Source: Flavobacterium galactosidilyticum
GTDB lineage: Bacteria > Bacteroidota > Bacteroidia > Flavobacteriales > Flavobacteriaceae
DNA length: 64,000 nucleotides
NCBI RefSeq assembly: GCF_020911945.1
Contig: NZ_CP087135.1
Coordinates: 1,178,001 to 1,242,000, forward strand
Direction: 5' to 3'
Shown: piece by piece, positions 1-64,000 of the stretch
How positions within the stretch are numbered: position 1 is the stretch's first letter
Layout of the letters: every line of letters starts with the position of its first letter
Made by a program: the position numbers and the translations under genes
Notes under the pieces: generated by a model
What the model was told of the DNA's origin: nothing
What the model saw: only the letters and a program-made list of their open reading frames with translations
Databases searched by the model: none

Positions 1-10
1 AAGAAAATTT

Positions 11-3000
11 ATGGAGAAAAATTACTCGTTCACACAAAAAAAAATAAGTCTTTATAACAAACTCTCTTATTTTTTAGCGTTATTTTTTGCTACTATTTTG
101 TTAAACACTAATGTATATGCTCAAAACTGTACAACTAATGCTGGTTTAAGTAGAACTATTTGTGAGAACACTCCTTTTACTCTAAATGGAGTGGTAGGAG
201 GAAATATTGTAAGCAGTAAATGGACTCAAGTTTCTGGCCCATCTGTAGTTATTGAGAATCCCAATATTCTTAACACGAATGTTTTAGGTGCGGTAGGCGG
301 AAATGTCTATACCTTTAGGCTTTCATCAGTTTGTACTGCTGGAGTTAGTTTTCAAGATGTAGTTATTACTGTTAATAAAATAACTACAGCTAGAACAGGA
401 GCTAATATAATGGGTTGCCCAGGAACGTATAATTTATCCGGAAATGCACCTTTGAATAGTGGCGAAACAGGTTTGTGGACTATTGTTGGTAGTAATGCAT
501 CAGGGGTAGTTATATCCACCCCTTCCTCACCTACCTCTGCAATTACTTTTCCTACAGGCTCTATAGGGACGTCCACATTAAGATGGACCATTACAGGTCC
601 GGGTCCCGCCAGTACCAGATGTAGTTCTCAAGCAGATATGACTGTTACTAATTATGGTGGCGTAGTAATCGCAAATGCTGGTCCAGATCAAAATTTATCT
701 GCCTGTTATGATGCTAAGCAAGGTGCAAATTTGAATGCATCAGTAGCTGGAAATGGAACTGGAACGCAAATAGGAACATGGGGTTTTGTGTCTGGCCCTT
801 CAGTTCCAGTTATTAGTAGTGTTAATAATCCTACTACCGGTATATCAAATTTAGTGGAAGGAAGTTATGTCTTTAGATGGACGGTAATGGGGCCTTGTGC
901 TCAGGGTTCAGATACAGTTACTATTAATGTTCCTGCCGCAACGCAAGGAATAACTACTGCTGTAGCTACTAATCCTAATCAAAATTTTTGTAGTGGTGTA
1001 ACACAAACTTTGCTACAAGGAAATGTTCCCCTACGTGCAGGAGAAACGGTAGAATGGACTCAAATAGCGGGTCCAACAGTTACAATAGTAAATCCAAATA
1101 GTCCAACAACACAAGTGACCGGTCTAGATGGAACTAGCAATTATACTTTTAGATATACTATTAAAGGAGGAGCAGCCAATCCATCATGTTCGAATTTTGC
1201 AGATGTAAATATTCGTTATTATTTAGGATCGGCTACTATTTCTTTAAACGGTGGAGTAAATGTATTAAGCCTTGCAGAAAACATAACTGCTGGTACAGTA
1301 TCGATCACTACTACTGGGGGAAATGCAAATGCACCTCAATTGATATCTTCACCTGCTGGTACTTCACCAGTTTTTAGTATAAGCGGCAACAACTTAAATT
1401 TTTCAAATCTTTTAAAGGCAGGAACATATACCTTTAGAGTTAGGCATTATACTAATGGTGACATTAAGACATCATGTAGTGAAGCTTTTGATGATGTTAA
1501 TATTATTGTTTCTCTTAGTCCACCTGGAGCTAATGGGGGTACAAGTCTTGCATTAGCATGCGGAGTCACTTCTGGAACTCTTTCTGGAAATGTACCAGAT
1601 GCGACCAAAGGTCATATAGGTAGATGGTCACAGTTAAATGGTCCAACTACGACTACGTTTTCTAATGTGTTTTCTACAAATCCAGTAATTTCAAATTTAA
1701 TGCCTGGTATTTATACCTATAGATGGACTATCACTGGTGGTCTTTCAGGTATTGATAAATTTAGTGATGTTACTATTACGGTTTCTGCTCCGCCTACCTC
1801 TACGATTACACCTAATCTTGTAACGAGTTGTGCAGGTAATTCTTTATTATTAACGGGAAATGAGTTAGTAGGAGGAACAACAGGATTATGGCAATATGTT
1901 TCCGGACCAGGAACTCCTACATTTTCTGATCCTACTAAAACAACAACTAGTGTAATGGGTTTGTTACCATCTAGTACTTATGTTTTTAGTTGGACAGTTA
2001 CAAGTCCAAATCCTACTAACGTATCTACTTGTGGTCCATCTACATCAAATGTTACCGTTACCACTTTGGCTGATGAAGCCCCTTCTAGTGCAAATGCAGG
2101 TCCAGATGCTTGTTTTTCTCCAGCTACTAATTCGGCAACTTTAGGCGCAGCTGCTCCAACTGTAGGAACGGGGACGTGGAGTTTTGTATCAGGACCTAAT
2201 ACACCTGTTATCACAAATCCGGCTCTTCCAAACACTACTGTTACTGGTTTAGTGAATGGAATCTATGAGTTCGAATGGACTACTTCAAATTTACCATGTG
2301 GAAATCCAAGCAAAGACAGGGTGAAAATTACCATTGCTGCTGAACCAACTTCAGCTGCTGGACCAGATCAAAATTTTATATGTGGTTCTACTATCGCTAT
2401 GGCAGCAAACGCACCTACTGCAGGATTGCTAGGAACCTGGATTCAAATTTCTGGAAGTGGAGGTTGGTCTGTTGATAATATTAATAGTCCTACTGCTGTA
2501 TTTTCAAATTTAGCAGAAGGGAATTATGAATTTCAATGGAAAGTAGCAAAAGGTTCTTGCACCACAGCTACGGATAATCTTACATTTAGGATTCAATTAC
2601 CTCCAACTACCGCAAATGCTGGTGGAGATCAAACAATATGTGGAGGCACCACTGCAACACTTGCAGCTCTTCCAGTTACACAAGGCGTTGGAACGTGGTC
2701 TGTAATTTCTGGACCAAATAATCCTACTATAACAACAGCTAATGGCAATGCATCTACGGTGACCGGTTTAGTGACCGGTACCTACACTTTAAGATGGACA
2801 ACTTCATCAGGTGGTATCTGTGCAGAAAGCAGGGATGATATGGTTTTAAATGTTTCTGCACCAGTTAGTGTTATAACGCCACAAAATTTATGTGCTGCAA
2901 CTTCAGTATTACTACAAGCAAATACGGGATCTTCTGGAGTATGGACTTTGTCTTCTTCTACCGGAGGACCAGTACCAATTATTTCGGCTATTGGTCCAAA

Positions 3001-6000
3001 TAGTGCCTCGGCAACTATTACCCCTGGTTTTAATTATGTTTTCACGTACACTACTAATTCTTTTGCTGGTTGTCCTGCTGGCTCGGCTGATATAGCTGTT
3101 TTTAATAGTGCAGTTCCAGCTACACCATACGCTGGTCCAGATCAAAGTATTTGTACCTCAGGCGGTACTTCAGTAACTATGGCAGCAACAGGAACTCCGG
3201 GAACCTGGGTAAGAGTTAGCGGGCCAAATACACCTGCAATATCTAGTGCAACTAATCCAAATGCTGTCCTTTCAGGTTTGGTAGAAGGCTTGTACGTATA
3301 TCAATGGACTACTAGCAATGGATTTTGTGCAACCTTAAATGATGTTGTACGAATTTATGTTTACGATCCGCCAACTGCAGCGAATGCTGGACCAGATCAA
3401 ACTTCTTGTCAACTAGCAACAAAACTAGATGCAACGGTGCCTTTAAGAGGAATTGGTAAATGGACTTTGACCACAGATCCTTCAAATGGAGGTATCATTA
3501 TTGATAGTCCGAATGATCCAAAATCTAAATTAACGATTGCGAATCCATATTTATTACCAATAGGAACCTACACCTTTACGTGGACAGTAACTAATGGTCC
3601 ATTACCTTACGTATGTGTTTCAAGCACGGACACTGTAAATATTAATTTTTCAGCAGTACCGCCAACTCCAGCGAATGCAGGACCAGATCAAACTTTGTGT
3701 GGGGCTACGAGTGTAACCATGAATGCAAACAATATTAATCCAGGTATAGGTACGTGGACTCAGGTTTCAGGACCTAGTACAGGAGTATTCTCGGATAAAT
3801 TTAGCCCACAAGCTACGGTGACTGGTTTAGTAAGTGGTGTTTATGAATTTAAATGGACAAGTTCTAATACTGGTGGCGGATGTAAATTAGAAGACAATGT
3901 AAAAGTGACAATCAGTCCTGCTGTTGCCAACGTAAATGCGGGGCCTGATCAATTTCTTGGGGAGTACAATACAGTAACAATGGCTGCCCTGAACCCTTCA
4001 CCAAATGTGGGTGTTTGGTCTATAGTATCAGGACCCAATACTCCTTTGATCTTAAATGTAAATAGTCCTACAACTCAAATAGCAGGAACCATTCCAGGAA
4101 CTTACGTCCTTAGATATACTGTAGCAAACGGTATTTGCGCAGAAAAATCGGATGACGTAGTAATTGTACTGACAGGACAAACTGATTTGAGTTTGCTTAA
4201 ATCAGCAAATACTACTACTCCTGCTGTGGGATCTACAGTAACTTTTACGGTAGTGGTAAAAAATAATGGAGCTCGAAATGCTACTGGAGTTGCGGTAAAT
4301 GATATACTGCCTTCAGGCTTTACTTTAGTTCCAGGTAGCGTTTCTAATGCAGGGATTGTTAATACAGGAAATAATAGTATTATTTGGTCTGGTTTATCAA
4401 TTGCAAACGGTGCTACGTTAAATTTAACCTATCAAGTTAAAGTGAATGCAACGACTGCTGCGGCAAATGAATATAGAAATACAGCTCAAATAACAGCAAG
4501 TGATCAAATTGATCCAAATTCTACACCAAATAATAATGTTTCAACAGAAGATGATCAAAGTACGGTAACGTTGATACCTTCGCCTCGAATTGATTTAGCG
4601 ATAACGAAACAAATAAATAATACCATACCAAATGTGGGATCTACAGTTCAATTCACTATTGAAGTTGTAAACAATGGACCAAGTACTGCTACTGGTGTAG
4701 TTGCCACTGATCAGTTACCAACCGGTTATACATTTTCTAGTGCAACGCCATCTATTGGGACTTACAACGCCACTTCTGGTGCTTGGACAATAGGCAATTT
4801 AGCAAACGGAGCAAAAGCAACTTTAACTATTTCTGCTACCGTAAACGCAACTGGAAATTATGTTAATACAGCAACAGTAAAGAGTACTGAAATTGATGTA
4901 AACCCTGCTAACGATAATAGTGTTGTTTCTAGTATACCAAGAGCAATTGCAGATTTAAGTTTAACAAAAACGGTAACTGGAACTCCAAATGTAGGTAGTA
5001 ATGTTACTTTTACAATAACAATTACAAATGCTGGACCAAGTGTAGCGACAGGGGTAAATGTAGTTGATTATTTACCTTCAGGGTATACTTATTTAACTCA
5101 TACTAGTACAGGAACAACTTATTCTAATGTTACAGGTTCGTGGAATATAGGAACTCTAAATAGTAGTGCTTCAAGAGTTTTAATAGTTATTGCTAGAATA
5201 AATCCTACGGGTGATTATAGAAATACTGCTCAAGTAGTAAGTTCTAATGAATTTGACCCTGATTCAACGCCAGGAAATAATAATGCAGCAGAAGATGATC
5301 AGGCACAAGTAGTTATTACACCAATTCAGAGAGCTGACTTATCAGTTGTTAAAACAGTAGATCTTGCTACTCCACGAGTAGGTGATAATGTGAAATTTAG
5401 AATTGCATTAAACAATGCAGGACCAAGTGATGCTACTGGAGTTGTAGTAAATGATTTATTGCCGTCAGGTTATACTTTTGTGAGCTATACTTCAACTTCT
5501 GGTCTATATAATTCCACTTCTGGAAATTGGACACTTTCAGGAAGTGTTATTAATGGAAAAACAGAATATTTAGATATTGTAGCCAAAGTTAATCCTATAA
5601 CAGGAACAGCTAATGAATATAGAAATAATGCTCAGGTAATTGCAAGTGGTCAGACAGATCCAGATTCTATACCAAATGATGGACTAGGAGATGATTTTTC
5701 AACTGTAACTACTGTTCCAACCGCTTTAATTGATTTGTCATTGACTAAATCAGTTGATAACATTAGTCCTTCAGCAGGATCAAATGTAGTATTTACTGTA
5801 AGAGTTTCAAATGCAGGTCCAAGTACTGCTACTGGAGTACAAGTTAGAGATGTATTGCCTAGCGGTTACACTATTGTCGGTGCAACACCTTCAAGTGGAA
5901 CATACACTAATGCAACTGGTTTATGGACTATTGCAACTATTGCAAATGGAGCTTCGGCAGTTTTAACTGTTACAGCTACAGTTAATGCAACTGGAAATTA

Positions 6001-9000
6001 CACCAATGTTGCTGAAATTGTAGCAGCTGATCAAACCGATGTAAATTCTACACCAGGGAATAATATTTTGACTGAAGATGATCAGGATCAAGTAACCATA
6101 TCCCGAGGTCCATTAGTAGATTTAAGTTTGACTAAATCTGTTAATAATAATACACCTATTGTTGGAGAAAACGTAACTTTTAGAATTACGATTTCTAACG
6201 CTGGTCCAAGTGAAGCAAATGGAGTTGTAGTTACAGATAAATTACCTTCTGGATATTCATTTGTTAGCTCTGCGCCATCTGTTGGAACTTATAATAATAT
6301 ATCAGGTTCTTGGACCGTAGGAAATTTAGCTAATGCTGGAACTGCCACTTTAGACATTACAGCAAAAGTATTGCCTACTGGTAATTACAACAACATTGCT
6401 GAAGTGACAGGAGTAAATGAAGTAGATAGTAACTCTACTCCTGGTAATAATGATGCTACTGAAAACGATCAAAGCGAAGTTGTTATAACTCCTGTACAAA
6501 GTGCTGATTTATCTGTTGTTAAAACGGTAAATATAACTACGCCAAAAGTAGGCGATACTGTTACGTTTACTATTGCAGTTAAAAATGACGGGCCTAGCAA
6601 CGCTACTGGTGTTGTTATAAAAGACATGCTGCCTTCTGGTTACGAGTTTGTTAGTGCAAGCCCTACTGCTGGCATGTATAATACCACAACTGGATTGTGG
6701 ACAGTTTCAAGACCAATTACAGCCAATACTACAGAGACTATTCTGATAACAGCTAAAGTTTTAAAGAATGGTAGCTATGTAAATACTGCTGAAGTAATTG
6801 CAAGTGATCAACCAGATCCAGATTCTACACCAAATAATACTATTGGAAGTGAGGATGATCAAAGTACTGTAACAACTACACCGTCTGCTTTAGTAAATCT
6901 TGCAGTAGTGAAAAGAATTAATAATGTCACTCCAGACGTAGGATCTACAGTTGTATTTACTCTTGAAGTTGTAAATAATGGACCAAGTGATGCAACAAAT
7001 GTTGTAGTTACTGATAATTTACCAAGCGGTTATACATTTTCTACTGCAACGGCATCAATTGGAACTTATAGTGCTGGAACAGGCCAATGGACAATAGGAA
7101 GTTTAGCAAATGGAGCAAAAGCAACTATAGATATTTCTGCAACTGTAAATCCAACAGGTATTTACCTTAATACAGCTACAGCAACAAGTACTGAAACTGA
7201 TGGAAATCCTGATGATAATACAAGTAGTGTTTCTAGTACACCAAGAGCAATTACTGATTTAAGTTTAACAAAAACAGTAAGTGCAGCTCCACACAATGTT
7301 GGTAGTGATGTTACTTTTACAGTAACAGTTACTAATGCTGGACCAAGTGCAGCGACAGGGGTAAATGTAGTTGATTATTTACCTTCAGGATATACTTATG
7401 TCAGCCATACTAGTGTTGGAGTATATTTTAAAGATAATGGTTCTTGGAACATTGGAACAATAAATAATGGAGCATCGGCAGTATTAACTGTAGTTGCCAG
7501 AGTAAACGCTACGGGCGATTATAGAAATACTGCTCAAGTAGTAAGTTCTAATGAATTTGACCCTAACTCAACGCCTGGAAATAACAGTCCAACAGAAGAT
7601 GATCAGGCGCAAGTTGTTATTACTCCTGTTCAGATGGCTGACTTATCGGTTATTAAAACGGTAGATGTTGCTACACCAAGAGTAGGTGATAATGTGAAAT
7701 TTAGAATTGCATTAAACAATGTAGGACCAAGTGATGCTACTGGAGTTGTAGTAAATGATTTATTGCCGTCAGGTTATACTTTTGTGAGCTATACTTCAAC
7801 TTCTGGTCTATATAATTCCACTTCTGGAAATTGGACACTTTCAGGAAGTGTTATTAATGGAAAAACAGAATATTTAGATATTGTAGCCAAAGTTAATCCT
7901 ATAACAGGAACAGCTAATGAATATAGAAATAATGCTCAGGTAATTGCAAGTGGTCAGACAGATCCAGATTCTATACCAAATGATGGACTAGGAGATGATT
8001 TTTCAACTGTAACTACTGTTCCAACCGCTTTAATTGATTTGTCATTGACTAAATCAGTTGATAACATTAGTCCTTCAGCAGGATCAAATGTAGTATTTAC
8101 TGTAAGAGTTTCAAATGCAGGTCCAAGTACTGCTACTGGAGTACAAGTTAGAGATGTATTGCCTAGCGGTTACACTATTGTCGGTGCAACACCTTCAAGT
8201 GGAACATACACTAATGCAACTGGTTTATGGACTATTGCAACTATTGCAAATGGAGCTTCGGCAGTTTTAACTGTTACAGCTACAGTTAATGCAACTGGAA
8301 ATTACACCAATGTTGCTGAAATTGTAGCAGCTGATCAAACCGATGTAAATTCTACACCAGGGAATAATATTTTGACTGAAGATGATCAGGATCAAGTAAC
8401 CATATCCCGAGGTCCATTAGTAGATTTAAGTTTGACTAAATCTGTTAATAATAATACACCTATTGTTGGAGAAAACGTAACTTTTAGAATTACGATTTCT
8501 AACGCTGGTCCAAGTGAAGCAAATGGAGTTGTAGTTACAGATAAATTACCTTCTGGATATTCATTTGTTAGCTCTGCGCCATCTGTTGGAACTTATAATA
8601 ATATATCAGGTTCTTGGACCGTAGGAAATTTAGCTAATGCTGGAACTGCCACTTTAGACATTACAGCAAAAGTATTGCCTACTGGTAATTACAACAACAT
8701 TGCTGAAGTGACAGGAGTAAATGAAGTAGATAGTAACTCTACTCCTGGTAATAATGATGCTACTGAAAACGATCAAAGCGAAGTTGTTATAACTCCTGTA
8801 CAAAGTGCTGATTTATCTGTTGTTAAAACGGTAAATATAACTACGCCAAAAGTAGGCGATACTGTTACGTTTACTATTGCAGTTAAAAATGACGGGCCTA
8901 GCAACGCTACTGGTGTTGTTATAAAAGACATGCTGCCTTCTGGTTACGAGTTTGTTAGTGCAAGCCCTACTGCTGGCATGTATAATACCACAACTGGATT

Positions 9001-12000
9001 GTGGACAGTTTCAAGACCAATTACAGCCAATACTACAGAGACTATTCTGATAACAGCTAAAGTTTTAAAGAATGGTAGCTATGTAAATACTGCTGAAGTA
9101 ATTGCAAGTGATCAACCAGATCCAGATTCTACACCAAATAATACTATTGGAAGTGAGGATGATCAAAGTACTGTAACAACTACACCGTCTGCTTTAGTAA
9201 ATCTTGCAGTAGTGAAAAGAATTAATAATGTCACTCCAGACGTAGGATCTACAGTTGTATTTACTCTTGAAGTTGTAAATAATGGACCAAGTGATGCAAC
9301 AAATGTTGTAGTTACTGATAATTTACCAAGCGGTTATACATTTTCTACTGCAACGGCATCAATTGGAACTTATAGTGCTGGAACAGGCCAATGGACAATA
9401 GGAAGTTTAGCAAATGGAGCAAAAGCAACTATAGATATTTCTGCAACTGTAAATCCAACAGGTATTTACCTTAATACAGCTACAGCAACAAGTACTGAAA
9501 CTGATGGAAATCCTGATGATAATACAAGTAGTGTTTCTAGTACACCAAGAGCAATTACTGATTTAAGTTTAACAAAAACAGTAAGTGCAGCTCCACACAA
9601 TGTTGGTAGTGATGTTACTTTTACAGTAACAGTTACTAATGCTGGACCAAGTGCAGCGACAGGGGTAAATGTAGTTGATTATTTACCTTCAGGATATACT
9701 TATGTCAGCCATACTAGTGTTGGAGTATATTTTAAAGATAATGGTTCTTGGAACATTGGAACAATAAATAATGGAGCATCGGCAGTATTAACTGTAGTTG
9801 CCAGAGTAAACGCTACGGGCGATTATAGAAATACTGCTCAAGTAGTAAGTTCTAATGAATTTGACCCTAACTCAACGCCTGGAAATAACAGTCCAACAGA
9901 AGATGATCAGGCGCAAGTTGTTATTACTCCTGTTCAGATGGCTGACTTATCGGTTATTAAAACGGTAGATGTTGCTACACCAAGAGTAGGTGATAATGTG
10001 AAATTTAGAATTGCATTAAACAATGTAGGACCAAGTGATGCTACTGGAGTTGTAGTAAATGATTTATTGCCGTCAGGTTATGCTTTTGTGAGCTATACTT
10101 CAACTTCTGGACTTTATGATGCGACTAATGGAAATTGGACACTTTCAGGAAGTGTTTTTAATGGAAAAACAGAATATTTAGATATTATAGCCAAAGTTAA
10201 TCCTATAACAGGAACAGCTAATGAATATAGAAATACTGCTCAGGTAATTGCAAGTGGTCAGACAGATCCAGATTCTATACCAAATGATGGAATAGGAGAT
10301 GATTTTTCAACTATATCTACTGTTCCAACAGCGTTAATTGATTTGTCATTGACTAAATCAGTTGATAACATTAGTCCTTTAGTAGGATCAAATGTAGTAT
10401 TCACTGTAAGAGTTTCAAATGCAGGTCCAAGTACTGCTACTGGAGTACAAGTTAGAGATGTATTGCCTAGCGGTTACACTATTGTCGGTGCAACACCTTC
10501 AAGTGGAACATACACTAATGCAACTGGTTTATGGACTATTGCAACTATTGCAAATGGAGCTTCGGCAGTTTTAACTGTTACTGCTAGAGTTAATGCTTTA
10601 GGAGATTATATAAATGTTGCTGAAGTTATGCAGGCTAATGAAACTGATGTAAATTCAACACCAGGCAATAATATTTTGACTGAAGATGATCAGGATCAAG
10701 TAACCATATCCCGAGGTCCATTAGTAGATTTAAGTTTGACTAAATCTGTTAATAATAATACACCTATTGTTGGAGAAAACGTAACTTTTAGAATTACGAT
10801 TTCTAACGCTGGTCCAAGTGAAGCAAATGGAGTTGTAGTTACAGATAAATTACCTTCTGGATATTCATTTGTTAGCTCTGCGCCATCTGTTGGAACTTAT
10901 AATAATATATCAGGTTCTTGGACCGTAGGAAATTTAGCTAATGCTGGAACTGCCACTTTAGACATTACAGCAAAAGTATTGCCTACTGGTAATTACAACA
11001 ACATTGCTGAAGTGACAGGAGTAAATGAAGTAGATAGTAACTCTACTCCTGGTAATAATGATGCTACTGAAAACGATCAAAGCGAAGTTGTTATAACTCC
11101 TGTACAAAGTGCTGATTTATCTGTTGTTAAAACGGTAAATATAACTACGCCAAAAGTAGGCGATACTGTTACGTTTACTATTGCAGTTAAAAATGACGGG
11201 CCTAGCAACGCTACTGGTGTTGTTATAAAAGACATGCTGCCTTCTGGTTACGAGTTTGTTAGTGCAAGCCCTACTGCTGGCATGTATAATACCACAACTG
11301 GATTGTGGACAGTTTCAAGACCAATTACAGCCAATACTACAGAGACTATTCTGATAACAGCTAAAGTTTTAAAGAATGGTAGCTATGTAAATACTGCTGA
11401 AGTAATTGCAAGTGATCAACCAGATCCAGATTCTACACCAAATAATACTATTGGAAGTGAGGATGATCAAAGTACTGTAACAACTACACCGTCTGCTTTA
11501 GTAAATCTTGCAGTAGTGAAAAGAATTAATAATGTCACTCCAGACGTAGGATCTACAGTTGTATTTACTCTTGAAGTTGTAAATAATGGACCAAGTGATG
11601 CAACAAATGTTGTAGTTACTGATAATTTACCAAGCGGTTATACATTTTCTACTGCAACGGCATCAATTGGAACTTATAGTGCTGGAACAGGCCAATGGAC
11701 AATAGGAAGTTTAGCAAATGGAGCAAAAGCAACTATAGATATTTCTGCAACTGTAAATCCAACAGGTATTTACCTTAATACAGCTACAGCAACAAGTACT
11801 GAAACTGATGGAAATCCTGATGATAATACAAGTAGTGTTTCTAGTACACCAAGAGCAATTACTGATTTAAGTTTAACAAAAACAGTAAGTGCAGCTCCAC
11901 ACAATGTTGGTAGTGATGTTACTTTTACAGTAACAGTTACTAATGCTGGACCAAGTGCAGCGACAGGGGTAAATGTAGTTGATTATTTACCTTCAGGATA

Positions 12001-15000
12001 TACTTATGTCAGCCATACTAGTGTTGGAGTATATTTTAAAGATAATGGTTCTTGGAACATTGGAACAATAAATAATGGAGCATCGGCAGTATTAACTGTA
12101 GTTGCCAGAGTAAACGCTACGGGCGATTATAGAAATACTGCTCAAGTAGTAAGTTCTAATGAATTTGACCCTAACTCAACGCCTGGAAATAACAGTCCAA
12201 CAGAAAACGATCAAGCTCAAGTAGTTATTACTCCTGTTCAGCTGGCTGACTTATCAGTTGTTAAGACAGTAGATCTTGCTACTCCAAGGGTTGGAGATAA
12301 TGTGAAATTTAGAATTGCATTAAACAATGCAGGACCAAGTGATGCTACTGGAGTTGTAGTAAATGATTTATTGTCGTCAGGTTATGCTTTTGTGAGCTAT
12401 ACTTCAACTTCTGGACTTTATAATTCCACTTCTGGAGATTGGACACTTTCAGGAAGTGTTTTTAATGGAAAAACAGAATATTTAGATATTATAGCCAAAG
12501 TTAATCCTATAACAGGAACAGCTAATGAATATAGAAATACTGCTCAGGTAATTGCAAGTGGTCAGACAGATCCAGATTCTATACCAAATGATGGAATAGG
12601 AGATGATTTTTCAACTATATCTACTGTTCCAACAGCGTTAATTGATTTGTCATTAACTAAATCTGTAGATAACATTGCTCCTCAAGCGGGATCAAATGTT
12701 GTATTTACTGTAATCATTAAAAATGCTGGGCCAAGTACTGCTACGGGTGTAGAAGTTATCGATAAATTACCTAGTGGATATGATTTTGTAAGCGATGATG
12801 CATCAGGAAGCTATGTTAATAATATTTGGAGTATTCCAACTATTGCAGCAGGTGCTTCTGTAGTTTTAAATGTTACAGCCACAGTAAAAGCAGATGGAAT
12901 TTATACCAATGTTGCTGAAATAACTAAAGCCAATGAAACCGATGCGAATTCTACACCAAATAATAATATTTTGGCTGAAGATGATCAAGATCAAGTAACC
13001 ATATCCCGAGGACCATTAGTAGATTTAAGTTTAACTAAAAAAGTTGATAATAAAACGCCTAATGTTGACGAGAATGTCGTATTTACTATTGAAGTTACAA
13101 ATGCTGGACCAAGCGATGCAACTGGAGTTGTGGTTACAGATAAATTACCTTCTGGATATTCATTTGTGAATCCTTCTATCCAATCCGTTGGAAGTTATGA
13201 TCCTATATTAGGTTCTTGGACAATAGGAAACTTGGCAAACAAAGCAAAAGCAACTTTAAACATTACAGCTAAAGTTTTACCTACTGGTAATTACAACAAC
13301 ATTGCTGAAGTTACAGGAACCAATGAAGTAGATGCAAATTCTACTCCTGGAAATAATGACGCGACAGAAAATGATCAAAGCGAAGTTATTGTAACTCCTA
13401 TACAAAGTGCTGATTTATCTGTTGTTAAAACAGTTGATTTAGTAGGTACTCCAAAAGTAGGTGATACTGTTACGTTTACTATTGCAGTGAAAAATGATGG
13501 ACCTAGTGACGCTACAGGTGTTGTTATAAAAGACTTGCTGCCTTCTGGTTACGAGTTTGTTAGTGCAAGCCCTACTGCTGGCATGTATAATAGAACAACT
13601 GGATTGTGGACAGTTTCAAGACCAATTAAAGCAAATACTACAGAGAATATTCCAATCACTGCCAAAGTTTTAAAGAATGGTAATTATACAAATACTGCAG
13701 AAGTTACTGCAAGTGATCAACCAGATCCTGATTCTACACCAAACGATGGAACTGGTGATGATTTTTCAACAGTAACAACTACACCGTCTGCTTTAGTAAA
13801 TCTTGCAGTAGTGAAAAGAATTAATAATGTCACTCCCGACGTAGGATCTACAGTTGTATTTACTCTTGAAGTTATAAATAATGGCCCTAGTGATGCAACA
13901 AATGTTGTAGTTACTGATAATTTACCAAGCGGTTATACATTTTCTACTGCAACGGCATCAATTGGAACTTATAGTGCTGGAACAGGCCAATGGACAATAG
14001 GAAGTTTAGCAAATGGAGCAAAAGCAACTATAGACATTTCTGCAACTGTAAATCCAACAGGTATTTACCTTAATACAGCTACAGCAATAAGTACTGAAAC
14101 TGATGGAAATCCTACTGACAATACTAGTAGTGTTTCTAGTACACCAAGAGCAATTGCTGATTTAAGTTTAGTTAAGACCGTAGTAAATGCCTCTCCAAAT
14201 ATTGGTGAAAATGCTATATTTAATATAGTTGTTACAAATAATGGCCCTAGTGATGCAACCAATATTGTAGTTACTGATAGGCTTCCTTCTGGTTATTCAT
14301 TTGTGAGTGCAACGACTTCAGTAGGAACATATGATAGTAATTCTGGCGGTTGGGATGTTGGAAATTTAGCCAGCGGTAACTCTGCTAGCTTAACTATAAA
14401 TGCAAAAGTATTAGCTACAGGAAATTATAACAATGTTGCAGAAGTAACGGGTTCTGACCAATTTGATCCCAACTCGACACCTGGAAATAATAATCCACAA
14501 GAAAATGATCAGAGTGTTGTAGTAGTTACTCCGGTTAACGTAGCTGATTTAGTTACAACAAAAACAGTTGATAAATCAAATCCAAATCAAGGAGATATTG
14601 TACAGTATACCATAACAGTTGTAAATAATGGTCCAAGCATAGCGACTGGAGTAAATTTAATGGATAATTTGCCTGTAGGAACAACTTATGTTTCTCATAT
14701 TGCAACTGGAGGAACGGTAAATACGTTTTCTGGTGGACAATGGGCTATTGGAAATATAAATATTGGATCTTCTGCAACTTTAGTAATTAGGGCAAGAGTT
14801 ACTGCAGCAGGAACGGTTAGTCAAACACCTATTGTAAATACAGTTACTCCAGCGGCAGGAAATGAATCTGATCCAACAACTGTAGGAGATGATCTAACAG
14901 AGCCAATTATTGTGACAAGTTCAGATTTAGTAACTGAAAAAAAGGTAAGTAAATCAAATCCTAGTGAAGGTGAAACGATTACTTACAGCATTAGAGTTAC

Positions 15001-17473
15001 TAATAACGGTCCAAGTGATGCAACGGGAGTTCGTTTAACAGACATTCTTCCAATTGGAGTTACTTATGTTAGAAATAATCAAGGAGCAGATTATAATTAT
15101 GGTTCTGGTATCTGGACAATAGGAGATCTTGCAAATGGAGCAACTAAAGTTTTAGATATTAATGTAATAATCAATTCTGGATCGGCAGGTAAAACAATTG
15201 TAAATACAACGACTGCTGCTAAAGGAGATCAATCAGATCCAACAACTGTTGGCGACGATTTAACAGAAACCATCATAGTTCAAAACGGTGCAGATGTTGT
15301 ATTGACTAAAGTAGTTAACAATAGAACTCCTAACATTGGAGAAACAGTAACTTATACCGTTACAGTAACCAATAAAGGAACAACATTAGTAACAAACTTA
15401 GTGGTGAAAGATGACCTTCCAGCTGGCTTAACCTTTGTTTCAGCAACTCCAGGAAAAGGAGTGTGGACAACTCCAAATTGGACAGTAGGTACATTACAGC
15501 CAGGTGAAGAAGGATCTATTGAAATTAAAGCTATTGTAGATTTAAATCAAGGAGGAAGTGTATTAACAAATACAGTATCTAATACACAAGATCAATTTGA
15601 TACCAATATAACTCTTGATGATCCTACTGAAACAATAACAGTTACAAGTTTAGATTTAGCAGTTGTAAAAAAGGTAAACAATGCGAGACCAAATGAAGGA
15701 GAAACTATTCGTTATACGATAACAGTCACTAACAACGGTGCTAGTAATGCAACCAATGTAAGTTTAGTGGATAAATTACCTGTAGGAGTTACTTATGTAA
15801 GTGATATAGTTTCAGCAGGAAATTATAACAATGGTTCAGGATTATGGACAATAGGTAATCTTATAAATGGTGCGGTTGCGACTCTTACTATTGATGCAAA
15901 AGTTAATACAGGAACTTATGATACAACAATAACAAACACAACTACTGCGGTAAAAGCAGATCAGGCAGATTCTAATGCAGCGAATAACATTGGCAGTGTT
16001 GCAATTACACCAACAGCATTTATAGACTTGAGTTTAACAAAAGAAGTTGTTGGTAATGTTACTAATCCTGCTGTAGGCGATATAATTACTTTTGAAGTAA
16101 GAGTGATGAACGACGGGCCTACAAAAGCAACAGGAGTTGAGGTAGTAGATTTAATACCGTCTGGATATAAATTTATCAACTATAGCTCAACTATAGGTAC
16201 TTACAGTCCTTCAACAGGTCTTTGGAAAGTAGGATTTGTAGAAGCAGGAAACACAGCAGTTTTATTAGTTGATGTAAAAGTTCTAGACAATGGAAATTAC
16301 ATGAACTGTGCAGAAATTACCAAAGCAAACGAACCAGATATCGATTCTACTCCGGGTAATGGTAATGTTACAGAAGATGATTATGCTTGTGCATCTGCTC
16401 CGCCAAATCAATCAGTAGACCTTGCAGTTGTTAAAACCATTTTGAAGAACAACACAAATCCAAAAGTGAATTCTCAAATATCATTCGAGATTCTATTAAC
16501 AAACAATGGAAATATAGATGCAACAAATGTTGTCGTGTCCGATTTACTTCCTTCGGGCTATACGTTTGTAAATTATAGTTCTACTAAAGGAATTTATGAT
16601 TATGTAACTGGCGACTGGAAAGTAAGCAAAATACTAAATGGCGAAACAGAGATTTTAATTGTTGATGTAATTGTAAATGAATCTGGCGACTACTTAAATT
16701 GTGCAAGCATAAAAGCATTGCATCAAACAGATACAAATCCAGCAAATAATCAAAGCTGTATTGCTACAACACCTATAGCAGTTATAGATTTAGAATTAAC
16801 AAAAGAGGTAGATGAAATAAAACCTGTTGCAGAAACTAATGTTGAGTTTACGATTACATTGTCAAACAAAGGACCTAGTATAGGAACAGGTGTTGAAGTG
16901 AAAGACTTACTTCCAACTGGTTTCAATTTCGTAAGCGCTACAACTACAACTGGTGTTTATGATGCTACAACTGGAATTTGGAAAGTAGGAAGTATTGATG
17001 TTAATGCAATACAAACATTAAAAGTAAAAGCTTATGTATTACCGGTAGGTGAGTTTACAAACGTTGCCGAAGTTATAGCAGCTAATGAACTTGATGTTGA
17101 TTCAACTCCTGGAAACAACAAATTACAGGAAGATGATCAAGATGCTATAACAATAGAGCCTGAAGTTTCATTAGTTATGCCAGAAGGTTTCACTCCTAAT
17201 GGAGATGGCATAAATGATGTTTTTGAAGTAGAGCACTTACAAGTATTGTATCCTAACTTTAGTATGGAAATTGTAAATAGGTATGGAAACATTGTTTACA
17301 ACTACAAACATAACGGAGACAAATTCAAAACGCCACTATGGTGGGATGGTCATTCAACAGGTAGATGGAATTTCTCAAAAGAAATGCTTCCTACTGGAAC
17401 TTATTTCTATACTATTTACTTTAATAATGATGAAAGAAAACCGCAAACGGGTTGGATCTATTTAAAAAAATAA
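11..17473 (+). CDS. Giant T9SS-secreted adhesin with PKD/Ig-like and DUF11 repeats
   Basis: This is a 5820-residue surface protein. Residues 1 to about 37 form a signal peptide ending in VYAQ. Residues about 40-1390 hold about 15 Ig/PKD-like modules of 85-100 residues, many opening with AGPDQ. From residue 1391 to about 5715 I count about 34 DUF11 domains of roughly 128 residues, each starting with DLSLTK or a variant and containing GPS.ATGV and LPSGY motifs. The last 100 residues start with the FTPNGDGINDVF motif and end in GWIYLKK, the gliding-motility C-terminal (T9SS type B sorting) domain. It should therefore cross the outer membrane through T9SS and sit on the cell surface, in the style of SprB-type adhesins. 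A SprF homologue follows 63 bases downstream, which fits type B cargo. The ligand is unknown. The start codon is only 10 bases from the window edge, so the promoter is not visible. Confidence 0.93.
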   Translation: MEKNYSFTQKKISLYNKLSYFLALFFATILLNTNVYAQNCTTNAGLSRTICENTPFTLNGVVGGNIVSSKWTQVSGPSVVIENPNILNTNVLGAVGGNVYTFRLSSVCTAGVSFQDVVITVNKITTARTGANIMGCPGTYNLSGNAPLNSGETGLWTIVGSNASGVVISTPSSPTSAITFPTGSIGTSTLRWTITGPGPASTRCSSQADMTVTNYGGVVIANAGPDQNLSACYDAKQGANLNASVAGNGTGTQIGTWGFVSGPSVPVISSVNNPTTGISNLVEGSYVFRWTVMGPCAQGSDTVTINVPAATQGITTAVATNPNQNFCSGVTQTLLQGNVPLRAGETVEWTQIAGPTVTIVNPNSPTTQVTGLDGTSNYTFRYTIKGGAANPSCSNFADVNIRYYLGSATISLNGGVNVLSLAENITAGTVSITTTGGNANAPQLISSPAGTSPVFSISGNNLNFSNLLKAGTYTFRVRHYTNGDIKTSCSEAFDDVNIIVSLSPPGANGGTSLALACGVTSGTLSGNVPDATKGHIGRWSQLNGPTTTTFSNVFSTNPVISNLMPGIYTYRWTITGGLSGIDKFSDVTITVSAPPTSTITPNLVTSCAGNSLLLTGNELVGGTTGLWQYVSGPGTPTFSDPTKTTTSVMGLLPSSTYVFSWTVTSPNPTNVSTCGPSTSNVTVTTLADEAPSSANAGPDACFSPATNSATLGAAAPTVGTGTWSFVSGPNTPVITNPALPNTTVTGLVNGIYEFEWTTSNLPCGNPSKDRVKITIAAEPTSAAGPDQNFICGSTIAMAANAPTAGLLGTWIQISGSGGWSVDNINSPTAVFSNLAEGNYEFQWKVAKGSCTTATDNLTFRIQLPPTTANAGGDQTICGGTTATLAALPVTQGVGTWSVISGPNNPTITTANGNASTVTGLVTGTYTLRWTTSSGGICAESRDDMVLNVSAPVSVITPQNLCAATSVLLQANTGSSGVWTLSSSTGGPVPIISAIGPNSASATITPGFNYVFTYTTNSFAGCPAGSADIAVFNSAVPATPYAGPDQSICTSGGTSVTMAATGTPGTWVRVSGPNTPAISSATNPNAVLSGLVEGLYVYQWTTSNGFCATLNDVVRIYVYDPPTAANAGPDQTSCQLATKLDATVPLRGIGKWTLTTDPSNGGIIIDSPNDPKSKLTIANPYLLPIGTYTFTWTVTNGPLPYVCVSSTDTVNINFSAVPPTPANAGPDQTLCGATSVTMNANNINPGIGTWTQVSGPSTGVFSDKFSPQATVTGLVSGVYEFKWTSSNTGGGCKLEDNVKVTISPAVANVNAGPDQFLGEYNTVTMAALNPSPNVGVWSIVSGPNTPLILNVNSPTTQIAGTIPGTYVLRYTVANGICAEKSDDVVIVLTGQTDLSLLKSANTTTPAVGSTVTFTVVVKNNGARNATGVAVNDILPSGFTLVPGSVSNAGIVNTGNNSIIWSGLSIANGATLNLTYQVKVNATTAAANEYRNTAQITASDQIDPNSTPNNNVSTEDDQSTVTLIPSPRIDLAITKQINNTIPNVGSTVQFTIEVVNNGPSTATGVVATDQLPTGYTFSSATPSIGTYNATSGAWTIGNLANGAKATLTISATVNATGNYVNTATVKSTEIDVNPANDNSVVSSIPRAIADLSLTKTVTGTPNVGSNVTFTITITNAGPSVATGVNVVDYLPSGYTYLTHTSTGTTYSNVTGSWNIGTLNSSASRVLIVIARINPTGDYRNTAQVVSSNEFDPDSTPGNNNAAEDDQAQVVITPIQRADLSVVKTVDLATPRVGDNVKFRIALNNAGPSDATGVVVNDLLPSGYTFVSYTSTSGLYNSTSGNWTLSGSVINGKTEYLDIVAKVNPITGTANEYRNNAQVIASGQTDPDSIPNDGLGDDFSTVTTVPTALIDLSLTKSVDNISPSAGSNVVFTVRVSNAGPSTATGVQVRDVLPSGYTIVGATPSSGTYTNATGLWTIATIANGASAVLTVTATVNATGNYTNVAEIVAADQTDVNSTPGNNILTEDDQDQVTISRGPLVDLSLTKSVNNNTPIVGENVTFRITISNAGPSEANGVVVTDKLPSGYSFVSSAPSVGTYNNISGSWTVGNLANAGTATLDITAKVLPTGNYNNIAEVTGVNEVDSNSTPGNNDATENDQSEVVITPVQSADLSVVKTVNITTPKVGDTVTFTIAVKNDGPSNATGVVIKDMLPSGYEFVSASPTAGMYNTTTGLWTVSRPITANTTETILITAKVLKNGSYVNTAEVIASDQPDPDSTPNNTIGSEDDQSTVTTTPSALVNLAVVKRINNVTPDVGSTVVFTLEVVNNGPSDATNVVVTDNLPSGYTFSTATASIGTYSAGTGQWTIGSLANGAKATIDISATVNPTGIYLNTATATSTETDGNPDDNTSSVSSTPRAITDLSLTKTVSAAPHNVGSDVTFTVTVTNAGPSAATGVNVVDYLPSGYTYVSHTSVGVYFKDNGSWNIGTINNGASAVLTVVARVNATGDYRNTAQVVSSNEFDPNSTPGNNSPTEDDQAQVVITPVQMADLSVIKTVDVATPRVGDNVKFRIALNNVGPSDATGVVVNDLLPSGYTFVSYTSTSGLYNSTSGNWTLSGSVINGKTEYLDIVAKVNPITGTANEYRNNAQVIASGQTDPDSIPNDGLGDDFSTVTTVPTALIDLSLTKSVDNISPSAGSNVVFTVRVSNAGPSTATGVQVRDVLPSGYTIVGATPSSGTYTNATGLWTIATIANGASAVLTVTATVNATGNYTNVAEIVAADQTDVNSTPGNNILTEDDQDQVTISRGPLVDLSLTKSVNNNTPIVGENVTFRITISNAGPSEANGVVVTDKLPSGYSFVSSAPSVGTYNNISGSWTVGNLANAGTATLDITAKVLPTGNYNNIAEVTGVNEVDSNSTPGNNDATENDQSEVVITPVQSADLSVVKTVNITTPKVGDTVTFTIAVKNDGPSNATGVVIKDMLPSGYEFVSASPTAGMYNTTTGLWTVSRPITANTTETILITAKVLKNGSYVNTAEVIASDQPDPDSTPNNTIGSEDDQSTVTTTPSALVNLAVVKRINNVTPDVGSTVVFTLEVVNNGPSDATNVVVTDNLPSGYTFSTATASIGTYSAGTGQWTIGSLANGAKATIDISATVNPTGIYLNTATATSTETDGNPDDNTSSVSSTPRAITDLSLTKTVSAAPHNVGSDVTFTVTVTNAGPSAATGVNVVDYLPSGYTYVSHTSVGVYFKDNGSWNIGTINNGASAVLTVVARVNATGDYRNTAQVVSSNEFDPNSTPGNNSPTEDDQAQVVITPVQMADLSVIKTVDVATPRVGDNVKFRIALNNVGPSDATGVVVNDLLPSGYAFVSYTSTSGLYDATNGNWTLSGSVFNGKTEYLDIIAKVNPITGTANEYRNTAQVIASGQTDPDSIPNDGIGDDFSTISTVPTALIDLSLTKSVDNISPLVGSNVVFTVRVSNAGPSTATGVQVRDVLPSGYTIVGATPSSGTYTNATGLWTIATIANGASAVLTVTARVNALGDYINVAEVMQANETDVNSTPGNNILTEDDQDQVTISRGPLVDLSLTKSVNNNTPIVGENVTFRITISNAGPSEANGVVVTDKLPSGYSFVSSAPSVGTYNNISGSWTVGNLANAGTATLDITAKVLPTGNYNNIAEVTGVNEVDSNSTPGNNDATENDQSEVVITPVQSADLSVVKTVNITTPKVGDTVTFTIAVKNDGPSNATGVVIKDMLPSGYEFVSASPTAGMYNTTTGLWTVSRPITANTTETILITAKVLKNGSYVNTAEVIASDQPDPDSTPNNTIGSEDDQSTVTTTPSALVNLAVVKRINNVTPDVGSTVVFTLEVVNNGPSDATNVVVTDNLPSGYTFSTATASIGTYSAGTGQWTIGSLANGAKATIDISATVNPTGIYLNTATATSTETDGNPDDNTSSVSSTPRAITDLSLTKTVSAAPHNVGSDVTFTVTVTNAGPSAATGVNVVDYLPSGYTYVSHTSVGVYFKDNGSWNIGTINNGASAVLTVVARVNATGDYRNTAQVVSSNEFDPNSTPGNNSPTENDQAQVVITPVQLADLSVVKTVDLATPRVGDNVKFRIALNNAGPSDATGVVVNDLLSSGYAFVSYTSTSGLYNSTSGDWTLSGSVFNGKTEYLDIIAKVNPITGTANEYRNTAQVIASGQTDPDSIPNDGIGDDFSTISTVPTALIDLSLTKSVDNIAPQAGSNVVFTVIIKNAGPSTATGVEVIDKLPSGYDFVSDDASGSYVNNIWSIPTIAAGASVVLNVTATVKADGIYTNVAEITKANETDANSTPNNNILAEDDQDQVTISRGPLVDLSLTKKVDNKTPNVDENVVFTIEVTNAGPSDATGVVVTDKLPSGYSFVNPSIQSVGSYDPILGSWTIGNLANKAKATLNITAKVLPTGNYNNIAEVTGTNEVDANSTPGNNDATENDQSEVIVTPIQSADLSVVKTVDLVGTPKVGDTVTFTIAVKNDGPSDATGVVIKDLLPSGYEFVSASPTAGMYNRTTGLWTVSRPIKANTTENIPITAKVLKNGNYTNTAEVTASDQPDPDSTPNDGTGDDFSTVTTTPSALVNLAVVKRINNVTPDVGSTVVFTLEVINNGPSDATNVVVTDNLPSGYTFSTATASIGTYSAGTGQWTIGSLANGAKATIDISATVNPTGIYLNTATAISTETDGNPTDNTSSVSSTPRAIADLSLVKTVVNASPNIGENAIFNIVVTNNGPSDATNIVVTDRLPSGYSFVSATTSVGTYDSNSGGWDVGNLASGNSASLTINAKVLATGNYNNVAEVTGSDQFDPNSTPGNNNPQENDQSVVVVTPVNVADLVTTKTVDKSNPNQGDIVQYTITVVNNGPSIATGVNLMDNLPVGTTYVSHIATGGTVNTFSGGQWAIGNINIGSSATLVIRARVTAAGTVSQTPIVNTVTPAAGNESDPTTVGDDLTEPIIVTSSDLVTEKKVSKSNPSEGETITYSIRVTNNGPSDATGVRLTDILPIGVTYVRNNQGADYNYGSGIWTIGDLANGATKVLDINVIINSGSAGKTIVNTTTAAKGDQSDPTTVGDDLTETIIVQNGADVVLTKVVNNRTPNIGETVTYTVTVTNKGTTLVTNLVVKDDLPAGLTFVSATPGKGVWTTPNWTVGTLQPGEEGSIEIKAIVDLNQGGSVLTNTVSNTQDQFDTNITLDDPTETITVTSLDLAVVKKVNNARPNEGETIRYTITVTNNGASNATNVSLVDKLPVGVTYVSDIVSAGNYNNGSGLWTIGNLINGAVATLTIDAKVNTGTYDTTITNTTTAVKADQADSNAANNIGSVAITPTAFIDLSLTKEVVGNVTNPAVGDIITFEVRVMNDGPTKATGVEVVDLIPSGYKFINYSSTIGTYSPSTGLWKVGFVEAGNTAVLLVDVKVLDNGNYMNCAEITKANEPDIDSTPGNGNVTEDDYACASAPPNQSVDLAVVKTILKNNTNPKVNSQISFEILLTNNGNIDATNVVVSDLLPSGYTFVNYSSTKGIYDYVTGDWKVSKILNGETEILIVDVIVNESGDYLNCASIKALHQTDTNPANNQSCIATTPIAVIDLELTKEVDEIKPVAETNVEFTITLSNKGPSIGTGVEVKDLLPTGFNFVSATTTTGVYDATTGIWKVGSIDVNAIQTLKVKAYVLPVGEFTNVAEVIAANELDVDSTPGNNKLQEDDQDAITIEPEVSLVMPEGFTPNGDGINDVFEVEHLQVLYPNFSMEIVNRYGNIVYNYKHNGDKFKTPLWWDGHSTGRWNFSKEMLPTGTYFYTIYFNNDERKPQTGWIYLKK
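5419..7722 (+). repeat. Adhesin super-repeat, copy 1 (2304 bp, six DUF11 domains)
   Basis: Landmark sequence such as AATTGCATTAAACAATG recurs at 5401, 7705, 10009 and 12313, giving an exact spacing of 2304 bp (768 codons). This copy is indistinguishable from copy 2 in every stretch I compared; the match of position x to x+2304 runs from about 5418 to about 7776. The boundaries are arbitrary in phase. Confidence 0.9.
7723..10026 (+). repeat. Adhesin super-repeat, copy 2 (2304 bp)
   Basis: In-frame second copy, nucleotide-identical to copy 1 wherever compared. Lack of silent differences indicates a very recent duplication or gene conversion, or, less likely, an assembly artefact. Confidence 0.9.
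10027..12330 (+). repeat. Adhesin super-repeat, copy 3 (2304 bp, partly diverged)
   Basis: This copy differs from copy 2 at scattered sites between about 10081 and 10660, then appears identical until about 12204. A fourth, clearly diverged copy with the same 2304-bp phase follows to about 14630, with conserved islands such as 13780-14090. The mosaic pattern suggests repeated unequal exchange or conversion. Confidence 0.85.
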
Positions 17474-17485
17474 AACAAATAATTT

Positions 17486-17517
17486 AAGGAGAGAGATGAA
17501 TACCCCCTCTCCTTTTT
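17486..17517 (+). terminator. Hairpin between adhesin and sprF-like gene (attenuator)
   Basis: An 8-bp stem (17486-17493 with 17507-17514) and 13-nt loop are followed by a short T run. It lies 12 bases after the adhesin stop and before the SprF-like start at 17537. As the downstream genes have no obvious separate promoter, this may act as a partial terminator that sets the adhesin to SprF ratio. Confidence 0.55.
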
Positions 17518-17536
17518 AAAATTTAAACTCGCTTTT

Positions 17537-18442
17537 ATGAAAAAATTTAAATTACTAATTGGAATATTTGTTTTAATATCATCCATTAGTACTGTTTTTG
17601 CGCAACAAGATCCTCAATACACACAATACATGTATAGTATGAATATTCTAAATCCCGCCTATGCTGGTTCAAGAGGAGTTACAAGTATTGGTTTGTTAGG
17701 AAGAACACAATGGGTAGGAGTAGATGGTGCACCACAAACAGCAACATTGTCTATAAATGGTCCTGTAGGAAAAAATGTTGGATTAGGATTTTCGGTAATT
17801 CATGATGAAATTGGACCAGTAAAAGAAGACAATCTATACGCTGATTTTTCATATACTTTGAATTTTTCTGGAGAAGATAAGTTTGCTTTTGGTATTAAAG
17901 CAGGAGCAACATTTTTAAATGTAAGAGAATTTACAACAGTAGATCAAGATCCATTAAACGTACCTGTTAGCTTAGTCGCTCCTAACTTTGGTGTTGGTGT
18001 AATGTATTATAATGATCGCTTTTATGCGGGATTATCGGTACCCAATTTTATTGAATCAAGATATTTAGATACAAAAAACGGAATCTCATCTTCAGCTTCA
18101 GAAAAAACACATTATTTCCTTACTTCAGGATATGTATTTGACCTAGATGAAAACTTAAAATTAAAACCTTCTACCATGTTAAAGGCAGCACCAGGAACAC
18201 CTCTTTCTGTTGATTTGTCGTTAAACTTATTAATTCAAGAAAAAGTAGAATTAGGACTTTCCCATAGATTAGATGATTCAATTAGTGGTATGGTTGGCTT
18301 TCAGGTAAGTCAAGATTTAAGAATTGGATATGCTTATGATTACACTACTACCAATTTTGGGGTATTTAATTCAGGATCTCATGAGATTATGATTTTATTT
18401 GACTTGAATAAGAAAAAAATAAAAAGCCCTCGATTCTTCTAA
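17537..18442 (+). CDS. PorP/SprF family type IX secretion membrane protein
   Basis: This 301-residue protein belongs to the PorP/SprF family of outer-membrane beta-barrel proteins linked to T9SS. In Flavobacterium johnsoniae SprF is needed for surface localisation of the adhesin SprB, and SprF-like genes usually follow genes for cargo with type B C-terminal domains. Residues 1-22 are a signal peptide ending in VFAQ; the family motif QDPQYTQYMYS followed by NPAYAG (residues 39-44) comes straight after it. The rest is beta-strand-rich, ending with a strand typical of outer-membrane barrels. It sits 63 bases after the adhesin and 14 bases before the OmpA-like gene, in the same direction. I infer it is the dedicated partner of the upstream adhesin. 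It is a cargo-linked paralogue rather than the core PorP subunit, judged by its position. Confidence 0.92.
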   Translation: MKKFKLLIGIFVLISSISTVFAQQDPQYTQYMYSMNILNPAYAGSRGVTSIGLLGRTQWVGVDGAPQTATLSINGPVGKNVGLGFSVIHDEIGPVKEDNLYADFSYTLNFSGEDKFAFGIKAGATFLNVREFTTVDQDPLNVPVSLVAPNFGVGVMYYNDRFYAGLSVPNFIESRYLDTKNGISSSASEKTHYFLTSGYVFDLDENLKLKPSTMLKAAPGTPLSVDLSLNLLIQEKVELGLSHRLDDSISGMVGFQVSQDLRIGYAYDYTTTNFGVFNSGSHEIMILFDLNKKKIKSPRFF

Positions 18443-18456
18443 ATAAAAAATAAAAC

Positions 18457-20040
18457 ATGAAAAAAATTACTGTCATTATAGTATTATTATTGGGAGTTAT
18501 TGCTTATTCTCAAAATTATTCTATCAAAAATATAGAAGCCAACACTAAATATTCTGATTTTGGTGTAACTTATTATGGTGAAAATACTGCTATCTACGCT
18601 TCTTCAAAAAAGATAAAAGGCTCAAGAAATAAAAAATGGTATTTAAATAGTCAACCATTTTTAGACTTGTATAAAGCAACGGTAACAAGCACTGGTGAAT
18701 TTGTAGAATCAGAACCATTCTCTAAAGAATTAAATACTAAAATGCATGAATCTAATGTAACATTTACAAAAGATTTAAAAACGGTTTATTTTTCTAGAGA
18801 CAACTACAATAGTAAAAAGTACTATACCGATGATAATGGATGGATTCTCATACAACTATACAAAGCAGATATTGATAGTGCAGGTAACTGGAAAAATATA
18901 GTAAAACTACCTTTTAATAGTGATCAGTTTGATACTGGTCATCCTTCGCTAAATGCTAATGACACAAAATTATATTTTACATCGAACAGACCTGGTTCTT
19001 TAGGTCTAACTGATATTTGGGCAGTAGATATAAACAATGATGCAACTTATAGCGATCCATACAATCTCGGACCAAAAGTCAATACTACAAGAAGCGAAAT
19101 GTTTCCTTATATCGATAATAACAATGTACTGTATTACTCTTCAGACGGTTTGCAGGATGGAAATGGTGGTTTAGATATTTATGCTGTAAAAATTGAAGAT
19201 AAACTAGGAATTGGTAAAGCAATAAACTTAGGATTTCCATTAAACAGTTCTAAAGATGATTTCTCTTTGGTTTTTCAAAATGGAAAAAAAACAGGTCACT
19301 TTTCATCTAACAGAGATGGAGGAAAAGGAGATGATGACATCTACTATTTTGAAGAATTAATTAATCCATTTGCTGTCGAATGTAAGCAATTTGTTCAAGG
19401 CATTGTTCGTGAAAAAGAAACAGGAGCACTATTGCCTGGAGCGTTAGTAACATTATACGATGCTAAAGGCAACAAAGTTGAAAGTACAATTGCTGATAAA
19501 TTTGCCGTTTTTAATTTTAAAGTAAATTGTGATTCTTCATACAAAGTGACAGCTGTAAAAGAGTATTATGATATGGACGAAAAAATATTTACTACTACAA
19601 ATAAAGCAGATTTAGAACTTGCTATTAATTTGGATTTAGGCTCTAGCGAATTTGTTTACATTAGAGGTAATTTAATGATCAAAATTAATCCAATATACTT
19701 TGATCTTGATAAGTCATTTATTCGCCCTGACGCACAACTTGAACTGGAACGAGTGGTTAGAATCATGGAAAAATATCCACTGCTTAAAATTAATTTAGGC
19801 TCACATACAGATAGTAGAGCGAGCGATTCTTACAACTGGTCTCTATCTAACAGAAGAGCACAATCATCTAAAAATTGGATTGTAAGTCAAGGAATTGATG
19901 CAAATAGAATTAATGCACAAGGTTATGGTGAAACAGAATTAGTAAATAAATGTTCAAACGATGTTATTTGTTCTGAAGCAGATCATCAATTAAATAGAAG
20001 AACTGAATTTATTATTACCAATCCAGAAGTAATTAAATAA
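18457..20040 (+). CDS. OmpA family protein with PD40 propeller and carboxypeptidase-regulatory-like domain
   Basis: The protein has 527 residues. Residues 1-18 are a signal peptide. Residues about 20-300 contain WD40-like/PD40 (TolB-type) propeller repeats, for example FTSNRPGSLGLTDIW and FSSNRDGGKGDDDIYYF. Residues about 308-385 resemble a carboxypeptidase regulatory-like beta-sandwich (QGIVREKETGALLPGALV). Residues about 400-527 form an OmpA domain with the peptidoglycan-binding features IYFDLDKSFIRPDA (near residue 412), LGSHTDSRA and SNRRAQ. This architecture is common in Bacteroidota next to PorP/SprF genes, and T9SS PorE is a relative. It likely anchors the surface module to peptidoglycan. 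It follows the SprF-like gene by 14 bases, so it is probably co-transcribed. A strong hairpin at 20091 closes the operon. Confidence 0.9.
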   Translation: MKKITVIIVLLLGVIAYSQNYSIKNIEANTKYSDFGVTYYGENTAIYASSKKIKGSRNKKWYLNSQPFLDLYKATVTSTGEFVESEPFSKELNTKMHESNVTFTKDLKTVYFSRDNYNSKKYYTDDNGWILIQLYKADIDSAGNWKNIVKLPFNSDQFDTGHPSLNANDTKLYFTSNRPGSLGLTDIWAVDINNDATYSDPYNLGPKVNTTRSEMFPYIDNNNVLYYSSDGLQDGNGGLDIYAVKIEDKLGIGKAINLGFPLNSSKDDFSLVFQNGKKTGHFSSNRDGGKGDDDIYYFEELINPFAVECKQFVQGIVREKETGALLPGALVTLYDAKGNKVESTIADKFAVFNFKVNCDSSYKVTAVKEYYDMDEKIFTTTNKADLELAINLDLGSSEFVYIRGNLMIKINPIYFDLDKSFIRPDAQLELERVVRIMEKYPLLKINLGSHTDSRASDSYNWSLSNRRAQSSKNWIVSQGIDANRINAQGYGETELVNKCSNDVICSEADHQLNRRTEFIITNPEVIK

Positions 20041-20090
20041 AATAACTTAAGAGTCAACTTATTAATAAGTGGGCTATTGAAATATAAAGA

Positions 20091-20164
20091 TGTAAAAGTT
20101 ATTTCCGAAAAATATTTTTGAGCTTTGTAATTAGCTCAAATATTTTTCAGAATAACTTTTTACA
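20091..20164. terminator. Long inverted repeat between convergent genes
   Basis: Arms 20091-20124 and 20133-20164 are nearly perfectly complementary (two unpaired bases and one mismatch) around an 8-nt loop. The structure lies between the OmpA-like stop (20040) and the integrase stop (20176) and can work as a bidirectional terminator. It is unusually long for that job. Confidence 0.75.
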
Positions 20165-20175
20165 TTTTTGGCTAT

Positions 20176-21402
20176 TTACATTATATCTTCAAATGCTAGA
20201 TCCAATTCTTCCGTACTAAAATCTTCCAAGTACGTTTCAGTTGTTTTAATTGATTGATGTCCTAATCCTTGCTTGATCATTACGGTACTTAAGCCTTTTT
20301 TGAGTGATAATGTTGCGAAGGTATGCCTAGCGGTATAAAATGTAACTTTTGTTTTAATACCGCATTCCACTGAAATTTTGTTAAGTAACTTTCCGTAATA
20401 ATTAAGAACACTTTTCTTTCGATCTCTCAACTGAATCTTAGTATATAGGTTTTGTTCTTTTTCTAAAATCGGAAAAATGTAATCAGTGTCAAACGGTCGA
20501 TATTTTTCAAAGTAGTGTAAAATTTCATCCATGTATTTATTTTCTGGAATTTTCACATTTAACTTTACCAAGGTTTTATTTCTAATGTATGAAAAGCTAC
20601 TTAAATCTACATCATCCCATCTTAATTCAGCTAAATCAGTAAAATTCATACCACGGCAGTAGAAACTGAATAAATAAGTATATAATGCTTTGACCGCTTC
20701 CTTATTAGTCGAAAAGTCATAATCTAGTAACAATTGTAAGTCCGCTTTACTGAGAGCTTTTTTTACTTTACTAGATTTTAATTTTGAGATGATATAATCT
20801 TTGAAAGGATAGTTGTCGCTTGCAACAATTTTTGCCTTGATAGCAGAATTATAAACCGATCTAATATTTCTCATATATACACCAATTCCACCATCATGAC
20901 TACCGTGAGCTCGCAAATAGGCTTCAAAGGCCACTAAGAAGGTGTAATTTATTTTTGTAAAAGAATAGTTTTGAATATCTGGTGTGAACTTTTTTAGAGC
21001 GGAGATTGTATCACGGTACGAACATGCTGAACTTACTTTACCCGCTTCATTAAATTGATTTCTCTTCAATTCAAAATAAGGCAAAAAATTTAATTTTTCA
21101 ATCTCTTGTGGTCTAAATAAAGAATCAAATATTTCTAAATTAAATTCTTGTTCTTGCTCAATCATTAAGTCCAATATTTTTGAAGCATCTTGTTTGAATT
21201 TGTATAAAATTCGATTGGCTTGTAAAAAGTTTGGAGATTTTGAAGTAAATTCACTCGCACTTTCGTTCCAGAATTTAGGAGCAGAATTATAAGGCGTTTT
21301 GTAGAATTTCGATTTCCTATTAATAGTTACACGTAAATTAACAGGGCAAGTTCCATTGCTTAATTTTGTCTTTTTTAAGATTAATTTTACACTAGCTTTC
21401 AT
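20176..21402 (-). CDS. Tyrosine-type site-specific integrase
   Basis: The start at 21402 gives 408 residues beginning MKASVKLILKK, the arm-type N-terminal domain usual for Bacteroidota integrases; an upstream in-frame ATG at 21471 would add 23 unlikely residues. A SAM-like core-binding domain (about residues 100-200) precedes the catalytic domain. Visible catalytic residues are Arg250 (FYCRGMNF), Arg359 in FYTARHTFAT, His382 (GLGHQS) and the nucleophile Tyr391 (TTETYLEDF). The first His of the HxxR box is Tyr356, a variant I recall from other Bacteroidota recombinases. The gene reads away from a truncated tRNA-Met 3' end 160 bases upstream of its start, with paired direct repeats between them. 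It most likely catalyses integration and excision of an element at that tRNA gene. It appears intact. Confidence 0.92.
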   Translation of the reverse strand: MKASVKLILKKTKLSNGTCPVNLRVTINRKSKFYKTPYNSAPKFWNESASEFTSKSPNFLQANRILYKFKQDASKILDLMIEQEQEFNLEIFDSLFRPQEIEKLNFLPYFELKRNQFNEAGKVSSACSYRDTISALKKFTPDIQNYSFTKINYTFLVAFEAYLRAHGSHDGGIGVYMRNIRSVYNSAIKAKIVASDNYPFKDYIISKLKSSKVKKALSKADLQLLLDYDFSTNKEAVKALYTYLFSFYCRGMNFTDLAELRWDDVDLSSFSYIRNKTLVKLNVKIPENKYMDEILHYFEKYRPFDTDYIFPILEKEQNLYTKIQLRDRKKSVLNYYGKLLNKISVECGIKTKVTFYTARHTFATLSLKKGLSTVMIKQGLGHQSIKTTETYLEDFSTEELDLAFEDIM

Positions 21403-21429
21403 TTTAATATTTTTAAAATTTAATAATGA

Positions 21430-21547
21430 GTACAACATATGTACAACAAATGCTGGCATTTGATGAAACATGATGAAACAAAAATATTTTTAAAAATCAT
21501 AAAACATTGAAAAACAGTAACTTTGAAGTTAAATGCAGTTTAATGCA
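21430..21547. repeat. Paired 10-11 bp direct repeats near integrase (candidate arm-type sites)
   Basis: Three pairs lie between integrase and tRNA scar: GTACAACA at 21430 and 21441, TGATGAAACA at 21461 and 21471, and AATGCA at 21532 and 21542. Each pair is spaced about one helical turn, as expected for integrase or excisionase binding sites. Binding is inferred. Confidence 0.4.
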
Positions 21548-21563
21548 AAGACTATTTGTCTAT

Positions 21564-21605
21564 CTCATAATCAGGTGGTCCCTGGTTCGAGCCCAGGTGG
21601 GACCA
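21564..21605 (+). mobile_element. tRNA-Met(CAT) 3' fragment, attR-type attachment scar
   Basis: The 42 bases run from the anticodon loop CTCATAA through TCAGG, the variable loop, T arm (CCTGG TTCGAGC CCAGG) and acceptor strand TGGGACC plus discriminator A. The 5' half of a tRNA is absent: the five bases before the loop cannot pair with TCAGG and no acceptor 5' strand or D arm is present. Identity beginning inside the anticodon loop is a classic crossover position for tyrosine integrases. Since the 3' fragment and its terminator remain on the right, the element should lie to the left. Confidence 0.75.
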
Positions 21606-21617
21606 CAGTTAATACTT

Positions 21618-21650
21618 AAAAAGCCTTTCAAGCAATTGAAGGGCTTTTTT
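21618..21650 (+). terminator. Terminator after the tRNA-Met fragment
   Basis: A 14-bp stem (21618-21631 with 21636-21649, one G-U pair) closed by a GCAA tetraloop, with a T run. It is presumably the original terminator of the disrupted tRNA locus. Confidence 0.8.
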
Positions 21651-21796
21651 GGTTTTGTGTCAAAATAGAATTTTATAATATTCATAATTTTAACAATATT
21701 GCTTTTTTTTATTAAAACTAAATACTTAATTTGTAGCCAATTAATTTTTAAATTAAAAATTTCCTTATTGACAATGTTTATTATTTTGGCAAATTA

Positions 21797-22024
21797 ATGA
21801 AAATAACAAAAAAAATTATATTGACAGTACTCATGTTTTTATATGGAGTATTGGATATGTTTTGTAAAACGGACGATCCGCCTACTCCATCTAAATATAA
21901 GAAGCCGCCTCCGCCTCCAGGATTGCCAATAGATGAAAATATTTATATGCTGCTTATAGTTGCCTTATTTTTAGGAATTTATATCATTTATAATAATAAG
22001 TTAAAAACAAAAACTCCAACTTAA
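21797..22024 (+). CDS. Small proline-rich membrane protein
   Basis: This 75-residue protein has an N-terminal hydrophobic segment (about residues 5-22, signal peptide or membrane anchor), a charged and proline-rich middle (PPTPSKYKKPPPPPGLPID), and a second hydrophobic segment at about 50-65 (IYMLLIVALFLGIYIIY), ending in a basic tail. I recognise the PPPPPGLPID plus transmembrane layout as a recurrent small flavobacterial protein type, but know no function; some such proteins carry uninformative names in databases. It has its own terminator, whose stem begins inside the last codons. It is separate from the integrase and from the convergent ribE gene. Confidence 0.7.
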   Translation: MKITKKIILTVLMFLYGVLDMFCKTDDPPTPSKYKKPPPPPGLPIDENIYMLLIVALFLGIYIIYNNKLKTKTPT

Positions 22025-22042
22025 ATTGGAGTTTTTGTTTTT
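22003..22042. terminator. Bidirectional terminator
   Basis: A perfect 17-bp stem (22003-22019 with 22026-22042) with a 6-nt loop and A/T runs on both sides. It overlaps the last codons of the small membrane protein gene and separates it from the convergent riboflavin synthase gene. Confidence 0.9.
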
Positions 22043-22057
22043 TAAAATAATTGTTCT

Positions 22058-22645
22058 CTATTTGTTAGAATACAATCGAGAAACATATTTTCCAATCACA
22101 TCAAATTCTAAGTTAATTTTTGTTCCTACCTTGAAAGTTTTAAAGTTGGTGTGCTCATGAGTATACGGAATAATTGCAACACTAAATTGATTGTTTTTAG
22201 AGTTTACAACCGTTAAGCTAACTCCGTTTACTGTAATAGAACCCTTTTCGATTGTGATGTTGTTTAGTGTAGTATCATATTCAAAGGTGTAAAGCCAACT
22301 TCCATTAGTCTCTTGTGCAGCAATGCAAGTGCCTGTTTGATCCACGTGTCCTTGAACAATATGGCCATCAAGTCGGTCACCAAGTTTCATCGCTCTTTCA
22401 AGGTTGATGCTGTCTCCAACTTTCCAAGATCCTAAATTTGTCTTTTTTATTGTTTCATCAATTGCGGTTACAGTGTAAGAGTTGTCTTTTATCGCTACAA
22501 CCGTAAGGCATACTCCGTTATGAGCGACACTTTGATCTATTTTAAGTTCACCAGTAAAAGAGGAGTTCATTGTTATGTGTAAATTGGTATTTTCTTTTTT
22601 TATTTCTTGGATAGTGCCAAGGCTTTCTATGATTCCTGTAAACAT
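22058..22645 (-). CDS. ribE: Riboflavin synthase (alpha subunit)
   Basis: The start at 22645 gives 195 residues beginning MFTGIIESLG, the hallmark N-terminus of riboflavin synthase; the longer open frame up to 22705 is rejected because its extra 20 residues do not fit the family. It converts two molecules of 6,7-dimethyl-8-ribityllumazine into riboflavin plus 5-amino-6-ribitylaminouracil in the cytoplasm. Two homologous lumazine-binding halves are visible: residues 1-96 (with VAHNGVCLTV) and 97-195 (with GSITVNGVSLTVV). The C-terminus is short, as usual. It is divergent from pdxA. Confidence 0.95.
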   Translation of the reverse strand: MFTGIIESLGTIQEIKKENTNLHITMNSSFTGELKIDQSVAHNGVCLTVVAIKDNSYTVTAIDETIKKTNLGSWKVGDSINLERAMKLGDRLDGHIVQGHVDQTGTCIAAQETNGSWLYTFEYDTTLNNITIEKGSITVNGVSLTVVNSKNNQFSVAIIPYTHEHTNFKTFKVGTKINLEFDVIGKYVSRLYSNK

Positions 22646-22662
22646 TTCTTGTTTTATTTTAC

Positions 22663-22670
22663 TAAATTTG
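22663..22670 (+). promoter_or_regulatory. Candidate -7 element for pdxA
   Basis: TAAATTTG fits the Bacteroidota -7 consensus TAnnTTTG, 33-36 bases before the pdxA start. I see no good -33 element. Confidence 0.4.
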
Positions 22671-22675
22671 CACTT

Positions 22676-22683
22676 CAAAATTA
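22676..22683 (-). promoter_or_regulatory. Candidate -7 element for ribE
   Basis: Reads TAATTTTG on the minus strand, 30 bases before the ribE start; it lies next to the opposite pdxA element, so the two promoters may interfere. Confidence 0.35.
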
Positions 22684-22703
22684 GCAATAAATAACGGTAA
22701 GTC

Positions 22704-23753
22704 ATGATGAAAAAAGCAGAAAATATAATCGTAGGAATTTCTATTGGAGATTTAAACGGTATTGGAAGCGAGGTTGTTTTAAAAACATTTGAGGATGCTC
22801 GTATGTTAGAGTTGTGTACTCCGGTAATCTTTGCGAACGTTAAGTTGATGTCTTTTGTGAAAAAGAGTTTTCAGTCAACTTCAATTTTGCATGGAATTGA
22901 TCGATTAGATCAGATTGTTCTTGGAAAAATAAATATTTTAAATCTTTGGAAAGAAAGTGTAGATCTTAAACTTGGTGAAAGCGATCCTAAAGTAGGAGAA
23001 TATGCAATAAAATCATTTGTTGCGGCAACCAAAGCTTTAAAAGAAGGATTGGTTGATGTTCTAGTTACTGCGCCAATAAGCAAATATAATATTCAATCGG
23101 AGGAGTTTAAGTTTCCTGGGCATACTGATTATTTAGATCAGGAATTAGAAGGAAATGCACTGATGTTAATGGTTCAGGATAATTTGAGAGTGGGTTTGTT
23201 AACGGATCATATTCCTTTAAGTGAAGTGGCAAAACATCTTACGGAAGAGCTAATAAAAAGGAAAATTGAAACGATAAAGCAAACTTTGATTCAAGATTTT
23301 AGTATTAATAAGCCTAAAATTGCAGTGTTGGGTCTAAACCCTCATTGCGGAGATGGAGGAGTTATTGGGAGCGAAGATGATTTAATTATAAAACCTGTTT
23401 TGAAAAAATTATTTGAAAAAGGTACCTTGGTTTTTGGTCCTTTTGCAGCGGATGGGTTTTTTGGTAGTAATCAGTACGAGAAATATGATGCGGTTATTGC
23501 GACATACCATGACCAAGGATTGATTCCGTTTAAAACTCTGTCTTTTGGGAAAGGAGTAAATTATACAGCGGGATTAAATAAAATTAGAACATCTCCTGAT
23601 CATGGTACCGCCTATGACATTGCAGGAAAGGGTGAGGCTGATTTTAATTCTTTTAAAGAAGCAGTATATTTAGCAATAGATATTTATCATTCGAGAAATC
23701 AATATGCTGAAATCAGTGAAAAACCATTGAAAACAAAAGAAAAGCAGTTGTGA
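22704..23753 (+). CDS. pdxA: 4-hydroxythreonine-4-phosphate dehydrogenase
   Basis: This 349-residue enzyme (start could also be the second ATG at 22707) oxidises 4-phosphohydroxy-L-threonine with NAD in DXP-dependent pyridoxal phosphate synthesis. PdxA signatures are present: GISIGDLNGIGSEV at the N-terminus, VTAPISKYNI, the metal-ligand segments FPGHTDYL and ATYHDQGLIPFK, and the near-C-terminal TSPDHGTAYDIAGKG. The length matches the family. It is divergent from ribE, and 85 bases separate it from the following DUF177 gene, which has its own -7 element. Confidence 0.96.
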   Translation: MMKKAENIIVGISIGDLNGIGSEVVLKTFEDARMLELCTPVIFANVKLMSFVKKSFQSTSILHGIDRLDQIVLGKINILNLWKESVDLKLGESDPKVGEYAIKSFVAATKALKEGLVDVLVTAPISKYNIQSEEFKFPGHTDYLDQELEGNALMLMVQDNLRVGLLTDHIPLSEVAKHLTEELIKRKIETIKQTLIQDFSINKPKIAVLGLNPHCGDGGVIGSEDDLIIKPVLKKLFEKGTLVFGPFAADGFFGSNQYEKYDAVIATYHDQGLIPFKTLSFGKGVNYTAGLNKIRTSPDHGTAYDIAGKGEADFNSFKEAVYLAIDIYHSRNQYAEISEKPLKTKEKQL

Positions 23754-23796
23754 ACAAAAAAAAGTGAATAAGATTATTAGATTTGCAATAATTTTA

Positions 23797-23804
23797 TATC
23801 TTTG
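23797..23804 (+). promoter_or_regulatory. Candidate -7 element for DUF177-rpmF
   Basis: TATCTTTG followed by CAC is a good match to the Bacteroidota -7 element, 35 bases upstream of the DUF177 start. Confidence 0.55.
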
Positions 23805-23838
23805 CACTCCCGAAGTTTAGGGGTAAATTGTTGTTGAA

Positions 23839-24378
23839 ATGAAGAACACAAAAGAATATTTAATTCCTTTTGTAGGATTAAAGCTAGGGAAACATCATTT
23901 TGAGTATCAAATTAGTAATGCGTTCTTTGAAATCTTTGATTATAATGAATATCAAAATTCAGATATCAAAGTAAATGTAGTTTTAGAGAAAAAAAGTACG
24001 CTGTTAGAATTGAGTTTCAAGCATAAGGGTGTTGTAAATGTACCTTGCGACTTAACAAGCGAAGATTTTGATTTGTCAATTAAAGGCAAGATGAAGTTAA
24101 TCGTTCGTTTTGGAGAAGAGTTTAATAATGACAATGAAGAGTTATTGATTTTGCCGCACGGGGAGTTTGAAATTGATCTTGCGCAGTACATTTATGAAAT
24201 GATTGTATTGTCAGTCCCTCTAAGACGCGTTCATCCAGGCATAAAAGATGGAAGTTTAAAAACGGAAGCGTTAACTAAGCTTAATGAGCTTAAAGTAAAG
24301 GAAGTAAAAAAAGAGAATAAAGAAGAAGATATAGACCCACGTTGGGACAAATTAAAGCAACTATTAACGGATAAATAA
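23839..24378 (+). CDS. DUF177 (YceD-like) protein, rpmF-linked
   Basis: A 179-residue cytoplasmic protein of the DUF177/YceD family. Members lie immediately upstream of rpmF in most bacteria, and in plants a relative is implicated in 23S rRNA accumulation, so a ribosome-assembly role is likely but not proven here. The conserved block IDLAQYIYEMIVLSVPLRRVH is reached near residues 117-137, and the C-terminal tail contains the DPRWDKL motif typical of the family. The rpmF start follows after nine bases, so the two genes are clearly co-transcribed. A short charged linker (KEVKKENKEEDID) precedes the C-terminus. Confidence 0.9.
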   Translation: MKNTKEYLIPFVGLKLGKHHFEYQISNAFFEIFDYNEYQNSDIKVNVVLEKKSTLLELSFKHKGVVNVPCDLTSEDFDLSIKGKMKLIVRFGEEFNNDNEELLILPHGEFEIDLAQYIYEMIVLSVPLRRVHPGIKDGSLKTEALTKLNELKVKEVKKENKEEDIDPRWDKLKQLLTDK

Positions 24379-24387
24379 TATAGTAAA

Positions 24388-24582
24388 ATGGCGCATCCTA
24401 AGAGAAAAATCTCCAAAACAAGAAGAGATAAAAGAAGAACACATTACAAAGCTACTGTAGCTCAAATCGCTACTTGTCCAATCACTGGAGAGGCACATTT
24501 ATACCACAGAGCTTACTGGCATGAAGGTAAAATGTATTACAGAGGGCAAGTTGTTATAGATAAATCTGTAGCGGTTGCATAA
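24388..24582 (+). CDS. rpmF: 50S ribosomal protein L32
   Basis: This 64-residue protein starts [17 protein letters not shown], the diagnostic L32 N-terminus, and contains the basic segment that contacts 23S rRNA. Of the cysteines that form a zinc ribbon in some L32 forms only one (residue 29, IATCPITGE) is present, so this is a zinc-free type. It lies nine bases after DUF177 and is followed by a strong terminator, which makes DUF177-rpmF a two-gene transcript. Confidence 0.97.
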
Positions 24583-24605
24583 TGCATTTTTGTAAATAAT
24601 ACTCT

Positions 24606-24631
24606 AACTCTCACTTCGTGAGAGTTTTTTT
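24606..24631 (+). terminator. Terminator after rpmF
   Basis: A 9-bp stem (24606-24614 with 24618-24626), TTC loop and a run of seven T. Confidence 0.9.
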
Positions 24632-24756
24632 GTTGTTTATGATTTTCTTTAAATAAGAAGTTCCGACTCAAAATAAAACGGAATTTTTTTTGTATTTTTC
24701 ACGTCTTTTCAAAAAATTTCGAATGGTCAAATTTGAAAGTAAATAAATTGCATCTT

Positions 24757-25752
24757 ATGAATACAATCACAGCCGCAATCACCGCTGTTGGAGCTTATGT
24801 CCCTGACTTTGTGTTGACTAACAAAGCTCTTGAAGCGATGGTTGATACTAATGATGAGTGGATTACCTCTCGCACAGGAATAAAAGAAAGGCGAATTCTC
24901 AAAGATGAGGATAAAGGAACGTCTTTTTTAGCAATCAAAGCAGCACAGGATTTGTTAGCGAAGGCCAATATTGACCCTCTAGAAATAGATCTACTTATCA
25001 TGGCAACTGCAACCTCAGATATGCCAGTTGCTTCTACTGGAGTTTATGTTGCAACTCAAATTGGGGCTACAAATGCTTTTGCTTATGATTTGCAAGCTGC
25101 ATGTTCTAGTTTCTTATTTGGAATGTCAACTGCTGCTGCCTACATACAATCTGGAAGGTATAAAAAAGTGCTTTTGATAGGTGCTGATAAAATGTCATCT
25201 ATCGTAGATTATACGGATAGATCAACTTGTATCATTTTTGGTGATGGTGCAGGTGCTGTTCTGTTCGAACCTAACTATGAAGGTTTAGGATTGCAAGATG
25301 AATATCTTCGTAGCGACGGTATAGGTAGAGATTTTTTAAAAATCGATGCAGGTGGATCGCTTAATCCTACCACTATAGAGACTGTAACGGAAAATAGACA
25401 CAACATTATTCAAGATGGAAAAACAGTCTTTAAATATGCTGTTACAAACATGGCAGATTCAAGTGAACTTATTCTGAAAAGAAATAATTTGACTAATGAA
25501 AATGTCGATTGGTTAGTTCCTCATCAAGCAAATAAGCGTATTATTGATGCTACGGCTAGTAGAATGAACCTTGAAGACTCAAAAGTGTTGATGAATATCG
25601 AGAAATATGGTAACACAACATCAGCCACTTTGCCACTAGTTCTTAGTGACTTTGAACATTTATTCAAAAAAGGAGATACAATAATTTTGGCTGCTTTTGG
25701 AGGTGGATTCACTTGGGGATCTATTTATCTAAAATGGGCATACGATAAATAA
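24757..25752 (+). CDS. fabH: Beta-ketoacyl-ACP synthase III
   Basis: The ATG at 24757 (331 residues, MNTITAAITAVGAYVPDF) is preferred to an upstream TTG at 24733. FabH condenses acetyl-CoA with malonyl-ACP to start fatty-acid synthesis. The catalytic triad is visible: Cys116 in LQAACSSF, His256 in VPHQANKRI and Asn286 in GNTTSATLP. ITSRTGIKERR near the N-terminus and the GGFTWGS C-terminal motif also fit. It is followed after 26 bases by accB and then accC, so this transcript supplies both the malonyl-CoA-forming biotin enzyme parts and the initiating condensing enzyme. It is separated from rpmF by a terminator. Confidence 0.97.
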   Translation: MNTITAAITAVGAYVPDFVLTNKALEAMVDTNDEWITSRTGIKERRILKDEDKGTSFLAIKAAQDLLAKANIDPLEIDLLIMATATSDMPVASTGVYVATQIGATNAFAYDLQAACSSFLFGMSTAAAYIQSGRYKKVLLIGADKMSSIVDYTDRSTCIIFGDGAGAVLFEPNYEGLGLQDEYLRSDGIGRDFLKIDAGGSLNPTTIETVTENRHNIIQDGKTVFKYAVTNMADSSELILKRNNLTNENVDWLVPHQANKRIIDATASRMNLEDSKVLMNIEKYGNTTSATLPLVLSDFEHLFKKGDTIILAAFGGGFTWGSIYLKWAYDK

Positions 25753-25778
25753 TAAATTTAATCTAAAAATAAATAATT

Positions 25779-26258
25779 ATGGATTTAAAAGAAATTCAAA
25801 ATCTAATCAAGTTTGTTGCTAATTCGGGTGTAGCAGAAGTTAAATTAGAAATGGATGATGTAAAAATCACTATCAGAACAACTTTAGAAGGAAATACTAC
25901 TGAAACTACTTATGTTCAGCAAATGCCTGCTCAAGCTGCAATTCAGCAAGCAGTAGTACCGCAAGTAGCAGCTCCAGTTGCTCCAGTTGCAGCCGCTCCA
26001 GTAGACGAAAACGCTCATTACATCACTATAAAATCTCCAATTATTGGAACTTTTTATAGAAAACCAGCTCCTGATAAACCAATGTTTGTTGAGGTAGGAA
26101 AAACTATAAATCAAGGTGATGTTCTTTGTGTAATCGAAGCAATGAAATTATTTAACGAAATCGAATCTGAAATTTCTGGTAAAATTGTAAAAATACTTGT
26201 TGACGATATGTCACCAGTAGAATTTGACCAACCTTTATTCTTAGTAGATCCATCATAA
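25779..26258 (+). CDS. accB: Biotin carboxyl carrier protein of acetyl-CoA carboxylase
   Basis: This 159-residue protein carries the biotin of acetyl-CoA carboxylase. An N-terminal helical part (residues 1-45) leads into an Ala/Pro/Val-rich flexible linker (about 50-80), then the biotinyl domain with the biotin-acceptor Lys123 in the motif EAMKLFNEI. Length and layout are standard for AccB. It lies between fabH and accC in the same direction. The spacer to accC (90 bases) contains unusual short degenerate repeats, listed separately. Confidence 0.97.
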   Translation: MDLKEIQNLIKFVANSGVAEVKLEMDDVKITIRTTLEGNTTETTYVQQMPAQAAIQQAVVPQVAAPVAPVAAAPVDENAHYITIKSPIIGTFYRKPAPDKPMFVEVGKTINQGDVLCVIEAMKLFNEIESEISGKIVKILVDDMSPVEFDQPLFLVDPS

Positions 26259-26261
26259 TAA

Positions 26262-26340
26262 TTTAAATTCCGATGTTTTAAGTTCCAAATTCCGAGTCTG
26301 GAAGTTTGGAGTTTGGAATTTGTTATTTGAATTTTAAATC
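26262..26340. repeat. Short-period degenerate repeat in accB-accC spacer
   Basis: The spacer is built from variants of TTCCAAATTCCGAG and GGAAGTTTGGAGTTTGGAA, which are partly complementary and could fold into an imperfect hairpin. Similar low-complexity spacers occur at 44357 and 50040. Confidence 0.4.
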
Positions 26341-26348
26341 AATAAAAG

Positions 26349-27695
26349 ATGTTTAAAAAAATATTAATTGCAAATAGAGGGGAAATTGCTTTACGTATAA
26401 TTAGAACGTGTAAAGAAATGGGGATTAAAACAGTAGCTGTTTACTCTACTGCAGATGCCGAAAGTCTACACGTAAAATTTGCAGATGAAGCAGTTTGTAT
26501 TGGTCCACCTCCAAGCAACTTGTCGTACTTGAAGATGTCAAATATAATTGCTGCTGCAGAAATTACAAATGCAGATGCAATACACCCAGGTTACGGATTC
26601 CTTTCTGAAAATGCTAAATTTTCAAAAATTTGTCAAGAACATGGTATCAAATTCATTGGGGCTTCTCCTGAAATGATTGATAGAATGGGAGACAAAGCTT
26701 CTGCTAAAGCAACTATGATTGAAGCAGGTGTTCCTTGTGTACCAGGATCAGTTGGGATTTTAGAATCATACGAACAAGCATTGGAACTTGCAAGGGAATT
26801 TGGTTTTCCAGTAATGCTGAAAGCTACGGCTGGAGGTGGAGGAAAGGGAATGCGTGCAGTATGGAAAGAAGATGAGTTGCTGAAAGCATGGGAAAGTGCA
26901 CGTCAGGAATCAGCTGCTGCTTTTGGTAATGACGGCATGTATTTAGAAAAACTAATTGAAGAGCCACGCCACATCGAAATTCAAATTGTTGGTGATTCTT
27001 ATGGAAAAGCGTGTCACTTGTCAGAAAGAGATTGTTCAGTACAAAGACGTCATCAAAAACTGACAGAAGAAACTCCGTCTCCATTTATGACAGAGGACTT
27101 ACGCCTAAAGATGGGAGAAGCCGCTGTAAAGGCTGCAGAATTTATTAAATATGAAGGAGCAGGAACGGTAGAATTTTTAGTTGATAAGCACCGCAACTTC
27201 TATTTCATGGAAATGAATACGCGTATTCAAGTAGAGCATCCCATTACAGAACAAGTTATTGATTATGACTTAATCCGTGAGCAAATATTAGTTGCTGCTG
27301 GTGTTCCAATTACAGGAAAAAATTATTTACCTAAATTGCATGCAATAGAGGTTAGAATTAATGCAGAAGATCCTTTTAACGATTTCCGTCCTTCACCAGG
27401 AAAAATTACAACGCTTCACATGCCAGGAGGACACGGTGTTCGTTTAGATACACATGTGTATTCAGGTTATACGATACCGCCAAATTACGATTCAATGATT
27501 GCAAAGTTGATTACAACAGCGCAAACACGTGAAGAAGCGATTAGTAAAATGAGAAGAGCATTAGATGAGTTTGTTATCGAAGGTATTAAAACAACTATTC
27601 CTTTCCACAGACAGTTAATGGATGATCCTCGTTATATAGCAGGTGATTATACAACCGCATTTATGGATACTTTTAAAATGAATGATCCAGAATAA
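26349..27695 (+). CDS. accC: Biotin carboxylase subunit of acetyl-CoA carboxylase
   Basis: A 448-residue ATP-grasp enzyme that carboxylates biotin on AccB using bicarbonate and ATP. It begins [19 protein letters not shown], typical of biotin carboxylases. The ATP-binding glycine loop [12 protein letters not shown], the [13 protein letters not shown] segment, [11 protein letters not shown] with catalytic Glu/Arg/His residues, and the C-terminal domain RINAEDP are all present. The length is that of a stand-alone AccC. It is the last gene of the fabH-accB-accC transcript and is followed by a clear terminator. Confidence 0.97.
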
Positions 27696-27719
27696 ATGAT
27701 AATATCATTATATATTAAG

Positions 27720-27748
27720 AAACCTTGCAGCGATGCAAGGTTTTTTTA
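27720..27748 (+). terminator. Terminator after accC
   Basis: A 10-bp stem (27720-27729 with 27734-27743), GCGA tetraloop and a run of T. Confidence 0.9.
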
Positions 27749-27964
27749 TTTTTAAATTTTATCGAAATTTTCTTTAAGTGTGTAAAAATTACCCGTCTTA
27801 AATAACAAATTACCCATTATTCGCAGTTTTGTTTTTTTCGTTATAATTCTTAAGCACTTGTATGTGAGCTATATGTATATATTTATTAGTTGTAATTTTT
27901 AATGGTACGATTATTCTATTAAGGTAAATAATCAATATTATAATTAACTATTAAAGTAAGTATC

Positions 27965-28288
27965 ATGAAAAAATTAATTTTATCAGCAGCAATTGTTTTA
28001 GGAAGTTTATCAACTTATGCAACAGTAGTTCCAACTTCTACTGAAGTAATTAAAACAGTTTCACTTCAGGAAGAATACACCGAGGTTAAATTAGAAGAAG
28101 TTCCCGCAGCTATTAAAGAGGCTTTTAAAACTTCATTTCCAGAAGGAACATTAGATAAAGTATTTGTTAATGCTAAAAAAGAGTACAAACTAGATGTAAC
28201 TGTTGGAGAGAAAAAAGGGAATCTTTTTGCTGACGAAAATGGAAAATGGATTCAAAAAGAAGCATCAGAAACACCAGAGAAAAAATAA
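27965..28288 (+). CDS. Secreted PepSY-like small protein, copy A
   Basis: This 107-residue protein has a signal peptide (residues 1-20, ending STYAT) and a mature part of about 85 residues with VPAAIKEAFKTSFPEGTLDKV and YKLDVTVGEKKGNLFADENGKW. The pattern of an amphipathic helix followed by beta strands resembles the PepSY-like (PF11396) periplasmic families of Bacteroidota, which have no firm function. The next gene is a close tandem copy differing at few positions apart from the C-terminal tail. Both lie between the accC terminator and a terminator at 28866. I infer a periplasmic or outer-membrane-associated location. Confidence 0.75.
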   Translation: MKKLILSAAIVLGSLSTYATVVPTSTEVIKTVSLQEEYTEVKLEEVPAAIKEAFKTSFPEGTLDKVFVNAKKEYKLDVTVGEKKGNLFADENGKWIQKEASETPEKK

Positions 28289-28313
28289 TTAGAAACATTT
28301 AAATATGCATATC

Positions 28314-28646
28314 ATGAAAAAAATAATTTTATCAGCAGCAATCGTTTTAGGAAGTTTATCAACTTATGCAACAGTAGTTCCAACTTCTACTGAAGTAATT
28401 AAAACAGTTTCACTTCAGGAAGAATACACCGAGGTTAAATTAGAAGAAGTTCCCGCAGCTATTAAAGACGCTTTTAAAACTGCATTTCCAGAGGGAACGT
28501 TAGATAAAGTATTTGTTAATGCTAAAAAAGAATACAAACTAGATGTAACTGTTGGAGAGAAAAAAGGGAATCTTTTTGCTGACGAAAACGGAAAATGGAT
28601 TCAAAAAGAAACTAAAGAAGCAACTGAAGCACTGAAAAAACAATAA
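28314..28646 (+). CDS. Secreted PepSY-like small protein, copy B
   Basis: The start at 28314 (MKKIILSAAIVLG) matches copy A; an ATG nine bases upstream is out of line with the homologue. The product is 110 residues with the same signal peptide and PepSY-like mature part as copy A. More than 110 consecutive bases after the signal peptide are identical between the genes, and changes elsewhere are few, such as EAFKTSF to DAFKTAF. Only the last 10-12 residues differ (KEATEALKKQ here). It starts 25 bases after copy A and is most likely co-transcribed with it. This is a recent tandem duplication. Confidence 0.75.
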   Translation: MKKIILSAAIVLGSLSTYATVVPTSTEVIKTVSLQEEYTEVKLEEVPAAIKDAFKTAFPEGTLDKVFVNAKKEYKLDVTVGEKKGNLFADENGKWIQKETKEATEALKKQ

Positions 28647-28865
28647 TTTCTGGTAGACGCTACTCTTATCTTTAGAAATGTTTTTAGAGATTTTAAAGCA
28701 TCTTACAAGTATTTATTTGCGTATTTGAGCGCTACAGTAGAAATATTTTAGATTCAAGAAAAAATAATATAAACTAAAGATTACAGTTAAAAACCTTAAA
28801 GCTACTGTGCATGCGGGTGCTAATGGGAACTGGAATTATAAACAATTTGTAGAATTTATTTTTTT
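28647..28865. other. Gene-free stretch after the PepSY-like pair
   Basis: No credible gene. Between about 28783 and 28860 one plus-strand frame reads a coherent but start-less peptide (KATVHAGANGNWNYKQF), which could be a gene remnant or chance. A terminator follows at 28866, so this may be the 3' untranslated part of the pair or contain a small RNA. Confidence 0.35.
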
Positions 28866-28902
28866 AAAAGAGAGATTGTTTTTAACAGTCTCTCTTTTTT
28901 TT
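28866..28902 (+). terminator. Terminator upstream of response regulator gene
   Basis: Arms 28866-28880 and 28884-28898 pair with one G-U and are followed by a long T run. Confidence 0.85.
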
Positions 28903-28963
28903 GCAAAAAATTAATACAATACTATTTAAATAACTTTAATTTAGCCTTAAAAGTTAAATGGTA

Positions 28964-30307
28964 ATGGCAAAAATTTTATTGATTGAAGATGATGTACCTT
29001 TTTGTAAATTATTAGAAAAATTTCTAATAAAGAAATCTTTTGAGGTTGTGACTGCATTTTCAGCATCAGAAGCGAAAGCTAAAATAAAGGTTACCGATTT
29101 TGATCTTATTATTACTGATCTAAGATTGCCTGATTGTGATGGAATTCAGCTTATGTCTGAAATTAAGACGACACATCCTAATATCCCAGTATTACTAATG
29201 ACTGGTTATTCTGATGTAAGTACTGCTGTAAAAGCTATAAAAAATGGCGCTGCAGATTATATCTCAAAACCATTTAATCCTGAAGAAGTACTTTTAGTTA
29301 TTACAAAGACTTTATCAAATCAGGAGTTTACGTCAAAAGAAAATTTAGCATCACCAAAAGCTGCAAAGCGCACCACGATAAAACCAGATGATAAATTTGT
29401 AAAAGGGATTTCTAAAGCTTCTCTAAAACTTGCGGAATATATAAAACTTGTTAGTCCAACAAATATGTCCGTGCTCGTCATTGGCGAAAGCGGTACTGGA
29501 AAAGAAGTAATTGCAAAAAGTATTCACGAAAACAGTTCTAGAAAAAATGCTATTTTCATTGCAGTTGATTGTGGTTCAATTCCAAAAGAACTTGCCGCGA
29601 GTGAGTTTTTTGGACACATAAAAGGTTCTTTTACGGGTGCCATACAAGATAAAGTTGGTTTTTTTGAAGCTGCAAATGGTGGAACTATATTCTTAGATGA
29701 AATAGGGAATCTCTCGTATGAAAATCAAATACAATTGCTAAGAGCGTTACAAGAACGAAAAATAAAACCTGTAGGCAGTAATAAAGAAATTGGTGTAGAT
29801 ATTAGAATTATTACAGCGACAAATGAAGACTTGCGAGAAGCTGTGAAAAAGGGAGATTTCCGTGAAGATTTGTATCACAGAATAAATGAATTTTCAATAC
29901 ACTCTCCTTCGTTAGTCGAAAGAAATGAAGATTTGATGCTTTTTTCAGATTTTTTTCTGGAGAAATCAAATCAGGAATTAAATAAAAATGTGATTGGATT
30001 TTCTCCTGAAGTGATGATCATTTTTCAAAATTACAAATGGCCTGGAAATCTTAGAGAGCTTCAAAACTGTATCAAACGAGCAACATTGTTGACAAAAGGG
30101 GATTTTGTCGAGAAAGATGCACTTCCGGCAGAGTTTTTTCAAAATGCGGAAGATTTAACTGTTGAATTCTCCTTGTCAGAAAATGAAAAAGAAACCATTT
30201 TAGAGGCTTTGAATAAAACTAATAATAATAAAACGGAGGCAGCTAAACTATTAAAAATAAACAGAAAAACCTTGTATAATAAGTTGAAACTATACGATAT
30301 AAATTAA
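28964..30307 (+). CDS. Sigma-54-dependent response regulator (NtrC family)
   Basis: The start at 28964 (MAKILLIEDD, 447 residues) is chosen over an ATG two codons earlier. Order: receiver domain (phospho-acceptor Asp52 in IITDLRLP), AAA+ domain (Walker A GESGTGKE near 174-181, sigma-54 contact loop GSFTGA near 221-226, Walker B GGTIFLDEIGN) and a Fis-type helix-turn-helix at the C-terminus (NKTEAAKLLKINRKTLYNKL). It should activate sigma-54 promoters when phosphorylated; rpoN itself is at 48566. The contact loop has Ser in place of the Ala of consensus GAFTGA. The gene is convergent with a hybrid histidine kinase, with a single base between the two stop codons, so that kinase is the obvious candidate partner. 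Target genes are unknown. Confidence 0.93.
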   Translation: MAKILLIEDDVPFCKLLEKFLIKKSFEVVTAFSASEAKAKIKVTDFDLIITDLRLPDCDGIQLMSEIKTTHPNIPVLLMTGYSDVSTAVKAIKNGAADYISKPFNPEEVLLVITKTLSNQEFTSKENLASPKAAKRTTIKPDDKFVKGISKASLKLAEYIKLVSPTNMSVLVIGESGTGKEVIAKSIHENSSRKNAIFIAVDCGSIPKELAASEFFGHIKGSFTGAIQDKVGFFEAANGGTIFLDEIGNLSYENQIQLLRALQERKIKPVGSNKEIGVDIRIITATNEDLREAVKKGDFREDLYHRINEFSIHSPSLVERNEDLMLFSDFFLEKSNQELNKNVIGFSPEVMIIFQNYKWPGNLRELQNCIKRATLLTKGDFVEKDALPAEFFQNAEDLTVEFSLSENEKETILEALNKTNNNKTEAAKLLKINRKTLYNKLKLYDIN

Positions 30308-30308
30308 A

Positions 30309-32735
30309 TCATTCTTTCTCTAGAAGTATGAATAGTAGTTTGATTTTGTTCTTCAAATCAAGAACTATATTTTGGATTTCAGTTAAATCCAGATTTTTAA
30401 GTTCTAATTGATCTAAAAGAGTGCTTACCTCAAATGCTTTTATCTGTTTAAACATTGGATTCATTTTGTGAGCAATATTTTTAACTTCTTCATGATTTGA
30501 ATCTGTAACTGCTTGATCTAAAAGATCTAAATTTTGGTTGGTACTCGTCATAAATGACAGCAAAACTTCTTTTAAAGCACTTTCGTCCTCGTAAATAAAT
30601 GATTTTAATGCCTTTAGTGAATAAGATTTATTTTTGTTTATAGCATTCTTTTCTGTTTTAAATTTTATTGGAATCACAGTATTGTTCAAAACTGCTTTAA
30701 TGGTAGTCAATATTGTTTTTGGCGTGTAGGGCTTTTGAATAAGAGTTGCAAAACCTGCACTCTTATAGTATTCTAAATCTAAATCATTTCTTCCGGTGAC
30801 TGCAATTACCGGTTGATCATTATAATTTGTATGGGAGTTATTTTTCAATTCTTTTAAAAATGAAAATCCATCCATCATAGGCATTTGAATGTCAGTAATA
30901 ATGAAGTCGAAAGGATTATTTTTTATCCAAGTAAGGGCATCTGCAGCTTTGCTAAAAGGGAAAATGACAAATTTATTTTGTCTTAATACTTCAGTTGTTA
31001 GTTGTAGCAGGCTTTCATCGTCATCAATAATAACTGCGGTATATTCTTTTTTAACTGTTTCAATCAGTTTTTCTGGTTGAGATAAAGTCTCGTCAAATGA
31101 TAATGGAATTTCAATTTGAAAAGTACTTCCTCTGCCTAGCTGACTTTTTAAACTTAATTCTCCACCTAAGATAGCAGTCATTTTTTTAGAAATTGTAAGA
31201 CCTAAACCGGTTCCTCCATATTTTTTTTCTATTTTTTCATCCGCTTGTGTGAATTCATCAAAAACTAATTGTTGACTTTTTTCATCTATTCCAATGCCAG
31301 AATCTTCAATTCGTATAGTTACGGTTTTAGTCTCTAAATTTATTTTGCAATCTATTTTTATAAATCCTTTCTCTGTGAATTTAAAGGCATTTCCAATGAT
31401 ATTGGATAGTATTTGTCTTAATCGAAACGGATCGCCAATGATTTTTTGTTGCAGTTTATCATCAATTTTGACAGTAAGTTCTATTTTTTTTTGAAAATAA
31501 ACGGATTGAATACTGTTAGCTACTTCATTAATTACATCAGGCAATAAGAAAGGAATTTTATCTACCGTAATTTTTCCTGCTTCAATTTGTGTGAAATCTA
31601 ATAAGTCTTGAACAAGTTTCGATATATAATTAGAAGATCCCTTGATGTTCTTTGTAAAATGCAGCTGCTTGTTGTTTAAATCTGAATTTCCCAGTAACTC
31701 AGTATAGCCTAAAATAGTACTTAACGGTGTTTTTAAATCATGACTTACTGTCGAAATTAATTGTTCTCTGCTGATCAATAACTTTTTAGCCTTAAGATTA
31801 GCTTCTTCTAGCTGCTTTTTATAAGATTGTGTTTTTGAAAAATCGTTTAAGATTAGAAATAAAAAAAACGAGGTCAGTAATAATCCAATTATTGCGGCAG
31901 TGGTAACAATCTGGTTTGTTTTTTTTAAAGATTTTTCAGTTTCTAAATACCTAGCAGTTGTGTTTAGAATTATTTCTCGTTCTATAATTCCAAATACTTT
32001 TCGTACCTGAGCAGAAATTGAGAGTTCATTTTTAATCAATTTATTTTCTTCAGCGCTTAATAACTTTTTCTTGTTTGAGGTTTCTCGTTTTACCTCATTT
32101 AGTAGCATTTTTGAAACACTAACTATCGAGTCAGATTCTCTTTTGCTAAGCGTGTTAGTGCTGTCGTCTGGAATATTTTGATTAAGATAGGCGACATATT
32201 TCTTGAGTACATTTCGCTGATATTCCCCCATTTTGGCAGGATGCTTTACAAAATCTTCCATTTGTAAATTTCTCATCGACGATTCCATTTTAGTTAAATC
32301 ATTGATGGCATTACTCACGGCAATTTCATCTTCAGTTTTGCTTTTTATAGCTTTTAACTGTTGGATGTTTTTTGTCTTTTCAGATAGTAGAATTTGGACA
32401 CTATCCAGTAATTTGATTTGGTATTGAGTAGAAACTAATGCTTTCAAGGAGTCAATGGAAACTTTTAAAATCTCTGTTTTTATTAAATAAGCATTAAAGT
32501 CAGTAGAAGCTTCAGAATGTATAGCGATTCTTGCTAAACTTTCTGTTTCATATAAATTCGATAATATGGTACTGACTTTTAAAACAGAATTGTTTTTCTC
32601 CGCAAATATTCTCTCATTGGTAGAGAAATTATTGTTCTCTGAATATAAAAACCAACCCACACTTCCAAATAGAAGTACCAAAACCAGGTAGCTAATGAGC
32701 ACTTTTATCGGTATGTAGCTTTTTTTGTTGTCCAT
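30309..32735 (-). CDS. Hybrid sensor histidine kinase with receiver and HPt domains
   Basis: This 808-residue membrane kinase has a transmembrane helix at about 10-30, an extracytoplasmic helical sensor region (about 35-270, rich in Lys/Glu/Ser, coiled-coil-like), a second transmembrane helix at about 277-297, then HisKA with the phospho-acceptor His332 (TVSHDLKTPLS), HATPase (N box near 449, G boxes DSGIGID and GGTGLGL), a receiver domain with Asp615 (IITDIQMP) and a C-terminal HPt domain with His756 (NIAHKMNP). The arrangement allows a His-Asp-His phosphorelay in one polypeptide, with the HPt ready to pass phosphate to a separate regulator. The convergent NtrC-type regulator is the natural candidate. 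The stimulus is unknown. Confidence 0.93.
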   Translation of the reverse strand: MDNKKSYIPIKVLISYLVLVLLFGSVGWFLYSENNNFSTNERIFAEKNNSVLKVSTILSNLYETESLARIAIHSEASTDFNAYLIKTEILKVSIDSLKALVSTQYQIKLLDSVQILLSEKTKNIQQLKAIKSKTEDEIAVSNAINDLTKMESSMRNLQMEDFVKHPAKMGEYQRNVLKKYVAYLNQNIPDDSTNTLSKRESDSIVSVSKMLLNEVKRETSNKKKLLSAEENKLIKNELSISAQVRKVFGIIEREIILNTTARYLETEKSLKKTNQIVTTAAIIGLLLTSFFLFLILNDFSKTQSYKKQLEEANLKAKKLLISREQLISTVSHDLKTPLSTILGYTELLGNSDLNNKQLHFTKNIKGSSNYISKLVQDLLDFTQIEAGKITVDKIPFLLPDVINEVANSIQSVYFQKKIELTVKIDDKLQQKIIGDPFRLRQILSNIIGNAFKFTEKGFIKIDCKINLETKTVTIRIEDSGIGIDEKSQQLVFDEFTQADEKIEKKYGGTGLGLTISKKMTAILGGELSLKSQLGRGSTFQIEIPLSFDETLSQPEKLIETVKKEYTAVIIDDDESLLQLTTEVLRQNKFVIFPFSKAADALTWIKNNPFDFIITDIQMPMMDGFSFLKELKNNSHTNYNDQPVIAVTGRNDLDLEYYKSAGFATLIQKPYTPKTILTTIKAVLNNTVIPIKFKTEKNAINKNKSYSLKALKSFIYEDESALKEVLLSFMTSTNQNLDLLDQAVTDSNHEEVKNIAHKMNPMFKQIKAFEVSTLLDQLELKNLDLTEIQNIVLDLKNKIKLLFILLEKE

Positions 32736-32796
32736 TTTTCAAAGATAAAAATTAGAAAAGGCTTTAGAGTTAAGATATTCAGAAAATTTTAAAGCC

Positions 32797-32824
32797 AAAA
32801 AAACCTCACTGAAAAGTGAGGTTT
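32797..32824 (-). terminator. Terminator after S9 peptidase gene
   Basis: A perfect 10-bp stem (32801-32810 with 32815-32824) with a GAAA loop; on the minus strand it is followed by a run of T. Confidence 0.85.
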
Positions 32825-32846
32825 GATGTTCTTAAAAAATAATGTG

Positions 32847-34748
32847 TTACAAAGTTTCTTTTAACCATTTGTAAAACTCTTTTTGCCAAACTTGTGCATT
32901 TTGCGGTTTCAAAACCCAGTGATTTTCCTCTGGGAAATACAGGAATCTACTTTTTATTCCACGTAATTGAGCTGCCTGAAAAGCTTCTTGCGATTGTCCT
33001 ATTGCTACGCGGAAATCTTTTCCACCTTGAATAATTAAAATAGGGGTATTCCATTTATCAACGTGATTAATAGGGTTGAATTCATTGTATGCTTTTTGAG
33101 CAGCAACATTATCTTTTTCCCAATAGGCTCCACCAAAATCCCAATTGTTAAAGAATACCTCTTCAGTAGTTCCGAACATGCTTTGAGTATTGAAAACGCC
33201 ATCATGAGCAATGAATGTTTTGAAACGATTGTTGTGAATTCCTGCTAAATAAAATGCAGAATAACCTCCATAACTGGCACCAACACATCCCAAACGATCT
33301 GCATCAACGTATTTCTCTTTGGCAACATCGTCAATAGCTGATAGATAATCTGGCATTACTTGTCCACCCCAATCTTTACTAATTTGCTCATTCCATTCTA
33401 CACCATGACCTTGCATTCCACGACGATTTGGCGCTACAACTACATAACCGTTAGCGGCCATCAACTGAAAATTCCAACGGAAAGAATAGCTTTGTGTTAA
33501 TGGTGATTGTGGTCCACCTTGACAATATAATAAGGTTGGGTATTTTTTAGTAGCATCAAAATTAGGTGGAAGAATAACCCAAACTAACATTTTTTTACCA
33601 TCAGTTGTAGTCACATATCTTCTTTCGGTTTTGCTTAACGCCAAAGAATTATAAGTGCTTGTATTTACATTAGTTAATTGGTTCCAATTTTTTTTCTTCA
33701 AATTATAAGAGAAAATTTCGGCAGCATGATTCATATCCGTTCTAGTTACAATCACGTTATCTCCAGAAAAACCTACGATTGAATTTACATCAAAATCACC
33801 ATTTGTAATTTGGCGAACAGTAATGGCAATTCTAGTTACTCCAGGGAAATTAACTTCAAATAATTGTTTTGTTCCATCGATTGGTGCTACAAAATAGATT
33901 TTGCTTCCATCTTTACTCCACATAAAACTATCTACTGTTCCGTCCCAATTAGCAGTCAAATTCATTTTCATGCCTTTGAAACTTACAATTAGATCGTTTT
34001 TGTCCGCTTCGTAACCATCGCTCTTCATTTGTAACCAAGTCAAATTTCCTGTAGGAGAAAATTGTGGTCCCATATCATAACCAAGATTTCCTTCGGTTCT
34101 GTTTATCGTTTTTCCAGTTTCTAGATTGTACTCGTAAATGTCTGTATTGGTAGAAGTCGCGTATTGTGTTCCTGCTTTTTTCTTAGATACATAAAGAATA
34201 CTTTTACTGTCTGGCGACCAAATATAATCTTCATCTCCGCCAAAAGGTTTTTGCGGACTATTGAAGTTTTCTCCTTTAAGAAGATCAATTCCTACAGCAC
34301 CTTCTTTGTTTTCTTTATAAAAAACGTGATTAAATTTACCTTCATTCCAAGTGTCCCAATGACGATAATCTAGTGCATCGTAGATTTGAACATCTGATTT
34401 TTGTAAGTCAGGATAAAAATCTTTTCCAAGAACCTTGTCTATTTTTACTTCTTCGTTGTAAACAATATATTTTCCATCAGGAGAAATATTTTTGTCTTTC
34501 AGTAACGTTTTTGTATCCTTTACTTCAGTTGGTTTACCACCATTAATAGGTATAGTATACAGTTTGTTTTCTGATTTATTTTCAGCTACAGAGGGGTAAT
34601 TTACTTGATAAACGATATTTTTTCCATCGTTAGAAAGACCTAAAGGAGTTATCCTTCCTAATTTCCAAAGCAATTCGGGTGTCATCACATTTTGTGCCAT
34701 GGCGCTTAAACTCATCATTAATAATGGCATTAACAGTAATTTTTTCAT
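32847..34748 (-). CDS. S9 family prolyl oligopeptidase-type serine peptidase, secreted
   Basis: The ATG at 34748 gives 633 residues with a clear signal peptide (MKKLLLMPLLMMSLSAMAQ); the open frame extends 13 codons further upstream but that would spoil the signal. Residues about 25-370 form a WD40/PD40-like propeller (DGKYIVYNEE, WSPDSKSILYVSKK, WSKDGSKIYF). The C-terminal alpha/beta hydrolase domain has the nucleophile Ser492 in GASYGGY, an Asp in GGKDFRVAIGQS and His in EENHWVL. The family cleaves short peptides, often after proline or as acyl-aminoacyl or dipeptidyl peptidases. Periplasmic location is predicted. It stands alone, with its own terminator. Confidence 0.92.
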   Translation of the reverse strand: MKKLLLMPLLMMSLSAMAQNVMTPELLWKLGRITPLGLSNDGKNIVYQVNYPSVAENKSENKLYTIPINGGKPTEVKDTKTLLKDKNISPDGKYIVYNEEVKIDKVLGKDFYPDLQKSDVQIYDALDYRHWDTWNEGKFNHVFYKENKEGAVGIDLLKGENFNSPQKPFGGDEDYIWSPDSKSILYVSKKKAGTQYATSTNTDIYEYNLETGKTINRTEGNLGYDMGPQFSPTGNLTWLQMKSDGYEADKNDLIVSFKGMKMNLTANWDGTVDSFMWSKDGSKIYFVAPIDGTKQLFEVNFPGVTRIAITVRQITNGDFDVNSIVGFSGDNVIVTRTDMNHAAEIFSYNLKKKNWNQLTNVNTSTYNSLALSKTERRYVTTTDGKKMLVWVILPPNFDATKKYPTLLYCQGGPQSPLTQSYSFRWNFQLMAANGYVVVAPNRRGMQGHGVEWNEQISKDWGGQVMPDYLSAIDDVAKEKYVDADRLGCVGASYGGYSAFYLAGIHNNRFKTFIAHDGVFNTQSMFGTTEEVFFNNWDFGGAYWEKDNVAAQKAYNEFNPINHVDKWNTPILIIQGGKDFRVAIGQSQEAFQAAQLRGIKSRFLYFPEENHWVLKPQNAQVWQKEFYKWLKETL

Positions 34749-34824
34749 TTTAAAAAAAGTTTTATTTCGAAGGATAAAATTAGCCAATTTTTTTCGATCT
34801 TTCTTGGTTTAAGTGAATGCTTTT

Positions 34825-34904
34825 TAGCCGCGATAGAAGCGGAAATCCTTTGTTTTTTTCTTTGAAAAAAAACAAAGATTATAGCGGATAGCGGGATTAG
34901 CTCC
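34825..34904 (+). repeat. Dispersed imperfect palindromic element, copy 1
   Basis: The element begins TAGCCGCGATAGAAGCGG and ends ATAGCGGATAGCGGGATTAG CTCC, with an inner hairpin (TTTGTTTTTTTC against GAAAAAAAACAAA). Its two ends contain related AGCGG motifs. A second copy of the same plan lies at 51651 on the other strand. I recall this type from intergenic regions of Flavobacterium genomes. Confidence 0.65.
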
Positions 34905-34936
34905 AGAAAATTATTATTTTTATAAAAATTTCAGAT

Positions 34937-36049
34937 ATGAATTTGAGTTATTGGGAATTGAAAAATTGGTTTACAAATGTAGATTATACTATCGTGGGAA
35001 GTGGGATAGTTGGTCTGCACGCCGCATTACGCTTGCGCGAAAGATTTCCAGAAAGCAAAATTCTAGTTCTAGAAAAAGGAATGTTGCCACAAGGCGCGAG
35101 TACTAAAAATGCTGGTTTCGCTTGTTTTGGAAGCATCTCCGAAATTATAGATGATTTAAAATCTCATTCAGAGGAAGAGGTGGTTCGGCTGATTCAAAAA
35201 CGTTGGGAAGGATTACAATTGTTGCGAAGAAGGCTGGGTGATGCAACTATAGATTTTAAACCCTATGGAGGTTATGAACTTTTTTTAAAGGAAGATGAAA
35301 ACGGTTACAATGATTGTATTAGAAAGCTACCTTTTATTAATGAAATTTTAAAGCCACTTTTTAAAAGTGATGTTTTTGCAAAGCAAATTGACCGTTTTGG
35401 GTTTGCTGGTATTCAGGAATATTTAGTGTTTAATCCTTTTGAAGCACAGATTGATACGGGTAATATGATGCAGGCATTGTTGAAAAATGCATTTTCTGAG
35501 AATATTTTAATTTTAAATCAACAAACGGTAACTGCTTATTTAGATAAAGGAAATGAAGTTGAAGTTACGCTTGATGATTTTACTTTTAAAACAAAAAAAA
35601 TATTGTTTGCTACAAATGGTTTTGCGAATTTCTTGACTAATGCCGCTGTTCAACCTGCAAGGGCTCAAGTATTGATAACGGAACCTATTGAAGATTTAGA
35701 CATAAAAGGAACATTCCACTTGGATAAAGGCTATTATTACTTTAGAAATATTGGCAATCGTATCTTACTTGGTGGCGGAAGAAACTTAGATTTTGTGACG
35801 GAAAATACTACCGAATTTGGTCAAACAGAAATAGTGCAAAATAAATTGGAACAATTATTAAAAGAAGTAATTTTGCCGAATCAAAATTTTCAAATTGCCC
35901 ATCGCTGGAGTGGTATTATGGGTATTGGCAATAGCAAGAATCCGATTGTTTCTCAGTTATCGGATAACGTATATTGTGGAGTACGATTAGGCGGAATGGG
36001 TGTAGCGATAGGAAGTTTAATAGGAACAGAACTAGCAGATTTAGTATAA
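34937..36049 (+). CDS. FAD-dependent oxidoreductase (DAO family)
   Basis: A 370-residue flavoprotein with an N-terminal Rossmann motif ([19 protein letters not shown], residues 18-36), the acidic residue ending the second strand (ILVLEKG) and the sequence [11 protein letters not shown] typical of D-amino-acid oxidase-like enzymes. The C-terminal RWSGIMGIG and [19 protein letters not shown] segments complete the FAD site. The substrate cannot be read from the sequence; glycine/D-amino-acid or related amines are the general family substrates. The stop codon overlaps the ATG of the transglycosylase gene (TAATG), so the two are translationally coupled. No signal peptide is present. Confidence 0.88.
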
Positions 36050-36789
36050 TGGCAACGAAAATAACCTCAAAAAAAACAAAGCAACCCGTTACAAAAGAAT
36101 CGACCTCTTTTATGAGCAAATTATCTCATTTTTTATTCAAAGCATTATTGTGGTTCCTTGGGATCTCCTTGTTTTTTGTCGTGCTTTTCAAATTTGTTCC
36201 TGTTCCATTTACACCTTTGATGGTCATTCGGGCTATCGAAAACAAAACGGCTGGCAAGGAATTACACTTTAGTCATGACTGGGAACCAATTAAAAACATA
36301 TCCATGAATCTTCAAAAAGCGGTAATAGCTAGTGAGGATGGAACTTTTTTGACACATAACGGTTTTGATTTTAAGGCAATGCAAAAAGCTTATAAAGGAA
36401 ATGAAAGAGGTCGAAGAATAAAAGGTGGAAGTACCATATCACAACAAACGGCAAAGAATGTATTTCTTTGGCAAGGACGCAGTTATCTTAGAAAGGGGTT
36501 AGAAGCTTATTTTACTGTTTTGATTGAAATCATTTGGGGCAAAGAACGCATCATGGAAGTGTATTTGAATAGTATTGAAATGGGCGATGGTGTTTACGGA
36601 GCGCAAGCAGCAACACAACATTGGTATCGTAAAGACGCAACTAATCTAACACCAATTCAAGCTGCAGGAATAGCAGCAATTTTACCTAATCCAAGAAAAT
36701 TTAAAGCGACAAGCTCCTCTTCGTATATTAATAATAGAAAGTCTAAAATTGTTCGAATAATGAGAACTGTTGGGAAAATTGAGTATTAA
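36049..36789 (+). CDS. mtgA: Monofunctional biosynthetic peptidoglycan transglycosylase
   Basis: The start at 36049 gives 246 residues (MATKITSKK); an open frame reaching back to 35974 lies inside the preceding gene and is rejected. A cytoplasmic basic tail is followed by one transmembrane helix (about residues 29-50) and a GT51 glycosyltransferase domain. GT51 motifs are visible: [16 protein letters not shown] (catalytic Glu), [39 protein letters not shown] and [10 protein letters not shown]. It polymerises lipid II into glycan strands on the periplasmic side of the inner membrane. The one-base overlap couples it to the FAD oxidoreductase, although the functional reason is not obvious. Confidence 0.95.
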
Positions 36790-36964
36790 TTTCGGTTGTA
36801 ATCCTGGCTTTTTTGAGCTTTTGTATATTAAAATTTACTATAAATTGAACTTTTTTTATCAATTGCTGTGTGCTATTCTCGATCAAATGTGCTGTTTTGT
36901 AAAAACACATGGTGATTGCTTATGGAAAAGTTCAAAGGAATTCTTTTAATTAAAACCTGTGAAT

Positions 36965-37002
36965 AAACTTCAAAATCTCGGTGTTCCAGGATTTTGAAGT
37001 TT
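36965..37002. terminator. Terminator between mtgA and symporter gene
   Basis: A perfect 13-bp stem (36965-36977 with 36990-37002) and 12-nt loop between convergent genes. The rest of the 36790-37037 gap holds nothing I recognise. Confidence 0.8.
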
Positions 37003-37037
37003 AAATCAAATATAGTTTGTACAATTGAGATATGGAA

Positions 37038-38213
37038 TTATGAAATCAATTTTTCTTTAGTGATTCTGTCCACAACTAATGCAATGGCACCATCTCCAGT
37101 AACGTTACAGGCAGTACCAAAACTATCCATTGCAATATATAAAGCAATCATTAATCCGATCATCTCATCGTTAAAACCCAACATAGATTGCAATATTCCC
37201 ACAGCCGCCATTATGGCTCCTCCGGGAACTCCAGGCGCGGCGACCATTGCAATTCCTAGCATAAAAATAAAACCAGCAAATAACGTAAAATCAAATGGCA
37301 TTCCTTGTAAAATCATTAGTGCAATTGCACAAGATGTAATTTTCATAGTACTTCCAGAAAGGTGTATTGTTGCACATAACGGAATTACAAAACCAGCAAT
37401 TTTTTCAGAAACTCCATTTTTAAGTGTTTGTTCTAAGGTAACAGGAATTGTAGCGGCTGATGATTGTGTGCCCAATGCAGTGAAATAAGCAGGCATCATT
37501 CTTAGTAATAATTTGAAAGGATTCTGCTTTGTAACTATGCCCGCAATAGTGTATTGTAGTAGTAATAAGATAATGTGTAAAGCGAAAATCACACCAATAA
37601 TATTTATAAATACAGAAAGAATTGAGAATACTTTTCCGCTAAAGGACATGCTTGCAAATATACCTAGTATGAACAATGGCAATAGGGGAACAATTACATT
37701 TTCTATTAATTGCATGATGATTGTTTCAAAATCTTTTACCACTAATTTCAAGCTTGATTTTTCTTGATAGGACAATCCTAATCCAATTACAAAAGCAAAA
37801 ACTAAAGCAGTCATCACATCTAAAGCTGGAGGGATTGTAATAGTGAAATAAGGAGTTAGTTCTGGAGCTGAACTTCCAATTTCAGCTGCAGTAGCAATAT
37901 GAGATTCTAAAAGTTGTGGGAATATACCCGATGCAACAAAGTAAGTCATAAAGCCCGAAAATAAAGTCGAACCGTAAGCAATTGCAGCGGTGAGTAAGAG
38001 TAATTTACCAGCACCTTTTCCTAAATCGGAAATAGCTGGCATAATTAGTCCCATTATAATTAATGGAATCGCAAAATTTAAAAACTGTCCGAAAAAAGCA
38101 TTAAAAGTGGTGAAAATTCTATTTACAGATTCCGGTAGATACAAGCCGAAAATAATCCCCAGTACGATGGCAACAAAAACTTTAAATAGTAGGTTTGAGA
38201 ATAAACGCGTCAT
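37038..38213 (-). CDS. Dicarboxylate/amino acid:cation symporter (DAACS family)
   Basis: A 391-residue integral membrane protein with about eight hydrophobic segments and family hallmarks: FNFAIPLIIMGLIMPAI near the N-terminus, the serine-rich loop ALGTQSSAATIPVT (reentrant hairpin 1), and later SGSTMKITSCA, GVPGGAIMAAVGIL and MDSFGTACNVTGDGAIA, corresponding to the conserved substrate- and sodium-binding region of GltPh-like transporters. It imports glutamate, aspartate or C4-dicarboxylates with sodium or protons; which cannot be told. It stands alone and is convergent with mtgA. Confidence 0.93.
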   Translation of the reverse strand: MTRLFSNLLFKVFVAIVLGIIFGLYLPESVNRIFTTFNAFFGQFLNFAIPLIIMGLIMPAISDLGKGAGKLLLLTAAIAYGSTLFSGFMTYFVASGIFPQLLESHIATAAEIGSSAPELTPYFTITIPPALDVMTALVFAFVIGLGLSYQEKSSLKLVVKDFETIIMQLIENVIVPLLPLFILGIFASMSFSGKVFSILSVFINIIGVIFALHIILLLLQYTIAGIVTKQNPFKLLLRMMPAYFTALGTQSSAATIPVTLEQTLKNGVSEKIAGFVIPLCATIHLSGSTMKITSCAIALMILQGMPFDFTLFAGFIFMLGIAMVAAPGVPGGAIMAAVGILQSMLGFNDEMIGLMIALYIAMDSFGTACNVTGDGAIALVVDRITKEKLIS

Positions 38214-38536
38214 AATATATTGATTAGTAAAAGACTGTTAAAGTCTTATTTTAAATGATTTTTAAGTTTGCGAATATACTGCCAATGTTGCGAACAAGCG
38301 ACTGATGATTGATTTTTCTTCAATTATTAACATTAATTATGTCTTTATAAATTGAATTTTATAACTCTTTCTATTTTTATATAATTGGTTGTTTCTGTTA
38401 AACGTCATCTCATTATTCAGTAATTTAATAGTTACAATCGTTTTAATTTTGAAAAATTTATAAGTACTACTTCATTCGATATTTAGGATATATTTTTAGT
38501 TTTAAAACAATAATATACTATATTTGCTACATAATT
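38214..38536. other. Intergenic stretch between symporter and tRNA-Ala
   Basis: No gene visible. It must contain the symporter promoter (minus strand) and the tRNA-Ala promoter. The only clear element is the TATATTTG box at 38519. A small AAGACT..AGTCTT inverted repeat lies near 38231. Confidence 0.6.
38519..38526 (+). promoter_or_regulatory. -7 element for tRNA-Ala
   Basis: TATATTTG matches TAnnTTTG and lies 10 bases before the mature tRNA 5' end, so the precursor would have little or no leader. Confidence 0.55.
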
Positions 38537-38613
38537 GGGGGATTAGCTCATTTGGCTAGAGTGCTTGCCTGGCAGGCAAGAGGTGATCGGTTCGAATCCG
38601 ATATTCTCCACCA
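38537..38613 (+). tRNA. tRNA-Ala (anticodon GGC)
   Basis: All arms fold: acceptor GGGGGAT (38537-38543) with ATTCTCC (38603-38609) including the G3-U70 pair that identifies alanine tRNAs; D arm GCTC/GAGT; anticodon stem CTTGC/GCAAG with loop CTGGCAG and anticodon GGC at 38571-38573; T arm ATCGG/CCGAT around TTCGAAT. The discriminator is A (38610) and CCA (38611-38613) is encoded. Confidence 0.97.
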
Positions 38614-38624
38614 CCAAGAGAATG

Positions 38625-38656
38625 AAAGGCTTTGCAATTTTGCAGAGCCTTTTTTA
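38625..38656 (+). terminator. Terminator after tRNA-Ala
   Basis: The stem AAAGGCTTTGCAA with TTGCAGAGCCTTT (one G-U pair), followed by a T run, lies 12 bases after the tRNA. Confidence 0.85.
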
Positions 38657-38756
38657 TTCCATGTTTTAAAAGTGACTTGTATAAGGCACTTCTAATTCTT
38701 TATAAAAAAGGGGTCTTTCATCTTAATAGTTTTAATTTTAGACTAAAAATATTGAT

Positions 38757-39524
38757 ATGCCATCAGAAAATACAATTGGTTCTCTTACTACAACCATCGA
38801 AAATAAAATTGCTACAATTACATTTGGTCATCCTGCAAGTAATTCTTTTCCAAGAGAATTATTGGACAGATTGACAGCAGAATTCAATAGTTTAAGTTCT
38901 AATCAATTAGTTTCGGTTATTGTTTTGCAAAGTGAAGGTTCAGGCGCTTTTTGTGCTGGTGCCTCATTTGAAGAGCTTTTAGCGGTTTCTAACGAGTCAG
39001 AAGGAACTCATTTTTTCTCTGGTTTTGCTCATTTAATTAATGCAATGCGATCGTGTTCTAAATTGATTATCGGTCGCATTCATGGTAAAGCAGTTGGCGG
39101 TGGTGTGGGAATTGCGTGTGCTTGTGATTATACTTTGGCTACCAAAAATGCATCTATAAAACTTTCAGAACTCGCAATAGGAATTGGTCCATTCGTTATA
39201 GAACCTGCCGTTTCTAGAAAAATTGGAAAGACTGCAATGGCCGAAATGACTTTGGCAGCACATGAATGGAAATCAGCTGATTGGGCTTTCTCCAAAGGAT
39301 TATATGCAAATACATTTGAAACTATCGAAGAACTCGCTGTTGCGATTACTGATTTTAGTTCCAAATTATCGAGTTACAACCCTGAAGCTTTGACAGAAAT
39401 GAAAAAAGTTATATGGGAAGGAACCCAAGAGTGGGATACGCTGTTATTAGAACGCGCTGCTATTTCTGGGAGATTAGTCCTTTCAGATTTTACTAAAAAT
39501 GCCTTATTACAATTCAAAAAGTAA
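38757..39524 (+). CDS. Enoyl-CoA hydratase/isomerase family protein
   Basis: This 255-residue crotonase-fold protein has the two oxyanion-hole segments FCAGASFEELL and GKAVGGGVGIACACD, and retains a glutamate in KLSELAIGIGP at the place of a catalytic acid of true hydratases. The region after it (FVIEPAVSRKIGKTAMAEM) fits the family but differs from textbook enoyl-CoA hydratase, so the exact reaction (hydratase, isomerase or another crotonase activity) is uncertain. It acts on CoA thioesters in the cytoplasm. It begins about 100 bases after the tRNA-Ala terminator and is followed six bases later by a tiny membrane protein gene. Confidence 0.9.
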   Translation: MPSENTIGSLTTTIENKIATITFGHPASNSFPRELLDRLTAEFNSLSSNQLVSVIVLQSEGSGAFCAGASFEELLAVSNESEGTHFFSGFAHLINAMRSCSKLIIGRIHGKAVGGGVGIACACDYTLATKNASIKLSELAIGIGPFVIEPAVSRKIGKTAMAEMTLAAHEWKSADWAFSKGLYANTFETIEELAVAITDFSSKLSSYNPEALTEMKKVIWEGTQEWDTLLLERAAISGRLVLSDFTKNALLQFKK

Positions 39525-39530
39525 CTCATC

Positions 39531-39704
39531 ATGACAATTCTTTCGCTTGTTCAAAAAGTAAATATTGAAGAAAAATTAAAAAATGCAACGGACAGTGGCT
39601 ATCAAGTAGGTGTAATTATAGGATCTTTTATTCCTTTTGTAGTATTAGTTTTGTTAGCGTATTGGATGTACAGCAGTGCCAATAAAAGAGACAAAGAACT
39701 TTAA
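39531..39704 (+). CDS. 57-residue single-pass membrane protein
   Basis: This short gene starts six bases after the enoyl-CoA hydratase-like stop and encodes MTILSLVQKVNIEEKL at its N-terminus, one transmembrane helix at about residues 25-46 (VGVIIGSFIPFVVLVLLAYW) and a basic tail ending SANKRDKEL. I do not recognise a family. Tight spacing, a full-length hydrophobic helix flanked by an acidic/basic N-terminal part and a positive C-terminus (cytoplasmic by the positive-inside rule) make it a plausible real gene, co-transcribed with the upstream enzyme. Confidence 0.6.
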   Translation: MTILSLVQKVNIEEKLKNATDSGYQVGVIIGSFIPFVVLVLLAYWMYSSANKRDKEL

Positions 39705-39716
39705 TTAATTATTTAT

Positions 39717-39724
39717 TAAATTTG
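39717..39724 (+). promoter_or_regulatory. Candidate -7 element for queD-lpxH
   Basis: TAAATTTG, 19 bases before the queD start, matches TAnnTTTG. Confidence 0.5.
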
Positions 39725-39743
39725 TACCAAAATTAAAACTCCG

Positions 39744-40208
39744 ATGAGCAATATCAGAATCACAAAACAATTTAGTTTCGAAACCGGACACGCTTTATAT
39801 GGCTATGACGGGAAATGTAAAAATGTTCACGGGCATAGTTATAAATTGTCAGTAACCGTGATAGGATCACCAATTACGGATCGTTCTAATGTAAAATTTG
39901 GAATGGTGATTGACTTTACAGATTTAAAGAAAATTGTAAAAGAGGAAATCGTAGATCAATTTGACCATGCTACAGTTTTTAATGGCACAACGCCACACAT
40001 AGAATTAGCTAACGAATTAATGACTCGAGGCCATCATGTTATTTTAGTGGATTATCAACCAACGAGCGAAAACATGGTTGTTGATTTTTCACAAAGAATC
40101 ATCAATCGATTGCCAGAAGGAATCACTCTTTTTTCTTTAAAATTACAAGAAACTGATTCTTCTTTTGCGGAATGGTATGCTTCTGATAATATGAAATCTA
40201 TACTATAA
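39744..40208 (+). CDS. queD: 6-carboxytetrahydropterin synthase
   Basis: A 154-residue member of the 6-pyruvoyl-tetrahydropterin synthase/QueD family. The zinc ligands His16 (ETGHALYG), His29 and His31 (NVHGHSYKL) and the catalytic Cys25 (DGKCKNVHGH) are in place, as is the downstream FDHATVFNG and the C-terminal LQETDSSFAEW. QueD makes 6-carboxytetrahydropterin from dihydroneopterin triphosphate for queuosine and other 7-deazapurines. No queC, queE or queF is present in the window. The lpxH gene follows four bases after, so they share a transcript. Confidence 0.93.
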   Translation: MSNIRITKQFSFETGHALYGYDGKCKNVHGHSYKLSVTVIGSPITDRSNVKFGMVIDFTDLKKIVKEEIVDQFDHATVFNGTTPHIELANELMTRGHHVILVDYQPTSENMVVDFSQRIINRLPEGITLFSLKLQETDSSFAEWYASDNMKSIL

Positions 40209-40212
40209 CTTC

Positions 40213-40965
40213 ATGCAGTTACCCAACAATAAAAAAATTTATTTCGCTTCTGATCAACACTTTGGTGCACCAACACCCGAATTGAGTTTTCCCAGAGAAC
40301 AAAAATTTGTCGCTTGGCTTGACGAAGTAAAGAAGGATGCTGAAGCTATTTTTCTATTGGGCGATTTATTTGATTTTTGGTTCGAATATAAAACGGTTGT
40401 TCCAAAAGGATTTATTCGTGTTCTTGGCAAATTAGCCGAAATTCGTGATAGTGGTATTCCTATTTATTTCTTTGTAGGGAACCACGATTTATGGATGGAA
40501 GATTATTTCCAGAAAGAATTGAATATTCCCGTTTTTCATGACAATCAAGAATATACTTTTGGAGATAAAACATTCTTAATTGGCCATGGTGACGGAAAAG
40601 GTCCTGGAGATTTAGGATATAAACGGATGAAAAAGGTATTTACTAATCCTTTTTTCAAATGGCTTTTTAGATGGGTTCATCCAGATATTGGCGTTCGTTT
40701 AGCGCAATACCTTTCGGTAAAAAACAAATTAATTTCTGGTGATGAAGATGTTACTTTTCTGGGTGAAGATAAAGAATGGCTTATTTTATATTCCAAAAGA
40801 AAGCTAGAAACCAAGCATTATAATTATCTTGTTTTTGGTCACCGCCACTTACCAATGAAATTAACGGTAGGAGAAAATGCTGAATATGTCAATCTGGGCG
40901 ATTGGATTAGCTATTTTACCTATGGCGTTTTTGATGGTGAAAATTTCGAAATCAAAAAATTCTAA
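40213..40965 (+). CDS. lpxH: UDP-2,3-diacylglucosamine diphosphatase
   Basis: A 250-residue calcineurin-like metallophosphoesterase of the LpxH type, which cleaves UDP-2,3-diacylglucosamine to lipid X and UMP in lipid A synthesis on the cytoplasmic face of the inner membrane. Metal-binding motifs in order: FASDQHFGAP, LGDLFDFWFE, VGNHDLWM, GHGDGKGPGD and VFGHRHLPM. The broad hydrophobic/basic middle part (KVFTNPFFKWLFRWVHP) fits membrane association. It follows queD by four bases. It is convergent with the next gene, with only two bases between stops. Confidence 0.93.
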   Translation: MQLPNNKKIYFASDQHFGAPTPELSFPREQKFVAWLDEVKKDAEAIFLLGDLFDFWFEYKTVVPKGFIRVLGKLAEIRDSGIPIYFFVGNHDLWMEDYFQKELNIPVFHDNQEYTFGDKTFLIGHGDGKGPGDLGYKRMKKVFTNPFFKWLFRWVHPDIGVRLAQYLSVKNKLISGDEDVTFLGEDKEWLILYSKRKLETKHYNYLVFGHRHLPMKLTVGENAEYVNLGDWISYFTYGVFDGENFEIKKF

Positions 40966-40967
40966 AA

Positions 40968-41324
40968 CTAATTCATTCCTACACCAAATAAATAATCGTC
41001 TAAATTAATTTTAAATAAAGTGCCTTCTACAAGGTCTTTTACTTTATTTAATTCTTCAATTGTAACGGCCAAATCAATTTGAGAAAAAGGTGTTTTTAAT
41101 AAAAATTTGTAGCATTTACTCTTTAGTTCACAATCAGCACAATCACTGTTTACAATATAGCTTTCTTGAATACACTCTTTGAATTGTTCAAGTTCTAATT
41201 TGTTGCAGTAAAATCCCATCTCTCTGAAAACCAATTGTACTTTGTCAAGGATGATTTTATTATCTTTTCTCCAGTAAAAGGAAGTTCCAAAATCATTTAT
41301 ATAGATCTGTTTTATTGCTTGCAT
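40968..41324 (-). CDS. Conserved hypothetical protein with cysteine cluster
   Basis: A 118-residue cytoplasmic protein I do not recognise. It has five cysteines, three of them in CADCELKSKC (C-x2-C-x5-C, residues about 62-71), which could bind a metal or Fe-S cluster together with Cys40 or Cys51. The rest is mixed helix/strand with FREMGFYCNKLELEQF and an acidic C-terminal half. It has its own -7 element and stands alone between lpxH (convergent) and the MFS gene. Confidence 0.7.
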   Translation of the reverse strand: MQAIKQIYINDFGTSFYWRKDNKIILDKVQLVFREMGFYCNKLELEQFKECIQESYIVNSDCADCELKSKCYKFLLKTPFSQIDLAVTIEELNKVKDLVEGTLFKINLDDYLFGVGMN

Positions 41325-41340
41325 TTGATAAATTTTAAAA

Positions 41341-41348
41341 CAAATATA
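41341..41348 (-). promoter_or_regulatory. Candidate -7 element for the cysteine-cluster protein gene
   Basis: Reads TATATTTG on the minus strand, 16 bases before the start at 41324. Confidence 0.5.
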
Positions 41349-41384
41349 GTTATTATTTATAATAATTATAAATAATAAAATAAT

Positions 41385-42668
41385 TTATTCCCCGTTTTCG
41401 TGTTCCTCTAAATCTTTTCTCAAATCTAGTTTTCTAAAAGTAGGCGAAATAATTCCAGTAGTTAAAACGACAAGCAGCGTCATGCTTCCACCAAAAACAA
41501 CTGCTGTTACAGTTCCCATTAATCGAGCAGTTAGACCACTTTCAAAAGCGCCTAATTCATTAGAAGAACCAACAAACATTGAGTTTACAGCTGAAACTCG
41601 ACCACGCATATGATCAGGAGTTTTTAATTGTAGGATAGTTTGACGAATAACTACAGAGATTCCGTCGAAAACGCCACTAAAGAATAAAGCGATCAGTGAA
41701 ACCCAGAAAATGGTGGAAAGTCCAAAAACAATGATACAAATTCCGAAAGCAAATATGGCGGATAGCAATTTTAGTCCTGCATTTTTACTCAAAGGAACAT
41801 AAGCCGTGATAATCATGGTTAAAAATGCGCCCACCGCAGGAGCGGCTCTTAAAAAACCGAAACCTTCAGGACCTACTTTTAAAATGTCTTGTGCAAAAAT
41901 AGGCAGTAAAGCGATAGCGCCACCAAAAAGAACGGCGACCATATCAAGTGTGATAGCTCCTAAAACTGTTTTATTATTGAATACAAATTTTATTCCTTCG
42001 GATAAACTTTGCATTACAGGTTCTCCAATTTTAGGATTCAGAATTGGTTTTTTCTTTATTTGTGACAATGCTAATAAAGCGAAAATTGAGCAAGCAAAAA
42101 CAGTACACATCGACCAATGCACTCCTATAAGCGTAATAGAAAATCCTGCAAGTGCTGGTCCAGCTACTGAGGCAATTTGCCAAACAGAACTACTCCATGT
42201 CGCTGCATTAGGATATACTTTTTTAGGTACAAGTAAGGATAATAGAGAAAAGATGGTTGGTCCAAGAAAAGCCCTGACTAAACCACCAAGAAAGACCAAG
42301 AAATAGATAGAATATAAAATAGTTTGTGTCGATATATCCCCAATTACAACTGGCCAAGTCAGTAAAAATAATCCAAAACTGATGACAGAGAATGCTAAGA
42401 TACATTTTACTAATAATCCCTTTTTTTCTTTCTGATCAACAATATGTCCAGCAAATAATGCCAATGAAATAGCTGGAATTACTTCCATTAAACCGATAAT
42501 TCCTAAAGAAAGAGGGTCTTTAGTAATACTGTACACTTGCCATTCGATAATGATGAATTGCATCGACCAAGCAAAGACCATAGCAAAACGCAGCAGTAAA
42601 AAAGTATTGAATTCCTTAAATCGTAAAGCGGCGTATGGATCTTTTTTTAGTGGCTTTTCTGAGCTCAT
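41385..42668 (-). CDS. MFS transporter (EntS/MFS_3-like)
   Basis: The start at 42668 (MSSEKPLKKDPYAALR, 427 residues) is preferred to an in-frame ATG at 42716 that lies inside recJ; this start overlaps the recJ stop by one base (TAATG), a typical coupled junction. About twelve hydrophobic segments are visible, and the loop GHIVDQKEKKGLLVK between helices 2 and 3 matches the MFS signature position. Overall it resembles the MFS_3/EntS-type exporters. The substrate is unknown. It is co-transcribed with recJ. Confidence 0.9.
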   Translation of the reverse strand: MSSEKPLKKDPYAALRFKEFNTFLLLRFAMVFAWSMQFIIIEWQVYSITKDPLSLGIIGLMEVIPAISLALFAGHIVDQKEKKGLLVKCILAFSVISFGLFLLTWPVVIGDISTQTILYSIYFLVFLGGLVRAFLGPTIFSLLSLLVPKKVYPNAATWSSSVWQIASVAGPALAGFSITLIGVHWSMCTVFACSIFALLALSQIKKKPILNPKIGEPVMQSLSEGIKFVFNNKTVLGAITLDMVAVLFGGAIALLPIFAQDILKVGPEGFGFLRAAPAVGAFLTMIITAYVPLSKNAGLKLLSAIFAFGICIIVFGLSTIFWVSLIALFFSGVFDGISVVIRQTILQLKTPDHMRGRVSAVNSMFVGSSNELGAFESGLTARLMGTVTAVVFGGSMTLLVVLTTGIISPTFRKLDLRKDLEEHENGE

Positions 42669-44356
42669 TACTTGATGCTTTTTAATCTTAGTTGGATAGA
42701 AACTTTTCCGTTCCACTCATTTTCGTCAATACAATACGCTACTTGAAAAGGTTTTTGGTTGGTAGTTAAATCAAATTTATCTCCTAGTCCAAAACCAATC
42801 GCCGCAATGCCTTCACTACCATTTTGTTTTACAAAAAGGCGTAAATGTTCCTCTTCCTGTCCCATTAGTTTTCCGTAGCCTGTATCTTTAACCTCTTTTG
42901 TCAAAAAAGTAGGAGTCATGTTCAAAGGTCCAAAAGGTTCAAATTGTTTCAGAATGCGGATTAATTTTGGAGTGATATCAGAAAAATTGATTTCAGCATC
43001 AATCGAAATTTCTGGAACCAACATATCGGGATGTATGGTTTTTTCGACCTCTTTTTCGAAAGCTTCTTTAAATAATAGATAGTTCTCTTCTTTTAAAGTC
43101 ATTCCAGCTGCATACATATGTCCACCAAATTGCTCTAAATGTTCCGAGCAGGCTTCAAGTGCATTATAGACATCAAATCCTTTTACAGAACGAGCCGATG
43201 CTGCATATTTATCGCCACTTTTTGTGAAAACTAATGTTGGACGATAATAAGTTTCTATCAGTCGAGAAGCCACAATTCCGATTACACCTTTATGCCAATC
43301 TTCTTGAAAAACGACAGAGGTAAATCGCTCTTTCTCCTTGTTTTCATCGATTTGTTTCAAAGCCTCTTTGGTAATTAGTTTGTCTAAATCTTTGCGCTCT
43401 GAATTATAGGCTTCAATTTCGGAAGCAAATTGTTGTGCTTGTTCAAAATCAAATTCGGTTAATAATTCAACGGCATGATTACCATGTTTGATACGTCCAG
43501 CCGCATTAATTCTCGGTGCGATTATAAAAACGACATCGGTAATATCTAACGTTTGTTTTTTTATTTGATGGATCAATGCTTTTATTCCAGGTCTTGGATC
43601 GCTATTGATAACTTGTAATCCAAAATGTGCTAAGATCCTATTTTCTCCCGTCATAGGAACAATATCGGCAGCAATGGCGGCAGCAACTAAATCTAAGTAG
43701 GGAACTAGATCACTAATAGTTTGATTTCTGTTTATTCCTAAAGCCTGAATCAGTTTGAAACCAATGCCACAACCACACAATTCATCATAAGGATACGTAC
43801 AATCATCCCGTTTTGGATCGAGAACGGCAACAGCATCAGGTAATGTATCTCCAGGTCTGTGGTGATCGCAAATAATGAAATCAATGTTTCGTTCTTTTGC
43901 GTAAGCGACATGATCAATCGATTTTATACCGCAATCTAAAGCAATAATTAATGAAAAACCATTGTCATCAGCAAAGTCAATTCCCATAAAGGAAACGCCA
44001 TAGCCTTCTTTATAACGATCCGGAATATAAGTAGCTACATCAGGATGATAGCTTTTTAAGTAAGAAGAAACGAGCGAGACCGCCGTGGTTCCATCTACGT
44101 CATAATCACCGAAAACAAGAATTTGTTCCTTATTCTCTATTGCTTTTTCGATTCGCTTCACCGCTTTTTCCATATCCTTCATTAAGTATGGATCATGCAA
44201 ATGGTCTAAAGAAGGACGGAAAAAATTCTTGGCATCCTCAAAAGTTTCAATGCCTCGTTGTACTAATAATTGCGCCACAAAATCTTCCACATTTAAGGCT
44301 TGCGCCAAATGTTTGATTTTCTCTTCGGAAGGTTTGGGTTTAATAGTCCAACGCAT
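42668..44356 (-). CDS. recJ: Single-stranded-DNA-specific exonuclease RecJ
   Basis: A 562-residue 5'-3' single-strand exonuclease used in recombination and mismatch/base-excision repair. DHH-family motifs: FGDYDVDGTTAVSL, ALDCGIKS, ICDHHRPGDTLPDA, then APRINAAGRIKHG and the DHHA1 part with GVIGIVASRL and FGGHMYAAGMT. A C-terminal OB-fold-like region (ISIDAEINFSDI onward) completes the family layout, and length is normal. Its stop overlaps the MFS start by one base. Confidence 0.96.
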   Translation of the reverse strand: MRWTIKPKPSEEKIKHLAQALNVEDFVAQLLVQRGIETFEDAKNFFRPSLDHLHDPYLMKDMEKAVKRIEKAIENKEQILVFGDYDVDGTTAVSLVSSYLKSYHPDVATYIPDRYKEGYGVSFMGIDFADDNGFSLIIALDCGIKSIDHVAYAKERNIDFIICDHHRPGDTLPDAVAVLDPKRDDCTYPYDELCGCGIGFKLIQALGINRNQTISDLVPYLDLVAAAIAADIVPMTGENRILAHFGLQVINSDPRPGIKALIHQIKKQTLDITDVVFIIAPRINAAGRIKHGNHAVELLTEFDFEQAQQFASEIEAYNSERKDLDKLITKEALKQIDENKEKERFTSVVFQEDWHKGVIGIVASRLIETYYRPTLVFTKSGDKYAASARSVKGFDVYNALEACSEHLEQFGGHMYAAGMTLKEENYLLFKEAFEKEVEKTIHPDMLVPEISIDAEINFSDITPKLIRILKQFEPFGPLNMTPTFLTKEVKDTGYGKLMGQEEEHLRLFVKQNGSEGIAAIGFGLGDKFDLTTNQKPFQVAYCIDENEWNGKVSIQLRLKSIK

Positions 44357-44420
44357 ATGATTTTTGATTGAGGATTAACGATTTTTGATTTTAGATTTTG
44401 TATTCTGAAATCAAAATTAT
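44357..44420. repeat. Short-period degenerate repeat in recJ-hopJ spacer
   Basis: GATTTTTGATT occurs twice (44360s and 44380s) with further GATTTT variants. Similar low-complexity spacers occur at 26262 and 50040. Confidence 0.4.
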
Positions 44421-44428
44421 TAAATAGT

Positions 44429-44773
44429 TTACTTTAATTGTAAAGGACTTCCGTAAAATGCAATTCCTTCCCAACCCGTTTTCATAAAGTTACGAATGTT
44501 TTGGTGATTGGTTCCATCAGGATTTTTTAATACTTCATCGTAATAGTATGCTCCAAAACAAGATAATGTTGCTGCTTCAGATAAGTTTTGCAATTCCGCA
44601 AAAGCGAATAATTTACAAGAACCTGAATTCTCTCCCGCCACATTGTGTAATACTCCATTTTCGAAAGCTGTTGGTTCGAAAGTATAGTTTTCCTCAATTA
44701 TCGCAATGGTTTCTGTGAAAGCAATAGTTTCAGGAGTTTTATTTAATTTTTCTAAAAAAGAATCTATGTTCAT
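44429..44773 (-). CDS. HopJ-family protein
   Basis: A 114-residue protein matching the family named after Pseudomonas HopJ, with conserved FAFAELQNLSEAATLSCFGAYY and NIRNFMKTGWEGIAFYG. The name type III effector is misleading here: this lineage has no reason to have a type III system and the family is widespread as a cytoplasmic protein of unknown function. It lies 12 bases downstream of the amine oxidase gene and upstream of recJ in the same direction. Confidence 0.82.
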   Translation of the reverse strand: MNIDSFLEKLNKTPETIAFTETIAIIEENYTFEPTAFENGVLHNVAGENSGSCKLFAFAELQNLSEAATLSCFGAYYYDEVLKNPDGTNHQNIRNFMKTGWEGIAFYGSPLQLK

Positions 44774-44785
44774 CTGCTTATTTCG

Positions 44786-45838
44786 TTAAAATTGTGAGAC
44801 AATATTTTTGGCGGCCACTATTGCTCCTTCCATATATCCTGGATTTTGAGAAGCAGTTTCGGAACCAGAAATATATAATTTGTTGTTCAAAAATGGTGTT
44901 TTATAATCTGTGTGACCATTATTCTCATGTCCCATAACTAATTGTTCGTATGGGAAAAAAGTAAGTGGTTCTTCACGCCATATTTTTTCATGATATTCAA
45001 TATAATTTTCGGCTTCGTTGCCAAAGAGTTTTATCAATTGGAGAATCACTTTTTCTTGTCGTTCGTCTTTTGACATTGTATAGGTGCCGCCGTTTAGAAA
45101 TCCTTTTAAGGCAAATCCGGAATTGTCAGCTGTACTGTGATCGTACATTTCCTGAATGATGCTAGCTTGGCTATATAGCGCTCCAGAATAATTATTTTCT
45201 CTCCAAAATGGACTTGCATATTCTACAGCAAATTTTATCGATTCGCCCATCCACGTATGTGTTTTTTTGGCTAATTGCTGAATGTAATCAGGTAAATTAG
45301 GCTCGAATTTTATAGTTTGAACCAACAAATGCGGGGGTAAAGTACTGATGACTTTTTCTGCTGTATATTTAATTCCTTTGTAATCTGTAACTTCTAAGTA
45401 GTTATCAACTTCCTTTATAGTTGTTACTTTAGTGTCAGTTTTGATGTTTTGAATGCCAATTTTTTCAACTAATTTTTCAATTAATTTTGCTGTTCCACCA
45501 ACTATTCGAAACGAAGATTCTTCACTATCTGAAATTTCAAATTTTTGTGGAGGCACAAAAGACATCGTTTCAAAAAAAGAAATACCTTGAGTGTGTTGTT
45601 TAAAATAGGGTATTTTAAACCCTTCTAATAATGCAATAAGATTTTGATGCGGTTTACTGAAGCAAGTGGCGCCCATTTCCATTGTTGCTCCGTTAGAACC
45701 AGTAAGAGTTTCTATACGGCCACCAATACGACTTTCAGCTTCCAATATAATAACTTCAAATCCTTTTTTTTGAAGCAAATAGGCCATCATTAAACCAGAC
45801 AAGCCGGCACCGATGATTATAATTTTTGCATTATTCAT
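44786..45838 (-). CDS. FAD-dependent amine oxidase family protein
   Basis: A 350-residue flavoprotein of the flavin-containing monoamine oxidase group. The N-terminus has IIGAGLSGLMMAYLLQKKG followed by ILEAESRIGGRIET, the dinucleotide-binding fold plus the GGR motif of the family. The C-terminus has LYISGSETASQNPGYMEGAI, where the FAD-binding GxE..PG.M.GA pattern is recognisable. The substrate is unknown. Its start overlaps the rsmI stop by four bases (45835-45838). Confidence 0.9.
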   Translation of the reverse strand: MNNAKIIIIGAGLSGLMMAYLLQKKGFEVIILEAESRIGGRIETLTGSNGATMEMGATCFSKPHQNLIALLEGFKIPYFKQHTQGISFFETMSFVPPQKFEISDSEESSFRIVGGTAKLIEKLVEKIGIQNIKTDTKVTTIKEVDNYLEVTDYKGIKYTAEKVISTLPPHLLVQTIKFEPNLPDYIQQLAKKTHTWMGESIKFAVEYASPFWRENNYSGALYSQASIIQEMYDHSTADNSGFALKGFLNGGTYTMSKDERQEKVILQLIKLFGNEAENYIEYHEKIWREEPLTFFPYEQLVMGHENNGHTDYKTPFLNNKLYISGSETASQNPGYMEGAIVAAKNIVSQF

Positions 45839-46554
45839 ATTTCTTCGTCTGGTGAAAATTTAGATTTTTTAGCTTCTTTAACGATGGTTTTACCAGCTAC
45901 AACGACAACGATTTCTCCTCTTGGCGCTGTTTTTTCAAAATGAGCTAAAACTTCTTTTGCAGTTCCTCTTCGGTTTTCTTCATGCAATTTAGACAGTTCT
46001 CTAGAAACACAAATTTGGCGGTCTTCGCCAAAATAAGTTACAAATTCAGCCAGTGTTTTGACTAATTTATGAGGGGAAACATAGAGTATCATGGTTCTAG
46101 TTTCTTCGGCTAGTTCTAAGTAACGGGTTTGACGTCCTTTTTTCTCAGGTAAAAAACCTTCGAAAATAAATTTATCATTTGGCAACCCACTATTCACTAA
46201 CGCTGGTACAAAAGCAGTAGCTCCAGGAAGACATTCCACAGTAATTCCATTTTCAACGCAGGCACGAGTCAGTAAAAATCCAGGGTCTGAAATCGCTGGA
46301 GTTCCGGCATCAGAAATTAACGCAATGGTTTCACCAGCTTTCAATCGGGAAATTAAATTTTCGATTGTTTTGTGTTCATTGTGCATGTGATGGCTGTGCA
46401 TGTGCGTGCCAATTTCGAAATGCTTTAATAATTTTCCGCTCGTACGCGTGTCTTCCGCAAGAATCAAATCGACTTCTTTTAGAATCCGAATGGCTCGAAA
46501 AGTCATATCTTCAAGATTGCCGATGGGTGTAGGAACGATATATAATTTTGACAT
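45835..46554 (-). CDS. rsmI: 16S rRNA (cytidine1402-2'-O)-methyltransferase
   Basis: A 239-residue SAM-dependent enzyme of the tetrapyrrole-methylase fold that modifies C1402 of 16S rRNA. Family motifs: LYIVPTPIGNLEDMTFRA, LAEDTRTSGKLLKHF, LISDAGTPAISDPG and VECLPGATAFVPALVNSGL, followed by FEGFLPEKKGRQTR. The C-terminal extension of some RsmI proteins is short here. It is followed without gap by the amine oxidase gene (4-base overlap). Confidence 0.96.
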   Translation of the reverse strand: MSKLYIVPTPIGNLEDMTFRAIRILKEVDLILAEDTRTSGKLLKHFEIGTHMHSHHMHNEHKTIENLISRLKAGETIALISDAGTPAISDPGFLLTRACVENGITVECLPGATAFVPALVNSGLPNDKFIFEGFLPEKKGRQTRYLELAEETRTMILYVSPHKLVKTLAEFVTYFGEDRQICVSRELSKLHEENRRGTAKEVLAHFEKTAPRGEIVVVVAGKTIVKEAKKSKFSPDEEI

Positions 46555-46632
46555 AAATGCTATATTAAATTTCTAATTCCAAAACGTTTTTTGAAATTAT
46601 GGAACTGCTTGTTAAGCAAAGCTGAAATGAGT

Positions 46633-47640
46633 TTACAAGAATTTTTTCTCTATGATATCCATAAATCGTTCTTCATATTCTTGTTTCCCTTCCCAGTTAT
46701 TATAGTCTGGCTTTACCATTTCCTGAACAAAATCTCTTGTTTCGTAGAAGGTGTCAAAAGTGATTAATTGACTTAAAACGCGATTATAATCCTCGCTGCT
46801 ATTCCCGAAAAGATGTTTTATAAAAGCAAGTCTGTCATTTAAATCAATGTTAATTCCTTTAGATAATTTGTCGTTTAGAGACACTGCTTTTGGTTCTAAT
46901 TTTTCAGTGTTTTCCGTTTGGATTTCCTCTAATTTTGGCGACTGAATTGGCTCGTCCACTTTCGGAGTTTCAATTACAACAGCAGTTGGAATGTTCTCAA
47001 TTTGTTGCTTTTTGACAAAAAAAGTGTCATTGTAATTTCCGCCTAATAAATCTTCAAAAGAAATTTGTACCACTTCCGCTTTCTTAGGTGTTTCCAGTTC
47101 TGTTTCGATTTCGTCTACTGGAGATATTTGGAAAGCTGGAATTATTTCGTCTTCCTGAATTTCTTCAATTTCCCCTTGGGTTTCAGTTGCAACTTCCTCA
47201 ATAGTTGTTGCTTCAGTTTTTTGTGAAGAAATTTCTTCAATTGCTACTTCTTCCTGCTCTTCTTCGGTTTCTATTTCATTTTCTTCCTGCCCCTCAGATA
47301 CAGGCATTACCTCTTCTATTTCTTCTGATGCAGTTTCTGCTATTTCTTCAACAACACCATTTTTGGAGTCGGTTTCTTCAATAACAGTTTCTTCTATTTC
47401 AAATGAAGGCTCAGTAATTGTCTCAGGTCTATCAAAAATAGATGCAATTTTACTGTTTATTTCTGTGAGTCCAATAGTTGGTTTTACTTCACCAAAATTT
47501 TCATCTACAAATCGTAGTACAGCTAATTTCTCATATAATTTCTGAGTTTCTAAATACAATTGATTGATGTCAGATTTATTTTTTAACTGTAAAATTCTGT
47601 GCGCAATGCTGATTAAATCGGCTTCCAATTTTCTTTTCAT
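46633..47640 (-). CDS. Acidic flavobacterial protein of unknown function
   Basis: A 335-residue protein, strongly acidic in the middle. Residues 1-45 are helical (ISIAHRILQLKNKSDINQLY), residues about 75-200 are a low-complexity Glu/Val/Ile/Thr-rich region (for example NEIETEEEQEEVAIEE) likely to be disordered, and the last 75 residues form a conserved-looking folded segment (LNDRLAFIKHLFGNSSEDY, FVQEMVKPDYNNWEG). No signal peptide or membrane helix. I do not recognise a function; the architecture (two short folded ends joined by an acidic linker) suggests a scaffold or binding protein. It is upstream of rsmI, same direction, separated by 78 bases. Confidence 0.75.
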   Translation of the reverse strand: MKRKLEADLISIAHRILQLKNKSDINQLYLETQKLYEKLAVLRFVDENFGEVKPTIGLTEINSKIASIFDRPETITEPSFEIEETVIEETDSKNGVVEEIAETASEEIEEVMPVSEGQEENEIETEEEQEEVAIEEISSQKTEATTIEEVATETQGEIEEIQEDEIIPAFQISPVDEIETELETPKKAEVVQISFEDLLGGNYNDTFFVKKQQIENIPTAVVIETPKVDEPIQSPKLEEIQTENTEKLEPKAVSLNDKLSKGINIDLNDRLAFIKHLFGNSSEDYNRVLSQLITFDTFYETRDFVQEMVKPDYNNWEGKQEYEERFMDIIEKKFL

Positions 47641-47741
47641 AACTTTGAAATTATAGTGTGTTAGGCTGTTTTTTTTGAATATATTTCTTCCAAGGTACTA
47701 TTTTAGCATGCGGAAGAAGTGACCTTTTAATAAAAATGTCA

Positions 47742-47749
47742 TACTTTTG
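47742..47749 (+). promoter_or_regulatory. Candidate -7 element for tdk
   Basis: TACTTTTG matches TAnnTTTG, about 90 bases upstream of tdk, in an otherwise unassigned 198-base divergent spacer. Confidence 0.35.
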
Positions 47750-47838
47750 AAACGACGTAAAAGTATAAAATTTTTAAGTCGGATTCTCTAGCACAAAGTA
47801 ATAAAAACTAATCATTTTTTAAGTTAGAAAAATATAAA

Positions 47839-48429
47839 ATGTTTCTCGAAAATACAGTAAATCATAAAGAGCAATTTGGTTGGATCGAAGTCATTTGTGG
47901 GTCTATGTTTTCGGGTAAAACCGAAGAGCTGATTCGCCGATTGAAAAGAGCACAATTTGCAAAGCAAAAAGTAGAAATTTTCAAACCAGCAATCGACACG
48001 CGCTATGACGAAGAGATGGTTGTGTCGCATGATGCTAACGAAATTCGTTCGACACCAGTTCCTGCTGCTGCAAATATTGCTATTTTGGCACAAGGTTGCG
48101 ATGTAGTTGGTATTGATGAAGCGCAGTTTTTTGATGACGAAATCGTGAAAATTTGTAACGATTTAGCTAATCAGGGTATTCGCGTTATTGTTGCTGGTTT
48201 AGATATGGATTTTAAAGGGAATCCTTTTGGACCAATGCCTGCGCTTATGGCTACTGCCGAATATGTAACTAAAGTCCACGCTGTTTGTACTCAGACTGGA
48301 AATCTTGCTAATTACAGTCATAGAAAAAACAATAGTGACAAACTTGTAATGCTTGGTGAAACCGAAGAATACGAGCCTTTAAGTCGTGCCGCTTATTATC
48401 ATGCAATGCGTAAAGATTCAGAGAAATAA
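47839..48429 (+). CDS. tdk: Thymidine kinase
   Basis: A 196-residue type II thymidine kinase that phosphorylates thymidine with ATP for salvage. The P-loop [16 protein letters not shown] is at residues about 20-35, the DEAQFF motif ([10 protein letters not shown]) and the lasso region [13 protein letters not shown] are present. The canonical zinc-binding cysteines are mostly missing: the usual CxxCG is CTQTG and the usual CRxC near the C-terminus is LSRAA. I believe this loss is common in flavobacterial enzymes. It is convergent with rpoN, with a terminator between. Confidence 0.95.
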
Positions 48430-48523
48430 TCCTCACTCAAGCCCTCTCCAAAGGAAAGAGAGACCAAATTAATGTTCTTCTTTGAATGTTGTAAATGATC
48501 ACCCTGCTATAGATACAAACAAT

Positions 48524-48556
48524 AAACCCGACAAGTTTTTAAAATCTGTCGGGTTT
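48524..48556. terminator. Bidirectional terminator between tdk and rpoN
   Basis: A stem of about 10 bp (AAACCCGACA 48524-48533 with TGTCGGGTTT 48547-48556) between convergent genes. Confidence 0.85.
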
Positions 48557-48565
48557 GCAAATAAT

Positions 48566-50032
48566 TTATATCTTCTTCCTCATTCTAGCCACAGGAATAT
48601 CAAGTTGTTCTCTGTATTTAGCAATTGTTCTTCGAGCAATAGGATAGCCTTTTTCTTTTAGAATATCTGCTAATTGATCATCTGGAAGAGGTTTTTTCTT
48701 GTCTTCTTCTTCTATAGTATTCTGCAGAATTTTTTTAATTTCTAAAGTAGAAACATCTTCTCCTTGATCGTTTTTCATTGATTCTGAGAAAAATTCCTTA
48801 ATTAGTTTTGTGCCGTAGGGCGTTTCTACATATTTACTATTGGCTACACGTGAAATTGTCGAAATGTCAAGGCCTACCATATCGGCAATGTCTTTTAGGA
48901 TCATTGGTTTCAGTTTAGTTTCGTCGCCATCTAAGAAATATTCTTCTTGATAATGCATAATTGCATTCATCGTTACAAAAAGTGTTTCTTGACGTTGTCG
49001 TATCGCATCGATAAACCATTTAGCCGAGTCTAATTTTTGCTTAATAAACTGAACTGCATCTTTTTGCTGTGCTGATTTATCACGTGAATCCTTATAAGTC
49101 TGCATCATTTCCTGATAATCTTTGGAAACGTGTAGAGTAGGAGCATTTCTGCCATTTAAGGTAAGTTCTAATTCACCATCTACAATTCTAATAGCAAAAT
49201 CAGGAACTACATTTTCGGTAATTTTATTATTTCCAGTAAATGCGCCACCTGGTTTTGGATTTAGTTTTTCTATTTCGTGAACCGCCTTTTTAAGTTGTTC
49301 GTTTGAAACACTGTATTTTTGAATTAACTTATCGTAATGTTTTTTCGTAAAAGCATCAAATTGATTTTCGATGATATCAGTAGCAAGTTCTACATATTCT
49401 GTTGGAGTTTTATGCTTTAATTGCAGCAATAAACATTCTTGTAAATCACGTGCTCCAACACCTGAAGGTTCCAATTCATGAATGACTTGCATCATTTTTT
49501 CGACCATTTTCTCATCGGTGTAAATACCTTGAGTAAATGCCATGTCATCTACCATGTCAGCCACGCTGCGACGAATGTATCCCATATCGTCGATGCTTCC
49601 TACTAGAAATTCTGCAATTTCACGCTCTTCATCATTCAATATGAATGTGTTCAATTGATTGATTAAATCCTGGTGAAAACTTACTGGTGCCGCAAAAGGT
49701 GTTTCGCGATCTTCATCGTCGTCACTATAATTATTGGTTTGCGTTTTATAATCTGGAGTTTCGTCGTTACTTAGATATTCATCTATGTTAATGTCTTCGG
49801 CGTCAATTCGCTCTGATTCGGCGTCATCATAATCATCGTAATCTTCGTTTTCAAACTCGTCATTTTCGAATTCATCTTCCTCTTTTCCAGCTTCTAAAGC
49901 AGGATTTTCGTTCATTTCTTCTAATAAGCGTTGCTCAAAAGCTTGCGTAGGCAATTGAATTAGCTTCATCAACTGAATTTGTTGAGGAGATAATTTCTGT
50001 GATAATTTTAAATTTAAGAATTGCTTTAGCAT
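48566..50032 (-). CDS. rpoN: RNA polymerase sigma-54 factor
   Basis: A 488-residue sigma-54. The N-terminal Q/L-rich activator-contact region LSQKLSPQQIQLMKLIQLP is followed by a very acidic segment (about residues 45-115, rich in Asp/Glu/Asn), the core-binding region and, at the C-terminus, the RpoN box RRTIAKYREQLDIPVARMRK. The acidic region II is longer and more charged than in proteobacterial homologues. It recognises -24/-12 promoters and requires NtrC-type activators such as the one at 28964. It lies 86 bases downstream of asnS in the same direction. Confidence 0.96.
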   Translation of the reverse strand: MLKQFLNLKLSQKLSPQQIQLMKLIQLPTQAFEQRLLEEMNENPALEAGKEEDEFENDEFENEDYDDYDDAESERIDAEDINIDEYLSNDETPDYKTQTNNYSDDDEDRETPFAAPVSFHQDLINQLNTFILNDEEREIAEFLVGSIDDMGYIRRSVADMVDDMAFTQGIYTDEKMVEKMMQVIHELEPSGVGARDLQECLLLQLKHKTPTEYVELATDIIENQFDAFTKKHYDKLIQKYSVSNEQLKKAVHEIEKLNPKPGGAFTGNNKITENVVPDFAIRIVDGELELTLNGRNAPTLHVSKDYQEMMQTYKDSRDKSAQQKDAVQFIKQKLDSAKWFIDAIRQRQETLFVTMNAIMHYQEEYFLDGDETKLKPMILKDIADMVGLDISTISRVANSKYVETPYGTKLIKEFFSESMKNDQGEDVSTLEIKKILQNTIEEEDKKKPLPDDQLADILKEKGYPIARRTIAKYREQLDIPVARMRKKI

Positions 50033-50039
50033 TTTTATT

Positions 50040-50110
50040 GTTTAAAAAGTTTAAGATTTAAGGTTTAAGGTCGCAGAAAATTTAAACAACTTTAAACCTT
50101 AAAACTAGAA
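50040..50110. repeat. Short-period degenerate repeat in asnS-rpoN spacer
   Basis: GTTTAAGATTTAAGGTTTAAGGT is read as variants of a 7-8 base unit, and AAACCTTAAA further on is complementary to it. Compare the spacers at 26262 and 44357. Confidence 0.4.
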
Positions 50111-50118
50111 ACAAATTT

Positions 50119-51555
50119 TTAAAATTCAGCGTTTTGTGGTGTTCTAGGGAAAGGAATTACATCTCTAATATTAGTCATTCCAGTAACAAAAAGTACCAAT
50201 CTCTCGAATCCAAGTCCAAAACCAGAGTGAACTGCTGAACCAAAACGTCTAGTGTCTAAATACCACCATAGTTCTTCTTCGTCAATTCCTAATGCTTTCA
50301 TTTTTTCAACCAAAACATCAAAACGTTCTTCTCTTTGAGAACCTCCTACGATTTCGCCAATTCCTGGGAAAAGGATATCCATCGCGCGAACTGTTTTTCC
50401 GTCTTCGTTCAAACGCATGTAAAATGCCTTGATATTAGCAGGATAATCAAACAGGATTACTGGGCATTTAAAGTGTTTTTCAACTAAATAACGCTCGTGT
50501 TCAGATTGCAAATCAGCTCCCCATTCGTTGATGATGTAGTTGAATTTTTTCTTTTTATTTGGCGTACAATCTCTTAATATATCAATCGCTTCAGTGTAAG
50601 AAACACGTTTGAAATTGTTATCTAAAACAAAATTTAATTTTTCCAAAAGTGCCATTTCGCTTCTTTCCGCGGCTGGTTTTGATTTTTCTTCATCTAATAA
50701 ACGACCTTCTAAGAATTTTAAATCCTCAGGACACTTATCAATTGTGTATTTAATCACGTACTGAATAAAATCTTCAGCTAAGTCCATGTTGTCATTCAAA
50801 TCATTGAAAGCCACTTCTGGCTCAATCATCCAAAATTCCGCAAGGTGACGAGAAGTATTTGAGTTTTCAGCTCTAAATGTTGGTCCAAAAGTATAAATTT
50901 GACCCAAAGCCATAGCAAAAGTTTCGCCTTCTAATTGTCCAGAAACCGTCAAGTTGGTTTCTTTTCCAAAAAAATCTTGTTTGTAATCTACTTTACCATC
51001 TTCGGTTCTAGGTGTTCCGTCAAATGGTAAAGCCGTAACTTTAAACATTTCACCAGCGCCTTCCGCATCAGATCCTGTAATGATTGGCGTATTTACATAG
51101 ACAAATCCTTTTTGTTGAAAATAACCATGCACTGCGTATGACAATACGGAACGCACTCTCATAATCGCTCCAAAAATATTAGTACGCACTCTTAAATGCG
51201 CATTTTCACGCAAGAAATCAAGACTAGGTTTGTTCTTGGGTTGAATAGGGAATTTCTCCGCATCCGAATCTCCAAGGATTTCTAATTTTGCTACTTGAAT
51301 CTCAAATTTTTGTCCTGCACCTTTGCTTTCAATCAAAGTTCCTGTTACAGATATTGCCGCTCCAGTGGTAATTCTCTTCAAGGTTTCGTCTGGCGTGTTC
51401 TCAAAATCTACCACACATTGAATATTGTCAATGGTTGAGCCATCGTTTAACGCAATAAATTGATTATTTCTAAAAGTTCTCACCCATCCTTTTGCATTTA
51501 CTTCATGAAGTGTCGAGGTGCTGTTTAGTAAGTCTTTAACCTTTGTATGTCTCAT
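50119..51555 (-). CDS. asnS: Asparaginyl-tRNA synthetase
   Basis: The start at 51555 ([12 protein letters not shown], 478 residues) is chosen over an ATG 16 codons earlier, whose added residues do not fit. It charges tRNA-Asn. An N-terminal OB-fold anticodon-binding domain ([18 protein letters not shown]) leads into a class II catalytic core with motif 2 ([20 protein letters not shown]) and motif 3 ([15 protein letters not shown]). Length is normal for bacterial AsnRS. A TATATTTG -7 element lies about 46 bases upstream. rpoN follows in the same transcript. Confidence 0.97.
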
Positions 51556-51600
51556 TTTATGTGTATAGTTGATATTAAAAATTGTCTTGTAATTTAACTG

Positions 51601-51608
51601 CAAATATA
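51601..51608 (-). promoter_or_regulatory. Candidate -7 element for asnS
   Basis: Reads TATATTTG followed by GC on the minus strand. Confidence 0.5.
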
Positions 51609-51650
51609 ATTGATTTGTTTCTATTTTTAAGTTGGGAATTGATGTAATCA

Positions 51651-51717
51651 GGAGCTATTTCCCGCTATTCGCTATATCCCCACCCAAAAGCGGGGGATGT
51701 CGCTACTAACGGGGCTA
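51651..51717 (-). repeat. Dispersed imperfect palindromic element, copy 2
   Basis: On the minus strand it reads TAGCCCCGTTAGTAGCGAC..ATCC, an inner hairpin (CCCCGC/GGGTGGGG region), then GGATATAGCGAATAGCGGG and TAGCTCC, matching the plan of the element at 34825. The ends are conserved and the inner hairpin differs. Confidence 0.65.
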
Positions 51718-51893
51718 TGTCGTGGCAGGAATTCGGCTATTTTGTAGGAAATTGTTTTTTTTTGTGGTTATCTGTTTTCTCAATATAAACTGCTCCAATT
51801 CTCATGCTAAAAGCATCTCACTAATCTAGGGTGCTTTTATGGGATTTAATTATGAAGTAAAAATTAAAGTAAAACAAGTTATAATTTTAAAAC

Positions 51894-51937
51894 AAAAAAA
51901 AACAGTTTCAACATTAAATTTGAAACTGTTTTTTTTG
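51894..51937 (-). terminator. Terminator after GreA/B-like gene
   Basis: Stem AAACAGTTTCAA with TTGAAACTGTTT, flanked by an A run on the left that becomes a U tract in the minus-strand transcript. Confidence 0.85.
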
Positions 51938-51967
51938 GGTAATCTGGAATTGAAAAAGAGCTAGAAA

Positions 51968-52342
51968 TTAGATTCTCTCTACTTTAAGTAGTTCGATTTC
52001 TTTTTCACCTTCTTCAAATGACCAAGTAAGTTTGTCCCCAGCTTGGTATCCTACTAATGCAAGTCCCATTGTTGACATGATAGACTCCGTATTGTTTCTT
52101 CTTTTAGCCTTGTCTGGTGCTACAAATGTAAAAACTTCTTCTTCATTATTATCAAGATATTTTACTGTTGCACGAGTATCAATATTCACAACATCTTCCG
52201 GAAGCTCTTTTCTAGTTACTTGTTTTGCACTTTTAAGTTGCGCAAGTAAAGTCGCCTCTTGAATTGGAGTTGCTTTTTTTCTTTTAACATGATCCTTAAT
52301 CATATCATATATTCCTGTAGTTAAAATTAAACTTTTTGACAT
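51968..52342 (-). CDS. GreA/GreB C-terminal-domain protein (Rnk-like)
   Basis: A 124-residue protein that matches the C-terminal FKBP-like domain of GreA/GreB transcript-cleavage factors (NIDTRATVKYLDNNEEEVFTFV, STMGLALVGYQAGDKLTW). The N-terminal coiled coil that reaches into the RNA polymerase secondary channel is represented only by a short helical part (KDHVKRKKATPIQEATLLAQLK), as in Rnk. It probably binds RNA polymerase and modulates it without stimulating cleavage, but that is inference. It stands alone with its own terminator. Confidence 0.87.
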   Translation of the reverse strand: MSKSLILTTGIYDMIKDHVKRKKATPIQEATLLAQLKSAKQVTRKELPEDVVNIDTRATVKYLDNNEEEVFTFVAPDKAKRRNNTESIMSTMGLALVGYQAGDKLTWSFEEGEKEIELLKVERI

Positions 52343-52758
52343 TTTGTTTTGTTTTATTGCAATTCTTTAGGAAGTTTTATTAAACCCAAATATCAAACAC
52401 CCACACTATTGAAAGATGAGATTTGACCATGAAAAACTTCATCAAAAGATTGATGCGTTATTTTATAAAGATAAATTGAATAGTAAAGTAGTCCCTGTCT
52501 TGGGTAGCGACAGGGTTTAAGATATAAACTCTTTTGAGCTCTTTAAAAAAGCATCGTCTTGTTTATACTGCAAAGACATAACAAGACCCAACTTGTGAGA
52601 TTTTTTATATAAAAAATAGGTATTGTTCATTGTGTTGCTTTTTGCTAAAGGCTAAGATAGATTAAATAATAGTGATTTCAAAACCTTTACTTGATCCGTT
52701 AGTGCTATTAACAATTCATTGGCAATTTTCAATATCCTTGTTAAGCTATATTTAAGAA
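52343..52758. other. Intergenic stretch with short uncertain ORFs
   Basis: No convincing gene. A hairpin with stem CCCTGTC/GACAGGG (52493-52515) is present. Two overlapping opposite short ORFs were seen: plus strand 52416-52520 (34 codons, MRFDHEKLHQKIDALFY..) and minus strand 52517-52630 (37 codons, MNNTYFLYKKSHKLG..), the latter ending next to the hairpin. Neither matches a family I know. Confidence 0.4.
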
Positions 52759-52984
52759 TTAGGGCGATTTTATAGTTTTAGTAGGCATTAATTCTTGGTT
52801 TAATACGTTCCTTTTGTGTGTTGCAATATGATCCTTCTTGCTGCTTTTTATTTTATATTGCAGTTCTTCTTCATTGGCGTGATGAATATACCCTTTATAA
52901 ATAAAATCATTGGTGTGTATTTTAATGATTGTTCTAGTTGCAGCTCCCGCTTACTTTATCACCTATTTTGAATGTGGTTTTTAT
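52759..52984 (-). pseudogene. Decayed DUF2945 (hypervirulence-associated TUDOR-like) gene
   Basis: The minus strand reads, in two frames, FKIGDKVS and then TRTIIKIHTNDFIYKGYIHH..KKDHIATHKRNVLNQ before a stop at 52759. Both parts match the small DUF2945/HVA1 TUDOR-like proteins (GDKV.W, then IKVHT.D..YKG, then KSDKTDHIAMHKGS). The frame breaks about 14 codons in, where the W-N-S part is missing, and the expected start is ATA (52982-52984) in place of ATG. The gene therefore looks inactivated. Confidence 0.7.
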
Positions 52985-53006
52985 AAACTAATTTTTAATT
53001 AACCGG

Positions 53007-53040
53007 AATATTTTTGGCTACAGCCAAAAATAAAAATATT
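53007..53040 (-). terminator. Inverted repeat after DUF488 gene
   Basis: TTTTTGGCT (53011-53019) pairs with AGCCAAAAA (53022-53030), with further A/T pairs outside. It follows directly on the DUF488 stop. Confidence 0.6.
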
Positions 53041-53566
53041 AATGCTGCTCAGCGTAAAGTAGTTCTCCATTTACAATTCTTGCTGGTGCTGTATATTTAT
53101 GTTTTTGAACTTTATTGATTCCCATAATGTGCAATATGTTCCATCCTTTTACTTTTAAATAATCAGAAACCATCGAGCGATGGCATCTCCACCACAGCGC
53201 TTCAGAACACATGTAAGCTGTGGTTTGCTGTAAAGCGATTTCTTCTAATTTGATAATAGCAGTTGCAAATACAGCAGTTTCCATATAATCCGCGTAGCCT
53301 CTAAAAGATTCATTTTTCCAAATCGTGTTTTTAGAATCATTATTAGGTTTTCTTCGTCCGCCTAATTCAAGCATGGAAACGTATTGTATTCCCACTGCCT
53401 CTAACGCTATTTTTAAATTATGTTGATCAAATTGTGGAAATTTGCGAGAGCCAGGAAATCGGCGTATGTCCACGATAGTTTTAATGTCAAAAGATTGTAA
53501 AATTGCTATGAAAACTTCAATTTTGTGAGTTGAATGTCCTATAGTATAAGTTACATGTGGTTTCAT
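53039..53566 (-). CDS. DUF488 family protein
   Basis: A 175-residue cytoplasmic protein of the DUF488 family, recognised by the N-terminal TIGHSTHKIEVFIAIL, VDIRRFPGSRKFPQFD and the CSEALWWRCHRSMVSDYL segment with two cysteines. The family is widespread and its biochemical function is not settled; genomic links to DNA repair and stress are known to me only loosely. The start overlaps the end of the SMUG2-type gene by four bases, so the two proteins are made together. Confidence 0.85.
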   Translation of the reverse strand: MKPHVTYTIGHSTHKIEVFIAILQSFDIKTIVDIRRFPGSRKFPQFDQHNLKIALEAVGIQYVSMLELGGRRKPNNDSKNTIWKNESFRGYADYMETAVFATAIIKLEEIALQQTTAYMCSEALWWRCHRSMVSDYLKVKGWNILHIMGINKVQKHKYTAPARIVNGELLYAEQH

Positions 53567-54258
53567 AATATCTTATTTAAGGTTAAGATATACTTGTCAA
53601 TATAAAGTTGTTTCTCTTTTGATTTGTATTGCTGGATATAACGTGGATGTTCTAATACTTTCAATTGGTCAAATAAATGCGCCTCTTTATTTAATTTCTG
53701 AATGAATATCGCATTTTTCTTTCCTAGTACATATACTTCAGAAGTGTCTAATCCTAAACTGATATGTTTTTTTAGCGTTAAAATCATGAAATCTTTAACC
53801 ATTTCAAACAACTTATTATCATCATAGTAATTAGCATTAAGCCATTTTCCTTCTTTTGTTTTTTGAACAATAGCTAACGGAAATGGAGAATTTATATAAA
53901 ACTGTTTGTAAAAAGCTGAAGCACCGCCATATTCCCGAATCATATCATACATAAAAACAGAAGATATTTCGTGCGTATGTGCCGAGTCCATTTTGATTCC
54001 GCAAATGGTTTCCAGTCTCTTAGTGTCTGTAAACGGCACTCCTGTTACACCAGCGCCATGACGACTAGGGTTTATGCCTACTATGAATTTTCTTTTTTCA
54101 TAATCAGCATAAAATTTGTTATAAAACTGAATCATTACGTCCATGGTTTCAGGATTGTCCATATACGGATTTATTACTTGAAAGCCTTCTGGAAGTGCTT
54201 CTGAAAAAATCAGATTGCGGTTAAAATCGATGACATTATCTCCAAAATTTTTTGACAT
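53563..54258 (-). CDS. SMUG2-type DNA glycosylase family protein (DUF4918)
   Basis: A 231-residue member of the uracil-DNA glycosylase superfamily. The active-site motif KFIVGINPSRHGAGVTGVPF (around residues 57-76) matches motif A, and LEHPRYIQQY near residues 200-210 matches motif B with its histidine. SMUG-type enzymes remove uracil or oxidised pyrimidines from DNA; the substrate of this subgroup is not certain to me. The coding end overlaps the DUF488 start by four bases, giving a two-gene unit, separated from the next genes by a terminator at 54347. Confidence 0.85.
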   Translation of the reverse strand: MSKNFGDNVIDFNRNLIFSEALPEGFQVINPYMDNPETMDVMIQFYNKFYADYEKRKFIVGINPSRHGAGVTGVPFTDTKRLETICGIKMDSAHTHEISSVFMYDMIREYGGASAFYKQFYINSPFPLAIVQKTKEGKWLNANYYDDNKLFEMVKDFMILTLKKHISLGLDTSEVYVLGKKNAIFIQKLNKEAHLFDQLKVLEHPRYIQQYKSKEKQLYIDKYILTLNKIL

Positions 54259-54337
54259 ACAAATTCGAATTATTTTAGTAAAATTGTTTTCAATTAAAAA
54301 ACTGGTCTCTCGTAAAGTTAGCGAAAAAAGATTTTAC

Positions 54338-54386
54338 AAAAAAAAAGAGGATTCAAATTCCGAAGTTAATCGGGATTTGAATCCTC
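54338..54386 (-). terminator. Terminator after hydroxyisourate hydrolase operon
   Basis: A 16-bp stem (54347-54362 with 54371-54386, one G-U pair) and 8-nt loop. The A run on its left becomes a U tract in the minus-strand transcript. Confidence 0.9.
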
Positions 54387-54443
54387 TCAATTTTATTGAA
54401 GCAGCAATGTTATATTGCACTTATTCACAATAATATTCGCAAT

Positions 54444-54854
54444 TTAATTTCCTCTATAAGTGGAGTAACCAAAAGGAGAAAGTGTGATTGGAACATGGTA
54501 ATGCTCATTATCTTTCAGTTCAAATACAATTTCGATAAAAGGATAAAAGGATTTCTGTCCCGCTTTTTCGAAATAAGGCTCTGTGTGGAATGTTAACTTA
54601 TAAATTCCAGTATGATCTTTTCCGTCTGCCTTAATGAAATCTCCAATACGTCCGTTTTTGTCCGTAAGTTTTTCATCGATATTTGTCCACTTTGCATTCT
54701 TATCTTGTTTTGATAAAGTGATTTTAACATTAGGAGCTGGTTTTCCTTGTGTGATGTCAAGAATATGACTTGACAGTTGGTATTTTGCTTCTTGAGCAAA
54801 TGAAATACTTGCAGTAGCAAGAAATAATACTAGTAAGAGATTTTTTATTTTCAT
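54444..54854 (-). CDS. uraH: Secreted hydroxyisourate hydrolase (transthyretin-like)
   Basis: A 136-residue protein with a signal peptide (residues 1-20, ending SFAQ) and a transthyretin-like domain. It hydrolyses 5-hydroxyisourate to OHCU in purine breakdown. Family motifs: LSSHILDITQGKPAPNVKITL, the YPFIEIVFEL strand and the C-terminal PFGYSTYRGN. The last residues are YRGN where most hydrolases have YRGS. The presence of a signal peptide places it in the periplasm. It lies 17 bases after the heme-binding-like gene, in the same direction. Confidence 0.92.
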   Translation of the reverse strand: MKIKNLLLVLFLATASISFAQEAKYQLSSHILDITQGKPAPNVKITLSKQDKNAKWTNIDEKLTDKNGRIGDFIKADGKDHTGIYKLTFHTEPYFEKAGQKSFYPFIEIVFELKDNEHYHVPITLSPFGYSTYRGN

Positions 54855-54871
54855 TGTAATTTAATTAGAGA

Positions 54872-55369
54872 TTATTGACTTATTTTAAAACCTAGATTTT
54901 CTACTGCTTTAATAGCTATGTTGTTGTCGTTTTCTGATCCACCGCCACCAGAAACGCCTATGCTTCCTACCAAATTTCCATCTTTCCAGATTGGTGTTCC
55001 TCCACCTAATAGCAGCAATTCAGGCAAAGTATTCAAATTTTTAGCATCTTTGCTTTCTTCAGCATTCTTCATCAGCTGCAAACTTGGGGTTTTAGTAGAT
55101 AATGAGGTGTATGCTTTTCTTCGTGATGCTTCTGTGTTATGCGGACCCACTGAGTCACCTTTAAGCAACAAAATAGTAACACCTGACGAATTCAAAACAG
55201 CAACAGAAACTTTCTTGTTGATTTTTTGTGCTTCTAAGTTGGCTTGTTTTGCAATTTCTAATGCGCCTTCTTGATTTAATTCACTCGATTTTACTATGTA
55301 TTGTGCTGATGCAGAATAAGCGAAGAGTAAAAAAAGAGCGCTTCCTAAGATTTTTTTTCTATTGTTCAT
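54872..55369 (-). CDS. Secreted heme-binding family protein (GlcG/HbpS, DUF336)
   Basis: A 165-residue protein with a signal peptide (residues 1-22, ending SASAQ) and a GlcG/HbpS domain. Motifs: VAVLNSSGVTILLLKGDSVG, HNTEASRRKAYTSLS, LLLLGGGTPIWKDGNLVGSI and GVSGGGGSENDNNIAIKAVE. Relatives bind heme or cobalamin or act as small scaffolds; in operons with purine or aromatic catabolic enzymes they are frequent and uncharacterised. It is the first gene of a two-gene transcript with the transthyretin-like hydrolase, so both products should be periplasmic and act together. Confidence 0.88.
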   Translation of the reverse strand: MNNRKKILGSALFLLFAYSASAQYIVKSSELNQEGALEIAKQANLEAQKINKKVSVAVLNSSGVTILLLKGDSVGPHNTEASRRKAYTSLSTKTPSLQLMKNAEESKDAKNLNTLPELLLLGGGTPIWKDGNLVGSIGVSGGGGSENDNNIAIKAVENLGFKISQ

Positions 55370-55457
55370 ACTATATAATTTGATTACTTAACGTTTCAAA
55401 AGACTACTTCTTCACTTAAAAAAGTTGATTTTAATAAAATACTTTGTTAACGCTCTG

Positions 55458-55465
55458 CAAAGGTA
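55458..55465 (-). promoter_or_regulatory. Candidate -7 element for the DUF336-uraH operon
   Basis: Reads TACCTTTGC on the minus strand, about 90 bases upstream of the start at 55369. Confidence 0.5.
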
Positions 55466-55641
55466 ATTGGATTGTCTTTTGGAATGAATGCCTATTTTAA
55501 ATAAGTTAACAGCTGTTAATGCAACTTTTATAGAACTTAAAAGCTTGTTTGTTTATTTGTATAAATTAAAGGAATAGGTTAGCGTGGCGCTATATAGCTG
55601 TATTATAGAGGTGTTTATAGCTGATTTGCTTATTTTAGAGC

Positions 55642-55695
55642 AGCACTAAATTGATTTAAATAATAATACAAGTCAGCTTACATCAATTTAGTGCT
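55642..55695. terminator. 14-bp inverted repeat after MMPL gene
   Basis: AGCACTAAATTGAT pairs with ATCAATTTAGTGCT. The T run is on the plus-strand side only; its role is uncertain. Confidence 0.45.
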
Positions 55696-55746
55696 TTTAT
55701 CATTTCACAATACAATCATAAAATTATAAAGCAATTTCGCTACATT

Positions 55747-58167
55747 CTATTTGGTTATATCCAGATCTTCATGATCCTTTTCATTTGGATTATTTAAAAT
55801 ATCAATAGTTGGTTCCATAAATTCTTGTTTGTTAGCTAAAGATTTATTTAGTGTTAAAACTAAACAAGGCAATAACATCAAGTTAGACAACATACCAAAG
55901 GCGAGCGTTACTGCAATCAAACCTCCAAGAGCGACAGTTCCGCCAAAATCAGATAACATGAATACAGAAAAACCAACAAATAAAACTACCGAAGTATAAA
56001 ACATGCTTATTCCAGATTCCTTAATAGTAGCAAAAACGGATTTTTTAATTTTCCAATTATTTTTCTTTAACTCCTGACGATATTGTGCTAAAAAGTGAAT
56101 CGTATCATCTACTGAAAGTCCGAATGCAATACTAAACACTAAAATGGTAGACGGCTTTAAAGGAATGCCAAAATAGCCCATTAATCCAGCAGTAATTACT
56201 AATGGCAGTAAATTTGGAATCAAAGAAACCACAACCATTTTGAAAGAACGGAACATGAAAACCATTAATAACGAAATCAAGAATACCGCAAATAGTAAAG
56301 AAGTAACTAAATTGTCTAGTAAGTACTGTGTTCCTTTTTCAAAAACTAATGCTTTACCAGTCATAACTACATTGTAGCGTTCTTTGGGGAAAACTTTATT
56401 AGCTTTCGCCCAAAGTTCGTTCTCGATTTTAGCCATATTTCCCGTGCCAATATCTCGCATAAAAGTAGTAATTCTAGCTACTTGTCCTGTGCTATCCACA
56501 TAGCTTTTCATCAAGTTATCCTTGCTGTTTTTAGTAGCATTTTTAGCATAACTTAAAATAAAACTTTGCTCTTGTGAGGTAGGTAAGTCGTAATATTCAG
56601 GATTGCCGTTATAGTAGGCTTGTTTTGAATATTTAACCAAATTTAGTATTGATACAGGCTTAGAAAGTTCTGGAATTTCTTCTATAGTTTCTTGAAGTTC
56701 GTCCATTCGTTTTAAGGTAGACAAATTCATGACACCCTTTTTTCTTTTGGTATCAACCGTAATCTCAAGCGGCATTATTCCTTCAAATTCTTTTTCGAAA
56801 AATAAAATGTCTTTGTAGAAACTAGTATTCTTAGGCATGTCTTCGATTAAACTTCCAGAAGTTTTAATCTTTAGCGCACCTACTGTACTTACTACAAATA
56901 TAATTAGGGCAACGATATATACGTACTTCCTGTTGTATTTTACTGTTTTTGCAATCCAGTTGATAAATACGCGAGTATAATTACGATTTAAATGCTCTAA
57001 GTGTTTTTGTTTAGGAACGGGTTGGTAACTGTAATAAATAGGAATCACTATTAAGCATAGAAAGAATAGTGACACAATGCTCAGTGATGATATAATACCA
57101 AACTCCTTTAATAATTGACTACTTGTGATTATAAAAGTTGCAAATCCGGCTGCGGTTGTTAGATTAGTCATTAAAGTTGCTGTTCCTACTTTAGTAATGA
57201 CGCGCTGTAAAGCTCTTGCCTTATTTTTATGAGCACTGTATTCTTGTTGGTATTTATTGGTTAGAAAAATACAATTGGGAATGCCAATCACGATAACCAA
57301 TGTTGGGACAAGTGCAGTAAGAACAGTAATTTGGTAATTAAATAGACCTAACAATCCAAAAGTCCACATAACACCGATAATTACAATTACAATCGCAATT
57401 AATGTAGCTCTGAACGAGCGGAAAAAGAAGAAAAATATTAGTGAAGTAAGTAATAATGAGGCACCAATGAATAAACTAATTTCGTTTACAATACTCAGCG
57501 CGTTCAATGTGCGGATGTATGGCATTCCGGAAACGCGTAAATCAATACCAGTCTCTTTTTCGAAAGCATCAATTTTTGGGATAAAATCTTTAACTATATA
57601 GTCCTTACGATGTGCCGTATTAACTATTTTTTTGTCTAAGTATATTGCTGAACGGATGCTACCACTCTTTTTATTAAAAAGTAATCCTTCATAAAAAGGC
57701 ATGTTTTCAAACAAGTCTTTTTGGATGCTCTTCAAGTATTCCGGATTACTTGCTTTGTTGGTATCAATAAAAGGCAGGAGTTCAAAAGTTTTTAGACTAT
57801 CATTTTTTTTAAGTTGCTTAAGATCGTTGACAGATATTACTAAGTCAACCTCTTTTTGCACTTTGATCTCTGACATTAATTTGTTCCAAGCAGCAAAAGC
57901 TTTTGGTGTGAAGAAAGCGTCATCTTTTACGCCAACAACAATTAGGTTGCCTTCTTCTCCAAATTTATCTAAAAAAGCATTGTATTCTTTGTTAACGATA
58001 TGATCGTCCGGAAGTAAATTAGCCTCTGTAAATGAAAACTGTATGTTTTTCCACTGTAATGCTAAAAGAGCTGTTATCACGACAAGAATGGATAACATTA
58101 AAATTCTGTTTCTGAGGACAATTCGAGCTACTAGTTCCCAAAATCCTAAACTAAACCATTTAATCAT
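55747..58167 (-). CDS. RND superfamily (MMPL-type) exporter
   Basis: An 806-residue membrane protein with the two-half layout of RND/HAE3 transporters: a transmembrane helix near 20-40, a large periplasmic loop (about 45-210), five or six helices (about 215-400, including LIAIVIVIIGVMWTFGLLG and VPTLVIVIGIPNCIF), a second loop (about 430-625) and another helix bundle (about 630-770, with FSIAFGLSVDDTIHFLAQYR). Each half has the Asp-containing SSD-like core; VDDTIHF in the second is typical. Substrates of such flavobacterial proteins are unknown; hopanoid/lipid export is a family role. A -7 element TACCTTTG lies 20-27 bases upstream of its start. Confidence 0.92.
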   Translation of the reverse strand: MIKWFSLGFWELVARIVLRNRILMLSILVVITALLALQWKNIQFSFTEANLLPDDHIVNKEYNAFLDKFGEEGNLIVVGVKDDAFFTPKAFAAWNKLMSEIKVQKEVDLVISVNDLKQLKKNDSLKTFELLPFIDTNKASNPEYLKSIQKDLFENMPFYEGLLFNKKSGSIRSAIYLDKKIVNTAHRKDYIVKDFIPKIDAFEKETGIDLRVSGMPYIRTLNALSIVNEISLFIGASLLLTSLIFFFFFRSFRATLIAIVIVIIGVMWTFGLLGLFNYQITVLTALVPTLVIVIGIPNCIFLTNKYQQEYSAHKNKARALQRVITKVGTATLMTNLTTAAGFATFIITSSQLLKEFGIISSLSIVSLFFLCLIVIPIYYSYQPVPKQKHLEHLNRNYTRVFINWIAKTVKYNRKYVYIVALIIFVVSTVGALKIKTSGSLIEDMPKNTSFYKDILFFEKEFEGIMPLEITVDTKRKKGVMNLSTLKRMDELQETIEEIPELSKPVSILNLVKYSKQAYYNGNPEYYDLPTSQEQSFILSYAKNATKNSKDNLMKSYVDSTGQVARITTFMRDIGTGNMAKIENELWAKANKVFPKERYNVVMTGKALVFEKGTQYLLDNLVTSLLFAVFLISLLMVFMFRSFKMVVVSLIPNLLPLVITAGLMGYFGIPLKPSTILVFSIAFGLSVDDTIHFLAQYRQELKKNNWKIKKSVFATIKESGISMFYTSVVLFVGFSVFMLSDFGGTVALGGLIAVTLAFGMLSNLMLLPCLVLTLNKSLANKQEFMEPTIDILNNPNEKDHEDLDITK

Positions 58168-58186
58168 AAATAATATTTAAAGGGTG

Positions 58187-58194
58187 CAAAGGTA
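58187..58194 (-). promoter_or_regulatory. Candidate -7 element for the MMPL gene
   Basis: Reads TACCTTTG followed by CACCC on the minus strand, 19 bases before the start at 58167. Confidence 0.55.
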
Positions 58195-58305
58195 GTTAAA
58201 ACCGCTCTAAGTCATTGGTTTTGACGTATTTTTTTTTATAATTTTAGAATTTATTTCTTGTTGTTGTTTTTTTTTTACCTAAGAAAAATATTAGAATTTA
58301 AATGA

Positions 58306-58313
58306 TATATTTG
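58306..58313 (+). promoter_or_regulatory. Candidate -7 element for the antiporter gene
   Basis: TATATTTG matches TAnnTTTG, about 50 bases upstream of the ATG at 58363. Confidence 0.45.
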
Positions 58314-58362
58314 GATGCTCTTAGTCAGTATTTGAATTAGAGATTATTAGTGAAAATTGTGT

Positions 58363-60671
58363 ATGAAAAAATATAAAAACACGGCTTTTTATTTCGGTGT
58401 AACAGGTGGTTTTTCTGCTTTAATTTATTGGATTATTAGTAAAGGCAAGTTGTTAGAAGCAAGTAAAACTATTGAAACTCCCGAAAGTGGCAACGGTTCT
58501 TGGAATGATTTTTTAGCTTCCATGCAGCATAATTTTCAAGATCCTCTAGCTATCCTTTTGGCACAAATTGTAACTATAATTCTTGTTGCTCGTTTTTTTG
58601 GATGGGTTTTTAAGAAAATTGGGCAACCGTCCGTTATCGGGGAGATTATAAGAAAATTGGGCAACCGTCCGTTATCGGGGAGATTATTGCTGGAATTGTA
58701 CTAGGTCCTTCTTTGTTAGGTATGTATTTTCCAGAATTTTCAGCGGCTCTATTTCCGGTAGAATCTTTAGGGAACTTAAAGTTTTTAAGTCAGATAGGTT
58801 TGATTCTTTTCATGTTTGTAATTGGGATGGAATTATATATGAAAGTCTTAAAAAATAAGGCGAATGAAGCAATAGTGATTAGTCATGCCAGTATTGTAAT
58901 CCCTTTTGCGCTGGGAATTGGTCTGGCTTATTTTGTATATGATCAATTTGCTCCCGAAGGAGTGAAGTTTCTTTCTTTTAGTTTATTTATGGGAATTGCG
59001 TTAAGTATCACTGCTTTTCCCGTTCTAGCTCGAATCGTGCAGGAAAGGGGAATTCATAAAACAAAATTAGGAGCGATAGTAATTACCTGTGCTGCCGCAG
59101 ATGACATTACTGCTTGGTGTATTTTAGCAGTTGTAATTGCCATTGTGAAAGCCGGAACGTTCGTTAGTTCCTTGTATATTATTTCGCTTGCAATACTGTA
59201 TGTGATGGTTATGATTTTCATCGTTAAACCATTTTTAAAAAGGATAGGTGATTTATACGGTTCAAAAGAGAGTATTGGTAAACCTGTTGTTGCTATCTTT
59301 TTCTTAGTATTAATTATGTCTTCGTACGCAACCGAGGTTATAGGGATTCATGCACTTTTTGGAGCATTTATGGCTGGTGCAATTATGCCAGATGTTCCTA
59401 AATTTAGATCTATTTTTATTGAAAAAGTCGAGGATGTTGCTTTAATTTTATTACTTCCTCTGTTTTTCGTTTTTACTGGTTTAAAAACAGAAATTGGATT
59501 GTTAAACGATCCATATCTTTGGAAAGTAACTGGATTTATTATTTTAGTTGCTGTTACTGGAAAATTTCTAGGAAGTGCTTTAGCCGCTAAATTTGTTGGA
59601 CAAAGTTGGCGCGATAGTTTAACAATTGGTGCCTTAATGAATACTAGAGGTTTGATGGAATTAATCGTTTTAAACATTGGATTAGAACTTAAAGTGTTGA
59701 CTCCTGAAGTTTTTACTATGATGGTTATCATGGCATTAGTAACAACATTTATGACTGGTCCAGCTTTAGATTTGATTAATTTTATTTTTAAAACGAAAGA
59801 TGGCGATCAAGTTATTCAAGCCGCAAATTTTAGTAAATACCGAATCTTAATTTCGTTTGGAAATAATGAAAAAGGAAAATCCTTATTGCGATTAGCGAAT
59901 AGTTTTATAAAAAAACAAAAAGGAGAATCTTGTATTACTGTTATGCACTTGTCGTTGAGTGATGAGGTGCATTCTTTTAATTTAGAAGATAAAGAGAAAA
60001 TTATTTTTCGTCCTATTGTTGAACAATCAAAATTATTAAATCAAGAAATAAAGACAATTTTCAAAGCGGCAGTTGATATAGAGAGTGAAATTGCTGAAGT
60101 TGCAAATCAAGGAGATTACGACTTGTTGTTAGTTGGTTTAGGGAAATCAATTTTTGAAGGAACTATTCTGGGAAAAGTTATTGGATTCACAACCAGAATT
60201 ATTAATCCGGATCGATTGATTGATAAGTTTACCGGAAAGGAAGGTTTGTTCGAAAACTCTCCTTTTGATGAAAGAACAAGGCAGATTATTTCGAAAACTA
60301 AGATGCCAATAGGGATTTTGATCGATAAGGATTTACAAGCTGTCGAACGTGTTTTTATCCCAATCTTTCGTACCGAAGATTCATTTTTGATCGAATATGC
60401 GCAGAAATTAATTTTTAATAACAATTCCGAAGTTGTAATTTTGGATGCAAATGGACATCTTCAAACTAATTTTGTTATGAAAAGCGCGCTCGATTCTTTA
60501 GAGCAGAAATACCCGAATAACATAAGTTTGATTTCTAGTCAAAAAATTGAAAAGGAATTTTTAGAGCAACAGGATTTAATGTTAATTAGTCTCGAAAGTT
60601 GGAAGCAATTAGTAGATTCAAGAATAATCTGGCTGAGTGAAGTACCTTCAGTCTTAATTTTAAAACAGTAA
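58363..60671 (+). pseudogene. Cation:proton antiporter (CPA2/Kef-type), frameshifted by 38-bp duplication
   Basis: Two open frames (58363-58704 and 58713-60671) are parts of one gene. In between, a 38-bp segment is repeated exactly. Removing one copy restores a single frame reading VIGEIIAGIVLGPSLLGMYF and a 756-residue protein. The reconstructed protein has about 12 transmembrane helices with the CPA2 motifs, for example FPVLARIVQERG, TCAAADDITAWCI, GAFMAGAIMP and MNTRGLMELIVLNIGLEL, and a C-terminal cytoplasmic region of about 300 residues. As written the gene makes only a 114-residue N-terminal fragment. The long second frame could be translated only from a weak internal start. The SMR gene follows after one base. 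Confidence 0.9.
58611..58686 (+). repeat. Exact 38-bp tandem duplication
   Basis: Positions 58611-58648 and 58649-58686 are identical (58687 also matches 58649). The unit is not a multiple of three, so it shifts the antiporter frame by two. Confidence 0.97.
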
Positions 60672-60672
60672 T

Positions 60673-61002
60673 ATGAATTGGATTTTATTGATTATTGGTG
60701 GTCTTTTTGAAGTTGGTTTTGCCACCTGTTTAGGGAAAGCCAAAGAAACTTCGGGTACGACATCAACGTTGTGGTTGTTAGGATTTTTAACATGTTTGGC
60801 GATAAGTATGCTATTGCTTTATAAGGCGACACAAACACTACCTATAGGAACGGCTTACGCGGTTTGGACTGGAATAGGAGCCGTAGGAACAGTGTTAGTT
60901 GGGATTTTTGTATTTAAAGAACCTGCTGATTTCTGGAGAATATTTTTTATCACAACACTAATTAGTTCAATAATTGGACTGAAATTTGTTTCAAATACGT
61001 AG
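60673..61002 (+). CDS. SMR family exporter (SugE/Gdx-like)
   Basis: A 109-residue four-helix membrane protein of the small multidrug resistance family. The essential Glu13 lies in GGLFEVGFATCLGKA and the helix-3 signature TLPIGTAYAVWTGIGAVGT follows at about 55-75. The sequence fits the SugE/Gdx subgroup (guanidinium and related cation export) better than the quaternary-ammonium EmrE type, but this is by motif memory only. It begins one base after the antiporter stop, so it shares its transcript, and may lose expression by polarity if the antiporter frameshift is real. A terminator follows. Confidence 0.9.
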   Translation: MNWILLIIGGLFEVGFATCLGKAKETSGTTSTLWLLGFLTCLAISMLLLYKATQTLPIGTAYAVWTGIGAVGTVLVGIFVFKEPADFWRIFFITTLISSIIGLKFVSNT

Positions 61003-61024
61003 GTTTTTGCGTGATTGAAAATGC

Positions 61025-61074
61025 AAAAAAAATCCGTCTTTAAAAACTTAAGTTTTATCAAGACGGATTTTTTA
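61025..61074. terminator. Bidirectional terminator between SMR gene and frr
   Basis: AAAAAATCCGTCTT (61026-61040) pairs with AAGACGGATTTTTT (61060-61073) between convergent genes. Confidence 0.9.
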
Positions 61075-61089
61075 ATTATTTCAAGTTGC

Positions 61090-61653
61090 TTAAACCTTCA
61101 TGATTTCAGCTTCTTTTTGAACTAGCAGTTCGTCAATTTTTTTGATAAAAGCATTAGTTAAGTTTTGAACTTCTTCTTCAGCACTTTTGCAAATGTCTTC
61201 AGATGTTCCGTCTTTTTCTAATTTTTTAATATCAGTATTAGCATCTTTACGAGCGTTTCTGATACCTACTTTAGCATCCTCAGATTCTACTTTAGCTTGT
61301 TTAGCAAGTTCACGTCTTCTTTCTTCAGTTAATGCGGGAACACTAATGATAATTACATCGCCATTGTTCATTGGGTTAAACCCGATATTTGCAATCATAA
61401 TTGCTTTTTCGATTGCTTGTAGCATGTTTTTTTCAAAAGGCTGCAAAGTAATTGTTCTCGCATCAGGAACGCTAATTTTAGAAACTTGTGAAAGTGGAGT
61501 TGCTGATCCGTAATAATCTACAAAAACACTCCCAAGCATTGCCGGAGATGCTTTTCCAGCACGGATATTCAAAAATTCCTTTTCTAAATGCGCAACAGAA
61601 CCTGTCATAGATTCTTTGGTACTATCTAATATAAATTCAATTTCTTCAGTCAT
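61090..61653 (-). CDS. frr: Ribosome recycling factor
   Basis: A 187-residue factor that, with EF-G, splits post-termination ribosomes. Signature segments: LNIRAGKASPAMLGSVFVDYYG, PLSQVSKISVPDARTITLQPF, NPMNNGDVIIISVPALTEERRRELAK and the C-terminal helix with NAFIKKIDELLVQKE. Length and order are those of the family. It lies 44 bases downstream of pyrH in the same direction, the conserved pyrH-frr arrangement. Confidence 0.97.
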   Translation of the reverse strand: MTEEIEFILDSTKESMTGSVAHLEKEFLNIRAGKASPAMLGSVFVDYYGSATPLSQVSKISVPDARTITLQPFEKNMLQAIEKAIMIANIGFNPMNNGDVIIISVPALTEERRRELAKQAKVESEDAKVGIRNARKDANTDIKKLEKDGTSEDICKSAEEEVQNLTNAFIKKIDELLVQKEAEIMKV

Positions 61654-61697
61654 TTCTTTAAAATTTTAGCTCTTTATATTCTAAATCTATTTAATGA

Positions 61698-62405
61698 TTA
61701 AATGTTTACTACGGTTCCTATGTTTTGTCCTTCGCAAATTTTTAATAGATTCCCTTCAGTGTTCATGTCAAAAACAACAATTGGTAGTTTGTTTTCTTGG
61801 CTCAAGGTAAATGCAGTGGTGTCCATTACATTAAGTCCTTTTTTAAGTACGTCTTCAAATGAAATAAAATCAAATTTAACAGCACTTGCATTTTTTTCTG
61901 GATCACAATCGTAAACTCCATCTACTCTTGTTCCTTTTAGGATAACATCAGCATTGATTTCTATTCCACGTAAAACTGCAGCAGTATCTGTTGTAAAATA
62001 AGGATTTCCTGTTCCTGCTCCAAAAATTACAATTCGCCCTTTTTCAAGATGACGGTCTGCTCTTCGTTTAATGTATGGTTCAGCGATAGACTCCATTTTT
62101 AACGCAGTTTGTAAACGGGTTTTCATCCCTTTTCCTTCTAATGCGCCTTGTAATGCCATTCCGTTGATAACAGTTGCAAGCATTCCCATGTAATCTCCTT
62201 GCACTCTGTCCATTCCTGCACTTGCTCCAGCAACTCCTCTAAAAATGTTTCCACCACCTATAACAATAGCGATTTCAATTCCTTTCTCGTGGATTTGCTT
62301 GATTTCATCAGCATATTCATCTAGTCTTTTAGGATCAATTCCGTATTGTAAATCACCCATTAAGGCTTCACCACTTAGTTTTAGAAGAATTCTTTTATAT
62401 TTCAT
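61698..62405 (-). CDS. pyrH: Uridylate kinase
   Basis: The start at 62405 ([17 protein letters not shown], 235 residues) is chosen over an ATG eight codons upstream. It converts UMP to UDP with ATP in pyrimidine synthesis. Motifs: [57 protein letters not shown] and [22 protein letters not shown]. It belongs to the amino-acid kinase superfamily and is upstream of frr. A TATATTTG -7 element lies 22-29 bases before the start. Confidence 0.97.
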
Positions 62406-62426
62406 TTTGTGTTGTGTTGATTGGTG

Positions 62427-62434
62427 CAAATATA
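62427..62434 (-). promoter_or_regulatory. Candidate -7 element for pyrH-frr
   Basis: Reads TATATTTGCACC on the minus strand, just upstream of the pyrH start. Confidence 0.55.
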
Positions 62435-62472
62435 GACATATTCTGATTTTTAAAAATAGTGTTCCTTAAAAT

Positions 62473-63252
62473 TTATAAATTAAGTTTTTCGTAGGATTCT
62501 TTTGCGGCTTCATAGCCAATTTTAAAAACCGCATCCATCTTAATTTTGTTAGTTTCAAAAGTGCTATAAAGCGACAAATCCTTTGGCTCAATAACCCAAT
62601 CACAATTATTAAACTTATGCATATTTGAGTTTGCTGATAGTATGTCGAAAGCTCTAGTGGTAACTGCTTTTATCGAATTCAAATCTTTTGCTTCAATTTT
62701 TTGAATAGGACTTACATAGATACCTATTAGAGTTTCGCAGTGTCCTTGTAGGATATCCGTTGGAAAATGATTCAAAATGCCTCCATCACTGTATAAATTT
62801 CCTTTGATTTCGTACGGTGACATGATTCCAGGAAAGGCAGAAGAAGCTAATATGGCATCAACGATTTTAGTATCTGGACCAAAAACTTTTAATTTACCTC
62901 GTACCATATCGGTAGCAGTAATTTGTAACGGAATTTTTAATTCGCCTAATACGGCATCTTTAAAAATACTGTAAAAATAATGCTTGAATGATTCGGAGTC
63001 AATTAAGCCTGCTTTTTTAAAAGTGAGGTGTTTCCAGTGAAAAAGATAGATTGATTTAAAGAAGGTGAGAATTTCTTCGGGTGTTTTTCCCCAAGCGTAT
63101 AATGCGCCAACGATTGAACCTGCACTCGTTCCAGCTATGCGATCTGGAATGATGTTTTGTTCTTCTAAAAACTTAATTACTCCGGCGTGTGCCAAACCTT
63201 TAGAACCGCCACCAGAAAGTATCAGTCCTATTGACTTTGTTTTTAAATCCAT
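62473..63252 (-). CDS. Patatin-like phospholipase family protein
   Basis: A 259-residue patatin-fold hydrolase. The oxyanion loop LSGGGSKGLAHAGV, nucleophile serine in AGTSAGSIVG and catalytic aspartate in SDGGILNHFP are all present, with short N- and C-terminal extensions and no signal peptide. It is expected to hydrolyse phospholipids or other lipid esters in the cytoplasm or at the membrane. It is upstream of pyrH in the same direction with its own 43-base gap carrying the pyrH promoter, and divergent from the next gene. Confidence 0.93.
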   Translation of the reverse strand: MDLKTKSIGLILSGGGSKGLAHAGVIKFLEEQNIIPDRIAGTSAGSIVGALYAWGKTPEEILTFFKSIYLFHWKHLTFKKAGLIDSESFKHYFYSIFKDAVLGELKIPLQITATDMVRGKLKVFGPDTKIVDAILASSAFPGIMSPYEIKGNLYSDGGILNHFPTDILQGHCETLIGIYVSPIQKIEAKDLNSIKAVTTRAFDILSANSNMHKFNNCDWVIEPKDLSLYSTFETNKIKMDAVFKIGYEAAKESYEKLNL

Positions 63253-63330
63253 AATCTTTGTTTGGTATAAAATTACTCATTTTGTAGCTTTGAAAGTGAT
63301 AAATATCACCTTTTAACCTCATTTTTATGG

Positions 63331-63338
63331 TAACTTTG
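63331..63338 (+). promoter_or_regulatory. Candidate -7 element for thioredoxin-like gene
   Basis: TAACTTTG matches TAnnTTTG, 19 bases before the ATG at 63358. Confidence 0.5.
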
Positions 63339-63357
63339 TAAAAATTAATCTTGAATT

Positions 63358-63963
63358 ATGAAAACTGCAATAGCTAAGGCATTATTTAATAGTCACCCTT
63401 ATTTAGAATATAGAAAATTAGTTTCCGATTTATTATTGGAAAATAAATCAACAGGTAATGAACAATCGGATGATTTAACTAATTACAGTACACTGAACGA
63501 AACGAGAATGAATCGTTTAGATAAAACAATGAAAATAACAGATGAAAATAGTCTTAAACTAAAATCTTTAGAGAGAGAATATATCTGGTTGGTAATTTCG
63601 GAGGGCTGGTGCGGTGATGCCGCTCAATTGTTGCCAGTTGTTAATAAAATGGCAATAGAATCAGGAAAAATAGAGTTAAGAATTGTTTTGAGAGATGAGA
63701 ATGAGGATTTAATGAATTTGTTTTTGACGAATAAATCAAAATCAATTCCAATCGTTATTATTGTTGATAAACAAACAGGAGAATTAATGGGCCATTGGGG
63801 GCCAAGACCTCAAGGTGCGATTGCTTTAATACAAGATTATAAAAAGGAGTTTGGTGTTGTTGACGAAACCGCAAAAACTAATTTACAACTGTGGTATTTA
63901 CACGATAAAGGATTGAGTAGTCAGAAAGAAATAATTGATATGATGTTAGAAATAGAGTCGTAA
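63358..63963 (+). CDS. Thioredoxin family protein
   Basis: A 201-residue cytoplasmic protein related to the thioredoxin-like family PF14595. The active-site region reads SEGWCGDAAQLLPVVN, so only one Cys (WCGDA) is present where thioredoxins have CxxC. The cis-proline part KSKSIPIVIIVD and MGHWGPRP fit. An N-terminal helical extension (about residues 1-65) precedes the fold. The function is unknown; a monothiol redox or thiol-transfer role is possible. It is divergent from the patatin gene. The window ends 37 bases later, with nothing further visible. Confidence 0.85.
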   Translation: MKTAIAKALFNSHPYLEYRKLVSDLLLENKSTGNEQSDDLTNYSTLNETRMNRLDKTMKITDENSLKLKSLEREYIWLVISEGWCGDAAQLLPVVNKMAIESGKIELRIVLRDENEDLMNLFLTNKSKSIPIVIIVDKQTGELMGHWGPRPQGAIALIQDYKKEFGVVDETAKTNLQLWYLHDKGLSSQKEIIDMMLEIES

Positions 63964-64000
63964 ACAATTATTTTTAGCAAATTAATATTTCAATGTAGTG

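Follow-up and report, generated by a model that had tools for sequence, protein, structure and literature searches.

An exact 38-bp tandem duplication splits a CPA2-like antiporter gene in an assembled Flavobacterium genome

A gene whose reading frame is broken by a perfect tandem duplication raises the question of whether it has been lost, can be switched, is still productive or is in truth intact. Such a case was predicted for an antiporter gene of Flavobacterium galactosidilyticum. The locus lies in a window of 64,000 bases (G000:C1:1178001-1242000) from a genome that consists of a single contig of 3,530,395 bases. Positions refer to this window unless another locus is named, and the antiporter and SMR genes, the repeat and the promoter candidate described below are all on the forward strand.

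Results

At 58611-58687, TRF reported a repeat with a period of 38, 2.0 copies and 100% matches, the copies lying head-to-tail without a mismatch. Direct comparison likewise found the first copy of the unit (58611-58648) and the second (58649-58686) to be identical. Base 58687 is the first base of the unit again, and since the self-match runs for 39 bases, the position of the junction has an ambiguity of 1 bp. The exact 38-bp tandem duplication of the original prediction was thus confirmed in its start, end and length. Around it the frame is split. The upstream frame (58363-58704) starts at ATG 58363 and comprises 113 codons up to the stop TAG at 58702-58704. The downstream frame, open from its own stop at 58611 to 60671, holds 652 codons when counted from TTG 58713 (58713-60671), with a first ATG at 58722.

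The closest relative found was Flavobacterium weaverense DSM 19727, with 85% DNA identity over the antiporter gene and 94% protein identity between its antiporter and the window. Residues 1-96 of the sister protein map to 58363-58650 in frame +1, matching residues 1-96 of the upstream frame, the tail of which runs out of frame. Residues 83-756 map to 58647-60668 in frame +3. The two matches overlap in residues 83-96, which are found twice, each time in another frame. Taking away one copy leaves 2309 - 38 = 2271 bases, i.e., 756 codons and a stop, in agreement with the 756 amino acids of the sister protein. The prediction that a 756-residue antiporter is restored when one copy is removed hence holds.

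The downstream piece of 652 amino acids matches PF00999 (Na_H_Exchanger) with 180.5 bits (Pfam gathering threshold 26.2, E 5.7e-53), starting at profile position 38, and the intact sister protein reaches 212.8 bits over its residues 74-456, starting at profile position 2. For the upstream piece of 113 amino acids, no Pfam match was found at E ≤ 0.001. Among NCBIfam models, TIGR00932 of the CPA2 subfamily fitted best, with 155.8 bits for the sister and 128.4 bits for the window piece. Both scores are below the curated cut-off of 238.3 bits, and we therefore call the antiporter only CPA2-like. Residues 66-456 of the intact F. weaverense orthologue match the structures of NapA (PDB 4bwz, 5bz2) with an E of about 1e-30. 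This match spans the duplicated stretch. In contrast to NapA-type Na+/H+ antiporters, the window allele is not contained in a single open frame, and a further difference is that the family carries a C-terminal region of about 300 amino acids with a weak Usp match under the cut-off (E 0.037).

The gene had been described as switched off. The broken frame stands, and loss of antiporter function in the two-copy allele is likely, rather than certain, because an N-terminally truncated product could start at ATG 58722. Could the split allele hence still be useful? Start codons follow closely behind the stop, ATG 58722 lying 18 bases past it, and most of PF00999 is kept in the downstream frame; frameshifting within the overlap of the two frames (58614-58704) would be another route. 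However, a restarted protein would be devoid of residues 1-107 and of about the first 36 profile positions. As the downstream piece starts at profile position 38, such a product would lack the first membrane segments, the placement of which we take from NapA. In a scan restricted to canonical slippery heptamers, the overlap contained none, and the sole in-frame heptamer in 58580-58704, a T7 at 58593, leads into the stop at 58611; we therefore dismissed frameshifting. A productive two-copy allele thus appears improbable to us.

How old the lesion might be was estimated from a comparison of branches over 742 codons, with F. weaverense as the sister and ten outgroup loci. In total, 272 codons differ from the sister, 151 of which could not be polarised and were excluded from the branch counts. 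Codons changed only in the window gave an N:S of 10:41 versus 15:55 for those changed only in the sister (Fisher p = 1). Between window and sister, dN/dS was 0.035, similar to the 0.018, 0.030 and 0.033 of three pairs of intact relatives. From constraint, the age of the lesion would be at most about 4% of the branch, and from copy identity at most about 9%, both bounds being rough because the dS of 0.89 is high. The unchanged N:S on the window branch rejects an old pseudogene. The earlier conclusion that the event is new is thus supported, although unchanged constraint dates it more strongly than copy identity alone. As the remainder of the gene is under unchanged constraint, the lesion is either very young or not real, and the sequence fits both of these equally. 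Nor does the low N:S speak for a product that is still made, for it may reflect the time before the duplication.

In relatives, the gene is usually whole. We kept the best 80 of at least 565 named relatives found, a set that is biased towards good matches, and in each of the 80 the gene is a single open frame longer than 700 codons. A search for the 38-bp unit, covering the first 900 nt of this frame and allowing up to 12 mismatches, found it once in 71 of these 80, not at all within this mismatch limit in nine and twice in none. Recurrence of the duplication at this site was thus not seen among the best 80. All 14 rows for other genomes with query coverage of 1-2309 span 2271 bases, 38 fewer than the query. 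In a second search with 60 relatives, 23 matched at E ≤ 1e-200, the best, own genome aside, with 78% identity; again, the rows covering the whole query (six of six, all of them among the 14) span 2271 bases.

Across 150 genomes of the genus, own genome included, 127 match the intact sister protein at E ≤ 1e-100. By our reading of the table, 120 of the 127 have full-length open frames only, a number that includes matches down to 57% identity and thus possibly paralogues. Five (G001, G034, G080, G115 and G124) appear to be truncated by contig ends, and in two the gene is split within a contig, namely in the present genome (G000) and in G111. Both also have an intact homologue. In the present genome this is a paralogue at G000:C1:2568784-2571048 (L002), which shares 69% identity with the protein of F. 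weaverense. The G111 orthologue (L138, G111:C1:3639000-3649000) is split differently, a run of T having gained or lost one base, and its intact homologue lies a few kb away. A motif scan of 113 loci missed the conserved peptide in five of them (L003, L013, L020, L032 and L050), and no count given here rests on that scan.

These comparisons bear on the possibility that the locus switches as an evolved trait, in which frequent gain and loss of the duplication would turn the antiporter off and on. An exact repeat of 38 bp can in principle be lost again, and an exact direct duplication that breaks the frame from within, as in phase variation of the duplication type, is indeed present. Reversible duplications of this kind have precedents in pneumococci. 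Spontaneous duplications within the reading frames of capsule genes (the type 3 locus, cap8E and tts) are reported to stop their expression and to be able to revert (PMC4243769, PMC4022640, citing Waite et al. 2001, 2003). Tandem duplications are also described as a mechanism of hypermutation (PMC4235727). Against a switch stands the absence of a second unit from all 80 named relatives, although recurrence among relatives is a supporting test of our own that the pneumococcal cases do not require. Moreover, the gene encodes a transporter and not a surface antigen. In the sister, the single unit is preceded by TTTT and followed by TTGC, so that the ends have just one T in common; beyond this 1 bp, no pre-existing repeat was found at the duplication ends that could have served as a starting point. 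The DNA of 58600-58650 has no unusual fold either (z -0.06), and slippage driven by a hairpin was therefore also rejected. With 1 bp common to the ends and no notable fold, we saw nothing that would predispose the site. Phase variation as a trait, which the original prediction had raised, is thus not borne out, there being no sign of switching either, and we consider it very improbable.

The original prediction had also named a sequencing artefact, i.e., an assembly or consensus error in a true chromosome with one copy and an intact gene. Such an error would fit the lesion equally well, as there is no other decay, just one private lesion and unchanged constraint. On the other hand, the genome is a single contig with a completeness of 99.99% and a contamination of 0.03%, and its sequence does not look error-prone. 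In 464,000 bases, 13% of the genome, made up of the window and a further 400 kb, we found just three exact tandem arrays with periods of 20-600: the 38-bp pair, which has the longest unit, a 25-bp pair that lies between open frames, and a triple of 21 bp. Near-exact repeats were left out of this count. For exact arrays, these 464 kb thus gave no sign of a genome-wide artefact. From four stretches of F. weaverense, we took 69 frames of at least 110 codons, 40 of which match the window, 39 of them with at least 60% identity. Full-length mapping in one frame was obtained for 37 of the 39, all within 22061-63960; the two exceptions are the antiporter gene and one frame whose first 24 residues have no match. 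Judged by its sequence, the window is not rich in such errors, yet a single local one may be present. An artefact is thus less likely than a real duplication, but we still assign it a minor share of the probability, above that of a switch or a productive split allele.

Other repeats were noted on the way. One repetitive open frame of 5820 amino acids occupies 11-17473 and contains direct repeats of 2304 bp, with 9-mer markers at 5927, 8231 and 10535. At an offset of 2304, the ten 500-base bins of 5501-10500 are 90-100% identical, six of them at 100%. Because of these repeats, the length of the frame may vary by recombination or may be misjudged in the assembly. A near-exact tandem repeat with a period of 349 bp (1.9 copies, 97%) lies at 27961-28610, and long near-exact repeats with periods of 90 and about 330-406 bp cluster at L115 9205-11893 within the sampled sequence; both belong to the repeats left out of the array count. 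The exact 25-bp pair mentioned above, located at L118 15829-15880, is followed by an apparent degraded third copy. Finally, at 39735-40190 of the window, a sister frame (L136 4460-5056) matches from residue 25 on and probably has a different start.

One base after the antiporter stop, an intact SMR transporter gene begins (60673-61002). It matches PF00893 with 80.2 bits (gathering threshold 23.7), its closest NCBIfam model is SugE with a score below the cut-off, and it is 95% identical to that of the sister. The SMR gene adjoins the antiporter in 40 of the 78 relatives with enough sequence (tblastn, E ≤ 1e-8), with no match in the other 38; an earlier 39 of 76, obtained with a rough motif, is superseded by this count. 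Because some 2 kb in front of the SMR gene would no longer be translated, its expression could be lowered by polarity. About 50 bp before the antiporter ATG, a candidate promoter TAnnTTTG, which we take to be the Bacteroidota consensus of the -7 type, is found at 58306-58313. The motif occurs 126 times in the window versus a mean of 101 in shuffles, one of 100 of which had as many, and a single match therefore says little. Given these numbers, we also claim no SMR promoter for three matches inside the antiporter gene (60436-60530).

Discussion

We regard it as probable that the locus carries a recent and private frameshift, a loss-of-function allele that arose by illegitimate duplication and is possibly revertible. 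Illegitimate duplication is suggested because there is neither a starting repeat nor an unusual hairpin. During replication or end repair, a stretch of 38 bp would have been copied twice with an end homology of 1 bp, presumably where the gene encodes the first membrane segments. Translation from ATG 58363 would end at 58702, and no full-length antiporter is hence expected in the sequenced clone. No decay is seen in the remainder of the gene. The loss may be tolerated because of the intact, 69%-identical paralogue elsewhere in the genome, which could compensate for it. In principle, slippage between the two copies might restore the gene.

The pneumococcal capsule-gene duplications offer, by analogy, the closest precedent. 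They share their anatomy with the present case, a duplication within the reading frame. There, however, switching is reported to have been observed, whereas here we have one sequence, and the gene encodes an ion antiporter in a Flavobacterium. A mixed population of one- and two-copy cells would be conceivable too, in which the antiporter, and perhaps the SMR gene, is off in a heritable and revertible fraction, although without a starting repeat; we think this unlikely.

If the private duplication is real, the gene was caught shortly after it was inactivated, and its sequence may still offer a way back. The comparison of constraint between two branches is a simple check that helps to tell such new lesions from old pseudogenes. 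The case leaves the general view unchanged. By our table reading, this transporter family is kept whole in 120 of the 127 matching genomes of the genus.
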